Source of the DNA: Mya arenaria | Lineage: Eukaryota > Mollusca > Bivalvia > Myida > Myidae | Assembly (NCBI RefSeq): GCF_026914265.1 | Contig: NC_069132.1 | Coordinates: forward strand, 30,126,932 to 30,190,931 | Reading direction: 5' to 3' | DNA: 64,000 nucleotides | The notes under the pieces: model-generated | What the model saw: the letters and a program-made list of their open reading frames with translations, nothing else | Told to the model about the DNA's origin: nothing | Database searches by the model: none | Shown here: positions 1 to 64,000 of the stretch, in pieces | How positions within the stretch are numbered: the first letter of the stretch is position 1 | How the letters are laid out: the number at the start of each line of letters is the position of its first letter | Program-made: the position numbers and the translations under genes

Positions 1-176
1 TGAAATGTGGACCATGTGTACTGTTTTGTTAACACATATTTAATTTGTACTTTGATGACCTTGTTTGTGACCTTGACCTACTTTACAAATTTTGTTTTTT
101 ACTTGGATGACCTTGACTTGGAACATATTAAAATAGTTCATGCAACTAATCTGCTTACAACACTTTCTGTCCTCAG

Positions 177-1319
177 ATGTTGAATGCACGTTTTCAGCTA
201 ACCCAAACACAAAATGTGAACTATATGCATGTTGCTTTTCATTGGTATGTTTTTCGTACTTCTAACATTAGATTAAATTTAAGTTGTTTTAAGTTCAGAT
301 ATTTGGGCATTTTGAGTTTCAGTGATTCAAATTTTCTTCTGATTGAATTTGATACTAATTAAATTATTGTCATAAAAAGTAACTCAAATATGTAACTGGA
401 CTTTTGTATGGGTTTCATGTCAATTTTATATAAAGCCAGTGACCAGGCTATTACAAATTATCATTTATGGAAGAGTGACAAATGGTCAGTTTGAGTGACA
501 TTTTAATCCATAAGTTAACAATGGTTGACACCAATTACTTTCTTATCCTTTGCCATATTTTATTCCTTGCACTACCCCTTCTTATTCATTCCTATGCTAA
601 ATTCCAAAAGCTTGATATAACTCAATACACATTATACACTTTATTTAAAATTTAAAAACAGTTATGAAGAATTTTACATATCAAGTAAATGTGATTCTTG
701 GATAAAGATATTCCTGGTATGCACTTGTATTGATATGTTACTAAAATAACTTGAATTATGAATTGCTTATGTTTTAATTGTTTTTATGAATTATTGTATG
801 AAATGTATTGCTGAATACATTGTTAATTACTGATATAATCATGTATTATTGTTATCCCTTGCAAAAAGGCAAAAGGGATATAGTAATGGTAGGCATGTGT
901 ATGTGTGCATCTGGGCAATCAATGTAACATTCGTACCCAACCCTGATCGTACCAAAATTAGATTTGCCTTCTGCACTTAATGAAACTTAAAAGGACCTGT
1001 ATGTATGACATTATGATTGTTTCAAATGTTTAACTCAGGATGCCAAGCGGTCCTTATTTTTCCTAATTCTTCCTCATCATCATGTTCATTTGAGTCCATC
1101 ACTTTGCAACCGCATTGCATGTTTTGGTTGGAATTTTTCACCAACACTAGGTCTTGCATCTATGCCATCTACTTTGCCGTCTGGTAAGGAATATCAATTC
1201 ATTAAAGTTGCTTGTTTAACTGTTTAAATGCCTATGTCAGTAACCTTAAATTGTTGTCTTCAGATTTCCTGCTTTACAAGTTTGAACTGATGGTGTGTCA
1301 ACATAGCCGGATAATATAA
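177..1319 (+). CDS. Unidentified spliced gene, three candidate exons (177-244, 1039-1183, 1264-1319)
   Basis: Three stretches have consensus splice sites and one compatible reading frame. Exon 177-244 follows a pyrimidine-rich acceptor (TGTCCTCAG) and ends at a GTATGT donor; read from its third base it gives VECTFSANPNTKCELYACCF and ends in phase 0. Exon 1039-1183 (donor GTAAGG) opens in phase 0 with DAKRSLFFLILPHHHVHLSP and later RIACFGWNFSPTLG, ending in phase 1. Exon 1264-1319 (acceptor TGTCTTCAG) continues in phase as DFLLYKFELMVCQHSRII and a stop at 1317-1319. I do not recognise the protein. The exon at 16517 also begins in phase 1 and would continue the 1183 donor in frame (DFELLTEDE...), so exon 1264-1319 could be an alternative last exon of the gene that decays downstream. 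The 5' end lies outside the window. Exon calls rest on reading-frame and splice consensus only. Confidence 0.4.
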
Positions 1320-1444
1320 TCTCCTTCATGACATCGGCGCTACCCCTGACAAATCATCGCAGACACAACTCTATGATGTCATCATTGTCTCCTAGTCCAC
1401 CTCTACAGACAACCAACACTCATTGAGAGCTAAGTTTAATTAGC

Positions 1445-2413
1445 GTAATTGCCCTTTGTTATTTTCATGTTTAAAGTTTTGCCTGGGGCATATCTTGTAG
1501 ATAATAAGAGTTATCAACTTGAAACTTCATATAAAGATAGCTCTCATGGAAAGCAAGTGCAGTGCACAATTACAGTAACTCTTGCTTCCATAGTTTTAGA
1601 GTAATTGCCCTTTGTTAATTTTCATGCTTAAAGTTTTGTCCGGGGCATATCTTGTAAAATATAAGAGTTATCAACTTGAAACTTCATAGCTAGATAGATC
1701 TCATTAAGGGCCAGTGCAATGCACAAGAACCGTAACTCTTGCTTTCACATATTTGGAGTTATTGCCCGTTGTTGATGTCCGTATCCTGTTTTTACTTGTC
1801 CGGGGCATATATCTTAAACTATTTGTGGTATCAAATTTCATATGTAGATAGACCTCATTGAGGGCAAGTGCAATGCACAAGATCTGTTACTCTTGCTTCC
1901 TTATTTTTAGAGTCTTGCCCTTTGTTAATTTTCATGCTTAATGTTTTGTCGGGGCATATCTTGTAGAATATAAGAGTTATCAACTTGAAACTTCATATGT
2001 AGATAGATCTCATGGGGGGCAAGTGTAGTGCACAATAACAGTAACTCTTGCTTTCTTAGTTTTAGAGTAATTGCACTTTTGTTAATTTTCATGCTTAAAA
2101 ATTTGTCCGGGGCATATCTTCAAGAATATATGAGATATATGAAACTTCATAGCTAGACAGATCTCATTGAGAGCAAGTGCAGTGCACAATAACTGTAACT
2201 ATTGCATCTATATGTTAAGAGTTATTGCACTTTGTTATATATATATATCGTACACTATAATAGGTATCAACCTGAAACTTAATAGGTAGATAGATATCAT
2301 CTTGTGCAGTGCGCAAGAACTGTAACTCTTGCTTCCATGTTTTTAGAGATATTGCCCTTAGTTAATTTTTCGTTGATAATTTTTGTCCGGAGCATATCTC
2401 GAAAACTATAAGA
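1445..2413. repeat. ~155-bp tandem repeat (left part)
   Basis: About six diverged units of roughly 150-160 bp share the phrases TTTGTCCGGGGCATATCTTG, TAAGAGTTATCAACTTGAAA and GCAAGTGCAGTGCACAA. The phrase CCGGGGCATATC recurs near 1483, 1641, 1801, 1950 and 2108, with a degenerate unit near 2255 and another near 2388. The array resumes at 3155 after the hAT insertion. No coding potential seen. The wording resembles widely dispersed molluscan repeats. Confidence 0.8.
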
Positions 2414-3154
2414 CAGTGTTTTTTTTCACTTTTAGGGGAATGGGGCCAGGGCCCGTCAGGAGGGGAAAATCGCGTCGTAAAAGGGCAAAAAGGGGAAAAT
2501 GTATAAATGCAAAAATCATTAAAGCTTTGCCTTCCTCTTTAATAAATTGATCATATGCACATACATAACAAGATCAAAGTGAAAGTGAAAGCAATCTACA
2601 AAGCAATATCTCTTTGTTTCATATTGTAAAGGTTGATTATGTTGTCAATGTCCCCTGCTGACAGTTCTTTTGGCACTCTCATACATATTCTTATAAGACT
2701 GTCAAGTGCTACAAACGCTGGTGCTGCTGCTAGCAGGCGCAATAGACATACAAGATTGTTTAAATAAAACATCTATCTTCTTCGAGCCGGCAGCAGCCTT
2801 TTTGTCAATCTTTTTGGTGTAAAATTTCGCGTTGTGCGACATTTTGATTTTGAAGATTGACGGGACGCTTGTTTTTTCGTATAATCGTAATATAATTAAT
2901 TTTCCGAGCGCTTGAACGATACCGATCAATCAAGGGAGACTAGCACGTATGATCACTACGTGTAAAATGCGGCGCCAAACTACGTTTACCGTATTGAAAA
3001 GTGCCGTAATTACGATCGGCAAAGTTATTTTAGAGGACGATTTTGACATCGTCGGGAGGGGAATTTTTTACTGAAATAGGGGAAAAATATATACTTTTTG
3101 GAGAGGGGAATGGGGCCGAATTTCGGCCCCAAATCAGGCCTAAAAAAAACACTG
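2414..3154 (-). mobile_element. hAT-like DNA transposon, internally deleted (741 bp)
   Basis: The element begins CAGTGTTTTTTTT and ends with its inverse AAAAAAAACACTG, and is flanked on both sides by TAAGA (2409-2413 and 3155-3159). Removing it restores a continuous unit of the surrounding tandem repeat, which proves insertion. On the minus strand it keeps two transposase ends: an N-terminal piece (within 2740-2851, reading MSHNAKFYTKKIDKKAAAG then KKIDVLFKQ) and, in another frame, a C-terminal piece ending at 2596 (AFVALDSLIRICMRVPKE...IINLYNMKQRDIAL), which resembles the hAT C-terminal dimerisation segment. The transposase core is absent, so the copy is non-autonomous. A CAGTG terminus suits the hAT superfamily; the 5-bp duplication differs from the usual 8 bp and may indicate a 5-bp-duplicating hAT lineage. 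Confidence 0.8.
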
Positions 3155-3290
3155 TAAGAGTTATCAACTTGGAACTTTATAGGTATATAGATCTTATTAA
3201 GGGGGAGTGCAGTGTACAAACACTGTATCTCTTGCTTCCATATTAGAGTAATTGCAATTTGTTAATTTTCATGTTTAACTTCACCTTGCA
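3155..3290. repeat. ~155-bp tandem repeat (right part after hAT)
   Basis: Continues the interrupted unit: TAAGAGTTATCAACTTGGAA, a diverged GAGTGCAGTGTACAAACACT, then TAGAGTAATTGCAATTTGTT. The array fades after about 3290. Confidence 0.75.
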
Positions 3291-4029
3291 TGTTTTTGTT
3301 ATAATTTCCCTTTGATTAATATCATTTGGGCGTTTTTTGTCTGCGGCTTTAGGGTTCTGCTCATTTTTGCTTATATAACCAATTGCTTGCTCCGGGGTAA
3401 ACATTGTTACCTTCATTTTAAATGCCACCTACACTTGAAAGTTAAATGGCAACATCATTGTCTATAAATGAATAAAATGCCGATCTAACAGCTATAATGT
3501 GGACAGTAAAAAAAAATCAGGTATTCTAGTTAGGGTCAGCACTGCAAATTGGAAGAACATTGTTAAAACAGTGCTTTGGAAATTCTGGAGGATAAGGTGT
3601 ACAATGACCATTATGAGATGGATTTAATAAGCATTGTGCCCAAGTGATGTCTTTGCAAACAGTTATATTAATTAATATAAGCAATTTTCTTATGAGTATT
3701 GAATATAAGATTATAAGTGTACTACAATTGTTGCCCACTTTGAATGGAAAGATCATTGTTAAATGTTCCCTTCTTAACTACAGTAAGCCTATTAGCTCAG
3801 TTGATGTTACATGTACAATGATAAATCTGCAAATGATTATGCCTGCCAATTCCAAATGAAGTGTCAGTAGTGATAAATAATGTACATATCTATCCAAAAG
3901 TCCTTTGATCTTAATGGCAATTTGCTTTATTTAGCTTTTTGCTTTTCCAATCGGTTTGCCTTAGTGTGAAGTTAGGTATGGTACAGGTTTAAAACTTCCA
4001 TGTACAAATTACATAAGCATCAGTTGAGT
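3291..4029. other. Non-coding stretch, nothing recognised
   Basis: AT-rich sequence. The short open frames here overlap one another on both strands and show no motif, splice structure or repetition. Confidence 0.6.
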
Positions 4030-4335
4030 CTTTTGCTAGTATGTCTGTATGAACCCTGGTATAAGAAAACTTTGATTTGCTGTTTAGGTCACTGAAAATG
4101 GCGTTTTTAAACAAAAAATGGCCTTAATGCTTATCCTTGCCTGGTTGACGATGAAAAAAAAACACAAATCAATTGTAAACATTGCATAAAAAAATTGACA
4201 TCAGTACTATGGGCATCATCTGCACTAAAGTCTGACACATAGCTGAATAAAACACACGATAATTCTGTGTACCTGAACCACCAGTTATACTTTAAAACTG
4301 GGATGAAAATCCAATTGCGAGTATCAAAAAAGTTA
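4030..4335 (-). pseudogene. Coding-like segment flanking the satellite, left copy
   Basis: This segment is a diverged relative of 15195-15395. On the minus strand 4195-4320 reads NWWFRYTELSCVLFSYVSDF, against NWWNRFTDLSYVFLDFVSDL in the right copy. Many differences are conservative (Y/F, E/D), which suggests shared protein ancestry. A second shared piece (4030-4066; YQGSYRHTSKR against NQGSYSHASKK) also reads in a related frame. No protein family is recognised; it may be a relict exon or part of a larger repeat unit that carries the satellite. Confidence 0.4.
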
Positions 4336-4366
4336 AATTCAAACCCTGTATACATACAATTTTCAA

Positions 4367-7300
4367 ATGATTCACCAATGCACATTAGTGCTTATGTAAA
4401 AACAACACATGGTTCTAAACTATGAGCATTTTGCATATATATATAATGTCACTGTTAATGAGATTAACAGATGTGTTAGTCGTAGCTACAGTGAAATTAT
4501 GTGTAGAATGACTGAGACTTTCACGAGTCGTATATGCATATTTTGTAAAATATTATCTTTGATATGATTATCCAAACAATAATCGAATGATTCACCAATG
4601 CACATTTGTGCTTATGTAAAAACAACACATGGTTTTAAACTTTGAGCTGATTTTGCATATAATGTCACTGTTAATGAGATTAACAGATGTGTTAGTCGTA
4701 GCTACGGTGACATTATGTGTAGAATGACTGAGACTTTCACAGTCCCATATGCATATTTTGTAAAATATTATCTTTGATATGATTATCCAAACAATATTCA
4801 AATGATTCACCAATGCACATTAGTGCTTATGTAAAAACAACACATGCTTTTAAACTTTGAGCTGATTTTGCATATAATGTCACTGTTAATGAGATTAACA
4901 GATGTGTTAGTTGTAGCTACGGTGACATTATGTGTAGAATGACTGTGACTTTCATGTGGCCCTTACGCATATTTTGTAAATATTATCTTTGATATGATTA
5001 TCCAAACAATAATCGAATGATTCACCAATGCACATTTGTGCTTATGTAAAAACGACACATGGTTTTAAACTTTGAGCTGATTTTGCATATAATGTCATTG
5101 TTAATGAGATTAACAGATGTGTTAGTCGTAGCTATGGTGACATTATGTGTAGAATGACTGAGACTTTCAAGAGTCCTATACGCGTATTTTGTAAATATTA
5201 TCTTTGATATGATTATCCAAACAAATATTCAAATGATTCACCAATGCACATTTGTGCTTCTGTAAAAACAACACATGGTTTTAAACTTTGAGCTGATTTT
5301 GCATATAATGTCACTGTTAATGAGATTAACAGATGTGTTAGTCGTAGCTACGGTGACATTATGTGTAGAATGACTGAAACTTTCACGAGTCCCATACGCA
5401 TATTTTGTAAAATATTATCTTTGATATGATTATCCAAACAATATTCAAATGATTCACCAATGCACATTTGTGCTTATGTAAATACAACACATGGTTTTAA
5501 ACTTTGAGCTGATTTTGCATATAATGTCACTGTTAATGAGATTAACAGATGTGTTAGTCGTAGCTACGGTGACATTATGTGTAGAATGATTTTGACTTTC
5601 AAGAGTCCTATACGCATATTTTTTAAATATTATCTTTGATATGATTATCCAAACAATATTCAAATGATTCACCAATGCACATTAGTACTTATGTAAAAAT
5701 AGCACATGGTTTAAAACTATAAGCATTTTGCATATAATGTCACTGTTAATGAGATTAACAGATGTGTTAGTTGTAGCTACGGTGACATTATGTGTAGAAT
5801 GACTGAGACTTTCAAGAGTCCTATACGCATATTTTGTAAATATTATCTTTGATATGATTATCCAAACAATAATTGAATGATTCACCAATGCACATTTGTG
5901 CATATGTAAAAACAACACATGGTTTTAAACTTTGAGCATTTTGCATATAATGTCATTGTTAATGAGATTAACAGATGTGTTAGTCGTAGCTACGGTGACA
6001 TTATGTGTAGAATGACTGAGACTTTCACGAGTCCTATACGCATATTTTGTAAATATTATCTTTGATATGATTATCCAAACAATATTCAAATGATTCACCA
6101 ATGCACATTAGTGCTTATGTAAAAACAACACATGGTTTTAAACTTTGAGCTGATTTTGCATATAATGTCACTGTTAATGAGATTAACAGATGTGTTAGTC
6201 GTAGCTACGGTGACATTATGTGTAGAATTACTGTGACTTTCATGTGGCCCTTACGCATATTTTTTAAATATTATCTTTGATATGATTATCCAAACAATAA
6301 TTGAATGATTCACCAATGCACATTTGTGCTTATGTAAAAACAACACATGGTTTTAAACTTTGAGCTGATTTTGCATATAATGTCACTGTTAATGAGATTA
6401 ACAGATGTGTTAGTCGTAGCTACGGTGACATTATGTGTAGAATGACTGAGACTTTCAAGAGTCCTATACGCATATTTTGTAAATATTATCTTTGATATGA
6501 TTATCCAAACAATATCCAAATGATTCACCAATGCACATTAGTGCTTATGTAAAAACAACACATGGTTTTAAACTTTGAGCATTTTGCATATAATGTCACT
6601 GTTAATGAGATTAACAGATGTGTTAGTCGTAGCTATGGTGACATTATGTGTAGAATGATTTTGACTTTCAAGAGTCCTATACGCATATTTTGTAAAATAT
6701 TATCTTTGATATGATTATCCAAACAATATTCAAATGATTCACCAATGCACATTAGTGCTTATGTAAAAACAACACATGGTTTTAAACTTTGAGCTGATTT
6801 TGCATATAATGTCACTGTTAATGAGATTAACAGATGTGTTAGTTGTAGCTACGGTGACATTATGTGTAGAATGACTGAGACTTTCAAGAGTCCTATACGC
6901 ATATTTTGTAAATATTATCTTTGATATGATTATCCAAACAATAAACGAATGATTCACCAATGCACATTTGTGCATATGTAAAAACGACACATGGTTTTAA
7001 ACTTTGAGCTGATTTTGCATATAATGTCACTGTTAATGAGATTAACAGATGTGTTAGTCGTAGCTACGGTGACATTATGTGTAGAATGACTGAGACTTTC
7101 AAGAGTCCTATAGGCGTATTTTGTAAATATTATCTTTGATATGATTATCCAAACAATATTCAAATGATTCACCAATGCACATTAGTACTTATGTAAAAAT
7201 AACACATGGTTTAAAGCTATAATCATTTTGCATATAATGTCACTGTTAATGAGATTAACAGATGTGCTAGTTGTAGATACAGTGACATTATGTGTAGAAT

Positions 7301-10300
7301 GACTGAAACTTTCACGAGTCCCATACGCATATTTTGTAAAATATTATCTTTGATATGATTATCCAAACAATATTCAAATGATTCACCAATGCACATTAGT
7401 GCTTATGTAAAAACAACACATGCTTTTAAACTTTGAGCTGATTTTGCATATAATGTCACTGTTAATGAGATTAACAGATATGTTAGTTGTAGCTACGGTG
7501 ACATTATGTGTAGAATGACTGAGACTTTCAAGAGTCCTATACGCATATTTTGTAAATATTATCTTTGATATGATTATCCAAACAATAAACGAATGATTCA
7601 CCAATGCACATTTGTGCATATGTAAAAACGACACATGGTTTTAAACTTTGAGCTGATTTTGCATATAATGTCACTGTTAATGAGATTAACAGATGTGTTA
7701 GTCGTAGCTACGGTGACATTATGTGTAGAATGACTGAGACTTTCAAGAGTCCTATAGGCGTATTTTGTAAATATTATCTTTGCTATGATTATCCAAACAA
7801 TATTCAAATGATTCACCAATGCACATTAGTACTTATGTAAAAATAACACATGGTTTAAAGCTATAATCATTTTGCATATAATGTCACTGTTAATGAGATT
7901 AACAGATGTGCTAGTTGTAGCTACAGTGACATTATGTGTAGAATGACTGAAACTTTCACGAGTCCCATACGCATATTTTGTAAAATATTATCTTTGATAT
8001 GATTATCCAAACAATATTCAAATGATTCACCAATGCACATTTGTGCTTATGTAAATACAACACATGGTTTTAAACTTTGAGCTGATTTTGCATATAATGT
8101 CACTGTTAATGAGATTAACAGATGTGTTAGTCGTAGCTACGGTGACATTATGTGTAGAATGATTTTGACTTTCAAGAGTCCTATACGCATATTTTGTAAA
8201 TATTATCTTTGATATGATTATCCAAACAATAATCAAATGATTCACCAATGCACATTTGTACTTATGTAAAAATAACACATGGTTTAAAACTATAAGCATT
8301 TTGCATAAAATGTCACTGTTAATGAGATTAACAGATGTGTTAGTTGTAGCTACGGTGACATTATGTGTAGAATGACTGAGACTTTCACGAGTCCCATACG
8401 CATATTTTGTAAAATATTATCTTCGATATGATTATCCAAACAATATTCAAATGATTCACCAATGCACATTAGTGCATATGTAAAAACAACACATGGTTTT
8501 AAACTTTGAGCTGATTTTGCATATAATATCACTGTTAATGAGATTAACAGATGTGTTAGTCGTAGCTACGGTGACATTATGTGTAGAATGATTTTGACTT
8601 TCAAGAGTCCTATACGCATATTTTGTAAATATTACCTTTGATATGATTACCCAAACAATATTCAAATGATTCACCAATGCACATTAGTACTTATGTAAAA
8701 ATAACACATGGTTGAAAACTAAGTGCATTTTGCATATAATGTCATTGTTAATGAGATTAACAGACGTGTTAGTCATAGCTACGGTGACATTATGTGTAGA
8801 ATGACTGAGACTTTCACGAGTCCCATACGCATATTTTGTAAAATATTATCTTTGATATGATTATCCAAACAATATTCGAATGATTCACCAATGCACATTA
8901 GTGCTTATGTAAAAACAACACATGGTTTTAAACTTTGAGCTGATTTTGCATATAATGTCACTGTTAATGAGATTAACAGATGTGTTAGTCGTAGCTACGG
9001 TGACATTATGTGTAGAATGACTGAGACTTTCACGAGTCCCATATGCATATTTTGTAAAATATTATCTTTGATATGACTATCCAAACAATATTCAAATGAT
9101 TCACCAATGCACATTAGTGCTTATGTAAAAACAACACATGGTTTTAAACTTTGAGCTGATTTTGCATATAATGTCACTGTTAATGAGATTAACAGATGTG
9201 TTAGTCGTAGCTACGGTGACATTATGTGTAGAATGACTGAGACTTTCACGAGTCCTATACGCATATTTTGTAAAATATTATCTTTGATATGATTATCCAA
9301 ACAATATTCAAATGATTCACCAATGCACATTAGTGCTTATGTAAAAACAACACATGGTTTTAAACTTTGAGCTGATTTTGCATATAATGTCACTGTTAAT
9401 GAGATTAACAGATGTGTTAGTCGTAGCTACGGTGACATTATGTGTAGAATGACTGAGACTTTTACGAGTCCTATATGCTATTTTGTAAAATATTATCTTT
9501 GATATGACTATCCAAACAATATTCAAATGATTCACCAATGCACATTAGTGCTTATGTAAAAACAACACATGGTTTTAAACTTTGAGCTGATTTTGCATAT
9601 AATGTCACTGTTAATGAGATTAACAGATGTGTAAGTCGTAGCTATGGTGACATTATGTGTAGAATGAATGTGACTTTCATGTGGCCCTTACTCATATTTT
9701 TTAAATATTATCTTTGATATGATTATCCAAACAATAATTGAATGATTCGATCACCAATGCACATTTGTGCTTATGTAAAAACAACACATGGTTTTAAACT
9801 TTGAGCTGATTTTGCATATAATGTCACTGTTAATGAGATTAACAGATGTGTTAGTCGTAGCTACGGTGTCATTATGTGTAGAATGACTGAGACTTTCAAG
9901 AGTCCTATACGCATATTTTGTAAATATTATCTTTGATATGATTATCCAAACAATATTCAAATGATTCACCAATGCACATTAGTGCTTATGTAAAAACAAC
10001 ACATGGTTTTAAACTTTGAGCTGATTTTGCATATAATGTCACTGTTAATGAGATTAACAGATGTGTTAGTCGTAGCTACGGTGACATTATGTGTAGAATG
10101 ATTTTGACTTTCAAGAGTCCTATACGCATATTTTGTAAAATATTATCTTTGATATGATTATCCAAACAATATTCAAATGATTCACCAATGCACATTAGTG
10201 CTTATGTAAAAACAACACATGCTTTTAAACTTTGAGCTGATTTTGCATATAATGTCACTGTTAATGAGATTAACAGATGTGTTAGTTGTAGCTACGGTGA

Positions 10301-13300
10301 CATTATGTGTAAAATTACTGACTTTCATGTGGCCCTTAAGCATATTTTGTAAATATTATCTTTGATATGATTATCCAAACAATAATCGAATGATTCACCA
10401 ATGCACATTTGTGCTTATGTAAAAACAACACATGGTTTGAAACTTTGAGCTGATTTTGCATATAATGTCACTGTTAATGAGATTAACAGGTGTGTTAGTC
10501 GTAGCTACGGTGACATTATGTGTAGAATGACTGAGACTTTCACGAGTCCTATACGCATTTTTTGTAAAATATTATCTTTGATATGATTATCCAAACAATA
10601 TTCAAATGATTCACCAATGGACATTTGTGCTTATGTAAAAACAACACATGGTTTTAAACTTTGAGCTGATTTTGCATATAATGTCACTGTTAATGAGATT
10701 AACAGATGTGTTAGTCGTAGCTATGGTGACATTATGTGTAGAATGACTGAGACTTTCACGAGTCCTATACGCATATTTTGTAAAATATTATCTTTGATAT
10801 GACTATCCAAACAATAATCAAATGATTCACCAATGCACATTAGTGCTTATGTAAAAACAACACATGGTTTTAAACTTTGAGCTGATTTTGCATATAATGT
10901 CACTGTTAATGAGATTAACAGATATGTTAGTTGTAGCTACGGTGACATTATGTGTAGAATGACTGTGACTTTCATGTGGCCCTTACGCATATTTTTTAAA
11001 TATTATCTTTGATATGATTATCCAAACAATAATTGAATGATTCACCAATGCACATTTGTGCTTATGTAAAAACAACACATGGTTTTAAACTTTGAGCTGA
11101 TTTTGCATATAATGTCACTGTTAATGAGATTAACAGATGTGTTAGTCGTAGCTACGGTGACATTATGTGTAGAATGACTGAGACTTTCAAGAGTCCTATA
11201 CGCATATTTTGTAAATATTATCTTTGATATGATTATCCAAACAATAATTGAATGATTCGATCACCAATGCACATTTGTGCATATGTAAAAACAACACATG
11301 GTTTTAAACTTTGAGCTGATTTTGCATATAATGTCACTGTTAATGAGATTAACAGATGTGTTAGTCGTAGCTACGGTGACATTATGTGTAGAATGACTGA
11401 GACTTTCACGAGTCCTATACGCATATTTTGTAAATATTATCTTTGATATGATTATCCAAACAATATTCAAATGATTCACCAATGCACATTAGTGCTTATG
11501 TAAAAACAACACATGGTTTTAAACTTTGAGCTGATTTTGCATATAATGTCACTGTTAATGAGATTAACAGATGTGTTAGTCATAGCTATGGTGACATTAT
11601 GTGTAGAATAACTGAGACTTTCAAGAGTCCTATACGCATATTTTGTAAAATATTATCTTTGATATGACTATCCAAACAATAATCAAATGATTCACCAATG
11701 CACATTAGTGCTTATGTAAAAACAACACATGGTTTTAAACTTTGAGCTGATTTTGCATATAATGTCACTGTTAATGAGATTAACAGATGTGTTAGTCGTA
11801 GCTATGGTGACATTATGTGTAGAATTACTGTGACTTTCATGTGGCCCTTACGCATATTTTTTAAATATTATCTTTGATATGATTATCCAAACAATAATTG
11901 AATGATTCACCAATGCACATTTGTGCTTATGTAAAAACAACACATGGTTTTAAACTTTGAGCTGATTTTGCATATAATGTCACTGTTAATGAGATTAACA
12001 GATGTGTTAGTCGTAGCTACGGTGACATTATGTGTAGAATGACTGAGACTTTCAAGAGTCCTATACGCATATTTTGTAAATATTATCTTTGATATGATTA
12101 TCCAAACAATATCCAAATGATTCATCAATGCACATTAGTGCTTATGTAAAAACAACACATGGTTTTAAACTTTGAGCTGATTTTGCATATAATGTCACTG
12201 TTAATGAGATTAACAGATGTTTTAGTCGTAGCTCCGGTGACATTATGTGTAGAATTACTGTGACTTTCATGTGGCCCTTACGCATATTTTTTAAATATTA
12301 TCTTTGATATGATTATCCAAACAATAATTGAATGATTCACCAATGCACATTTGTGCTTATGTAAAAACAACACATGGTTTTAAACTTTGAGCTGATTTTG
12401 CATATAATGTCACTGTTAATGAGATTAACAGATGTGTTAGTCGTAGCTACGGTGACATTATGTGTAGAATGACTGAGACTTTCAAGAGTCCTATACGCAT
12501 ATTTTGTAAATATTATCTTTGATATGATTATCCAAACAATAATTGAATGATTCGATCACCAATGCACATTTGTGCATATGTAAAAACAACACATGGTTTT
12601 AAACTTTGAGCTGATTTTGCATATAATGTCACTGTTAATGAGATTAACAGATGTGTTAGTCGTAGCTACGGTGACATTATGTGTAGAATGACTGAGACTT
12701 TCACGAGTCCTATACGCATATTTTGTAAATATTATCTTTGATATGATTATCCAAACAATATTCAAATGATTCACCAATGCACATTAGTGCTTATGTAAAA
12801 ACAACACATGGTTTTAAACTTTGAGCTGATTTTGCATATAATGTGACTGTTAATGAGATTAACAGATGTGTTAGTCGTAGCTATGGTGACATTATGTGTA
12901 GAATAACTGAGACTTTCAAGAGTCCTATACGCATATTTTGTAAAATATTATCTTTGATATGACTATCCAAACAATAATCAAATGATTCACCAATGCACAT
13001 TAGTGCTTATGTAAAAACAACACATGGTTTTAAACTTTGAGCTGATTTTGCATATAATGTCACTGTTAATGAGATTAACAGATATTTTAGTCGTAGCTCC
13101 GGTGACATTATGTGTAGAATTACTGTGACTTTCATGTGGCCCTTACGCATATTTTTTGAATATTATCTTTGATATGATTATCCAAACAATAATTGAATGA
13201 TTCACCAATGCACATTTGTGCTTATGTAAAAACAACACATGGTTTTAAACTTTGAGCTGATTTTGCATATAATGTCACTGTTAATGAGATTAACAGATGT

Positions 13301-15112
13301 GTTAGTCGTAGCTACGGTGACATTATGTGTAGAATGACTGAGACTTTCAAGAGTCCTATACGCATATTTTGTAAATATTATCTTTGATATGATTATCCAA
13401 ACAATAATTGAATGATTCGATCACCAATGCACATTTGTGCATATGTAAAAACAACACATGGTTTTAAACTTTGAGCTGATTTTGCATATAATGTCACTGT
13501 TAATGAGATTAACAGATGTGTTAGTCGTAGCTACGGTGACATTATGTGTAGAATGACTGAGACTTTCAAGAGTCCTATACGCATATTTTTTAAATATTAT
13601 CTTTGATATGATTATCCAAACAATAATTGAATGATTCGATCACCAATGCACATTTGTGCATATGTAAAAACAACACATGGTTTTAAACTTTGAGCTGATT
13701 TTGCATATAATGTCACTGTTAATGAGATTAACAGATGTGTTAGTCGTAGCTACGGTGACATTATGTGTAGAATGACTGAGACTTTCACGAGTCCTATACG
13801 CATATTTTTTAAATATTATCTTTGATATGATTATCCAAACAATATTCAAATGATTCACCAATGCACATTAGTGCTTATGTAAAAACAACACATGGTTTTA
13901 AACTTTGAGCTGATTTTGCATATAATGTCACTGTTAATGAGATTAACAGATGTGTTAGTCGTAGCTATGGTGACATTATGTGTAGAATGACTGAGACTTT
14001 CACGAGTCCTATACGCATATTTTGTAAATTATTATCTTTGATATGACTATCCAAACAATAATCAAATGATTCACCAATGCACATTAGTGCTTATGTAAAA
14101 ACAACACATGGTTTTAAACTTTGAGCTGATTTTGCATATAATGTCACTGTTAATGAGATTAACAGATGTGTTAGTCGTAGCTACGGTGACATTATGTGTA
14201 GAATTACTGTGACTTTCATGTGGCCCTTACGCATATTTTTTAAATATTATCTTTGATATGATTATCCAAACAATAATTGAATGATTCACCAATGCACATT
14301 TGTGCTTATGTAAAAACAACACATGGTTTTAAACTTTGAGCTGAATTTGCATATAATGTCACTGTTAATGAGATTAACAGATGTGTTAGTCGTAGCTACG
14401 GTGACATTATGTGTAGAATGACTGAGACTTTCACGAGTCCTATACGCATATTTTGTAAATATTATCTTTGATATGATTATCCAAACAATAATTGAATGAT
14501 TCGATCACCAATGCACATTTGTGCATATGTAAAAACAACACATGGTTTTAAACTTTGAGCTGATTTTGCATATAATGTCACTGTTAATGAGATTAACAGA
14601 TGTGTTAGTCGTAGCTACGGTGACATTATGTGTAGAATGACTGAGACTTTCACGAGTCCTATACGCATATTTTGTAAATATTATCTTTGATATGATTATC
14701 CAAACAATATTCAAATGATTCACCAATGCACATTAGTGCTTATGTAAAAACAACACATGGTTTTAAGCTTTGAGCTGATTTTGCATATAATGTCACTGTT
14801 AATGAGATTAACAGATGTGTTAGTCGTAGCTATGGTGACATTATGTGTAGAATGACTGAGACTTTCACGAGTCCTATACGCATATTTTGTAAATTATTAT
14901 CTTTGATATGACTATCCAAACAATAATCAAATGATTCACCAATGCACATTAGTGCTTATGTAAAAACAACACATGGTTTTAAACTTTGAGCTGATTTTGC
15001 ATATAATGTCACTGTTAATGAGATTAACAGATGTGTTAGTCGTAGCTACGGTGACATTATGTGTAGAATGACTGAGACTTTCACGAGTCCTATATGCATT
15101 ATTTTGTAAAGA
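4367..15112. repeat. ~215-bp satellite array, about 50 copies
   Basis: Head-to-tail copies of a ~215-216-bp unit running from TGATTCACCAATGCACATTA through TTGCATATAATGTCACTG, TGTGTAGAATGACTGAGACT and ATTATCTTTGATATGATTAT. Each unit carries a hairpin CTGTTAAT-GAG-ATTAACAG and, in most copies, a perfect palindrome CGTAGCTACG a few bases later. Variants (CACGAGTCC, AAGAGTCC, ATGTGGCCC; GATTTT for GACTGA; a 4-bp GATC insertion in GATTCGATCACC) are arranged in higher-order patterns. Each unit has a 73-codon minus-strand open frame (ending ...STNVHW), but 215 is not a multiple of three and the frame resets in every unit, so it is not regarded as a gene. GC content and composition are uniform throughout. 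Confidence 0.97.
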
Positions 15113-15400
15113 TTAAGTTTCAAATGATTATCCATACAATTTGTAATTAATTGTGTATACAGGGAAGCACAGACTTGAAATACTTTAGTTTTAAGCTGCT
15201 CGATCAAAAACTTTGTAAATATTGCATATCTGCCCTTAATTAAATCTGACACAAAGTCCAGAAAAACATACGATAAATCTGTGAATCGGTTCCACCAATT
15301 GATTAGCTTGGAACTCGAATAAAGGTCCTTGAAATCGGCTTGAAAACTTCCCTCTTTTTTGCTAGCATGGCTGTATGAACCCTGGTTTAAAATTATGATC
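15113..15400 (-). pseudogene. Coding-like segment flanking the satellite, right copy
   Basis: Minus-strand frame 15400 to about 15150 reads NQGSYSHASKKEGSFQADF, then LINWWNRFTDLSYVFLDFVS and YAIFTKFLIEQLKTKVFQ. It is related to the left flank at 4030-4335 in nucleotide sequence and in frame. The open frame then runs into the satellite and loses meaning. Plus-strand order is B'-A' here and A-B on the left, so the two are not simple terminal repeats. No family recognised. Confidence 0.4.
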
Positions 15401-15811
15401 ATGTTGCATTATGGTAAAGGGGTCCGTCGTAGCATATTTTGACTTACATTGTTATTTTTAACAGTGTTGCTTGAACAAATATCAAGTTTAGTATCATAAT
15501 AGTGAGAACGAAGGTCAAACACTTTAACTCAGGTCAGCGTTTTAGGGCCATCATGACAAATTATTACCAAAATGCTGAAAAATTAATGAAATAAAGGATC
15601 TTGGGTGACGGTGTTTTTATACAAAAAAATCTCAAATGGGAGAAAAGGGTATTTGAAGTTCAAATTAAATTGTTATTTGACAGAAAATTATCTTTTAATT
15701 TTTGTTTTAGAATCCAGTAAAAGATACACATTAAAAAATTATCAAGCTGATCATAGTTTGAAATTATGCTATTTTTGACCTTCAGGGTCTTATTACCTAA
15801 ATAAATATCTC
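15401..15811. other. Non-coding stretch, nothing recognised
   Basis: AT-rich sequence between the satellite flank and a dispersed repeat; no open frame, splice site pair or repeat structure stands out. Confidence 0.5.
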
Positions 15812-16165
15812 CTTAAAGTGACACTCTTATACTCAAAACCAATACGTACGCATGTATAACAAACACCAATTTTGACTGATAAACCTTTACTAAATAATGC
15901 ATTCATGGAAAATATGAATTACTGATTACAAGATTGTAACTGTGTATTTAATAGCAGAAAGCGCAAAAATATTAAATGATTGCGGGTGAATGCTAAAAGA
16001 TTTACTGTGATCTACTATAGTCTCATGTAGAAATACCGTGTTTTATGTCAATTTCTTTCAAATCAAAGTTGATATCCTTCATAAGAACCACTGTTTTTGA
16101 CATTTATTCATCCCTTTTGGAATATTAAAACAATATTAAGAATTGTGGTAAATCTTATTTGGGAA
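15812..16165 (+). repeat. Dispersed repeat, copy 1
   Basis: About 350 bp beginning CTTAAAGTGACACTC and ending near GTAAATCTTATTTGGGA. It matches 22690-23065 in the same orientation, with shared phrases ACTAAATAATGCATT, AAAGATTTACTG and GATCTACTAT. Family unknown; the sharp common start at AAAGTGACACTC suggests an interspersed element end. Confidence 0.7.
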
Positions 16166-17048
16166 TATTTAACCAGTTTTCATAACTGGTGCTCTACGTG
16201 CCATATCTTGGAAATTACTTAATTTATTGAAATGAAACTTGAAACATTACGATAGATGGCAAAATAAGAGAGTGCATTACTAAAGACAAATAATCCTGCC
16301 CTGCAATTTTTTAAGTTAACTTCCCTTATCTGACAATTTTTGAAAATGTTAGTTTGTCAAGGCCATATATTTGGATATTTGTGAAGTGTATTACAATTTC
16401 TGCCTTTTTGTAGAAAATGGGCTTATGGCTTTCAGGGATATTCTAGTTTATTAAACTTTTAAGGGAAATTGTGGTCGTTGATATTGTTTGATCAACTCGT
16501 ATATTTTTGTTTTTAGACTTTGAATTGCTAACCGAAGATGAATGTCCATTACTTCACCATTACCAGAAGACTTTCATGTCCCCACAAGTAAGAACTGTCT
16601 CGGTCAATTCAGCTGCTGGTCAGAATGAGCACAGCTATCTTTTAAACGTCACCAGAGCATCACCTGATTATTATGACCACCTCATCTACTTGCCTGACCT
16701 AAAGACCTTACCTACCTGACACATCCAGCCTTCTTGCACTGGCTTGATGTTGACAACTCTACCAATGGTAATTGAGAGAGGTTGAATTCGCCAACTTTTC
16801 TTTATATTGCAATTTGTTAAAGCTCAAACAATATGTTTTCAATTGTAGCAATTGATATTGTGAGCATATGAATATGATTATGTGGAGCATTTTGCATATA
16901 ACGAGCAATGTAAAATTTAAAAGATCATGTGAATTTTGCATATTTTAAAAAAGATGTGAATGTCAGATGAGCATTGTGAAAACAATGGGATGAGTTACTG
17001 GTGATCATTATGTGTATGATGAACATTATGATTATGATGACCAATATA

Positions 17049-17434
17049 GGAGGGGTGTCACAGAAGTTCACGGAATGTATAATAACTTTTGCTATACTCA
17101 GGTTTTTTTGAACAAAAAAGTCTGCATGACAATATTTAATATTTCGAAACATCAATTTATGAATATCAAAAAGCTTACAATAAACATAAAACCATTATCG
17201 AATGTACAGAAACTACCCATCACGCAACTCAAAGCACAAACAACGTCATGGGCATCAGATGACGCCACAATACAAGTTCCTTGTTATTTTTTTCAACGTA
17301 ATCTCCATCCGTGTTCACACATTTCCGGTGTCTGCTGATCAATATCTCGAATGTTCCTCAATAAATGTCAAGATGATAGCTATTTCTGTTTATGAATAAT
17401 GATGTTAGCCTGCGAACTTCTGGGACACCCCTCG
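17049..17434 (-). mobile_element. mariner-like transposon, internally deleted (~385 bp)
   Basis: Terminal inverted repeats AGGGGTGTCACAGAAGTTCA (17051) and, inverted at the right end (to 17432), AGGGGTGTCCCAGAAGTTCG. A TA sits immediately left at 17047-17048. The minus strand keeps the C-terminal tail of a mariner transposase: RHRKCVNTDGDYVEKNN followed by KELVLWRHLM and a stop a few codons on; a C-x(n)-GDYVEK ending is typical of mariners. The DD34D catalytic region is missing, so the copy is non-autonomous. It lies in the first intron of the decayed gene. Confidence 0.8.
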
Positions 17435-17439
17435 TTTAT

Positions 17440-18365
17440 GAGTAAATGATCCCTTTGCATATGATTCTATTGTAGTATCCCTGCAGCATCCTGCATATCA
17501 TAGATGTCATTTAAATAAATGGACAGCATTGAAACTTAAAATGGAATGGGAAATGGACGGCGAGGTAGCAAAACATCTTCTCGGTAGGTTTGTGGTTTAA
17601 CAGTTGTAAGTTTAACCATTTAAGTCACCGGTTTTGTAAACCTTATTTATTTAGCGCTATCTTTGGACAAAGTTAGGGTGGATATATTTTTTATTATTTT
17701 GTCATTTCTTATGAATCCCTGTCTGCTATAGGAATAAAAACTGTCAAAGTACTCCTTAACAGGCATTTAGGTGGACTTATTTCAATATAGTAGAAAAAAG
17801 TTAAAAAATACTTATACCTGAAATTTTCTAGGGGGAGTCCCAAACCCCCCTGCTAACACTTTCAACCAAAACTTTTTTTGTTGTGAGGGAGGGCTGCAAT
17901 CAAAAGGTTACGCCCAGACGTTTCGCCCCCTCTAATGTCGAATACTGGATCTGCCTCTGGCAAGCTTTGGTGAAACATGCTTTGATCAATGTAAACTTAG
18001 ATAAAATGTTAAACCTTAACCAGAATTTTTAAGTTCAATATTAAAGGGCAATAATTTGCAAGTTGTCAAGCTGAAAATAATCGCAACTTCAAGTCAAATG
18101 AAAAGAACAAATTTTTACACTTATAATTGGCATTTCAATGTGTTATTTGTTTTGATATATGATTATTACATGAATTTGCATTTAATTTCTTTTGTGAAAA
18201 ATGTTTTTCCTGTCAACTTGCACAATTACTCTCCTTGCAAAAATAAAGCTCAAATCTCTTAAGACCCAACTCCATCCCCTAAATGTAAAAATACAGCCCT
18301 TAAATGAGAAAAATACATTCTTTTGTTTAGAAATTCTATTCAGATTTATTCTAAATCTATTTCAG
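17440..18365. other. Intronic stretch, nothing recognised
   Basis: Lies between the mariner remnant and exon 18366-18452. AT-rich, no repeat or conserved frame seen. Confidence 0.5.
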
Positions 18366-19297
18366 CATATCTATTGACATCATTCGTCAAGACTCTAATG
18401 AGGAGGCTGGTGATGATACAGATTTTGAACCCGAATTCAACATGTCTGTTCTGTAAGTACAGTTATTGCCAAATATATGGGGAAAAAAATACCATGAACT
18501 TTTCAAATAAGAAATAAATAGGTAGTGTTTTACAATCTCACAAAAAGTCCCTATTCTGTCTTATATTTTTCAATAATATCTTATAACAGAGCTGTTGTAT
18601 GAATTGGAAGACGTGTTCATCATTGGACCAATTATTTTGAATTATTATAACCCAATTTTTTTCAATATTTTAACAATTGAACACATGGATGAGGTTCTGT
18701 AAGCAATATATATCTCAAATCTCATTATCTTACTGTTTGGATAAGTTGCTACATGTACCTCACCAATTAACATATATACTGTATATATATTATATAATCA
18801 AAAACACAATTTTTTTTTAAGTTGTCTACACAGTCAATAGGTGAGAATGCAGTTTAAAAAAGTCATAAATGAGCAGGTAAAAAAAGGGTTGATATCCTTT
18901 TTTCAACAAAGGCCTTATATTCGTTTCATGAAATGTATCATGAAAGTGCAGTGATCTAGTTGAAAGTATATGTTCGTATAACTATTGATAAGCATATTAT
19001 AATTATTCACATATGACATTAATTTTATTGATGTTAAAAGTAAATAATGAAATGTTTGAAATGCTTTAGTTTTTAGACATCAGTGGGCTGCTCTCCTCCA
19101 TCGTGTGACGGATGAGCACAAGTGACTTTTCCCGATTCAGGATGGACATTACGAGTGGTCATGGGCATCTGAATCCAGAGGAGAGGAATATACCATGGCT
19201 TATCAAGAAAAAACGACTGTAGTTCCCTTAAAGCCCTCACAGCCATTGTCCTTGACAAGCGCCATCTATCAAAGACAGCAAACTATCTAGACTCCAG

Positions 19298-20436
19298 GTA
19301 AATAAATTTAATGTAGTAAGCTTTGACTATTTCCACATCTTATATTAGTCAAAGTTTGAAGTCATGCCCTAAATTTGTATTTGTATACTTGTATTCAAAA
19401 TCAGGGAATTAAGGCTATTTATATAGGAAAACTGAAATAAGCATTTCATAAATTGACTGCATCATAATTTACCAAAAGATCTGAATTTGGTCCCATCTTT
19501 CAGACATGAAGTCTGGATGCCCCACAAACATTTGTTATTTCCTTCAGTTTGTGCTAAGTGGAAATATTTATTTCGGTTTCTATTTCATCTTTTGGATTTA
19601 AGTGTCAGTACGCTTCAACTATTTACTCGCAGTTGAAACCATGTTGACTTGCCAGTTGAAATCAGTTTTATTGACAGAAATTTCAAGGTTGTGCACAATT
19701 ATTACTTGATAAACACAGTCTGAAGACCGTTGTTAGAAACAACAGCAGCTACTGAGGACATTTCGGATGAGTGAGACCGTCCTCTTTTGACATAATTATT
19801 TACTACTCTAAAAATGGTTGTGTTCGGCTAAAACAGAAAAAATAAAATAAAAAAAATATTGTGTGTGTCGTGTCGATTATGAAATTTGCCATATTTTATG
19901 TTTCCCACTCGTGCCTCATTTGGCGGTCACCACCAGACAGAATCAATCTTGATTTTCATTTGATTTTCTACGATATAAGTTGCATATATTTATTCAAATC
20001 ATGTGTTATAATGTTGCAATTTATACCAAAAGAGTACAATAATGATTATGTAAGAAATGGATTTTTAATATTTCGTGATAAATATGGTTGTGAAAATACA
20101 CGACCTATTTTATTTATTACAACCATGTTTGTTAAACTTTTAATAAGAAAATTTCAGGAATGTGATTTCTGTAATCAGTCCTGAGTTTTTGCCCCCAAAA
20201 CTTATCATTTTGATGGAGGTAACCCAGGGTCAGTGTTTATTAACACATTTATGAAAATGCTATTCACATGGTATGGGCCCACAACAAAATGCGTCCGGGT
20301 CCGGGGCGGCGGTGTTGAAATATTTTTTGGTGAGACAAAGTGTGTTTATTTATACTTAATATATATATGTCTATGTGTGTTTAAATGTTTTTTTGTCAGG
20401 AAAGCATTTAAACCGGTTGATATTCATTTTTGTTAA
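19298..20436. other. Intronic stretch, nothing recognised
   Basis: Intron between exons 3 and 4 of the decayed gene, up to the dispersed repeat at 20437. The open frame 19861-20184 has no recognisable motif and no splice context. Confidence 0.5.
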
Positions 20437-20840
20437 CTCTCTTAAAATGTATACTCTTAAATTATGCCGCCCTCGAAGAAGAGGGGTATATTGCTTTGCA
20501 CATGTCAGTCCGTCCGTCTGTGGGTAGACCAAAGCTTGTCCGAGTGATAACTTAAGAATTCTTGGACATATGTCACCAGACTTGACAAGAAGGTTGGGCA
20601 TGACCAGTAGATGACCCCTATTGATTATAGGGGTCATCAGGTCAAAGGTCAAGGTCACATTGACCTGTAATGGTAAAAGGATTTTAAAGTTTGTCCGAGT
20701 GATAACTCAAGAATGCCTAGACCTATGGTCATCAAACTTGCCATGGAGGCTGGGCCTAGCCAATAGATGACCCCTATTGATTGTAGGGGTCATCGGGCCA
20801 TAGGTCAAGGTCACAGTGACCTTGAATGATAAAGGGTTGT
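20437..20840 (+). repeat. Dispersed bivalve-type repeat with nuclear-receptor half-sites
   Basis: Starts with CCCTCGAAGAAGAGGGGTAT ATTGCTTTGCA and runs through two related ~170-bp modules, each with GTCCGAGTGATAACT, a hairpin (GATGACCCCTAT ... ATAGGGGTCATC) and clustered AGGTCA motifs. The head recurs inverted at about 32490-32545. Such repeats are common in bivalves. Contains AGGTCAAAGGTCAAGGTCA (639-657 of the 20-kb block) and AGGTCACAGTGACCT at 20808-20822. Confidence 0.85.
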
Positions 20841-21454
20841 CTGAGTGATAACTAGACAATGTCTGCACCAATGGCTCTCAAACTTGACTTGGAGGTATGG
20901 CCTGACCGGATGTAGAAAGGCGTATTTTCAGCATAGCTTACATAAGTGCATGGCTATTCTCTGTTGTTGTTTTTTTTCAGATACAACGTGTTGTGTGTTG
21001 GCAGAAATGCAGAGTGGTACCACCAGTCACCTAAGCCAGCATTCCCCTCACAGACAAAAGGCTCATTGGGACGGTCCCTGCAGTTTACAGCAAAGCTCTC
21101 AATTGTAGCCCTATGAACTTCAGGTAAGCGATAAATCTGGGCTTCAAGATATCTATGCACTTGCTATAAGTTCATACTTGATTTGAGCGAAACAATTTCA
21201 GCATCAGATTCCAGGTTTAGATCCCAGTCCGAACCTTGTCACCTTCAAAACACTTCAGTTAAGATATTCTATAAGCTACAACCATGTTCACTTCTTATGA
21301 CGGATAAGAATTTTCTCAATTTGATTATAAATGTGTTATCCCAGATTTACACCCTCCTCTTGCAGATACTGCCGAGGGCGTCGCTCTGCCATGTTGAATA
21401 GATGTTCCCAGCTGAACTGGGGCCGGGAATAATATCAGATTCCTTAGCAGCACG

Positions 21455-22281
21455 GTAAGCTTTTGCGTATTTATTTCCAGGCTGGTATACTCCACCAGAC
21501 TTCCTGCGTTAAAGCTTTCTTTTCGTCATTTAAAAAAAATACCTCAAGTTTTTCAATGAAATCACAACTGTGACACCTTTGGAGACTAGATACAAATTAA
21601 GGAACCATAATGTGTAGTAAGCCTTTTGGGTGCTTTAAAATCAGATAAGTAAACAGGATTCACATGGTTAATAAGAGGTCCTGAACTTTTGCACTTTTTC
21701 ATGATTCAAATTTGAAAATGCATTACTTTTTTAGTAAAAAGTTTTTCTATCTTAAAGCTCTTAAAATCACATTTCAAATGGTGTGAAGGGACCAAATCAG
21801 GGATTAGGAACAGGTATGACACAAACACTGTTACATGTTCTTTATTTCATGTAAATCTATAAATAATCTCTGGAGAAGCATCAAATTTAGTCTGATCTCC
21901 ATTTCTCAGAAAATGTAGTTGTCCGAGGGCCTATTCCACCAATGAGTATCACTGTCTTTGAATTGCTGTTGTGGTACAGTTTTAAATAGCAAATGGAAAA
22001 GAAGTGTATTTCTTTCATAGATACACACGATAGAGTTAGGAAATGTAATAATTTTTAATGTACCTGGTGTAAAGAATTCAAGTTTTGCATAAAGGTTTCG
22101 GCCCGCAATGAAATGCTTCCGGGTCGTTGTACCTCTTCAAGTAGTTCTTAAAAAAATATTTCTCCTCATTTAGGTAACATTTGATGATGTGTACATTGTA
22201 TTCTTGTATGTATTTTCGAGTTTACACTTGATTTATATCATATTTGAAGATAATAATGTGGTTTTGAATGATATTTTGCAG
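21455..22281. other. Intronic stretch, nothing recognised
   Basis: Intron between exons 5 and 6 of the decayed gene. No repeat or conserved frame seen. Confidence 0.5.
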
Positions 22282-22489
22282 GACCTTTTTCTTGGGTGGA
22301 TGGATTCAGAGATGACTCCAGAGATGCAGTCATGACTGTGGCACATGGATGTTATAGATAGTGACTGTAAAGAAATGATGATATCAGAAAAACGAAACTA
22401 TCTTGATATGGTTTTCTGGTGTTGAATCAACAGTGTTCATAATTTGTTGGAAAATAGAGTCATAGCTGAAATCTATTCTGCAAATTCAT

Positions 22490-22495
22490 AATAAA
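22490..22495 (+). terminator. Poly(A) signal AATAAA of the decayed gene
   Basis: AATAAA about 130 bp after the last in-frame stop of exon 6. No other AATAAA lies nearer to that stop. Confidence 0.4.
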
Positions 22496-22689
22496 GTGGT
22501 AAACTGGAGTGATTTAACACAGAACAAGGAGGGCAATTTCGTTGTGTGTTATCTCCACATGTTTCAGTGATACGAAAAAAATGCATTACTTAACTGACTT
22601 GTGTTACTTTAAAATCCAAAACTGTTTTATCTAAATTCATGAAACCTTAGGGCAATATTAATGGGGTGTTGAAATATTGCATATTTGAA

Positions 22690-23065
22690 ATATAAATATG
22701 TCCTTTAAAGTGACACTCGTATTCAAAATAAATACATACATGTAAAACAAACATAAATTTTGAGTAATACACCCTCAACTACTTACTAAATAATGCATTT
22801 ATGGAAAATATTAATTACTATTAACAATATCATGACCGTGTATTTAACAGCTGGAAACGCAAAACTATTAAATGATTGGTGAATGTTAAAAGATTTACTG
22901 CGATCTACTATCGTCTCATTAGGTAGCAATACCGTGTTTTCTGCACATTTCTTTTCAATTAAACTGGCTATCCTTCATAAGCATCATTGTTTACGACATT
23001 TGTACATGCTTTTTGGTATATTATAACAATTGTATTAAATATGATAAATCTTATTTGGGAGTAAT
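22690..23065 (+). repeat. Dispersed repeat, copy 2
   Basis: Same element as 15812-16165, starting CTTTAAAGTGACACTCG and ending near GATAAATCTTATTTGGGA. Both copies are on the plus strand and are visibly diverged from each other, so neither is recent. Confidence 0.7.
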
Positions 23066-23680
23066 AGTGCATCTTGAAGTTTATTTTTTAACATAGTATT
23101 TCAATGGTTTTAAAGGTGGAATAGATTGTCTGGAGTTTTTAATCCCAGTTTGCCATGGAACAATTTTGAAATTAAATATTATTAAAGTTATTAAAATGAA
23201 GAATGCCAAAATGCCTAGAATTCAGTAGTACATTTATTTTAGCAGTCATAAAATAGGTTATAAAATGTAGTTATGGTTCCATAACCCAGACATTTTCATT
23301 TTATTTTTAGCAATATAGCCACAGTTTAATAAAAAAGTGCAGAAGTTTTACATTGCATAACATGCTTACGGTAGATTATAGTTATAAGACAAATTAAATT
23401 TGCTGTCAGTTTCTTTTTATTATTTAAACCGCTTAATAAGTTGATAATCTTGTATATTGCTGTAAAAGAGTTGTTAGATTATGGATTTACATTTATTTTT
23501 GCAGTTGTAAAATAGCTGAATTGCTCATGTTTCTTGTTATTATATACCTGACTGCAAATAAATAATATGAAATTGAACACGTAATTTTCTTTTAGTTCTT
23601 TATTACCGTAATACCATTCTTTGCAATACTCACACAAAAGTAAAATAAAAGTGGCAGGTTTGAAGGTTAGGACATTAGTT
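23066..23680. other. Non-coding stretch, nothing recognised
   Basis: AT-rich sequence with overlapping short frames on both strands. No splice-supported exon. Confidence 0.5.
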
Positions 23681-23689
23681 TTTAGCTCG

Positions 23690-24235
23690 ACTAATCGGTG
23701 TCGGCGTGTAACCACTTGTGTTAAAGTTTGCGTACCACCTCAAATATTTTCAATATTTTCACACTTGTTCACCATTATGCCACCAACCTGTACACAGGAG
23801 GAGGTAATTCTATCAAGCATTTTGACAAAATTATGCCTCTTATTCTACTTAGAATTTACCTTAAAGTTTGCGTACCACCTCAAATATTTTCAAAGTCCAT
23901 TGACATCTGGCTTTGAAACTTTGCACGCTTGTTCATCATCATGCCACCAACCTGTACACAGGAAGAGGTAACTCTATCAAGCATTTTGACAAAAATAATG
24001 CCCCTTTTTCGACTTAGAATTTACGTTAAAGTTTGCATACCACCTCAAATATTTTCAAAGTCCATTGACATCTGGCTTTGAAACTTTGCACGCTTGTTTA
24101 CCATCATGCCCCCAACCTGTAGACGGGAGGAGGTAACTTTATCAAGCATTTTGACAAAATAATGCCCCTTTTTGGACTTAATATTAACGTTAAAGTTTGT
24201 GTACCACCTCAAATATTCTCCATTTCAATTTATGT
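23690..24235 (+). repeat. ~155-bp tandem repeat, about 3.5 units
   Basis: Units begin GTTAAAGTTTGCGTACCACC (near 23718, 23868, 24025, 24190) and include CATGCCACCAACCTGTACAC, GGAGGAGGTAACTCTATCAA and TTTTGACAAAATAATGCCCC. Open frames here (for example 23621-23971) simply read through the repeat. Confidence 0.85.
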
Positions 24236-25350
24236 AAATATCTCAGCACATCATGTAATGCATTGAAATCTAATCCAACAGTGATCCATGCATGTTTCGC
24301 CAAAAGTTTTCAATCCATACAACGAAAAGCGGCGGAAAAGTCGAGCGATCTGTCTCTTACAGCTCTTGTTTCTTATGATACCAAAGCACCTGCAGATTTA
24401 TTTTCATTGTGTGATCGGTAGAATGATTAATTAATCACAAGTTCAAATTGGGGCTCGTTTGTTAACAACTGCTGAAAATTGTGACAACTATGCCTGTCAT
24501 AATCTCTTGGAAAAATGATTGTAACGCTAATAAACGATACATGTTTGTTTATAAAAGTATGTGGAATAACTCAGTCTCAACAGAATTTTAAATAAGATGG
24601 CCCTATATTGCTCGCCTGATTGAACAAAGGGTTCTAAATGTATTGATCTAACAACATACTGGACGTTTAAAAATGTAACAAAGGGCCATAACTCTTATAA
24701 TATTAAAGTTAGAGTTATATAACTTGTCACAAACGAGCACATTGTTCCTTTGAATAAATTCATGAGGTTAATATCTATCATTGCATTCATAAAGTTCATG
24801 AACGAGCCTTTAATTTAATGCATGACAACTCCCAACTTTCGGAATTTTGGAAAAGAGTTTAAATTATCGGTATTTAAGATAAATAATATTCATTAGGTGC
24901 GTGCCGGCACTGGAAGATATCTCGATGCTGTTCAAATTATTATTGAATAAACTCACGGCGTGGGAATGGACATCGGATATAGCTCGACAAATGATCAATC
25001 AATAAGCATTTGATTCTGACACATGGTAAGTTTTTTGTTATTATTATTTTATTTTATAGTGATATTTATCAAATTCGAAGAGCTTCGAATAGATCAATTC
25101 TGTGCAATACACGACTTTAATGGAAATGTGTCTCCTCTTTTGTATAATAGCAAAATTCTCGCCGAATGTTGCATGATCGCTCACAAATGTTCAGTTATGT
25201 GGTACGATTTCAAACATAAAACAACAAATAGAAAATAAGAATGAAAACTGAATCGAGCGATTTCTTTATAATTACAGCATCTAATATTGTGTATGATATC
25301 AATACGATATGTTTTGTTGTTATGGAGATATTCATCCTTTTTGACGACCT
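24236..25350. other. Non-coding stretch, nothing recognised
   Basis: No supported gene. A short CGAGCGATCTGTCTCTTACA then GCTCTTGTTT near 24341-24372 resembles the common end of bivalve dispersed repeats. Confidence 0.5.
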
Positions 25351-25356
25351 GAAGAT

Positions 25357-26761
25357 GTACCGGGGATAGCTGGAGCAAATAAATAACTGCACAGGGGATA
25401 GCTATTAACTGTACTGAGGATAGTTGCGATGTATTTATATTAACGAGACTGTGATGATGATTACGTCTTCTTAACTCTATGCAAGCTCAGGGAAAACTGT
25501 CCAATGTTGTCCATATCGAGAAATTAGAGCAATAATGTTACTGTTATATGTATAGTATACCTTACATAAATGTGTCCCTTGTTTGTATATATAAATAAAG
25601 ATGATCGGTCCGTATGTCTTTGCATTCTAATGAAAATTCAGTTTTATATCATCAGGTGTCCATATCATAAATATAATATTGACCGGTGACGTCATACAAC
25701 TAGTAAGTGCGGCTTGCTATTTCCACAACGACGTAGAAAAGTCGCAAGAAAACTTCATTAGCTTTGTTAAATAAAACACACCTACAGCGCTTTAAACGTA
25801 TTTAGTGGTAATATAAAAGGTTCGGTATAATATAAAAAATATTTACATTACACTTCGGGCACCAGTCAATTGTAACCACGGCCTCCCAGGTCCTGGGGTA
25901 TACCGGGGATAGCCGGGGAAAAGGGCCGTGTTTTTACTTTCCATGTGCCCCCGCAGGGCCGGGTGACCGCGGTGGTTTTGTCATAGTGCCAAATTTAGCG
26001 GTGATTGGGCCTTATGTAGAGTCTCTGGGGTGCGGGGGCATTTGGCCGGGGTTTAACCATCAGTTTGTTCCCGCAGGGCGGGAATTTTACCCGGGGTTGG
26101 CTGGACCGAAAGTCAAAGTCCCGGCTATTTTTGCAACGTTTTTGCACACTAAATCATCAATAATAAATAATATATTGTGATCAAATTTTGTTCACTTGAA
26201 GCTGTTTCTAAGCTTGGATCGATGTTGCTATTACTTAGAACAGGAAATGGTCTCAGCTCGTTCACTTCACCGAGAAACTAAGTATTGTGACCAACCTTGA
26301 AATATAAGCAGCATGCATACACATGTATACGTTCATTTAGGAGGACATGTACCAAACTCATTGATAACTTAAGTTTATTCAATAGTTTGTCATTACATTG
26401 TACTCTCACTTTTGCAGATAATTTGAAAAATGGATTTGACGGATGCATCCATGGATTTGTCAGCGGTAACTGTGACTGAGGATAATGGAAAAAAGTTTGT
26501 GTGCAGCATATGTACCTATTCAACTGACTACAAAAGCAACCTGAAAAGGCATATGAATGTACAAAGAGACATACCAAGGACCAGCACTCCAAAATCTAAA
26601 GAAAAGGCGAATGAAATATCGAAGCCATTAAATATTATGTGTATTGTATATATACTGTTATTGTGTTACGATCATCTTGGTCCATTTTTGCATGCTATCC
26701 CCAGTACACATTGCTCAACTTTGAAACTATCCCCAGTACACAAAACGGCTATCCCCGGTAC
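25357..26761. mobile_element. Putative element bracketed by oriented GTACCGGGGATAG motifs
   Basis: Seven copies of a ~13-bp motif lie at 25357-25370, 25391-25403, 25411-25424 and 25901-25914 (GTAC[C/T]GGGGATAG orientation, with variants) and, inverted, at 26694-26707, 26726-26739 and 26748-26761 (CTATCCCC[A/G]GTAC). Direction flips between the two sides, like subterminal transposase-binding sites of a DNA transposon. A GC-rich segment (25860-26130) lies inside. Exact ends and target duplication were not found, so the element assignment is inferred from motif arrangement alone. Confidence 0.45.
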
Positions 26762-26771
26762 AGTATCGTGA
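26430..26771 (+). CDS. Short ORF with incomplete C2H2-like zinc finger
   Basis: The frame follows a good acceptor (TCTCACTTTTGCAG, ending 26416) and opens MDLTDASMDLSAVTVTEDNG, then KKFVCSICTYSTDYKSNLKR HM. The C-x2-C and the first His fit a C2H2 finger (linker with Y/F and L in place), but the second His of the usual H-x3-H is a Gln (HMNVQ), so metal binding is doubtful unless a later residue substitutes. After about residue 70 the frame runs into the inverted CTATCCCCAGTAC motifs, so the real exon probably ends earlier. It sits within the motif-bracketed element and could be an element-encoded DNA-binding exon or a decayed host exon. Confidence 0.35.
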   Translation: MDLTDASMDLSAVTVTEDNGKKFVCSICTYSTDYKSNLKRHMNVQRDIPRTSTPKSKEKANEISKPLNIMCIVYILLLCYDHLGPFLHAIPSTHCSTLKLSPVHKTAIPGTVS

Positions 26772-27337
26772 ACATTTGTAAGGGAATATCTTTAACAGTT
26801 TAAACGTTACATTGCCAGTTTTTACAATAAACATAGTTTAGCTTATGCTTGTAAAATCCTTCGATTCAGATTTCTTTATTTATTCGATATATTTCCTAAG
26901 ATTACAATACTTGTCGAAATTTTGTGAGTTTTTAGGTGATCATCACAGATTTAAAGTAACATTTTTCATGGTCTGCTAATTTTTAAGCATTATAAAGCAC
27001 ATCATAGGCCAAATTTAGCATTTAGCTATTAGTTCAAACACTTGTTTCATTTGTGGATACGGTAGATAATTGTTAACACAGCAAGATCTTACCTCTGATC
27101 TAGAAAAACAACAGCATATTGGTATGTTTACTTATCACTTTTTGAGCTATATCCGGTGCCCATTCCCACACAGTGAAACTGTGCATGAAGTAAGAAACAT
27201 GTCCAAGGGTCATTGTGCGTATTACACAAAACGATATCTACCATTCTTTTTCTTGCTGCAAAAAGGCAAATTACAGTCTAATTCAAATTTTATTTCAACA
27301 CTGGCAACAAAAACCACTTATGTATGTGAAAAACATA
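26772..27337. other. Non-coding stretch, nothing recognised
   Basis: The open frame 27070-27435 has no motif and overlaps the left arm of the foldback repeat, so I do not call it a gene. Confidence 0.5.
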
Positions 27338-27700
27338 TAGCTGCACTATCACATATATATCATTTTTACAACTTTTATTATTTTTTTTTTGTCTTGGAAA
27401 GAGCAAATTTTTGCGTAAATATCTGCAAATCATGATTCAAAATTGTTGACAAAAGATCAGATCGCAGATTTTCATATTTCCGTTCGAAAATTAATGTTGA
27501 ATGGCTTAAACCGTTACTAACGGTTAAAGAAAAACGCATAAAGCATCATTTTTTTAACTTAAATATAAAGATCTGCGATCTAATGTTTTGTCAGCAGTCT
27601 TATATAACTGGTTCCCATGGATTTTCGCAAAAATTGGCTCGTTCCAAGACAAAAAGTAAAACAGTTGTCAACTCGTTCAATCTGTGAGAGTGCAACTTTA
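27338..27700. repeat. Foldback (long inverted repeat), ~360 bp
   Basis: Left arm phrases GCTGCACTATCACA (27340), GTCTTGGAAAGAGCAAATTT (27391) and TTGTTGACAAAAGATCAGAT (about 27443) have inverted partners at 27683-27696, about 27631-27650 and about 27568-27598. The centre is the palindrome AACCGTTACTAACGGTT at 27509-27525. The arms are diverged, so it is an old hairpin MITE or an inverted duplication. It lies just downstream of the IFI27-like gene and may form part of its 3' region. Confidence 0.75.
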
Positions 27701-27779
27701 AACTATAGAAAGAAAGTTGTCATACATGTGCAACCTTACAAACTAAAAAAACACATTGCATGGTGAGTTGTCCCTCTTG

Positions 27780-28504
27780 CTATTCCGGCTCACACGCCTC
27801 TCCCCAAAAGTAGCTCGCCGCAGTCGCCACGGCACTTGTCAAGCTGCCCACCGTTGACCCAATGACTGCATTTGTCCCCGCACCGATCCCCGCAGCTCCT
27901 GCACTCTGCGCAAGCGCGAAATCACTTCCGGCGGCAAATTGTGCACCCTATAAGAAACGGAGGAGCATTGATATATTTCATGATAGAACAACAAGCACAG
28001 CAGTGACAACAACAATAACCATGATGATTCCAATGCTGGATTTCAGACTGGAGCGCTTCATCGTGCTATGAATTCCTCTTATCGAAATACCTCAAAAAGT
28101 GCATTTGGCCTGTTAAAGCATTAATGGTACAGTATCTCTTAAGCAAGGTTATGAGGATCGCTTCCATCTTGAAACAATAATAGCATTATTTAAAGCTTTG
28201 ATTTGCTTATGTATGTATAATGGCAATATTAAAATTTAAATCAACTATGATTATATCAATAACAACCAGGTATAACATTTTAAACATGTAGCATGATTCC
28301 AATAAGCTGGTTGGAGCTAAAATGTATGGACATAAACTCACAGTGGTTAAAAACATGAAGAATATACCTGTAGCCCTGCCGCTATGGATCCAGCAGCCTC
28401 GCCGGCGGAAGTGAAGCTAGCAACTCCAAGCACTAGAGGAGCGGCGGCTCCCGCTGCTACACCAGCACCGATCTTTCCAAGAGTGCTCAATCTTACCCAT
28501 GGAA
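27780..28504 (-). CDS. IFI6/IFI27 (ISG12)-like small hydrophobic protein, 5' exon missing
   Basis: Two minus-strand exons, 28504-28368 and 27947-27780, join in phase 0 at GGGCTACAG|GTATAT and TTTCTTATAG|GGTGCA. They encode about 100 residues: PWVRLSTLGKIGAGVAAGAA, APLVLGVASFTSAGEAAGSI, AAGLQGAQFAAGSDFALAQS, AGAAGIGAGTNAVIGSTVGS, then LTSAVATAASYFWGEACEPE and a stop. The Gly/Ala-rich hydrophobic pattern with P-x-VLG, FTSAG-x-AAGSIAA and QSAGAAG is the hallmark of the Ifi-6-16 domain (PF06140). Vertebrate members are interferon-induced membrane proteins of mitochondria, ER or nuclear envelope, linked to apoptosis and antiviral defence; the molluscan role is not shown here. The start codon must lie in an upstream exon that I could not find. 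The ATG at the exon's 5' edge is out of frame. Family assignment is confident; gene integrity is unproven. Confidence 0.8.
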
Positions 28505-28646
28505 CTGAATGTTTTAAACACAAGGGGAATGAGGATATAGTAGTGATTACTTATCGTACAAGACTGAAAATATGCTCACATCTTACAAGATTAAGAATAT
28601 ATATATGTATTTTCTCCACCGAAATTGTATGCGCCGAATATGTGCT

Positions 28647-28654
28647 CTTTTATA
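28647..28654 (-). promoter_or_regulatory. Candidate TATA box for the IFI27-like gene
   Basis: TATAAAAG on the minus strand about 145 bp upstream of the first visible coding exon. A possible short leader ends at a GTAAGA donor near 28590. It contains no ATG, so an intervening exon would still be needed. Confidence 0.3.
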
Positions 28655-28982
28655 CAATTAAAATACCAAGGAGAATACTAACTCGAAGCAACCTTAGGCC
28701 TTAATACGACCTTACGCCCTCTTAGCGAAAGTAGTCACTAACTTAAAACCATCGTAAATTAATGTTGTATCGTAAATTTTCCTTAGCTTTATAAGAGAAC
28801 TCCATCGAGTTAGTGGCGCTCCTTTAGTGCATGTTTTACATGATATTTGAGAAAAATTACCACTTTGGTAAATATTAAACATGCACTAATAAGGCAATAT
28901 TATTGCTTTAAAAACAATGCATGTATTAATGAATGTCTTTATACCATTGAACTTGCATATTTGCTTTCATATGTTGCGGTTA

Positions 28983-29184
28983 TTAAAAGGGCTATACACT
29001 GTATGACGAAATAGCGACTGCGGTTCGAACCCGGTCTCCGACTCGGTTTTATTTTTTACATTTTGGTATTATTTTTTACAATTATGATATCAAAGAGTAA
29101 AACATTTTATTAAATAATTAACCTGAGATTCGTTACAGAAAAAAAAACTGTTTTTGGTGCAAATCTGGTGTATAGTCCATTTAA
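28983..29184. mobile_element. TTAA-flanked MITE-like element, 202 bp
   Basis: Starts TTAAAAGGGCTATACAC and ends with the inverse GTGTATAGTCCATTTAA (two mismatches). The TTAA at each end could be the target duplication, as in piggyBac-type elements, though the inner bases do not match a classic piggyBac terminus. Inside is GGTTCGAACCC (29014), a good tRNA B-box, so a SINE-derived body is possible. Confidence 0.5.
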
Positions 29185-29879
29185 GGACTTTTTTTTATTC
29201 CTATCGGTGAGTTATTAATTGTTACCAGTATCAATTATTTGTAGTAATTTAGTCATGTTGTCACCACATTCGACTGGCCTGCTTTAACAATCAAATACAG
29301 ATAAATGGTGATAACAAAACACAAATTATGCAAATGTAAATACAAAAAATACATTTTACAATCGGTCGCTCGTTTGAAATTAATTGTATTGCGTTATCGA
29401 ATGTTTACATTCGCCATCAAGACAACCGCGCAAGAATGAACAATATAATATAAAAGAGCTGAAAACGTTGAAATGTTGTACGCTGATTTTACTTTTTTAC
29501 AATTTTGTTCACAGGCAATAAACACCTTAACCAAAAACTATTTCAAATTAATTGAATGAAACCCGTTATTGGCTAAAGACATTTTGACTTTTTGTGGAAG
29601 GTAAAGTAAGGCATGGTCTTTTAGTTAACACATTTCCTTTTTCTGCGTAATTATCTGTAATAAACTAATCCCCTCAGTTCCTTATCAAGAGTTATCTTGT
29701 TTTCAATTTCACTTATAATAACGTTGCAATCTTTTGAACGTTTGCAAATAAAGTCCTTCAATTCGCACATTTTCAACCGCATACCACCATACGTCCAATT
29801 TTGTAACCCCGGCACATTTATTCTTTCATGTCAAAAAAAGATCTGACGATACCTTATTTCGATTTGAAATATTAAAATG
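29185..29879. other. Non-coding stretch, nothing recognised
   Basis: AT-rich, no supported feature. Confidence 0.5.
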
Positions 29880-29904
29880 CCAAAATAAAAACGAAGCTTC
29901 ATAA

Positions 29905-30225
29905 ACGTGCAGCTATAGTAAAGCTTTTTCTTCGCTTAAGCTGTGCTTTTTCTCCAAAGCTGCGGGTTTTTTTCAAAAGCTGCGATTTTTCTTCACTCTT
30001 TTGAAAACCTTTGCAAAAGATGCGTTTTCTTCATAAAAGGTTCACTTTTTGTAAAAAAGCTTCGCTAAACCTTCGTCTTTCTGTTTAAGCCATATTTTCC
30101 TTAAACAAAAGCTTCGTCTTTTGCATAAATGCTTCAATTTTTTAAATTTAAGATGGCCAATATTTACTGGAAAAGACGAAGCTTTTCATCCAAAGAAGAA
30201 GCTTTTAAAGAAAAAACAAAGCTTA
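29905..30225. repeat. Degenerate AAGCTTCGTCTTTT-like repeat cluster
   Basis: Irregularly spaced variants of AAAGCTTCG, AAAGCTGCG and CTTCGTCTTTT embedded in A/T runs. An exact 16-bp inverted pair occurs: AAAAGCTTCGTCTTTT at 30107-30122 and its reverse complement at 30171-30186. No coding potential. Confidence 0.6.
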
Positions 30226-30424
30226 TTTTTTGTATGTATTGCTTTGTATGTGCACATTTTGCGTTTTAAGTGTGTTATTAAATTATTTATTTTTTTATTA
30301 CAAATTCTGCATTTCATTTCAATTATTCATGTTCAAGTTAAGGATTTCTTTTATCAGCAGTAATTTAAATGTTTCAGTTTATCCATGTGTCAATCAACTT
30401 TTTACATAACATAAAAAAATATTC

Positions 30425-30571
30425 AGTCATTCATCAAATTCATTCATTCTATTCGTGAACGAATGAAGTATTCAATCTCTTGATGAATGAATGAAATATG
30501 GGAAAAAAGGGGTGAAACCAAAAATAAATTAATACATGGATGAATGAATTAAATGATTGATGAATTGATGA

Positions 30572-30626
<55 letters not shown>

Positions 30627-31065
30627 TATTGCATAAATGAATGAATGAATGAATGAATGAATGAATGGATGGATGGATGGACGGACGGACGGACGGACGG
30701 ACGGACGGACGAACGAACGAACGAACGAATGAATAAATGTTGGATTGATTTACTGATTGATTGATTGATTGATTGATGGACTGGTGGATTGATTGATTGG
30801 TTGGTTTATTGATTAGTAATTGAATGAATGAATAAACGAATGAACGAACGAACGAACGAACGTACGTACGTACGAACGAGCGAGCGAGCGAGCGATCGAG
30901 CGAGTGAATGAATGAATGACTGAAGATTTGAATAAATAATTGAATGTAGGAATAAATAAATTAATTAATTTATTGATAAATTGATCAATAAATTTACTTA
31001 ATTAATTAATTTTAAATGAATGGATGAATAAATGAATTATCATTAAATGATTCAAAATAAAATAT
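30425..31065. repeat. Compound tetranucleotide tract
   Basis: A succession of pure four-base blocks, including GATT (30568-30624), GAAT (30637-30666), GGAT (to 30680), GGAC (30680-30708), GAAC (30710-30727), then GATT again (30757-30776), GAAC, GTAC, GAGC and GAAT (30838-30920) and AATT (30960-31010). Neighbouring blocks usually differ by one base, which suggests step-by-step expansion of point-mutated units. Confidence 0.9.
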
Positions 31066-31262
31066 AAAAAAAGGATATTTTTTAATTTAACAATGCAATA
31101 AATCATAATTTTATAATATTATGCAAAATTAACAGTTATTAATTGCATGTAACTAAATATTAACAGTATTCATATTACTTTAATTTCTATACATGTTATC
31201 ATTATAGATCTTAATGCTTTGTTCATAAGCCATTCCCACGTTAAACCATATTTGTACAACGA

Positions 31263-31509
31263 CCAATCAGAAGTCAGAACCAAATTTGAAATAGAGGCGG
31301 CCATTTTGTTGGGATTTCAGCAGGAAGGGTTGGATGTTTTTAAAGGAAGGAATTAATGAATTTACACAAATAACAACCATTGATAATTATAGGGATAAAT
31401 TAAATAAATCTATGATATAACTATCATAAGATCAGATGAACATGGACTATGATTTGGAATATGACAATCCAATCATTTGATGTTTTGTAAAAGATGACAT
31501 GCAATACTG
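31263..31509 (+). promoter_or_regulatory. Candidate promoter and non-coding first exon
   Basis: GACCAATCAG at 31261-31270 is a good CCAAT box and AGGCGGCCATTTTG near 31295-31308 resembles a YY1-type initiator of TATA-less promoters. About 200 bp later comes ATACTG|GTGAGT, a strong donor at 31510. No clear downstream exon was found on the plus strand, so this may be the start of a non-coding RNA or chance. Confidence 0.25.
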
Positions 31510-31840
31510 GTGAGTTCTTATATGATCTTATACTTATTTTAGTTGTTTATCAATTACCTAATAACCTAATTGACCATTTTCTTTAAAACTATGCCACTCT
31601 TTAACATGTTGGACTTATATTTCCAAATGATATCCAGTTCATTAAAATACAATGAAATTTATAAGATGTGGTTTAACATTGATTTCTTGTTTTTCAAGAT
31701 TTGCAGAATGTTTTTCCATTAAATGTAGATCTGATAAGAATCAGTGTTGTTTTCCAAGGGGTAATAAAACTGCCATCTGCCAGATGGCCTACCAGTTATT
31801 GAAAATTGGATTGATCAATTATGTAAAGTATTAAAATTAA

Positions 31841-31864
31841 CATATATATATATATATATATATC
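31841..31864. repeat. (TA)n microsatellite
   Basis: About 11 uninterrupted TA units followed by CACATAT. Confidence 0.85.
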
Positions 31865-31894
31865 ACATATAACAAAGAACTAAAAGAACACTCG

Positions 31895-32060
31895 GGAAAT
31901 TTAGGGAAAGTTTATGCAAGTTATTCGAAATATACCAGAGTATACTCCATTTCACAAATAACATGACTAACTTTGACTTCTCGAACATGGCACAGCAGGC
32001 TTCAGAAGAAAATTCCTAACAAAAATGGACTGGGCAAACAAGACTATTGTAGCACATGTA
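31895..32060 (+). repeat. Segment related to the upstream region of gene C
   Basis: Shares GGAAATTTAG, AGTTATTCGAAA and GACTTCT[C/T]GA[A/G]CATGG with 52812-52965, which lies 150-300 bp before the start codon of gene C. Orientation is the same. No exon of the family follows here, so it is either a dispersed repeat or a relict of a lost paralog's promoter. Confidence 0.45.
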
Positions 32061-32440
32061 TAGATTAAACTGATTAAATTTTGCTTAGTCACTCAACACT
32101 TCTTCTACAGAACCTTGGTTTCATGTCGATGTGGTATAATTATCATTCACTTTTGCTTGAAAGCCTTCACATCAGAAAAACATGTACAAGTCGTTTGCCT
32201 TCTCTCTTTAATCTTTGCCCTTGTTGCGAAGTATAGCTCGTAAAAAACGACCAAGTAACGCATTAAAACGTCAAAGAAACAGGTAAAATTAAGCATAATA
32301 TAATTATCAATCGGACATTTCTTTGTGTTCATATTCACCAGGACATCTAAACTACAAACCTCAAAATCAATTGGAGTCATCTGCTGGTTATGACCAAACT
32401 CTCTATTACGTTTGAGGGTCAAAGCTCCAGGCATTCTCTG
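32061..32440. other. Non-coding stretch, nothing recognised
   Basis: The minus-strand open frame 32147-32434 shows no motif or splice context. Confidence 0.45.
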
Positions 32441-32454
32441 ATTAACAATAGGAC

Positions 32455-32545
32455 AATGTTTAGTCTACCGACCGTCGTTCAGCCACACCGACATGGGCAA
32501 AGCAGTATACAACCACTTCTTCGAGGGGGCACATTTTAAGAGGGA
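32455..32545 (-). repeat. Truncated copy of the 20.4-kb dispersed repeat
   Basis: GCAAAGCAGTATACAACC then CTTCTTCGAGGGGGCA is the inverse of the head of the repeat at 20460-20505. Confidence 0.7.
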
Positions 32546-32904
32546 TCATGACTAGGGAGTTATTCACTAATCGCATTAAACAAGGCGAAAATAGGCGAAA
32601 TATATGTATTTTACATGGTATATTCATCATTTTGGCCGCCATCACTGCATTCTAAAACAAGAACCCAAGAGGGCCTATGCTCTACCGGCATGGCTCTTGT
32701 GGTAATTTTCAGTCCAGATCATGTATGGGTATTAGGCAACAAACTTATGGTTCACTTGGAACGTTGTTTGTTAAGGTTAGCTAAAAACGTTGCACGTTCA
32801 ACATCTAAGGACAGAAAATGTTGTAAGAAGATTAGTTGCATGACTATTTTAATATGTGCCAGTGACAGTTGTTCATATCCAAATCATGTACATACTATTT
32901 ACAA

Positions 32905-33265
32905 CACACATTCGAAGACATTCGGAGCTTCTCGGCCATTTTTATCAAAAACAACCTCGGATGTATGCCGGTTCATCAGATGAAGTAGTTCGTAATTTTT
33001 TGAATTGTATCATTATTCAAATGTAGTGTTTTAGAGTTGTATTTATTGATTTAAGTTTAAATTGATTGCCAGTGTAGTGAATTATTGCAAACATAATTAA
33101 GATCAAGAGTTAAGTCATAAAGTTTAACCCCTAAATAAAATTACTACGCGATCTACTTGCAGCGGACTTAAACGTACCACGTTTTGAGTATGTAAACCGT
33201 CCAAATACATCCGAGGTTGTTTTCGATAAAAATGGCCGAGGAGTTCCGAATGATTCGAAGAGAAC
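32905..33265. mobile_element. Inverted-repeat MITE-like element, ~360 bp
   Basis: Arms of about 70 bp: 32909-32978 contains CTCGGCCATTTTTATCAAAA and ACAACCTCGGATGTAT; the inverse (ATACATCCGAGGTTGT, then TTTCGATAAAAATGGCCGAG) lies at 33207-33240. The ~215-bp spacer is AT-rich and non-coding. The open frame at 33217-33426 merely reads through the right arm. Confidence 0.75.
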
Positions 33266-33429
33266 CATATGTTTTAAAGGGACTCGCTCATGTTTTTGGA
33301 CCAATAATTAGTTTTCCCGGCTATGCATCTCAAAACACTAATTTTATCATTATATTACTCAATGATCCCGAAATTGCAGACAACAACAACAACAAATTAA
33401 AGTATAAAACAATATTTTGGCTTTAGTGG

Positions 33430-33497
33430 GGTGCAAACGGTTAAGTTAATGAAAAATTAAAAACCGACGCTTAAACCACTAGGCCACGAGGACATTT
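33430..33497 (-). mobile_element. tRNA-derived SINE head (degenerate)
   Basis: The minus strand reads GTCCTCGTGGCCTAGTGGTT with a good A-box (TGGCCTAGTGG), followed about 40 bases on by a weak B-box-like CCGTTTGCACCCCA. The expected acceptor-stem pairing is absent, so this is a SINE head or tRNA relict and not a working tRNA gene. Confidence 0.5.
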
Positions 33498-33597
33498 ACA
33501 ACAGTCGATGGACCTTTTTATCCTTTAAAGTATACCATGATAACACCACGTGATAATGTCAATCAACCAATCATGCTACAACGAATCGCTGCAGCTC

Positions 33598-34500
33598 AGT
33601 AATAAGAAAGTAAGGCAAAAGGTCACAATCATGGTCATCAGAGCACAACATTGATATTTGTTATCAAACATGCATTCATGGTCCAAATTTTATTGCTTTA
33701 GCTTCAACAATAAGAAAGTACGTCAAAAGGTTACAATCAAGGTCATCCGGGAATTCCGGGTACAATATTGATACTTGTTTGCAAAACTGTACACATGGTA
33801 CAAATTGTATTGTTGTAGCTTCTAAAAATAAGAAAGTATGTCAAAAGGTCACCATCAATGTCATCCGAGAGCAACATTGATACTTGTTTGAAAAACTGTA
33901 CACATGGTCTAAATTTTATTGCTGTAACTGCAAAAATAAGAAAGAAGGTCAGAAGGTCACATTCAATGTTATCTAATGTTATCTTAAGACAATATTGATA
34001 ATTAATTTCAAAATTGTACACATGGTCCAAATTTCATTGCTGTAGCTTCAAAAATAAGGTAGTAGGGGGCATAATTTCAACTCTCTTTGTAAAGGGGCAT
34101 CATATGATGCTCCACAACAAATATCAAAGGTATGAGCCTTGTGGTTTGAAACAAGAAGTTTTTCTTATATAAGCCTCTTGGAAACTTGTGAACCCTGGAC
34201 AGGGCTAGTTTCGGCCAGTTTCGACCCTAGGGGCATAATTTGAACAATCTTGGTAGAGCACCACTAAATAATGCCTTATTCAAAATATCAAGGGTCTGTG
34301 CCTAGCGATTTCAGACAAAAAGATTTTCAAACATTTCCCTATTTAAGTATACCAAACCTGTGAACCCCGGGGCGTGGCCAGTAATGGCCAGCATTATTTG
34401 AAAAAAACAACATTCACAAGCAATTGTGTTCAGATGGATGCACGGACGACAGACACTTCTGGCCTTTGGCCAATAGAGATAAAATCGGCCTTTGTCCATT
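33598..34500 (+). repeat. Dispersed repeat with ~113-bp tandem units
   Basis: Units start AATAAGAAAGTA (near 33601, 33709, 33827, 33935) and include CAAAAGGTCAC, CATCCGAG, CAACATTGATACTTGTTT and GTACACATGGTCCAAATTT. From 34070 a different repeat body follows (GGGGCATAATTT twice, GTGAACCC twice, CAAGCAATTGTGTTCAGATG GATGCACGGACGACAGAC). Typical bivalve dispersed repeat; no coding potential. Confidence 0.8.
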
Positions 34501-35171
34501 AAAGCTAAATATCAACTTACCCTTTTAAACTGAAATGTTGATCTTTTTTACAAGGGCAAGGTAGAGGAAAACATAAAAACCAACTGCACAACCAAAAACA
34601 AGTTGTTTCTCTATAATCTTATACTTGGCTAAAAATAAAAAAAATATATACTTTCAAAGGCCATAATCTTGTCATGCATAGGCGGCTCTGGCTGGTTTTC
34701 GAAAGGAACCAATCTCTCATGGATATCTAACTACTGTACAAGTTGAAGACTATATCGTGTTCACAAGCAATTGTTTACAGACACACGTACGCACGGACGC
34801 AAATACGACGTACGTCACGCCATCGCAGAAGCTCTTCTGGCCTTCGTTTAACCTACTACGTGCCCCAACTGGTATATATGATGGCTTGATTTAGTGGTTC
34901 TTTTGATCAATAAAAAGATTTCGTCATACTAGTTATAAAGTCGTATTTTTTATTTCACAGAAAAAGGGAAATGTAAGTACAAGAGGGAAACTACATGGAC
35001 TAGTATGCAACTAAACAATCTTGTATCGGTGTTGTAACTCGCCGTTAATAATACAACAATTTAGAACAAAAACAAACAAACAAACACACATGTATATCAA
35101 TTAAAAGAAAGAAATAAATAATACAATACAACTTAAAAATATATAGTTTGGAAAATAAAACTCGTTGTCTT
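34501..35171. other. Non-coding stretch, partial dispersed repeat
   Basis: A second CAAGCAATTGTTTACAGACA CACGTACGCACGGACG motif at 34764-34799 echoes the repeat just upstream. Otherwise nothing recognised. Confidence 0.5.
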
Positions 35172-35177
35172 TTTATT
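35172..35177 (-). terminator. Poly(A) signal of gene A
   Basis: AATAAA on the minus strand (TTTATT on plus) 73 bp beyond the gene A stop codon. Confidence 0.55.
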
Positions 35178-35249
35178 CATTCTAACACACAGAGTCTTTT
35201 TATACATGTACGGCTTCTTCGTTACTTAACTTTGTACAAATACTCGTTA

Positions 35250-38200
35250 TCAACGAGCTATAAAGCAACACCAAGACACCACCACTACGAGAAATACCAG
35301 TGAGCCAAGAACAATGCCAACAATTTCACCGGCACCCAATCCTTTCTTTGATTCATCGTCTTTATTGTTTTGATCCCTGAAAAATAACAGACATATATCG
35401 TTAAAATTGGTGATGAGTTGACATTATGTACATACACAGTATGAACATCGACGGGTTATGTTTTTAATCACAAACAGATGTATACACCATGCTTGTCTCA
35501 TTCTGTTACACGACATTCGACATTTGCAGATATGTAGCGGATTGTTGGTGTGTGATGTAACTCGAATTTCATGAAAATCCCTTAACGGGTTTCGGAGATA
35601 CGGATCAGACAATAACGTGTGACAGACAGACAGCCGGACGTACATCCGTGCTCAAACATTGTGTCTCCCCTGCTAAGCATTGGGGGAATTATAAGTATCT
35701 TTCATGGCCGAGAGTGTAAGATATGTTTATCCCGATCCGAGTGTAGGGTGTTTTGCGGAAACGAGGTTTACCGAGTTTCCGCAAAACACCCTGCGCGAGG
35801 GTCGGGATGAACCTATCTTACACGAGAGGCTATGGTAGATGCTTTTTCTCCCACCTCAGTTAAACAAAGTTAAGTAAAAATGTATTTTTTTGCTTGAACT
35901 CTTTTGTGCTTAATAAAAATAATTGCGCATGGATATGCGATAATTCATGGTTGTCATGGATATGCGCTCAATGATTCAGATGATGTTTATAGTCAAATCG
36001 GTCTTTAAATAGTTCTAAAGAGAGTGAAGCATTAATTCTTGAAAGGTGCATGAAAACTGTTTTATGGTTTACATTTGAAGCGAGAAATAATTAATAAGCG
36101 TTCTAAATATTGCCACAAGAAAATGTTTCCATGATACTACAGACGACAGTCTTTAACAAGGGAGGTAATTACAATGTGGTGACCATTGAAAAGAAGTTCC
36201 ATACGGGCATTTTTTCTTCGCCCGTGGGCAAGATAAGAACTTCTAGCATGGTTAAGTATGGATCTACTTATCTAAGGTGGGAGAAATAATTGTACCTAGG
36301 GCAAAAGCAGAACACCATAATTATGTGCCAAGAATCAAAAATTATACTGCTAGGTTGATTTTGATTCTTATTTTTCAGTCGTATTGATGAAATGGTTTCG
36401 GATTTAAACAATCAATCAATTTATATAATATATATAGGTATGAATTTTACGGCCCTTCTCATAAATGTAATGCTGGTGACACTTTGTTTTACTTTGTCAA
36501 ATCTAACAACTTATTTATTTATTTATTTAAATAACACTAAACTGCACTATCCGATCATCATATTTATGTTGACATTTGTTGTAAAATCAAGGTTTATTAT
36601 GTCCTTTTTCAATTCTGTTCGTATCAGTTTTCGGTAAATGAGGCATTTTCTGCTCTAAATTATTTTTTATTTTTTTAAACAGTTACTGAATAAGGCGACT
36701 AGCCGAGAACCCATTGGTAAAAGTGGTCTATCAACATTATATTCATTGTTTTAAGTCCATGTGTAACCAAATATAACATAACGCCCGTTCCTCTTAAACC
36801 TGCACTCAATACTGAGATGATTACTCTTAAATATCTTAGAATATCAACGAAAATCTACTTATATAGACATTTTGTTTTCATTAACACTAACAACTATTAT
36901 TCATACGTACTTCACCGTATCTACTGGAACAGTCTCCGGATGACAGGACCTTGTTTCGTCTGTTTCATCGTACAAGAACGTTGTCTTTTTGAAGTTCCCT
37001 TCAGTTGTCGAAACAAAGCCAGGTACAGGGGTGTCTTTGAATGAAAATGACAAGTGATCACAAAACGCAATATGTTTTATAAAATATAGAGGATAATTGT
37101 TTGTAATGAGCTATCAATAATATTTCATTGAGTGAGCACCGATAGTTATGTTTGCACAAGTTGGTCACCGACCTTTTCAGTGTCACGTTTAATTATGTAT
37201 GCTTCAAGGTCATCTTTACTTATATTAAACGGCAAACATTTGAAACAAACTTCTGTCAGATTAAACCAGCCCAGCCCTAATGATGCAACATTTTTGGACA
37301 GAACAACAGTCGACCTTCTGAAAAAATAAATGAATCCAACCGACTTTAGCTCAAAGGGTTATCAATGTTTTGTTGATTACAGGGTAATATCGTATTTTAC
37401 ATCACTTGTAATTTTTGAAATAAAATAATTCACTCGTGGTTTTGCCACTACTCGTGATCATGATTTTTACTCGTGGATTCGCTAATCCTGAAAATATCGT
37501 TCCACAATGATCACAAATAACGTAAGGAATAAACCACAAAGGCACTGTAATTACTTCAAAAGTAGTCCTCAAAAATGCCAGAGAAAAAAAAACATACTGA
37601 CTTTACTTGCTTTATAATTGGAACTTTTATAGTGTCATTGCATGGTCTTTAATCATTATAGCTATATAAAGGACTTGACTGGAAAATAAACAAGACAAAA
37701 ATTAGTCTACCTAGGTTGCTGGGGTTGTTAAAGCCCCTTGTGATTCGTCAAGACCAACCTCGTGCAGTCCACAGTTGAGGCAAGTGCAAGAGTGTGACGT
37801 TTTTATACGTTTTTATCACTTTGCTACTTTATATCATAATTCAAACTTTTCTAATAAAATAACTGGCCGAATTTAATGTTAAAATAAAAATTAAGACCAA
37901 TTAATTACTACTTTCTTGAATTTTATGATATCTTAGAATGATAGTAGTATTTGATTATTTCGTGTTATATGCTTGAAATGAAAACTATATTAAAGATCGG
38001 AAATAAACCACAAGATAAAATTGAATTTGTTATGTTTTGGTTTGTTGTTGTTTACAAATAACTGAACTGAACAAACATGTATTTTGACTTAGCTTACTCG
38101 TACGTTCATTGAAATCACACACCAAACCAACCTAGCATTTAGTAAGGGCGAACAGTCAATTGCTAACGTATGCGAGTTGGTTCCCCGCTTGCAGACTATG

Positions 38201-40790
38201 CGTTACGATAAAACCAGGGATACTAAACAAAACAGTTTGCTGACGTGAGCGACTGTTAGCCATAATAAAACGCAGGTACTTTTATTTGTGGTGATCTGTC
38301 TACAAAAAATATTTGTATGTTTTATTTTGTCTGGCAATTTATCATCATTCGTTCAGACGTGTCAATTATAAGATTAAAAAGGGCATTTTTAAAATACAAT
38401 TGCTGTCTCGGGCGTCTTTTTGTTAGTTAATTCTACATATGCAGTATTTACCCAAGTCATTGTATCTATCAGGAAAATGCCCGTTGGTTATCTATAGAAA
38501 AAACGTATTGTTGGTTTATGACAGCAGAACTGGCAAAATTTCAAACAAATCAAGCAAAGTTATTATGACAATATAAATCCATTTGTGTAAGGAATGAATG
38601 AGATGCCTGAAGAAGTAGTTGTCTGAGCCTGTATCGGATAAACATCTGACTGTGTTCCCAATATTACTTTTCAAGGCTAATTATCTCTTCTACTGTTCTA
38701 GACTTTGGTCTTATTTGCCTTAATAGCGTTTGCACTCAGTAATTCATATCCTGATATATTAAAAGCTGAATGGGGAATTTTGTTACTCTACCCACACAAA
38801 TTGCCCTAACTGATAAGCCATATTGCGGTTTTGTGAACCCTGTGTTAAATCAACACTCTTGTCATGTTATTTCCTACTACCTAAGACTGAATTATGATAA
38901 TGTAAAGTCTGGGGAAATGGTATTTCATTCTGTTCATATTAATGATTGATGTAAACTATGTTCGCGATAATTGTATCATGTACTAAGTTTAATAAAGCGA
39001 GTAAACTTTATAATTAACCCAGCTTGTGTTATGTGAACCCATGTTTTCTGTGTACCCCCCCCCCCCTCGCCTTTTGGTTCTATGCGACGCCAATTGCCCA
39101 TTTGTTCCGTGTGACCCCAATTGTTCTGTTGGACCCCCATTCGTTCTATGTGACCCCCATTTGTTCTGTGTGTCCCCATTTGTTCTGTTTGACCCCAATC
39201 TGTACTGGGACCCCATTTATTCTGTTCGACTACTTCTTGTTCTGTTTGTTATATGTGACCACCATTTGGTATGTATAACTCTATTTATTTTTGTACTGTT
39301 TAACCACCATTTGTACTGTCGGATCACCACTCGTTCTGGGAGACCCCGTTTACGCTGTTTGACCACAATTTGTGCTGTTTGACCACCATTTTCCATTTTT
39401 GCTTTGCGACCACCATGTTTTTTCTCAGACCCCGGTCTTCATTTGGTCTGTCTGACCCATCAATACTATCTGAAAACCATTTGTCTGTGTGACCATCAAA
39501 TTCGTACTGCTTGACCAATTTAAGCTGGGTGTCCCACATATTTTCTTTTGTGTAATCCATTTGCTTTGTGTGACTCAAATTTATTATGCATGACCCATTG
39601 TGTTCTGTGTGACACATACTTGTCCTGTGCGACCCCTATTTGTTACATATATTAAATATATGTTCAGTGACATTTAATTATACTGAGAAGGACGCTAACG
39701 CAACCAATCCAACCAATCATACAGGAACACATACATACCTGTGAAACACTCACACCAACATAGGCAAACAATTAAAAGTGAAAAACCCTGCTTACATAAA
39801 ATCCTTACCTCTGTCAAGAATAAATGTTTCGTTAAGCGGTGTCTGCATATTTGTCTTTAATAAAATACACTTGATATCATTACGTCTGGTTTGTTTGTCT
39901 ACATATATAACGTATTTCCGAAGACCGTTTACACTCATAGTCATCATATTTGTCTCATTGCCCTCAATGTAGATTTCTTCTCCGCCATTATTTTGTTGCA
40001 AGATAAATACATCAATAAAGTACCAAACATACTTCTGGTGCATTGTATTTGATAACTCTTTGACATTGTCGAGTGTCTCCATGTCGCCTCTAAGAAATAT
40101 AAGGAATCTACTTTTACACCTTGAGTCTTCTTTTTCAAAAGAATCTATCATTTGTCGAACCTGCCTGTCCCACCATTCCGACTCTGTAACAAGACTGTTT
40201 TGCTTTAATTTCTTGTATGAAAGCTCAATAATTATCCCAGTTTGTGTTAGATTGAAAAATAAATCCTTGAATTCCTTAATACCAGACATATTGCATTTAG
40301 AATTAGCAGCCATTAATTCTAACAGAGATACATCTGCATTCGCAAGGGACGTTTCTAAACGTGACGGGAGGCTTCGAATATCTGCGATAATCAATGAGGC
40401 TTGCGTTTCAAATCGTTCTTTTTCTATGATCTTTTCACTTTCATTCGCTAATAAATATGCTCTTAAATCGAGAAGAACACTCTGAATCTTGTAGTTGACT
40501 TCATCAATCTTTGACAAGGACATCGTTTCCTTTATGCCCCCATACAACTGGTCCTGAACGACAGCTAGCTTTTCAGAGAAGGCAGTGATTATTTCATTTT
40601 TTGCATTTTCCAAATTTTCAGGAGATGCTGTTTCCTTTTCGTCATTCCCGTTTACAATTTCAAATATGAAATTGGCAAAATCGACTGATGTTGAAACCAA
40701 TGACAGAAAACCCACTGCTCTTCTTTCGTTGTTCTTTGTGTAGGCAGTAGCACATAGAACACTTAAAACGCACAGAACTCTTAAATCCAT
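35250..40790 (-). CDS. Gene A: type I membrane protein of an unrecognised three-paralog family
   Basis: Three exons: 40790-39809, 37034-36911 and 35376-35250; joined in frame they give about 410 residues. Start MDLRVLCVLSVLCATAYT is a signal peptide. The ectodomain looks mostly helical (ENAKNEIITAFSEKLAVVQD; IRSLPSRLETS; LLELMAANSKCNMSG) and has N-glycosylation sequons (NMS, NLT). Conserved Cys occur in NSKCNMSG, SRCKS, IKCILLK and, from exon 2, RSCHP. Exon 2 gives DTPVPGFVSTTEGNFKKTTF LYDETD. Exon 3 gives KKGLGAGEIVGIVLGS, a hydrophobic helix, WCC and only FIAR after it. Donors GTAAGG and GTACGT and acceptors ATTCAAAG and TTTTTCAG are good, and phases (1, then 2) match genes B and C. Intron 1 holds a minisatellite, intron 2 a hairpin repeat. 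Function unknown; probable cell-surface protein. Orientation is head to head with gene B. Confidence 0.85.
35400..35690. repeat. Probable dispersed repeat in gene A intron 2
   Basis: Sequence such as TGAAAATCCCTTAACGGGTT and GTGACAGACAGACAGCCGGA CGTACATCCG resembles molluscan dispersed repeats; only one copy is in the window. Confidence 0.35.
35716..35821. repeat. Long hairpin in gene A intron 2
   Basis: Near-perfect inverted repeat: GTAAGATATGTTTATCCCGA and AGGGTGTTTTGCGGAAAC pair with GTTTCCGCAAAACACCCT and TCGGGATGAACCTATCTTAC around a ~12-base loop. A further inverted pair, TTCTCCCACCT (about 35846) and AGGTGGGAGAA (about 36275), may mark the ends of a larger MITE. Confidence 0.85.
37100..39050. 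other. Gene A intron 1, no separate gene seen
   Basis: AT-rich intron between exons 2 and 1 of gene A. Open frames lack motifs or splice support. Confidence 0.5.
39050..39645. repeat. ~21-24-bp pyrimidine-rich minisatellite in gene A intron 1
   Basis: Degenerate copies of TTTGTTCTGTGTGACCCCCA across about 590 bp. Open frames on both strands (for example 39026-39382) are products of this repeat. Confidence 0.85.
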
Positions 40791-43700
40791 TCTTGAATGT
40801 GTATTTTTCTGTTTTTACTATATATCTCTGAATCGAGTTCGTTAAACACGGTAGAACAGAGTGATAAAGTAGATTCCAATATTCGTTTACATTGTCGTGA
40901 CCATGTAGAAATAGAACTCTGTCTGAAAAGGCCAATATACTATTATGTATCCTGTTGTTCGCTTCACATGTGTATTTCTCTCGTAGAAATCATCTACTTT
41001 TCAGACGGCTGAAATTGGTATTCATACTAAAAATAAATGACAATTCAGTGGTAACACCAAAGAGCAACGTTGAGATAGTTAAGTGACAATAATACACAAA
41101 ACATACAACGATTATTCGGTATTTGTTACGTGTTTAAACCGCTACGTTGGAGTACAAGAGGATGAAAGTCATTTGATTAATTAATTATTCATCAGTACTA
41201 AACTTAGAATAACACAGAATTAGGTTTAAAAACAATAATACAATTTAAATACCTTACCCCATGAAGTTATACCCACATTATAGCTCGTTTTAATTTTTTA
41301 TACGTACCAGAAATACCAATTCATTGGATACTATGGACTTTGGTATGTATATAAGTTCATGATACAAAACTAATTCATTGTTTTTTTATTGCCAGTCAGT
41401 ACAGTGCTATACATATATTCATTTATATTTTATATGCAACTGATTAAAACAAAAACATAACATTTATTTTGTCCTTAACTCAGTGTTCAATCATGATTGC
41501 ATTCAAATCTTTGCAAAACGTCTGTGCGAATTCATGCATAAGCATTGTATTTCTGTCACTTATTCTGCGTTTGCAAGAAGAAAAGAATGACATCACCGAT
41601 AAATTCAGACAATTACTAAATTAAACGCACCCACAACACGCAAATTGCGGCACACCCAAAAATGCCGAACTCATGAAATGTTCAAGAGTTCATTGACTAA
41701 ATGATTCCATTCTATGTTTGAATGCCAATTGTATGCTAACATAAGAAAGAAAGAAATACCTAGATATTATCATCCCTCTATGTTCAAAGTTATTGAACTT
41801 TTTCTGTCAGAGCTATGTTTGTGTTTAAGGCTTTTGAATTAAGAAATAGAAATACACAGTCATAGTAATTGTTTCGTAGTACTTGTTTATTATACATTGT
41901 ATTAACATAGTGTAGCTGTGTAAAAGATACAATTAAATAATTGTGTTACTAGCTATATATAATGTTAATTAAAATGAAATTTATTGAATATTTATCATAG
42001 TAAAATTGAAATGAATTGTTAAGCTTCTAAACACGTTAATTTATTTCTCACATTATGTCTGCCTACTTATAAACAATACGTTGTGACCGGTCGCTATGTA
42101 TTTATGCATTAAATTACGTTTACAAATGATCAAGGGTCATTTTTGACCTATTTCATTGACTATATTTGTTTGAATAGTTTTTAAAAAAATGTTCTGTTCT
42201 GTTCTGTATTGTTTTCAAATAATATGCTTACTAATTATTCTAGGCTTTTCCTTGTAACATATTTGCGATCCCCTCAGTGTCATATCTGATTGAATTGTGT
42301 CTTGCATTGTTCAATAATGTATTGAAATCATTGGAGGTAAAAAAGTCATGAAGTTTAATCTAAGCCAATCCTCAAACCTATCGCGCTGTTCTTTGTTTTG
42401 TAATTAGTCAGTAGATATGACAAAAGGTATACTGACGAGAAAATATCTCATCATGAAGTTCATTTAATACCAAACATTTAAACATTAAACCTAAGCGATT
42501 ATATTGAGGGTCAAAATCAAAATTCAAAAAATGTCATATTTTCAAAAATTATAATCCTCAACACTATACATGTCAACATTTGTGTCGTATTGTGAACGCT
42601 TGGAGATACCCCAAACCACTGATGTCATTTGTGTCTTAGATGTTCAGCACAGTGTTGGCCCCTTTGACCTTACTTGTGCAGAATGGGACAAACTATGGGA
42701 ATCGTGTGTACTAAAATGTTCTTACTAATGAAGTTATACTAACGCCATCAAAACGACAGAGACGTCAGCTATCAGACTTTCTTAAGTGTGACCTAGTTGC
42801 TGTACAATCACAACATTTCTTACAATATTTTCCTTGTCTTTTTCACAAGGCACGTGCAACACGTGGTTTCAATAACTGAACAAACTCAAATTTCAAGTGT
42901 TATTATTCACAAGGCCCTAATTAAGTATGTGAGTTTACAGAATGTGAACCAAAAGATCAGTGCATGGTATACACACACATCGTAAATATAACAGTACAAA
43001 TTTCTAAAGAATTATTAACGAAGCAAATTTATGATGAATATAACAGTAATACCGCTTGAATTCAAAATATCGTAAAGTAACTTACTATTATTAAAACACT
43101 CATTTTATGTTTGAAATAATATGCGTAATACAAATCAAACTTCAACACTTTGAACTTATGAAATATTCAAAAAAGGTTAAAAAATATCATCAACTATAAA
43201 ATAGTTCAACAATAGTGAATATAACATTAAAACAATAGAACATCAAAACTAAAGTGCAATGCAACTTTATTAAGTGTCATACAATTACAAAAAGTCTACC
43301 ATGACACTATTATTACCAATATAAAAGACAAAAGTACATATCTAATAGCATACATATATAACTGTGATGCAAAAATGTTCACAACCAACATGTAAAACAT
43401 AACAAAATAATAACAGAATAAAAGAAGAAGAAGAAATGAAATTGCTAGGTAAAAGTTGACCAATTTATAAAAGTGGAAACATTCTGGCATAATATGTTTA
43501 GCAAAAGGAGATATTTTTTAGCTTAAATTAAAATAAATTGTCAAATTTATACACAAATGGGTGCCAGTAAAAAATTATTAATGATAATGAAACATTATGA
43601 CTTGAGTTCGACAATCTGATCTAATAAGTAGGTAGATATTGGGTATCTTGTTTTTAAGGATTCACTACTCGAAAATACTAACGTAACATTTTCTTCTGAG

Positions 43701-43855
43701 TATATACGGGCTAAAAATAGGTTAACCAATATGCGTAATATTCAAGAGAAGTTTTGAAATTCCAAACGTTTCAGTAGTGGCTTCTTAATCTGAATACTTA
43801 TTTCGCTCTGTTTCAGTACGAAGATTATTTTATTTCATTTTTTTAAATCTGTTAA
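40791..43855. other. Intergenic region between genes A and B (promoter side of both)
   Basis: About 3 kb between two divergent start codons, so it should contain both promoters. I see no clear TATA at a convincing distance, no gene and no obvious repeat. Confidence 0.5.
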
Positions 43856-46297
43856 ATGAAATCAAACATGAATTCAAAAGTGATTTTATGTATTGTTCTA
43901 CTTCTACTGAGTAAATATGTACAAGGCGGGAACATCAAAAGAAAAGTAAAATTTCTTCCACTTGTTTCAACTGCTGTTGACGTTGCTGACAGTATATATC
44001 AAATTGCTATGCCGAATGATCAAGCAGACGCTGTAACTCCTGAACAATTGGAAGAAGCAAAGAATGAAATATTAAAAGTGTTCTCTGAAAAGCTAGCTGT
44101 CGTCCAAGCACAACTATATGGGACTATAAAGGAAACGATGCTATTAGCAAACATTGATGAAATTAACTACAAGATTCAAAGTGTCCTTCTCGATTTAGAA
44201 AATTATTTATTAGAAAAAGGCAATGAACAAAAGAAATTAGAATTCGAAAGGCAAGCGGCACTTTTTATCACGGATATTCGAAGTCTCCCTTCGCGTTTAG
44301 AGAAATCGTTTGCTAACGCTGATGTTTCTCTTTTAGAATTGATGGCTTCTAACTCAAAATGTAATATGAGTGGAATTAATGAATTTAGGGATATGTATTT
44401 AAATCTAACAGAGACTGGAATAATAATCGAACTCACCTACAAAAAACTGCAAGATAGCTCTATAGAAACAGGGTCTGAATGGTGGGACAGCCAAGTTCGA
44501 CAAATGATCGATTCGTTTGAAAAGGGAGATACAGCATGTAAGAACAAATTTATTGAAATGTTGAGAACCAATATGGTGACAATTGACAACGTTACAGAGT
44601 TATCAACTTTAGTCCATCAGAACTATGTTTGGTACATTATTGATATATTTATCTTGGAGCAAAAACAACCCGAAGAAAAAATATTTATCGATGGCACAAC
44701 TTCAAATATGATGGCTTTACTGGTGAACGGGCTTCGCAAATATGCGATCTATATTGACAGACAAACAAGATCGAACGACATTAAATGCCTTCTTCTTAAG
44801 ACATATACTCAAACACCGCTAGATAACATATTCGTCCTCGATGCAGGTAAGAATACTTAATTATAGTCTGTGTTTTAATTTTTAAATTATCGTGCAGAGG
44901 ACTAATTTAGATGATTATGAAAATGTCTACATCATTGACAAAAAGTATTTAGGCTCTTTGTTATTTTTAATATTAAATTTACCTTTGAATCTGCATTTGA
45001 TATTCAGTTTAGTATAAATTCCTGCTTGTTGTGGCCGTGGGTTCACATGATTCCGTTAATGTGTTTAGTTATTTGTACCTCTCAGCACAAAAACTATTTA
45101 TGCACATTTTTAGACGTTTGTGAAATTAAATTAAAAAATAATCAGGTATGACTATGATGATTTTTTTAGAATTAGTTTGTGTGTGAATGGGGGGCTGGTT
45201 TGGTTTTATATGTCTATGTTTTTCTCTTCTACACAAAGAAACACCTGTTCCTGGTTATATATCAACTATTGACGGGGAATTCAAAAAAACCTCATTCTAC
45301 TACGGCGAAAATGGCCTCTCTGAATCATGTCATCCAGATATTGTCCCGGATATAGAAGTACTGTATGTATTATTTCCACTATTCCAAGTTTCTTTTTAAT
45401 TCTCACACAATTAATGAATAATTCAATGCATGTTTAAGAGTTTCTTTTATATATTTGGATAATTTAAGTTCAATATTTTGGGTTTTCAGACTTGAGCAGT
45501 TCTATAAACTTATGAATGCTTACATAAAAATATTTCTTTAGGTATTTCCTTCTGATATCATTATAAGAAAGACATATTACTATGAAATTTAATACATCTC
45601 TATATAATGGATATTTCAAAACTTACAATAACGTTCATTTCTTTGAATGTTGTTAAAAGTTATCGGTGTTGATTCTTAATGAATGGTCAGACACTCTTAA
45701 TCTAGTAAAATGACATCGTAAGTCATGTGGTGAAACGTTCAAGTATTGTTCGTATATATTGATGAATATGAATAAAACTTGATTCTCATTAGTCAGCAAC
45801 TAGGTGCATAAACTTATCATGCCGAGGAAAATATGTTTAAATTTTTGTTAAGTTTATTGTTTTAGTAACATAATATATCATAAAATGCCTTTATATATCC
45901 GGCCTAATCTTATGATTTGGTTCTGTGGAACGGGCCAAATTTTCAAAACAGTGACTTTAAATTTCATCTAACTGCTTCGTCATTTACCTTTAAAATGACA
46001 TAAAAATAAAATAAGTAATACAATAACCTCTTACTGGAGAAAAAAGGATATATTTGCCATTTATCATTTAGAGACACGCCGGAAAGCGAAGAGTCAAAAG
46101 ATGGACTGACTGTCGGACAAATAGCCGGCATCGTCACCGGATCAGTACTCGTAGTTAGTATCCTTGTTTCCGTTTGCTGCTGGTGTTGCAGGCGCAAAAA
46201 AATGGAATTAACAAAGGGGCCTTTAAACAAACATACTACTCCTGTCCCCCCCTGTACTCGTAATGTTGACTTGTTAATGAAACTGGAGATATATTGA
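43856..46297 (+). CDS. Gene B: type I membrane protein, paralog of genes A and C
   Basis: Exons 43856-44846, 45239-45362 (124 bp) and 46072-46297. Starting at the first Met gives 446 residues; the second Met (43868) gives the more usual signal peptide MNSKVILCIVLLLLSKYVQG and 442 residues. The ectodomain shares EAKNEILKVFSEKLAVVQAQ LYGTIKET, IRSLPSRLEKS and LLELMASNSKCNMSG with A and C, and the conserved Cys positions. Exon 2 gives ETPVPGYISTIDGEFKKTSF YYG...SCHP. Exon 3 gives DGLTVGQIAGIVTGS, a transmembrane helix and CCWCCRRKK. Its cytoplasmic tail is the longest of the three (about 35 residues, ending MKLEIY, with TPVPP). Donors GTAAGA and GTATGT and acceptors CTACACAAAG and ATCATTTAG fit. 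Function not recognised. Confidence 0.85.
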
Positions 46298-46757
46298 TAA
46301 ATATTACCAAAGTTATGTTACAAGATTGGTTTCAGCGTGTTTAAGAAAGGGGTTATGTGTTAAAATATTGGCTAAGTTAAAGGTTAAGCTTTAGTAAGAG
46401 ATGGTGTTATTATGTGTAAAGGAAATTAATTCTTGGATTACAAATACATAGAATATTGTTAAAGTTGATTGCAATAAGGTATACTCGTGTTGAGCATCGA
46501 AAAGAATAATCGTCGGTTATTAGAGATTTTTAATTATTTTGTTTTATTTATTTATTTGGTATATTATATACGTATTCATATGATATACGATATTATAGAA
46601 TTAGACCTAATATGTATAAGATTGTACATCTTTTGCAGGCCAAGAAGGTTAATACTGTGTAAAAAACGCTTTTATGTATTCTTAAACAAAAGTGACTTCA
46701 AAATGTTATTTCAACTTTTTAAAGAAAATATCTGTTTAATATTTTGGCAACATTTGC

Positions 46758-46763
46758 AATAAA
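46758..46763 (+). terminator. Possible poly(A) signal of gene B
   Basis: AATAAA in TTGCAATAAAAATC, about 460 bp after the gene B stop. Confidence 0.35.
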
Positions 46764-46907
46764 AATCAATGCAGTCGTTTGTTGTTCTTACACTCTTTTC
46801 ATCGCCGTCGCCCATGTCGCCGCAGACGTCGTCCTCACCGATAGATGGTAGTGATTTTAATAGCCCTCGTCGTCGATATGTATAGCTTAATTTTCATTAT
46901 GAAGGTC

Positions 46908-46924
46908 ATCATCATCATCATCGT

Positions 46925-47001
<77 letters not shown>

Positions 47002-47021
47002 CCACCACCACCACCACCACC

Positions 47022-47055
<34 letters not shown>

Positions 47056-47122
47056 TCATCATCACCACCACCACCACCACCACCACCACCACTCCCATCA
47101 CCACCACCTACACCACCACCAC
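46908..47122. repeat. Trinucleotide microsatellite (CAT)n then (CAC)n blocks
   Basis: Alternating pure blocks of CAT/ATC and CAC/ACC, about 215 bp. The long Ile/Thr and Met/Val frames here are artefacts of the repeat. Confidence 0.95.
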
Positions 47123-47299
47123 CATACTCCGCAAAGTCCGTAAGTATGAACTTGACCTATCTGTTATGACACGACACACTTTGCTGACAAGCGGGCCGTT
47201 TTTTCCTGCTTGACCGTAGACAGTTTTTTCTCAAATCTATTGTGAAATTCGTGATTACATATTTGTGATTTATGAAATGTGTGCCCAAACCGATGTATA

Positions 47300-50200
47300 C
47301 ATGCCTGTTCACTGATCAGTCTGAAACAGGACCAATATCAGTCTAAAATAGTACAAATAGTTCACTGATTAGTTTGATATAGTATCAATAATTCACTGAA
47401 CAGTCTGAAATTATACCAATAGATTACTGATCAGTTTGAAATAGTACCAATGTCGGTCTTAGATACTATCAATAGTTCACTTATAACCTAATAGTGTGCT
47501 AAAGGAACACTAATCCGTTTAAAATGCAAAAGGTACCAAAAATTCACCAATCAGTTTAAAAAAGTACTTAAAGCTAACTGATCAGTTTGAAATAGTACCA
47601 ATGTCGGTCTAAAATAGTACCAATAGTTCACTGATCAGTCTGAAATAGGACCGATAGCTCACTGATCAGTCTAAAATAGTACCAATAGTTCACTGATCGG
47701 TCTGAAATAGTACAAATAGCTCACTGATCGGTCTGAAATAGGACAAATAGCTCACTGATTGGTCTCAAATAGTACCAATAGCACACTGATCAGTCTAATC
47801 AAGTACCACAATCAGTATATAATTGTATCAATAGTTCACTGATCAATCTGAAATAGAGCCTATAGCTCACTGATCAGTCTGAAATAGTACCAATAGCTCA
47901 CTGATCAGTCTCAAATAGTACCAATAGCACACTGATCAGTCTAAAATAGTACCAATAATTCGCTGATAAGTCAAACGAAGTACCAAAATCGGAATAGAAT
48001 TGTAATAATGGCTCACTGATCAGTCTGAAATAGAACCAATAGCTTACTAATCAGTCTGAAATAGTACCAATAACTCGCTGATCAGTCTAAAAGAGTACCA
48101 AAAGCTGACTGATCACTCTGAAATAGTACCAATAGTTCACTGGTCAGTCTAAAATAGTACAAATAATTCACTTATAAGTCTCACCAAGTACTAAATTCAG
48201 TATAAAATTGTATCAATAGTTCACTGATCAATCTTAAATAGAACCGATAGCTCACTGATCAGTCGAAAATAGTAACAATAGCTCACTGATCAGTCTGAAA
48301 TTGTATCAATAGTTCACTGATCAGTCTGAAATAGTAATAATAGCTCACTGATTAGTCTTAAAAAGTAACAATAGCTCACTGATCAGTCTGATATAGTAAT
48401 AATAGCTCAATGATCAGTCTAAAAAAGTAACAATAGCTCACTGATCAGTCTGAAATAGTACCAATCGCTCACTGATCAGTCTGAAATAGTAACAATAGAT
48501 CACTGATCAGTCTGAAATAGTAACAATAGCTGACTGATCAGTCTGAAATATTACCAATAGTTCACTGATTAGTCTAACTAAGTACCAAAATCAGTATATA
48601 ATTGTATCAATAGCTCACTGATTAGTCTGAAATGGTAACGATAGCTCACTGATCAGTCTAATCAAGTACCACAATCAGTATATAATTGTATCAATAGTTC
48701 ACTGATCAATCTGAAATAGAGCCTATAGCTCACTGATCAGTCTGAAATAGTACCAATAGCTCACTGATCAGTCTCAAATAGTACCAATAGCACACTGATC
48801 AGTCTAAAATAGTACCAATAATTCGCTGATAAGTCAAACGAAGTACCAAAATCGGAATAGAATTGTAATAATGGCTCACTGATCAGTCTGAAATAGAACC
48901 AATAGCTTACTAATCAGTCTGAAATAGTACCAATAACTCGCTGATCAGTCTAAAAGAGTACCAAAAGCTGACTGATCACTCTGAAATAGTACCAATAGTT
49001 CACTGGTCAGTCTAAAATAGTACAAATAATTCACTTATAAGTCTCACCAAGTACTAAATTCAGTATAAAATTGTATCAATAGTTCACTGATCAATCTTAA
49101 ATAGAACCGATAGCTCACTGATCAGTCGAAAATAGTAACAATAGCTCACTGATCAGTCTGAAATTGTATCAATAGTTCACTGATCAGTCTGAAATAGTAA
49201 TAATAGCTCACTGATTAGTCTTAAAAAGTAACAATAGCTCACTGATCAGTCTGATATAGTAATAATAGCTCAATGATCAGTCTAAAAAAGTAACAATAGC
49301 TCACTGATCAGTCTGAAATAGTACCAATCGCTCACTGATCAGTCTGAAATAGTAACAATAGATCACTGATCAGTCTGAAATAGTAACAATAGCTGACTGA
49401 TCAGTCTGAAATATTACCAATAGTTCACTGATTAGTCTAACTAAGTACCAAAATCAGTATATAATTGTATCAATAGCTCACTGATTAGTCTGAAATGGTA
49501 ACGATAGCTCACTGATCAGTTTAAAATAGTACAAATAGCTCGCTGATCAGTCTGAAATAGTACCAATACCTAACTGATAATTCTAACCAAGTACCAAAAT
49601 CAGTATAGAATTGTACCAATAGCTCCCTGATCAGTCTGAAATAGTAGCAATAGGGTACTGGTCAGTCTGAAATTGTACCAATAGCTCACTGATCAGACTG
49701 AAATAGTACCAATAATTCACTGATGAGTCCAACCAAATACCAAAATCAGTATAGAATTGTATCAATAGCTCACTGATCTGTCTGAAATAGAACCAAAAGC
49801 TCACTGGTCAGTCTTAAATGGTACCAATAGCTCACTGATCAGTCTGAAATAGTACCGATGGCACTTTGATCTGTTTAAAAAGGTACCAATAGCTCACTGT
49901 TCAGTCTGAAATAGTACCAATAGTTCACTGGTCAGTCTAAAATAGTACCAATAATTCATTTATAAGTCAAACCAAGTACCAAAATCAGTATAGAATTGAA
50001 TCAATAGTTCACTGATCAGTCTGAAATAGAACCAATACCTCACTGATCAATCTGAAATAGTACCAATAGCTCCCTGATCATTCTAAAAAAGTACCAGCTC
50101 ATTGATCAGTTTAAAATAGCACAAATAATACGCTGATAAGTCTAACCAAGTACCAAAATCAGTATAGAATTGTATCAATAGTTCACTGATCAGTCTGAAA

Positions 50201-51365
50201 AAGTACCAATAACTCACTGATAAGTCTGAAATAGTACCAATAATTCGCTGATAAATGTAACCAGGAACCAAAATCAGTATAGAATTGTATCAATAGCTCA
50301 CTGATAAGTCTGAAATAGTACCAATAATTCGCTGATAAATGTAACCAGGAACCAAAATCAGTATAGAATTGTATCAATAGCTCACTGATCAGTCTGAAAT
50401 AGTACCAATAGCTCACTGATCAGTCTGAAATAGTACCAATAGCTCACTGATCAGTCTGAAATAGTACCAATAGCTCACTGATCAGTCTGAAATAGTACCA
50501 ATCGCTCACTGATCAGTCTGAAATAGTACCAATCGCTCACTGATCAGTCTGAAATAGTACCAATAGCTCACTGATCAGTCTGAAATAGTACCAATAACTT
50601 ACTGATTATTCTAAAATAGTACCAATAGCTCACTAATCAGTATGGAATAGTACCAATAATTCGCTGATAAATGTAACCAAGTACCAAAATCCGTATAGAA
50701 TTGTATCAATAGTTCACTGATCAGACTGAAATAGTACCAATAGCTCACTAATCATTCTAAAATAGTAACAATAGCTCACTGATAAGTCTGAAATAGTACC
50801 AATAACTCACTGATAAGTCTGAAATAGTACCAATAACTCACTGATCAGTCTGAAATAGTACCAATAACTCACTAATCATTCTAAAATAGTAACAATAGCT
50901 CACTGATAAGTCTGAAATAGTACCAATAACTCACTGATAAGTCTGAAATAGTACCAATAACTCACTGATCATTCTAAAATAGTACCAATAGCTCACTGAT
51001 AAGTCTGAAATAGTACCAATAATTCGCTGATAAATGTAACCAGGAACCAAAATCAGTATAGAATTGTACCAATAGCTCACTGATCAGTCTGAAATAGTAA
51101 CAATAGCTGACTGATCAGTCTAAAATAGTACCAATAATTCACTTATAAGTTTAACCAAGTACCAAAATCAGTATACAATTGTTCAAATAGTTTACTCATC
51201 ATTCTGAAATAGTATCAATATTTTACTGATCAGTCTACTATAATACCAGTGGTTCACTGGTCAGTCTGAAGTAGAACAAATACTTCATTGGTCAGTCTGA
51301 AATAGTACCAATAGTTCACTTGTCAGTCTGAAAAGTACCAATAGTACACTAACAAGTCTGCAATA
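47300..51365. repeat. 31-bp minisatellite, ~4 kb
   Basis: Consensus AATAGCTCACTGATCAGTCT then GAAATAGTACC; each unit centres on the palindrome ACTGATCAGT. Some units are replaced by a longer variant containing AACCAAGTACCAAAATCAGT then ATAGAATTGTATC. Segment 47791-48653 is repeated as 48654-49516 (offset 863 bp) with no differences that I noticed, which indicates a recent duplication. Copies decay towards both ends. Non-coding; it separates genes B and C. Confidence 0.95.
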
Positions 51366-52811
51366 TCTTGATATTTTGAGTCTTGGTATGACAGAAATTT
51401 GTTAGATAATTGTTTGAGATAAATACAACGTGCCATATATTTCAGATAATTCTTCATACATCTGTAAAAAAGCATTGGATCAATATGTCCTGGAGATTAA
51501 TACCAGAAACTGACGTAACGTGCCGAATTTAGCAAAATGTATAAAGCAATGATTCATAATTATGTCATTGAAGAAGTATTAAAGTCAGTGGGTTTTTCCG
51601 CTTATTCAAAAATAGACATACGTCACCTATCAATTTAGACACATCATCTAAAGCAATCGTGCCAGAAACCCTTCAAGACGATAATAGATCTTTTGGTGAT
51701 TTCTTTTGTACAGTAACAAATCCTTTCAAACATGTTAAGTAAATACGAAAAATTTAATTATCGAATTTCTACTTAAAGTGTTACTTAATACCTATTCTGT
51801 GTCATGGTCAATCCTTGTTTTTGTATTTATAATATATAAGGGCCTATAAATGATTTTCCTTGTTTCAATGGAACTCCTTTTTGTGTAATAGGCTAAGAAG
51901 TCAGCCCTTAGTGCATTTAAAAAAAACTTCATTAAATTGGCTTCTTATTCCTTAATAATGTGCTTGTCTAATACTAGCTTTACTTTTGCAATTTCAGTTT
52001 TATCACTATTTATTTGGTTCCAGTTATTCTAGTTTTGGGGTATTTCTAGTGTATATGTTTTGATCAAGAGAAATGCAACACTAACAGACAGTTACTTTTA
52101 CCAGTCAGTATTCGAATTGCATTCCCCGTAATTTCGCGAAAAGTATGCAAATGAAATGGTAAATAGTGTATCAATATATAGCTTTATAGAACTTAACCTC
52201 GTCTTTTTAGAGCTTTACCTAAGTTTATTGTAATTATGTTTATTCAAATGAGGTCCGTGCTTGCTCCGCGGCGTTATCCCGCCGATGGACGAAGAGGACT
52301 GTCTGGCAAATTCAAGAAAGGCGGTGTTAACATGCCAAGTCTTGGCCCGTGAAGGGATGCTATCAACAAAACACCGAACTACATATTTAACACATGGTGA
52401 GCGATATCATTACGAGTTTAAATAAGTTTACATGTCACACCGATAGCATCACAGTTAGCCTGGTTGATTCGAGGGCAGCGGCATTATGTTCCTCCAGCCA
52501 ATACCATGTTTTGGTACTGCCGAAAAGACCCAACAACTACCGACTGGCACCCCTCTAGTGTGACTTAGTTCAGGACAAATGTGTGTAAATAGTTAGAATC
52601 AAAATTCAAAACCAACTCAACCTGATTTGGTAGTGCCAAAAATATCTACACCGACCGAAATAGTGTACAGTAATATAGTATTACTGAAAATAATAAGTAT
52701 GTGGTGAATATCCGAATTAAAAATCAACTGAAGTCTGTTATCACAAAACATTATTATGTCGAACAGTATTTTAACAAAATACCTGCTCCAAAAACGGCTT
52801 TCCTCTGGAAA
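51366..52811. other. Intergenic stretch, nothing firmly recognised
   Basis: A slightly GC-richer part (52240-52400) carries CGCGGCGTTATCCCGCCGAT but no consistent frame. No gene called. Confidence 0.5.
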
Positions 52812-52965
52812 TTTAGAAACAGCTTGTTAGTTATTCGAAAATATGCTAAAGTTCCATCAATTTTACGGATAACCTTATTATCTCCGACTTCTTGAGCATG
52901 GAACAGCATATTCATGTGAGACATTCAAACCGAAAATAGACGGGAAACAAGAGTTTTAGAAATTA
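52812..52965 (+). repeat. Upstream segment of gene C shared with 31895-32060
   Basis: Contains GGAAATTTAG, TTAGTTATTCGAAA and GACTTCTTGAGCATGGAACA, matching the other copy. It could include promoter elements of gene C. Confidence 0.45.
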
Positions 52966-53112
52966 CTATATTTGGGCTTTGCCTTAATAGTCAACTAAAT
53001 CAAGGCCATTCTTGTTTGTGTTATTACATTAGATACTATCATCCATTTCAATACTAGAAGTAGCTTATCTTGCTTGTATTAGCATTCAAAATTAGGAACA
53101 TTTATTCAGAAA

Positions 53113-55033
53113 ATGGATTTGAAATGTGTTTGCCTGTTATCTTTAATGTTAACACATGTCCAAGGAAAGAACAGAGAACATAGAGCGGTCAAATTGCTTC
53201 CAATTATTTCGACTGCCGTTGAAATTGTGGATGCGATTTATGATATCTTTTCGCCTGAGCCCCGCGTCGTTTCTCCCAAAGATTTAAGGATAACAAAAAG
53301 GGAAATAATATCATCGTTTTCTGACAAACTTGATGTTGTCCAAGCACAGCTGTACGGAACAATTAGGGAGACTCTGTCACTATCTAAAATCGACGAGATC
53401 AACTATAGAGTACAAAGTGTTTTGCTCGATTTGAGAGATTATCTTTTAGTGAATGGCAGTGAAAGGATCACCAAAAAGGACGAATTTGAAAGCCAAGCTG
53501 CGCTTAGAATCGCAGATATTCGAAGTCTTCCATCGCGATTAGAAAAGTCCCTTACGACCGCTGACAAATCACTGCTGGAACTGATGGCTGCTAATTCGAA
53601 ATGCAACATGTCTGGAATAAACGAATTTAAAAACTTTTATCTCAATCTTACAGAAACGGCTATAATAGTCGACCTTTCCTACAAAAAGCTTAAACAAAAC
53701 AGTTCTCTCAAAACGGAATCAGAATGGTGGAATGGTCAACTTCTACAAATGACCAAAAGTTTTGAAAACGAAGATAAAGCATGTAAAAGCAAATTCCTCT
53801 CACTGTTGGAAAGCGATTTAAAGACAATTGATGGTGCCGAAGAGCTATCAACTAATGTACATCAGAAGTATATTTGGTATATTATTGATATATTCATCCT
53901 ACAACAAAATGGTGATGGCGAAGAAATCTACATCGACGGCAACGCCTCAACAATGCTGACTTTAGGCGTGAACGGTCTTCGCAAATATGCCCTGTATATA
54001 GATAAACAAACGAGATTCAACACAATCAAGTGCCTATTATTGAAGACAAACGCCCGATCGCCTTCAGTTGACGCTTTCATTCTTGATATTGGTAAGAAAT
54101 ACAAAAATGTATTTAACAAAACTGTTGTTATATTGATCCTTGTAGAATCAAAATCAATGTATCGAATAAATAACAAAAGAATGTTTTTATTTGTTTAGTT
54201 GATAAGAAAAGATGAGAAATTTGATTCTAGAGAATTTTCCTTATACATTGTATTTGAATAACACAATAAAAAATTCAGAGACAAGCCCGTAAGTCGAAAA
54301 TTCAAAATGTCAAATACAAGCCCTCTTTAGAGGCAGAGATGAAGAATTCTGATTTCCGTTCGAAAATTGTCAATATTGATATACGGATTTCCATTTTTAT
54401 CCGATGTCACATTAATTGCCAATTTACAAAGCGTTAAATTGAGTCAAAAGCTAGTAGATCAACTATAACAACCTTTTTCCCTTTTAAGACACCCCTGTAC
54501 CGGGTTATGTTTCCACAATTGAAGGAAGTTCCAAAAAGACCACATTCTTCTATGATGAAACTGATTCGTCAAAGTCATGTCATCCAACTACGATCCCAGA
54601 TATCGTGATAATGTAAGTTGTTCGATGCAAATCTACAGCTGGTTAAAACATAACAAAACTTTTTTTTGTCTTTAGTTTAGCTTACAGAGTAAACTTTGGT
54701 AGTTGACGATTAGACAGCTCTGTCAGATCATGAAAATTAGCTTCAGTTTCTTCTTTTGATTCGATAGGCTTAACACTTTTCATGTTAATAAAACTTTTTT
54801 TTATTTGTGATATTTTAAACAAAGTTCCCCAAAAGTAGCGAATCACGAAATATTTTCTCACATTCCATTATCCATTTTCTTTCAGAGATCAGGTCGAAAT
54901 TGGGGCAATTGATGGATTGGGCACGGGAGCCATTGTTGGTATCGCTATTGGTTCAGTTACTGGATTTATTGCTCTGGTTGCCGTTCTTTGTTGGTGTTGT
55001 CGTAGAAATAAATGGCGTTATAGACGGCCATAG
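53113..55033 (+). CDS. Gene C: type I membrane protein, paralog of genes A and B
   Basis: Exons 53113-54091, 54489-54612 (124 bp) and 54886-55033 give 416 residues. Signal peptide MDLKCVCLLSLMLTHVQG, then an ectodomain with FSDKLDVVQAQLYGTIRETL, KIDEINYRVQSVLLDLRDYL, IRSLPSRLEKS, LLELMAANSKCNMSG, SEWWNGQ and VHQKYIWYIIDIFIL. Exon 2 gives DTPVPGYVSTIEGSSKKTTF FYDETD...SCHP. Exon 3 gives DGLGTGAIVGIAIGS, a hydrophobic helix ending LCWCC, and a basic tail RRNKWRYRRP. The Cys after the helix could be palmitoylated (inference). The first exon can be read through its donor for 35 codons, but the conserved GTAAGA donor and the in-phase paralogous exons show that splicing is the normal form. Proteins A, B and C can be aligned over their full length up to the tail. 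No known family recognised. Confidence 0.87.
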
Positions 55034-55136
55034 TGAATATAGAATATGGACGAAAATTGAACATGTTTCAATAAACGAATTAGCTCAAATAATGTAACAA
55101 ATTGAATAAGTAACACTTTGTGCTGTTCATCTTTTA

Positions 55137-55142
55137 AATAAA
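55137..55142 (+). terminator. Poly(A) signal of gene C
   Basis: AATAAA about 105 bp after the stop codon of gene C. Confidence 0.55.
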
Positions 55143-55260
55143 CTCAAACGTGTGAATTCATCTACATGAAGCAGACGGACGGACATAAGTGGTTTAATCG
55201 TGTATGTGATAACATAGTCCTTTATAATCGCAGTAAATTGTATAAAAGACAAACACGCAG

Positions 55261-56177
55261 TAAGGTTTGGTTTGGTATAGGATCATGATAAGGGTACGGT
55301 TTGGTTTGGTATAGGATCATGACATCGGTACGGTTTGGTTTGGTATAGGACCATGACAAGGGTACGGTTTGGTTTGGTATAGGATCATGACATCGGTACG
55401 GTTTGGTTTGGTATAGGACCATGACAACGGTACGGTTTGGTTTGGTATAGGACCATGCCAAGGGTACGGTTTGGTTTGGTATAGGATCATGACATCGGTA
55501 CGGTTTGGTTTGGTATAGGACCATGACAACGGTACGGTTTGGTTTGGTATAGGACCATGACAACGGTACGGTTTGGTTTGGTATAGGAGCATGACAAGGG
55601 TACGGTTTGGTTTGGTATAGGATCATGACAACGATCAGGTTTGGTTTGGTATAGAACCATGAGGACGGTACGGTTTGGTTTGGTATAGGACCATGACAAC
55701 GGTACGGTTTGGTTTGGTATAGGACCGTGACAACGGTACGGTTTGGTTTGGTTTGATATAGGACCATGACAACGGTACGGTTTTGTTTGGTATAGGATCA
55801 TGACAACGGTACGGTTTGGTTTGGTATAGGACCATGACAACGGTACGGCTTGGTTTGGTATAGGAGCTTGACAACGGTACGGTTTGGTTTGGTATAGGAC
55901 ATGACAACGGTACGGTTTGGTTTGGTATAGGACCATGACAACGGTACGGTTTGGTTTGGTATATGACCATGACAACGGTACGGCTTGGTTTTGTATATGA
56001 CCATGACAACGGTACGGTTTGGTTTGGTATAGGACCATGACATCTGTACGGTTTGGTTTGGTATAGGACCATGACATCTGTACGGTTTGGTTTGGTATAT
56101 GACCATGACAACGGTACAGTTTGGTTTGGTATAGGACTATGACAACGGTACGGTTTGGTTTGGTATAGGACCATGAC
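55261..56177. repeat. 34-bp minisatellite, about 27 copies
   Basis: Consensus GGTACGGTTTGGTTTGGTAT then AGGACCATGACAAC. Copies are well conserved, with GGATC, GACATC and AAGGG variants. All three minus-strand frames stay open because the unit lacks stops and 34 is not a multiple of three; the resulting 102-245-residue frames are translations of the repeat, not genes. Confidence 0.95.
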
Positions 56178-56789
56178 ACTTTTAGCATGGGCTTTAACAT
56201 TTGAACAAAAGGTTCCGAGATCATCTCCAGGATGGATGTCAGGATAGGTTATGCTTTGTTTATCTTCATCAAAATTAAGATTGTAAGTACACGACAAATG
56301 TTGATGCAAAGAATTATAGCCGCAGCTATATGGATTATATATACATATTTACACCTCAACTTCCATTCCTTAAATGAACTGCTTTTCGGCAATTGCGTTC
56401 ACCAATCGATGAACGCAACATCTTCGCATATGTTCGGATCGTTATTCATTGCATAACAATATACATGAAAGCTATTGATCTTGCTATTGGTTGTATTGTG
56501 TCTGCAGGTCCCGTAAAATATAGATCAACATTTTTAAAAGTGTTAGTTTATTATATTTTAAATATATTGGTACCACAAGTGTTTCAATTTTACGTTTTAA
56601 AGTGATTTCAAGTGGTTGATCTTTTCCCGCGTTATTGTGACGTCATTTGAAAAAAAAATGTTTCCGGTTGTAGTCGGGTCGTTCTATTTACCGAATGGGT
56701 AAGAACGGGTTACTGAAAGGTTTTCTTAAATGAAATGAAGTAGTTTTTAACAATTCTTGAATGAAATAATGAACTATTGGTGTAAATAT
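56178..56789. other. Non-coding stretch, nothing recognised
   Basis: No supported exon or repeat, apart from the low-complexity A run at 56653. Confidence 0.5.
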
Positions 56790-56943
56790 AAGGAATGAAT
56801 TGCGGGGTTGATGTCATTATCGGGGATATGAACGCAATTGGGTTGGTCAAAGTACGCGTGGAGTCCTTCGGACTCCACACACATTGACCAACCCAATTGC
56901 GTTCATACCCCGATAATGACATCAAGCCCGCAATTCATTCCTT
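56790..56943. repeat. Near-perfect long hairpin, ~154 bp
   Basis: AAGGAATGAATTGCGGGGTT, GATGTCATTATCGGGGATAT and GAACGCAATTGGGTTGGTCA pair with their inverses at 56884-56943 with very few mismatches. A smaller hairpin GTGGAGTCC-TTC-GGACTCCAC sits at the centre. High arm identity suggests a young foldback/MITE insertion or ongoing arm homogenisation. Confidence 0.9.
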
Positions 56944-57539
56944 AAATAATTACATATATTGATGTTTACATGGCGTTACTAACGCCTTGAGAAATTAAGT
57001 TAAAGCAGTTGTCTAGTTGTGACATAGAAACCATGACATTTATATCAATATAAAACTAAACCATTGCCAACATTACTAGGAGTACTAAGACCAAAGGTTT
57101 CCCAATTTAAAATTGCGAACATTTATGTGTATGACAAAAAATAAAAAAAGTTGTCAAAACGGTAAATCTGTAAGAGGGCAGCTTTAAGCAAGAAAGTGCT
57201 ACTGAGTGTTTTCTCCCGTTCTAAGCTGACAAGACGTCATTGGGAACCTTTGATTCTGATTTTGATTCTGATTATTGATAATTGTAATCCTATTTGCAAT
57301 TTGAAACTCAATGAATGTATCATTCCTTTCATATATCATTCCTTTCAGACAACTTTAACCTCATTGTACTCTTTGTTTTCACATAATTATGTATTTACTA
57401 TGTGCCTGCATAATGCCTCGTTATACTAAGCACTGATAATATCCTCATGTTTGTAAACTCTGTTTGCATTGAGTTTATGAATAAACTTTGAAACTTTGGA
57501 ATCTACAGCAGTGAGAATTATTTTGAATATCAGTTTGCT
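56944..57539. other. Non-coding stretch, nothing recognised
   Basis: No supported gene or repeat. Confidence 0.5.
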
Positions 57540-57790
57540 GGGGCCGTATTCAATAAGCATCTTAGTAACAATTTTCAACTTTAATATAGTGAAAAGTTGT
57601 CTTTTTTCTAATTTTAAGAAAACGAATAATGTTTGTACACCAAAACTATAATAATAAGCAAGAAAATGGTCTTAACAATATATGCATATGAATAAATCTG
57701 ATGAAAAGTACCAGGTATTTAAAATATTCGATGTCAAAAATTACGACATTCTCACTAAGTTGAAAATATTCACTAAGATGCTTGCAGGGC
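57540..57790. mobile_element. MITE-like element with partial TIRs
   Basis: GGGGCCGTATTCAATAAGCA TCTTAGT at the left and ACTAAGATGCTTGCAGGGC at the right are partly inverse (AGCATCTTAGT). The left end matches a phrase common in molluscan repeats. The body is AT-rich and non-coding. Confidence 0.5.
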
Positions 57791-58068
57791 GTTACGTCTG
57801 TGTAACAATGGTGACCTGTTCACTATAAAATACTTAACTCAAACAAACAAATTTCAATTTATTAGTACAGAACAGTCAAAAGCTTAGATAATAAATAAAG
57901 ATGCAATGGCAAAGACGATGACCATTTTACCCGTTAGAGAGATCTATCTACGTGATATCGAAGGTTTGCTGTGAGTCTCAATATGAGACACTGCTCATCA
58001 CCGGAATACATGTAATGCTTTCATGAAAGTATTTCAGAAAAAGTTCCACGATTTAGGGTAAAGTTGAC

Positions 58069-60597
58069 CTAGTCATATACTCCTGGATATTTCTTTTTCA
58101 TCGTTGCTACGAATTCTGTAAAAGAAGAAACAAAAATCAGTTCAACGGGAGTTTTTAAACATATCAAACACAACTTGACCAACAGTCGAATCCCGTAGGA
58201 TAAACTCGCTCGATTCGATTGTATTGTTGGTTAGATTTTTTGAAAAATGGACCGATTTTTGCCTACTCCGTGTATTAAATAAGAACATTTTACTAAACTA
58301 TTCTCTTTGGCTCGAACTGTTCATGGCTCAAGTTTTGTGGTCGATCCCGGCGAGTTCGAGCCAACGGGACTCGACTGCAAGTCCCTTTAACAGTTATGGT
58401 AGGCTTCTCCTGTTCGAGGATACACATTCCGCAATGGAGATGCTCCGGAAGCACATACGCTTCATAGCCATTTCGGATGGACTGAAACTGTTTGTATACA
58501 GTTATGAAAGCACACGGCTTAAGCAGTAGTATACTTCCGTTTATCGTTAAGTCATATTCAACGACATATTCATATACCAGCAGTTATCAGTCATACTAGT
58601 ACAGTCGAACCCCTTTGGCTCGAACTCCAAGGGATCTGCGAAAAAACATCGAGCCTCGGAAAATTCGAGCCAAGCAGGATTGTTTATCATCAGTATAAAG
58701 AAAACGGTCCTTTACATCTAGCTCGAGCCAACGATGGATTCGAGGGAAGCGAGTTCGAGTCAACGGGGCTCGAGTTTATATTTGTCATGAGTCATTGTCT
58801 ACACCAAACATTCACGTTCCGTAAACACGTGACCATGATCCAAGAATTAGAGTAAATTAAGAACTTTCAAAACTTAAATATGTATATTGATAAAACTAGA
58901 AAGTGTGCATCATAGCTTTTATTTATGTTTGTCGATGACTTTATATTCTGTTAACGGCACTTTACCTTTATAGCTAACTTTGCCATCGCAATTGTCATCC
59001 GCCTCCCGAATCATGCTCTCAATTTCCGAGTCGGGAACGTTCTGTCCGGTCTCAGCTTGAAAACAAGCAGGTGTTACATGTATAAAAAATATGTAACCCA
59101 GAAAAATCGAGTATGCACATTTGCCCTGTTCCTGTCAAATATGGAAAGCATCTCTCCACTAATATGGCAATAAATCTGTCTAATAGTCTCTGTATAATGG
59201 GATGGTGCAATATGCTCGTCACAAAATATGGTTAAGCAATCACTGGACATAGTGGGTTAATGGCATTCCTTTGTAAATTAAAGTGTGTAAATATGACGGG
59301 GGTGTAATATGACGGAGTGTAATATGACGGGGGTATAATTTGACGGGCGTGTGATATGACAAAGTGTGTTAAGTGACAGGTGTGTAAATTGACCAGGTGT
59401 GTTATATGACCAGGTGTGTAATATGACAGGTGTGCAATATGTCCAGGTATGTAATATGACCAGGTGTGTAATATGATAGGTATGTTATATGACCAGGTGT
59501 GCAATATGTCAAGTGTGTTTTATGACCAGGTCTGGAATATGACCGGATGACAAGGTGTGTAATATAACAGGGTGTGTAATATGACAGAGTGTGAAATATG
59601 ACCGGGTTGGTGATGTAACCGGGTGTGTGATATGACCGGGTGTGTGATGTAACCGGGTGTGTGATATGACCGGGTGTGTGATGTGACAGAGTGTGTAATA
59701 TGACCGGGTGTGTAATAGGACCGGGTTGTAATATGACAGAGTGTGTAAAACGACCGGGTGTGTAATATGACCGAGTATGTAATATGACAGAGTATGTTAT
59801 ATGACCGGTTGTGTGATATTACCGGGTGTGAGATATGACTGGGTGTGTAATATGACCGAGTGTGTAATATGACAGGGTGTGTAATATGACCGAGTGTGTA
59901 ATATGACCCGAGTGTGTAATATGACCGAGTATGTTATATGACATGGTATGTACTATGACCGAATATATAATATGACCACCAAATGTATAATATGACCAAG
60001 TGTGTATTATGACCGAGTGGTTACAAGTGAATTGTATGACCGGGTGAGTAGTATGTTTGACTTCCGAAGATGAACTATACATATCGAAAGCCTACCTAAT
60101 GCCCGTTTCATCTCAGCGTGGGTGATACGTCCGTCACGATTCCTGTCAAACATTGCAAACATTTGTTGGAGCTCGCTCTGTTCCTCCGGACCCTCTGCCA
60201 ACTGTTCACGTGCAATAAAGTTCAAGAACTCTGCAAAGTTGATAGCTCCGTCTCCTGAAATGACGGGAGGAAAATCACTTCATTGTCTAGAGGTAGAAGG
60301 TGAGTAAAGTGTCTACACAAAAGAATATATTGATTCAAGTGTGGTTTCTTGTCAAACTCTGCATGACCCTAGTTGGAGCACTTAAAAATTCAAGAAATAT
60401 AGTGAGGTATGTTGTTCATAACTCATAAACAAATTTTGTAAGTTTTTCCTCACCATCTGTGTCAACTTCCTTTAGTACTTCGTTGACGCGGCAGCTACGC
60501 GGGTCCCGTCCGATTGAAACAAGCATATCCTTGACCTCAGGGAAGTTAAGTAACCCGTCATTGTTCTTGTCAAAGGCCGCAAATGCGTCCTTCAAGT
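58069..60597 (-). CDS. Calmodulin-like EF-hand protein, first exon not found
   Basis: Four minus-strand exons in phase: 60597-60454, 60254-60096, 59055-58966 and 58115-58069 (stop 58069-58071). Each has consensus splice sites. The protein has four canonical 12-residue EF-hand loops: DKNNDGLLNFPE, DTDGDGAINFAE, DRNRDGRITHAE and DDNCDGKVSYKE, all with Asp at position 1, Gly at 6 and Glu at 12. Between EF2 and EF3 comes FLNFIAREQLAEGPEEQSEL; the end is FVATMKKKYPGVYD. This is the calmodulin/troponin C fold, a cytosolic Ca2+ sensor, but it is clearly diverged from calmodulin. The first visible exon begins within EF1's leading helix (LKDAFAAFDKNND), so only the start exon is missing; it lies above 60597, in or beyond the minisatellites. 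Introns contain MITEs and minisatellites. Confidence 0.88.
58183..58377. mobile_element. pogo/Tigger-like MITE, copy 1
   Basis: Left CAGTCGAATCCCGTAGG and right CGAGTTCGAGCCAACGGGAC TCGACTG are inverse ends (CAGTCGA.TCCCGT). The element is short and non-coding and lies in the last intron of the calmodulin-like gene. CAGT-type termini suggest pogo/Tigger; no clear TA duplication. Confidence 0.55.
58602..58776. mobile_element. pogo/Tigger-like MITE, copy 2
   Basis: Left end CAGTCGAACCCCTTTGGCTC GAACTCC after a TA; right end GCGAGTTCGAGTCAACGGGG CTCGAG. Its ends match copy 1. Interior includes ATCGAGCCTCGGAAAATTCG and GCTCGAGCCAACGATGGATT. Confidence 0.6.
59290..60050. repeat. ~17-bp minisatellite in an intron of the calmodulin-like gene
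   Basis: Degenerate copies of TGTGTAATATGACCGGG with gradual variants (AGAGTGTG, CAGGTGTG, GATGTAACC) over about 760 bp. His/Thr/Tyr-rich minus-strand frames are translations of the repeat. Confidence 0.92.
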
Positions 60598-60819
60598 CTA
60601 AAATATAGAGATAGATCCAAAAACGTATCTTAAACGAGATACATTTTAAGGTTTGCCCCAGATGACTTCTGAACAGACCAAAAGAAAATGTGGATTGATT
60701 ACCTTATTCCCTTAAAGAAGAGTAACTTTGGGTAACAGTCTTGGGCGAATATTCCCTTTTAAGGGAAAAACTGACTATAGTTCCCAAATTATTGAGAAAG
60801 AGAGAGAGTCATATGCCAG

Positions 60820-61810
60820 TATTAAATGTAACTGCACAAGGAGATAACTGAATTATTGAATACAACTTCATATGTCAAGGGTGATAACTCAAATAAAGTC
60901 AAATCCGCAATGATTAAAAACAACTGAATATGGTAAGGGTGATAACTCAATTAAAGTTATATCCGCGAGGATTAAATACAACTGAATATGGTAAGGGTGA
61001 TAACTCAATTAAAGTTATATCCGCGAGGATTAAATACAACTGAATATGGTAAGGGTGATAACTCAATTAAAGTCATATCCGCATGGATTAAAAACAACTG
61101 AATATGGTAAGGGTGATAACTCAATTAAAGTCATATCCGCAAGGATTAAAAACAACTGAATATGGTAAGGGTGATAACTCAATTAAAGTCATATCCGCAT
61201 GGATTAAAAACAACTGAATATGGTAAGGGTGATAACTCAATTAAAGTTCTATCCGCAAGGATTAAATACAACTGAATATGGTAAGGGTGATAACTCAACT
61301 AAAGTCATATCCGCAAGGATTAAAAACAACTGAATATGGTAAGGGTGATAACTCAATTAAAGTTATATCCGCAAGGATTAAATACAACTGCATATGACAG
61401 GGTGATAATCATTTCAAGTAATATCCGCAATGATTTCAGAGTGATAACACAATTAAAGTAATATCCGCAAAGATTTAAAACAACTGAATATGGTAAGGGT
61501 GATAACTCAATTAAAGTTATATCCGCAAGGATTAAATACAACTGCATATGACAGGGTGATAATCATTTCAAGTAATATCCGCAATGATTTCAGAGTGATA
61601 ACACAATTAAAGTAATATCCGCAAAGATTTAAAACAACTGAATATGGTAAGGGTGATAACTCAATTAAAGTTATATCAACAAGGAATAAATACAACTGCA
61701 TATGGCAAGGGAGATAACGCAATTAAAGTAATATCCGCAAGGATTAAATACAACTACATATGACAAGGGCGGCAACTCAATTAAAGTCATCTCTGCAAGG
61801 AATAAAAACA
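60820..61810. repeat. 58-bp minisatellite, ~16 copies
   Basis: Unit AACTGAATATGGTAAGGGTG then ATAACTCAATTAAAGTTATA and TCCGCAAGGATTAAATAC, very regular from about 60920 to 61380 (58-bp spacing). Segment 61384-61510 recurs at about 61538-61660. Upstream of the visible calmodulin-like exons. Confidence 0.93.
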
Positions 61811-64000
61811 ATTTCATTTGTCAAGGGTAATAAGTCAAGTATTGTCATATCTGCAAGGGTTAAATACAACTGCCTATGTCAAGGGAAATGACTGAATTGT
61901 TGCTATATTACAACAGTCTATGTCAAGGGAGATGACTGAATTATTGCTAAATCATAAGTGCCAATGTCAAGGGAGATGACTGATTTATTGCTATATTACA
62001 ACTGCCTATGTCAAGGGAAATGACTGAATTATTGCTATATTGCAACTGCCTATGTCAAGGGGGATGACTGAATTATTGCTTTATTACAACTGTCCAAGTC
62101 AAGGGTCTTGACTGAATTATTAAATACAACTGTCTATGTCACGGGAAATGACTGAAATATTGCTATATTACAACTGCCTACGTCAAGGGAGATGACTGAA
62201 TTATTGCTATATTACAACTGTCCAAGTCAAGGGTCTTGACTGAATTATTAAATACAACTTTATATGTCAAGGGAGATGACTGAATTATTGCTATATTACA
62301 ACTGTCTGTGTAAAGGGAGATGACTGAATTATTGCTATATTACAACTGTCTGTGTCAAGGGAGAAGACTGAATTATTGCTATATTACAACTGTCTGTGTC
62401 AAGGGAGAAGACTGAATTATTGCTATATTACAACTGTCTGTGTCAAGGGAGAAGACTGAATTATTGCTATATTACAACTGTCTGTGTCAAGGGAGAAGAC
62501 TGAATTATTGCTATATTACAACTGTCTGTGTCAAGGGAGAAGACTGAATTATTGCTATATTACAACTGTCTGTGTCAAGGGAGATGACTGAATTATTGCT
62601 ATATTACAACTGTCTGTGTCAAGGGAGAAGACTGAATTATTGCTATATTACAACTGTTTGTGTCAAGGGAGATGACTGAATTATTGCTATATTACAACTG
62701 TTTGTGTCAAGGGAGATGACTGAATTATTGCTATATTACAACTGTTTGTGTCAAGGGAGATGACTGAATTATTGCTATATTACAACTGTTTGTGTCAAGG
62801 GAGATGACTGAATTATTGCTATATTACAACTGTTTGTGTCAAGGGAGATGACTGAATTATTGCTATATTACAACCGTCCAAGTCAAGGGTCTTGACTGAA
62901 TTATTAAATACAACTTCATAGGTCAAGGGATATGACTGAATTATTGTTATATTACAACTGTTTGTGTCAAGGGAGATGACTGAAATATTGCTATATTACA
63001 ACTGTTTGTGTCAAGGGATATGACTAAAATATTGCTATATTACAACTGTTTGTGTCAAGGGATATGACTGAATTATTGCTATATTACAACTGTTTGTGTC
63101 AAGGGAGATGACTGAAATATTGCTATATTACAACTGTTTGTGTCAAGGGATATGACTGAATTATTGTTATATTACAACTGTTTGTGTCAAGGGAGATGAC
63201 TGAATTATTGTTATATTACAACTGTTTGTGTCAAGGGAGATGACTGAAATATTGCTATATTACAACTGTTTGTGTCAAGGGAGATGACTGAATTATTGCT
63301 ATATTACAACTGTCCAAGTCAAGGGTCTTGACTGAATTATTAAATACAACTACATATGTCAAGGGAGAAGACTGAATTATTGCTATATTACAACTGTTTG
63401 TGTCAAGGGAGATCACTGAATTATTGCTATATTACAACTGTCCAAGTCAAGGGTCTTGACTGAATTATTAAATACAACTACATATGTCAAGGGATATGAC
63501 TGAATTACAGCTGTCTATGTAAAGGAAGATGACTGAAATTTTATATACATCTGTCTATGTCAAAGAAGATGGTTAAAATCTTGCTATTTAAGAACTGTTT
63601 GTGTCAAGGGAGATGACTGAATTATTGCTATATTACAACTGTTTGTGTCAAGGGAGATGACTGAATTATTGCTTTATTACAGCTGTCTATGTCAAGGGAG
63701 ATGACTGAATTATTGCTTTATTACAGCTGTCTATGTCAAGGGAGATGACTGAATTATTGCTTTATTACAACTGTCTATGTCAAGGGAGATGACTGAATTA
63801 TTGCTTTATTACAGCTGTCTATGTCAAGGGAGATGATTGAATTATTGCTTTATTACAGCTGTCTATGTCAAGGGAGATGACTGAATTATTGCTTTATTAC
63901 AGCTGTCTATGTCAAGGGAGATGACTGAATTATTGCTTTATTACAGCTGTCTATGTCAAGGGAGATGACTGAATTATTGCTTTATTACAGCTGTCTATGT
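61811..64000. repeat. 44-bp minisatellite, runs off the window end
   Basis: Unit CTGTTTGTGTCAAGGGAGAT then GACTGAATTATTGCTATATT ACAA, about 49 copies. Local sub-blocks: TGTCTGTG with GAGAAG (62330-62640), TTTGTG with GAGATG (62655-63300), and CTATG with CTTTATTACAG (63660-64000). A longer variant containing GTCCAAGTCAAGGGTCTTGA recurs near 62094, 62220, 62876, 63312 and 63440. It shares its core (AAGGGAGATRACTSAATTA) with the 58-bp array. The array continues past the window. Confidence 0.95.

Follow-up and report, generated by a model that had tools for sequence, protein, structure and literature searches.

The 64-kb window analyzed here, meaning the whole stretch of Mya arenaria DNA under study, contains three related genes, A, B and C, each of which was located and spliced by script into three coding exons. 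Their layout, in positions of the window, is as follows:

40790-39809, minus strand: gene A exon 1, encoding a hydrophobic N-terminus, a predicted helical rapunzel-type domain and part of the C-terminal ectodomain; ends in phase 1
37034-36911, minus strand: gene A exon 2, 124 bp, with DTPVPG, FKKT and SCHP
35376-35250, minus strand: gene A exon 3, encoding the linker, membrane helix and Cys tail, with the stop
43856-44846, plus strand: gene B exon 1, layout as gene A exon 1, an exact match to LOC128209828
45239-45362, plus strand: gene B exon 2, 124 bp
46072-46297, plus strand: gene B exon 3, encoding the linker, membrane helix and a longer tail, with the stop
53113-54091, plus strand: gene C exon 1, layout as gene A exon 1
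54489-54612, plus strand: gene C exon 2, 124 bp
54886-55033, plus strand: gene C exon 3, encoding the linker, membrane helix and Cys tail, with the stop

The products are 410 (A), 446 (B) and 416 (C) amino acids long, and positions 35250 and 55033 are the final stop-codon bases of genes A and C, respectively. All six introns have GT-AG boundaries (2774 and 1534 bp in A; 392 and 709 bp in B; 397 and 273 bp in C), junction 1 is in phase 1 and junction 2 in phase 2 in every gene, and each gene has a middle exon of 124 bp. Scripted splicing reproduced the exon layout put forward in an earlier sequence-only reading, namely a 124-bp exon, phases of 1 and then 2, and a last exon with a membrane helix. 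Its description of the paralog family as intact also stands, with open frames and with exon lengths, phases and cysteines kept, and the observation of a three-gene family is confirmed.

The model of gene B is identical to an annotated protein, P0002 (LOC128209828), over all 446 residues and across both junctions. P0003 (MAR_001185, 388 aa) is gene A under another annotation that uses a later exon-2 acceptor near 36999; its exon 2 begins 12 residues later and 10 residues are missing inside the large exon 1, differences which may reflect an annotation artefact, alternative splicing or polymorphism. An entry of its own for gene C was not found in the 5.8-billion-protein database holding the other Mya proteins, and the gene has perhaps been missed by current annotations; its splicing is predicted from paralogy and splice signals. 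A protein search with C as the query returned four proteins (P0001-P0004), all from Mya arenaria, whose genes presumably lie on one chromosome. P0001 and P0004 are two more paralogs from outside the window, the former being nearest to A (75% over exon 1). At least five Mya copies are thus known (A, B, C, P0001 and P0004), and a tblastn search with P0001-P0004 uncovered no extra copy within the 64-kb window.

Pairwise protein identity among A, B and C is 57-60% over 406-413 codons, which indicates homology rather than chance. The comparison of dN with dS between paralogs, to which the sequence-only reading had pointed, gave ratios of 0.16-0.21: dS 1.46, dN 0.314 and dN/dS 0.21 for A-B; 1.97, 0.308 and 0.16 for A-C; and 1.68, 0.340 and 0.20 for B-C, all of them Nei-Gojobori estimates from our own script that are rough because several segments are saturated. 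dN is highest in the N-terminal segment and second highest in the last exon. Genes A, B and C are under purifying selection. Between copies, the only matches in introns and upstream regions are 14-17 bp long, which, together with a whole-CDS dS of 1.46-1.97 (some segments saturated), speaks against the recent expansion that had been proposed; the Mya family is old and maintained, with no recent expansion.

By hydropathy, each product has a hydrophobic N-terminus and one strong predicted C-terminal membrane helix, with best 19-residue Kyte-Doolittle means of 2.81 (A), 2.46 (B) and 2.52 (C). A, B, C, P0001 and P0004 all have in common four ectodomain cysteines and the N-glycosylation sequons NMS and NLT, an invariance that fits an extracellular, disulfide-bonded, glycosylated domain. 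Their earlier description as type I membrane proteins agrees with the C-terminal helix, the hydrophobic N-terminus and the fixed cysteines and is best called probable, the signal peptide being recognized by hydropathy only. On these features, the clam proteins are very likely surface type I proteins. The ectodomain would begin with an all-helical rapunzel-type domain inside exon 1 (approximately residues 24-245 of B), followed by a region with two more fixed cysteines, encoded by the remainder of exon 1 and the 124-bp exon, and then by a linker, a single membrane helix and a short Cys/Arg tail. No signaling motif is evident in this tail by inspection.

The residue pattern of the clam proteins suggested rapunzel to us before the search with a rapunzel query was made. 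This query consisted of two rapunzel-like sequences; it gave 653 matches at E <=1, and PF27742.1 is present on all 120 of the matches listed. Among these 120 of 653, the named sources are all fish (one a shark), and many of the proteins are named rapunzel while some are unnamed. The same accession, PF27742.1, is precomputed on all four Mya database proteins (P0001-P0004). Since every listed match carries it, PF27742 corresponds to the rapunzel family, to which the clam proteins belong by this assignment, with gene C placed via its 57-60% identity to A and B. The sequence-only reading had found no known family in which to place these proteins, a view that the occurrence of PF27742 on the four Mya proteins and the 120 listed matches does not support. 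The clam proteins can be assigned to the rapunzel family with high confidence, and A, B and C are intact genes whose products are probably single-pass type I members of it (PF27742), anchored in the membrane.

Fish rapunzels carry PF27742 as the clam proteins do, and their helical domain of approximately 200 residues was aligned colinearly with the predicted one of the clam, with G-I, W and C positions in common; invariant positions in a 50-row joint alignment include G186, I188, W208 and C226 (P0007 numbering), among others. Fish rapunzels are multi-copy, like those of the clam, with five paralogs in zebrafish and ten lungfish sequences reported (PMC4764851). The fish proteins P0007 and P0060 are 225-227 aa long, with a charged start and the domain at the end, whereas the clam proteins are extended by a hydrophobic N-terminus, more ectodomain and a membrane anchor, carry a pair of conserved sequons, and are only 17-21% identical to P0007. 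A hydrophobicity statistic for the N-termini of 75 fish rapunzels was set aside, since it picks up an internal hydrophobic stretch instead of a signal peptide. Shark P0113 (Hemiscyllium ocellatum, 394 aa) leads the profile best matching Mya, carries PF27742 as in the clam and has the domain ahead of a C-terminal region similar in length to that of the clam; unlike the clam proteins, it shows on inspection neither a signal peptide nor a membrane helix at the C-terminus. Kinship between the C-terminal ectodomain regions of clam and shark, which have a common SCH motif in a MAFFT alignment, was dropped at a match score of 13.0 against a null mean of 13.8. The clam genes add an apparently membrane-anchored, extracellular branch to the rapunzel family. 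Separately, P0006 from Arapaima gigas (413 aa) appears by eye to consist of two rapunzels, one divergent and one standard, perhaps through the merging of two neighboring genes.

Reported proteins and transcripts under the rapunzel name span planarians and molluscs to fishes. Zebrafish rpz mutants are reported to have more fin-ray segments, in a paper that describes rapunzel as novel, specific to teleosts and without known function (PMC3894163), and fish RPZ5 is reported to repress interferon induction via degradation of phosphorylated IRF7 (PMC8113963). In planarians, RAPUNZEL-1 protein is described as a marker of medial gut goblet cells (PMC10715919) and rpz4 as enriched in the medial intestine (PMC7117911). 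After bacterial challenge, a "rapunzel 5" transcript is reported to go down in resistant oysters (logFC -8.68 and -8.64; PMC4133350), a direction that makes it a poor fit to a simple induced defense protein. From these role reports in other animals, taken with the surface topology, we infer a leaning toward barrier function or innate defense at an epithelial or blood-cell surface. The helical domain would act outside the cell, through binding and/or self-assembly at such a surface, and this action would serve the barrier or innate defense. By analogy, a defense or barrier role for the clam proteins is plausible, although it falls a little short of an even chance.

The proteins may instead be recognition or adhesion receptors, in which the glycosylated helical ectodomain would bind a ligand or a neighboring cell and the anchor would merely display it, with no action on membranes. 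The type I layout, the fixed cysteines and sequons and the purifying selection all suit a receptor, whereas no ligand, partner or signaling motif is evident, and we regard this as a serious possibility, if on balance a doubtful one.

Under the preferred reading, in which the clam proteins are a membrane-anchored form within a known, though little-understood, family, the most interesting lead is a predicted one: the rapunzel helical domain would resemble the N-terminal region of the Vip3 proteins, which are insect toxins of bacteria. If it holds, this Vip3-like predicted fold offers a concrete, testable idea of how the rapunzel domain acts. Should the rapunzel domain have both the fold and the working mode of the Vip3 N-terminal helical region, which we consider unlikely, the clam protein would be a membrane-active effector: once released or activated from its tether, its helices would oligomerize and insert into microbial membranes or into those of infected or diseased cells. 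Direct membrane action by the clam proteins is improbable to a similar degree. The same low standing applies to the broader proposal that the rapunzel domain is an animal Vip3-type helical module, which would serve in the clam as an anchored, releasable, membrane-active defense and in fish, in signal-peptide-less form, in growth and interferon control. Vip3 chains carry large further domains beyond the helical part. The seven Bacillus chains listed are 648-777 residues long, whereas the clam proteins are membrane-anchored, are 410-446 aa long and end approximately 165-200 residues past the helical domain, with the membrane helix near the end and with no such large domains. Vip3 was absent from the Pfam matches for A, B and C (E <=10) and for five related proteins (E <=1), in a library that may or may not include a Vip3 model; among the papers searched, none mentions rapunzel together with Vip3, and none mentions PF27742. 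Rapunzel and jellyfish toxins may have a helical domain in common, but the literature search gave no paper on the two together, and none of the 15 papers listed in a wider search mentions rapunzel.

Local sequence searches of Pfam, NCBIfam and PDB gave no usable match for the clam proteins, and a viral structure library gave nothing at E <=0.001. Two weak Pfam matches were dismissed: 1) a Giardia VSP family (E 0.0034; 16.7 bits, below the cut-off of 31.4), which falls on the membrane helix; and 2) CC_BshC (E 0.0045; 17.3, below 27), which falls on a coiled stretch.

The link between Mya and rapunzel is a distant one that depends chiefly on the curated PF27742 assignment. It is conceivable, but quite improbable, that the label is a false positive and that the proteins are a family of the clam lineage with no kinship to rapunzel. 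When clam queries were run in two protein searches, Mya proteins alone came back, up to E 10, by a method that reaches only relatives with exact five-residue words in common, and most direct profile tests were at null. With hhalign, scores were at null level for a fish-only rapunzel profile (14.2), for forced global alignment with the shark-led profile (3.9) and for a single rapunzel-like sequence (14.0), and the shark sequence alone scored 17.2, inside the range of its shuffles. In HMMER runs with rapunzel profiles, the five real Mya proteins fell in with the shuffled decoys, ranking at best 51 of 6892 and 85 of 6877; in runs with the Mya profile, no real rapunzel ranked above 23 of 3649. A spurious label is nevertheless at odds with a single Pfam accession on four of four Mya proteins and on 120 of 120 listed rapunzel-query matches, and also with the hhalign comparison of the Mya profile with the rapunzel profile led by shark P0113. 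This comparison scored 37.2 with a reported probability of 36%, colinear over Mya 34-246, and the score was reached by none of 120 column shuffles (maximum 30.4, mean 15.9, sd 2.6), while the reversed profile scored 14.0. A structure model made from the four Mya proteins alone (pLDDT 35.4) was unusable and was left out of the fold search; the helices of this low-confidence model coincide in order with rapunzel helices at 138 of 195 aligned positions, a figure equaled or bettered by 6 of 175 circular shifts.

Decay or a transposon origin is an extremely improbable account of the open reading frames of A, B and C, for although the surroundings are repeat-rich, the frames are intact in three copies with dN/dS of 0.16-0.21, the splice sites are conserved and an annotated orthologous model exists for B. 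The repeats include a satellite array at 4349-15140, with a 215-bp unit in approximately 50 copies (93-94% matches) that is also scored as a 431-bp dimer. A 31-bp minisatellite of more than 100 diverged copies lies between genes B and C (47337-51365), and a 34-bp minisatellite of approximately 27 copies lies directly downstream of gene C (55260-56178), where long open stretches occur in several minus-strand frames and are probably noncoding. Another tandem array, with a 44-bp unit and a 132-bp higher-order unit, occupies 61865-64000 and runs past the end of the window. Rfam and ARAGORN searches of the 64-kb window found nothing. An open reading frame at 26427-26771 on the plus strand encodes a single C2H2 zinc finger (zf-H2C2_5; 28.3 bits, slightly over the cut-off of 27) and is perhaps a gene exon.
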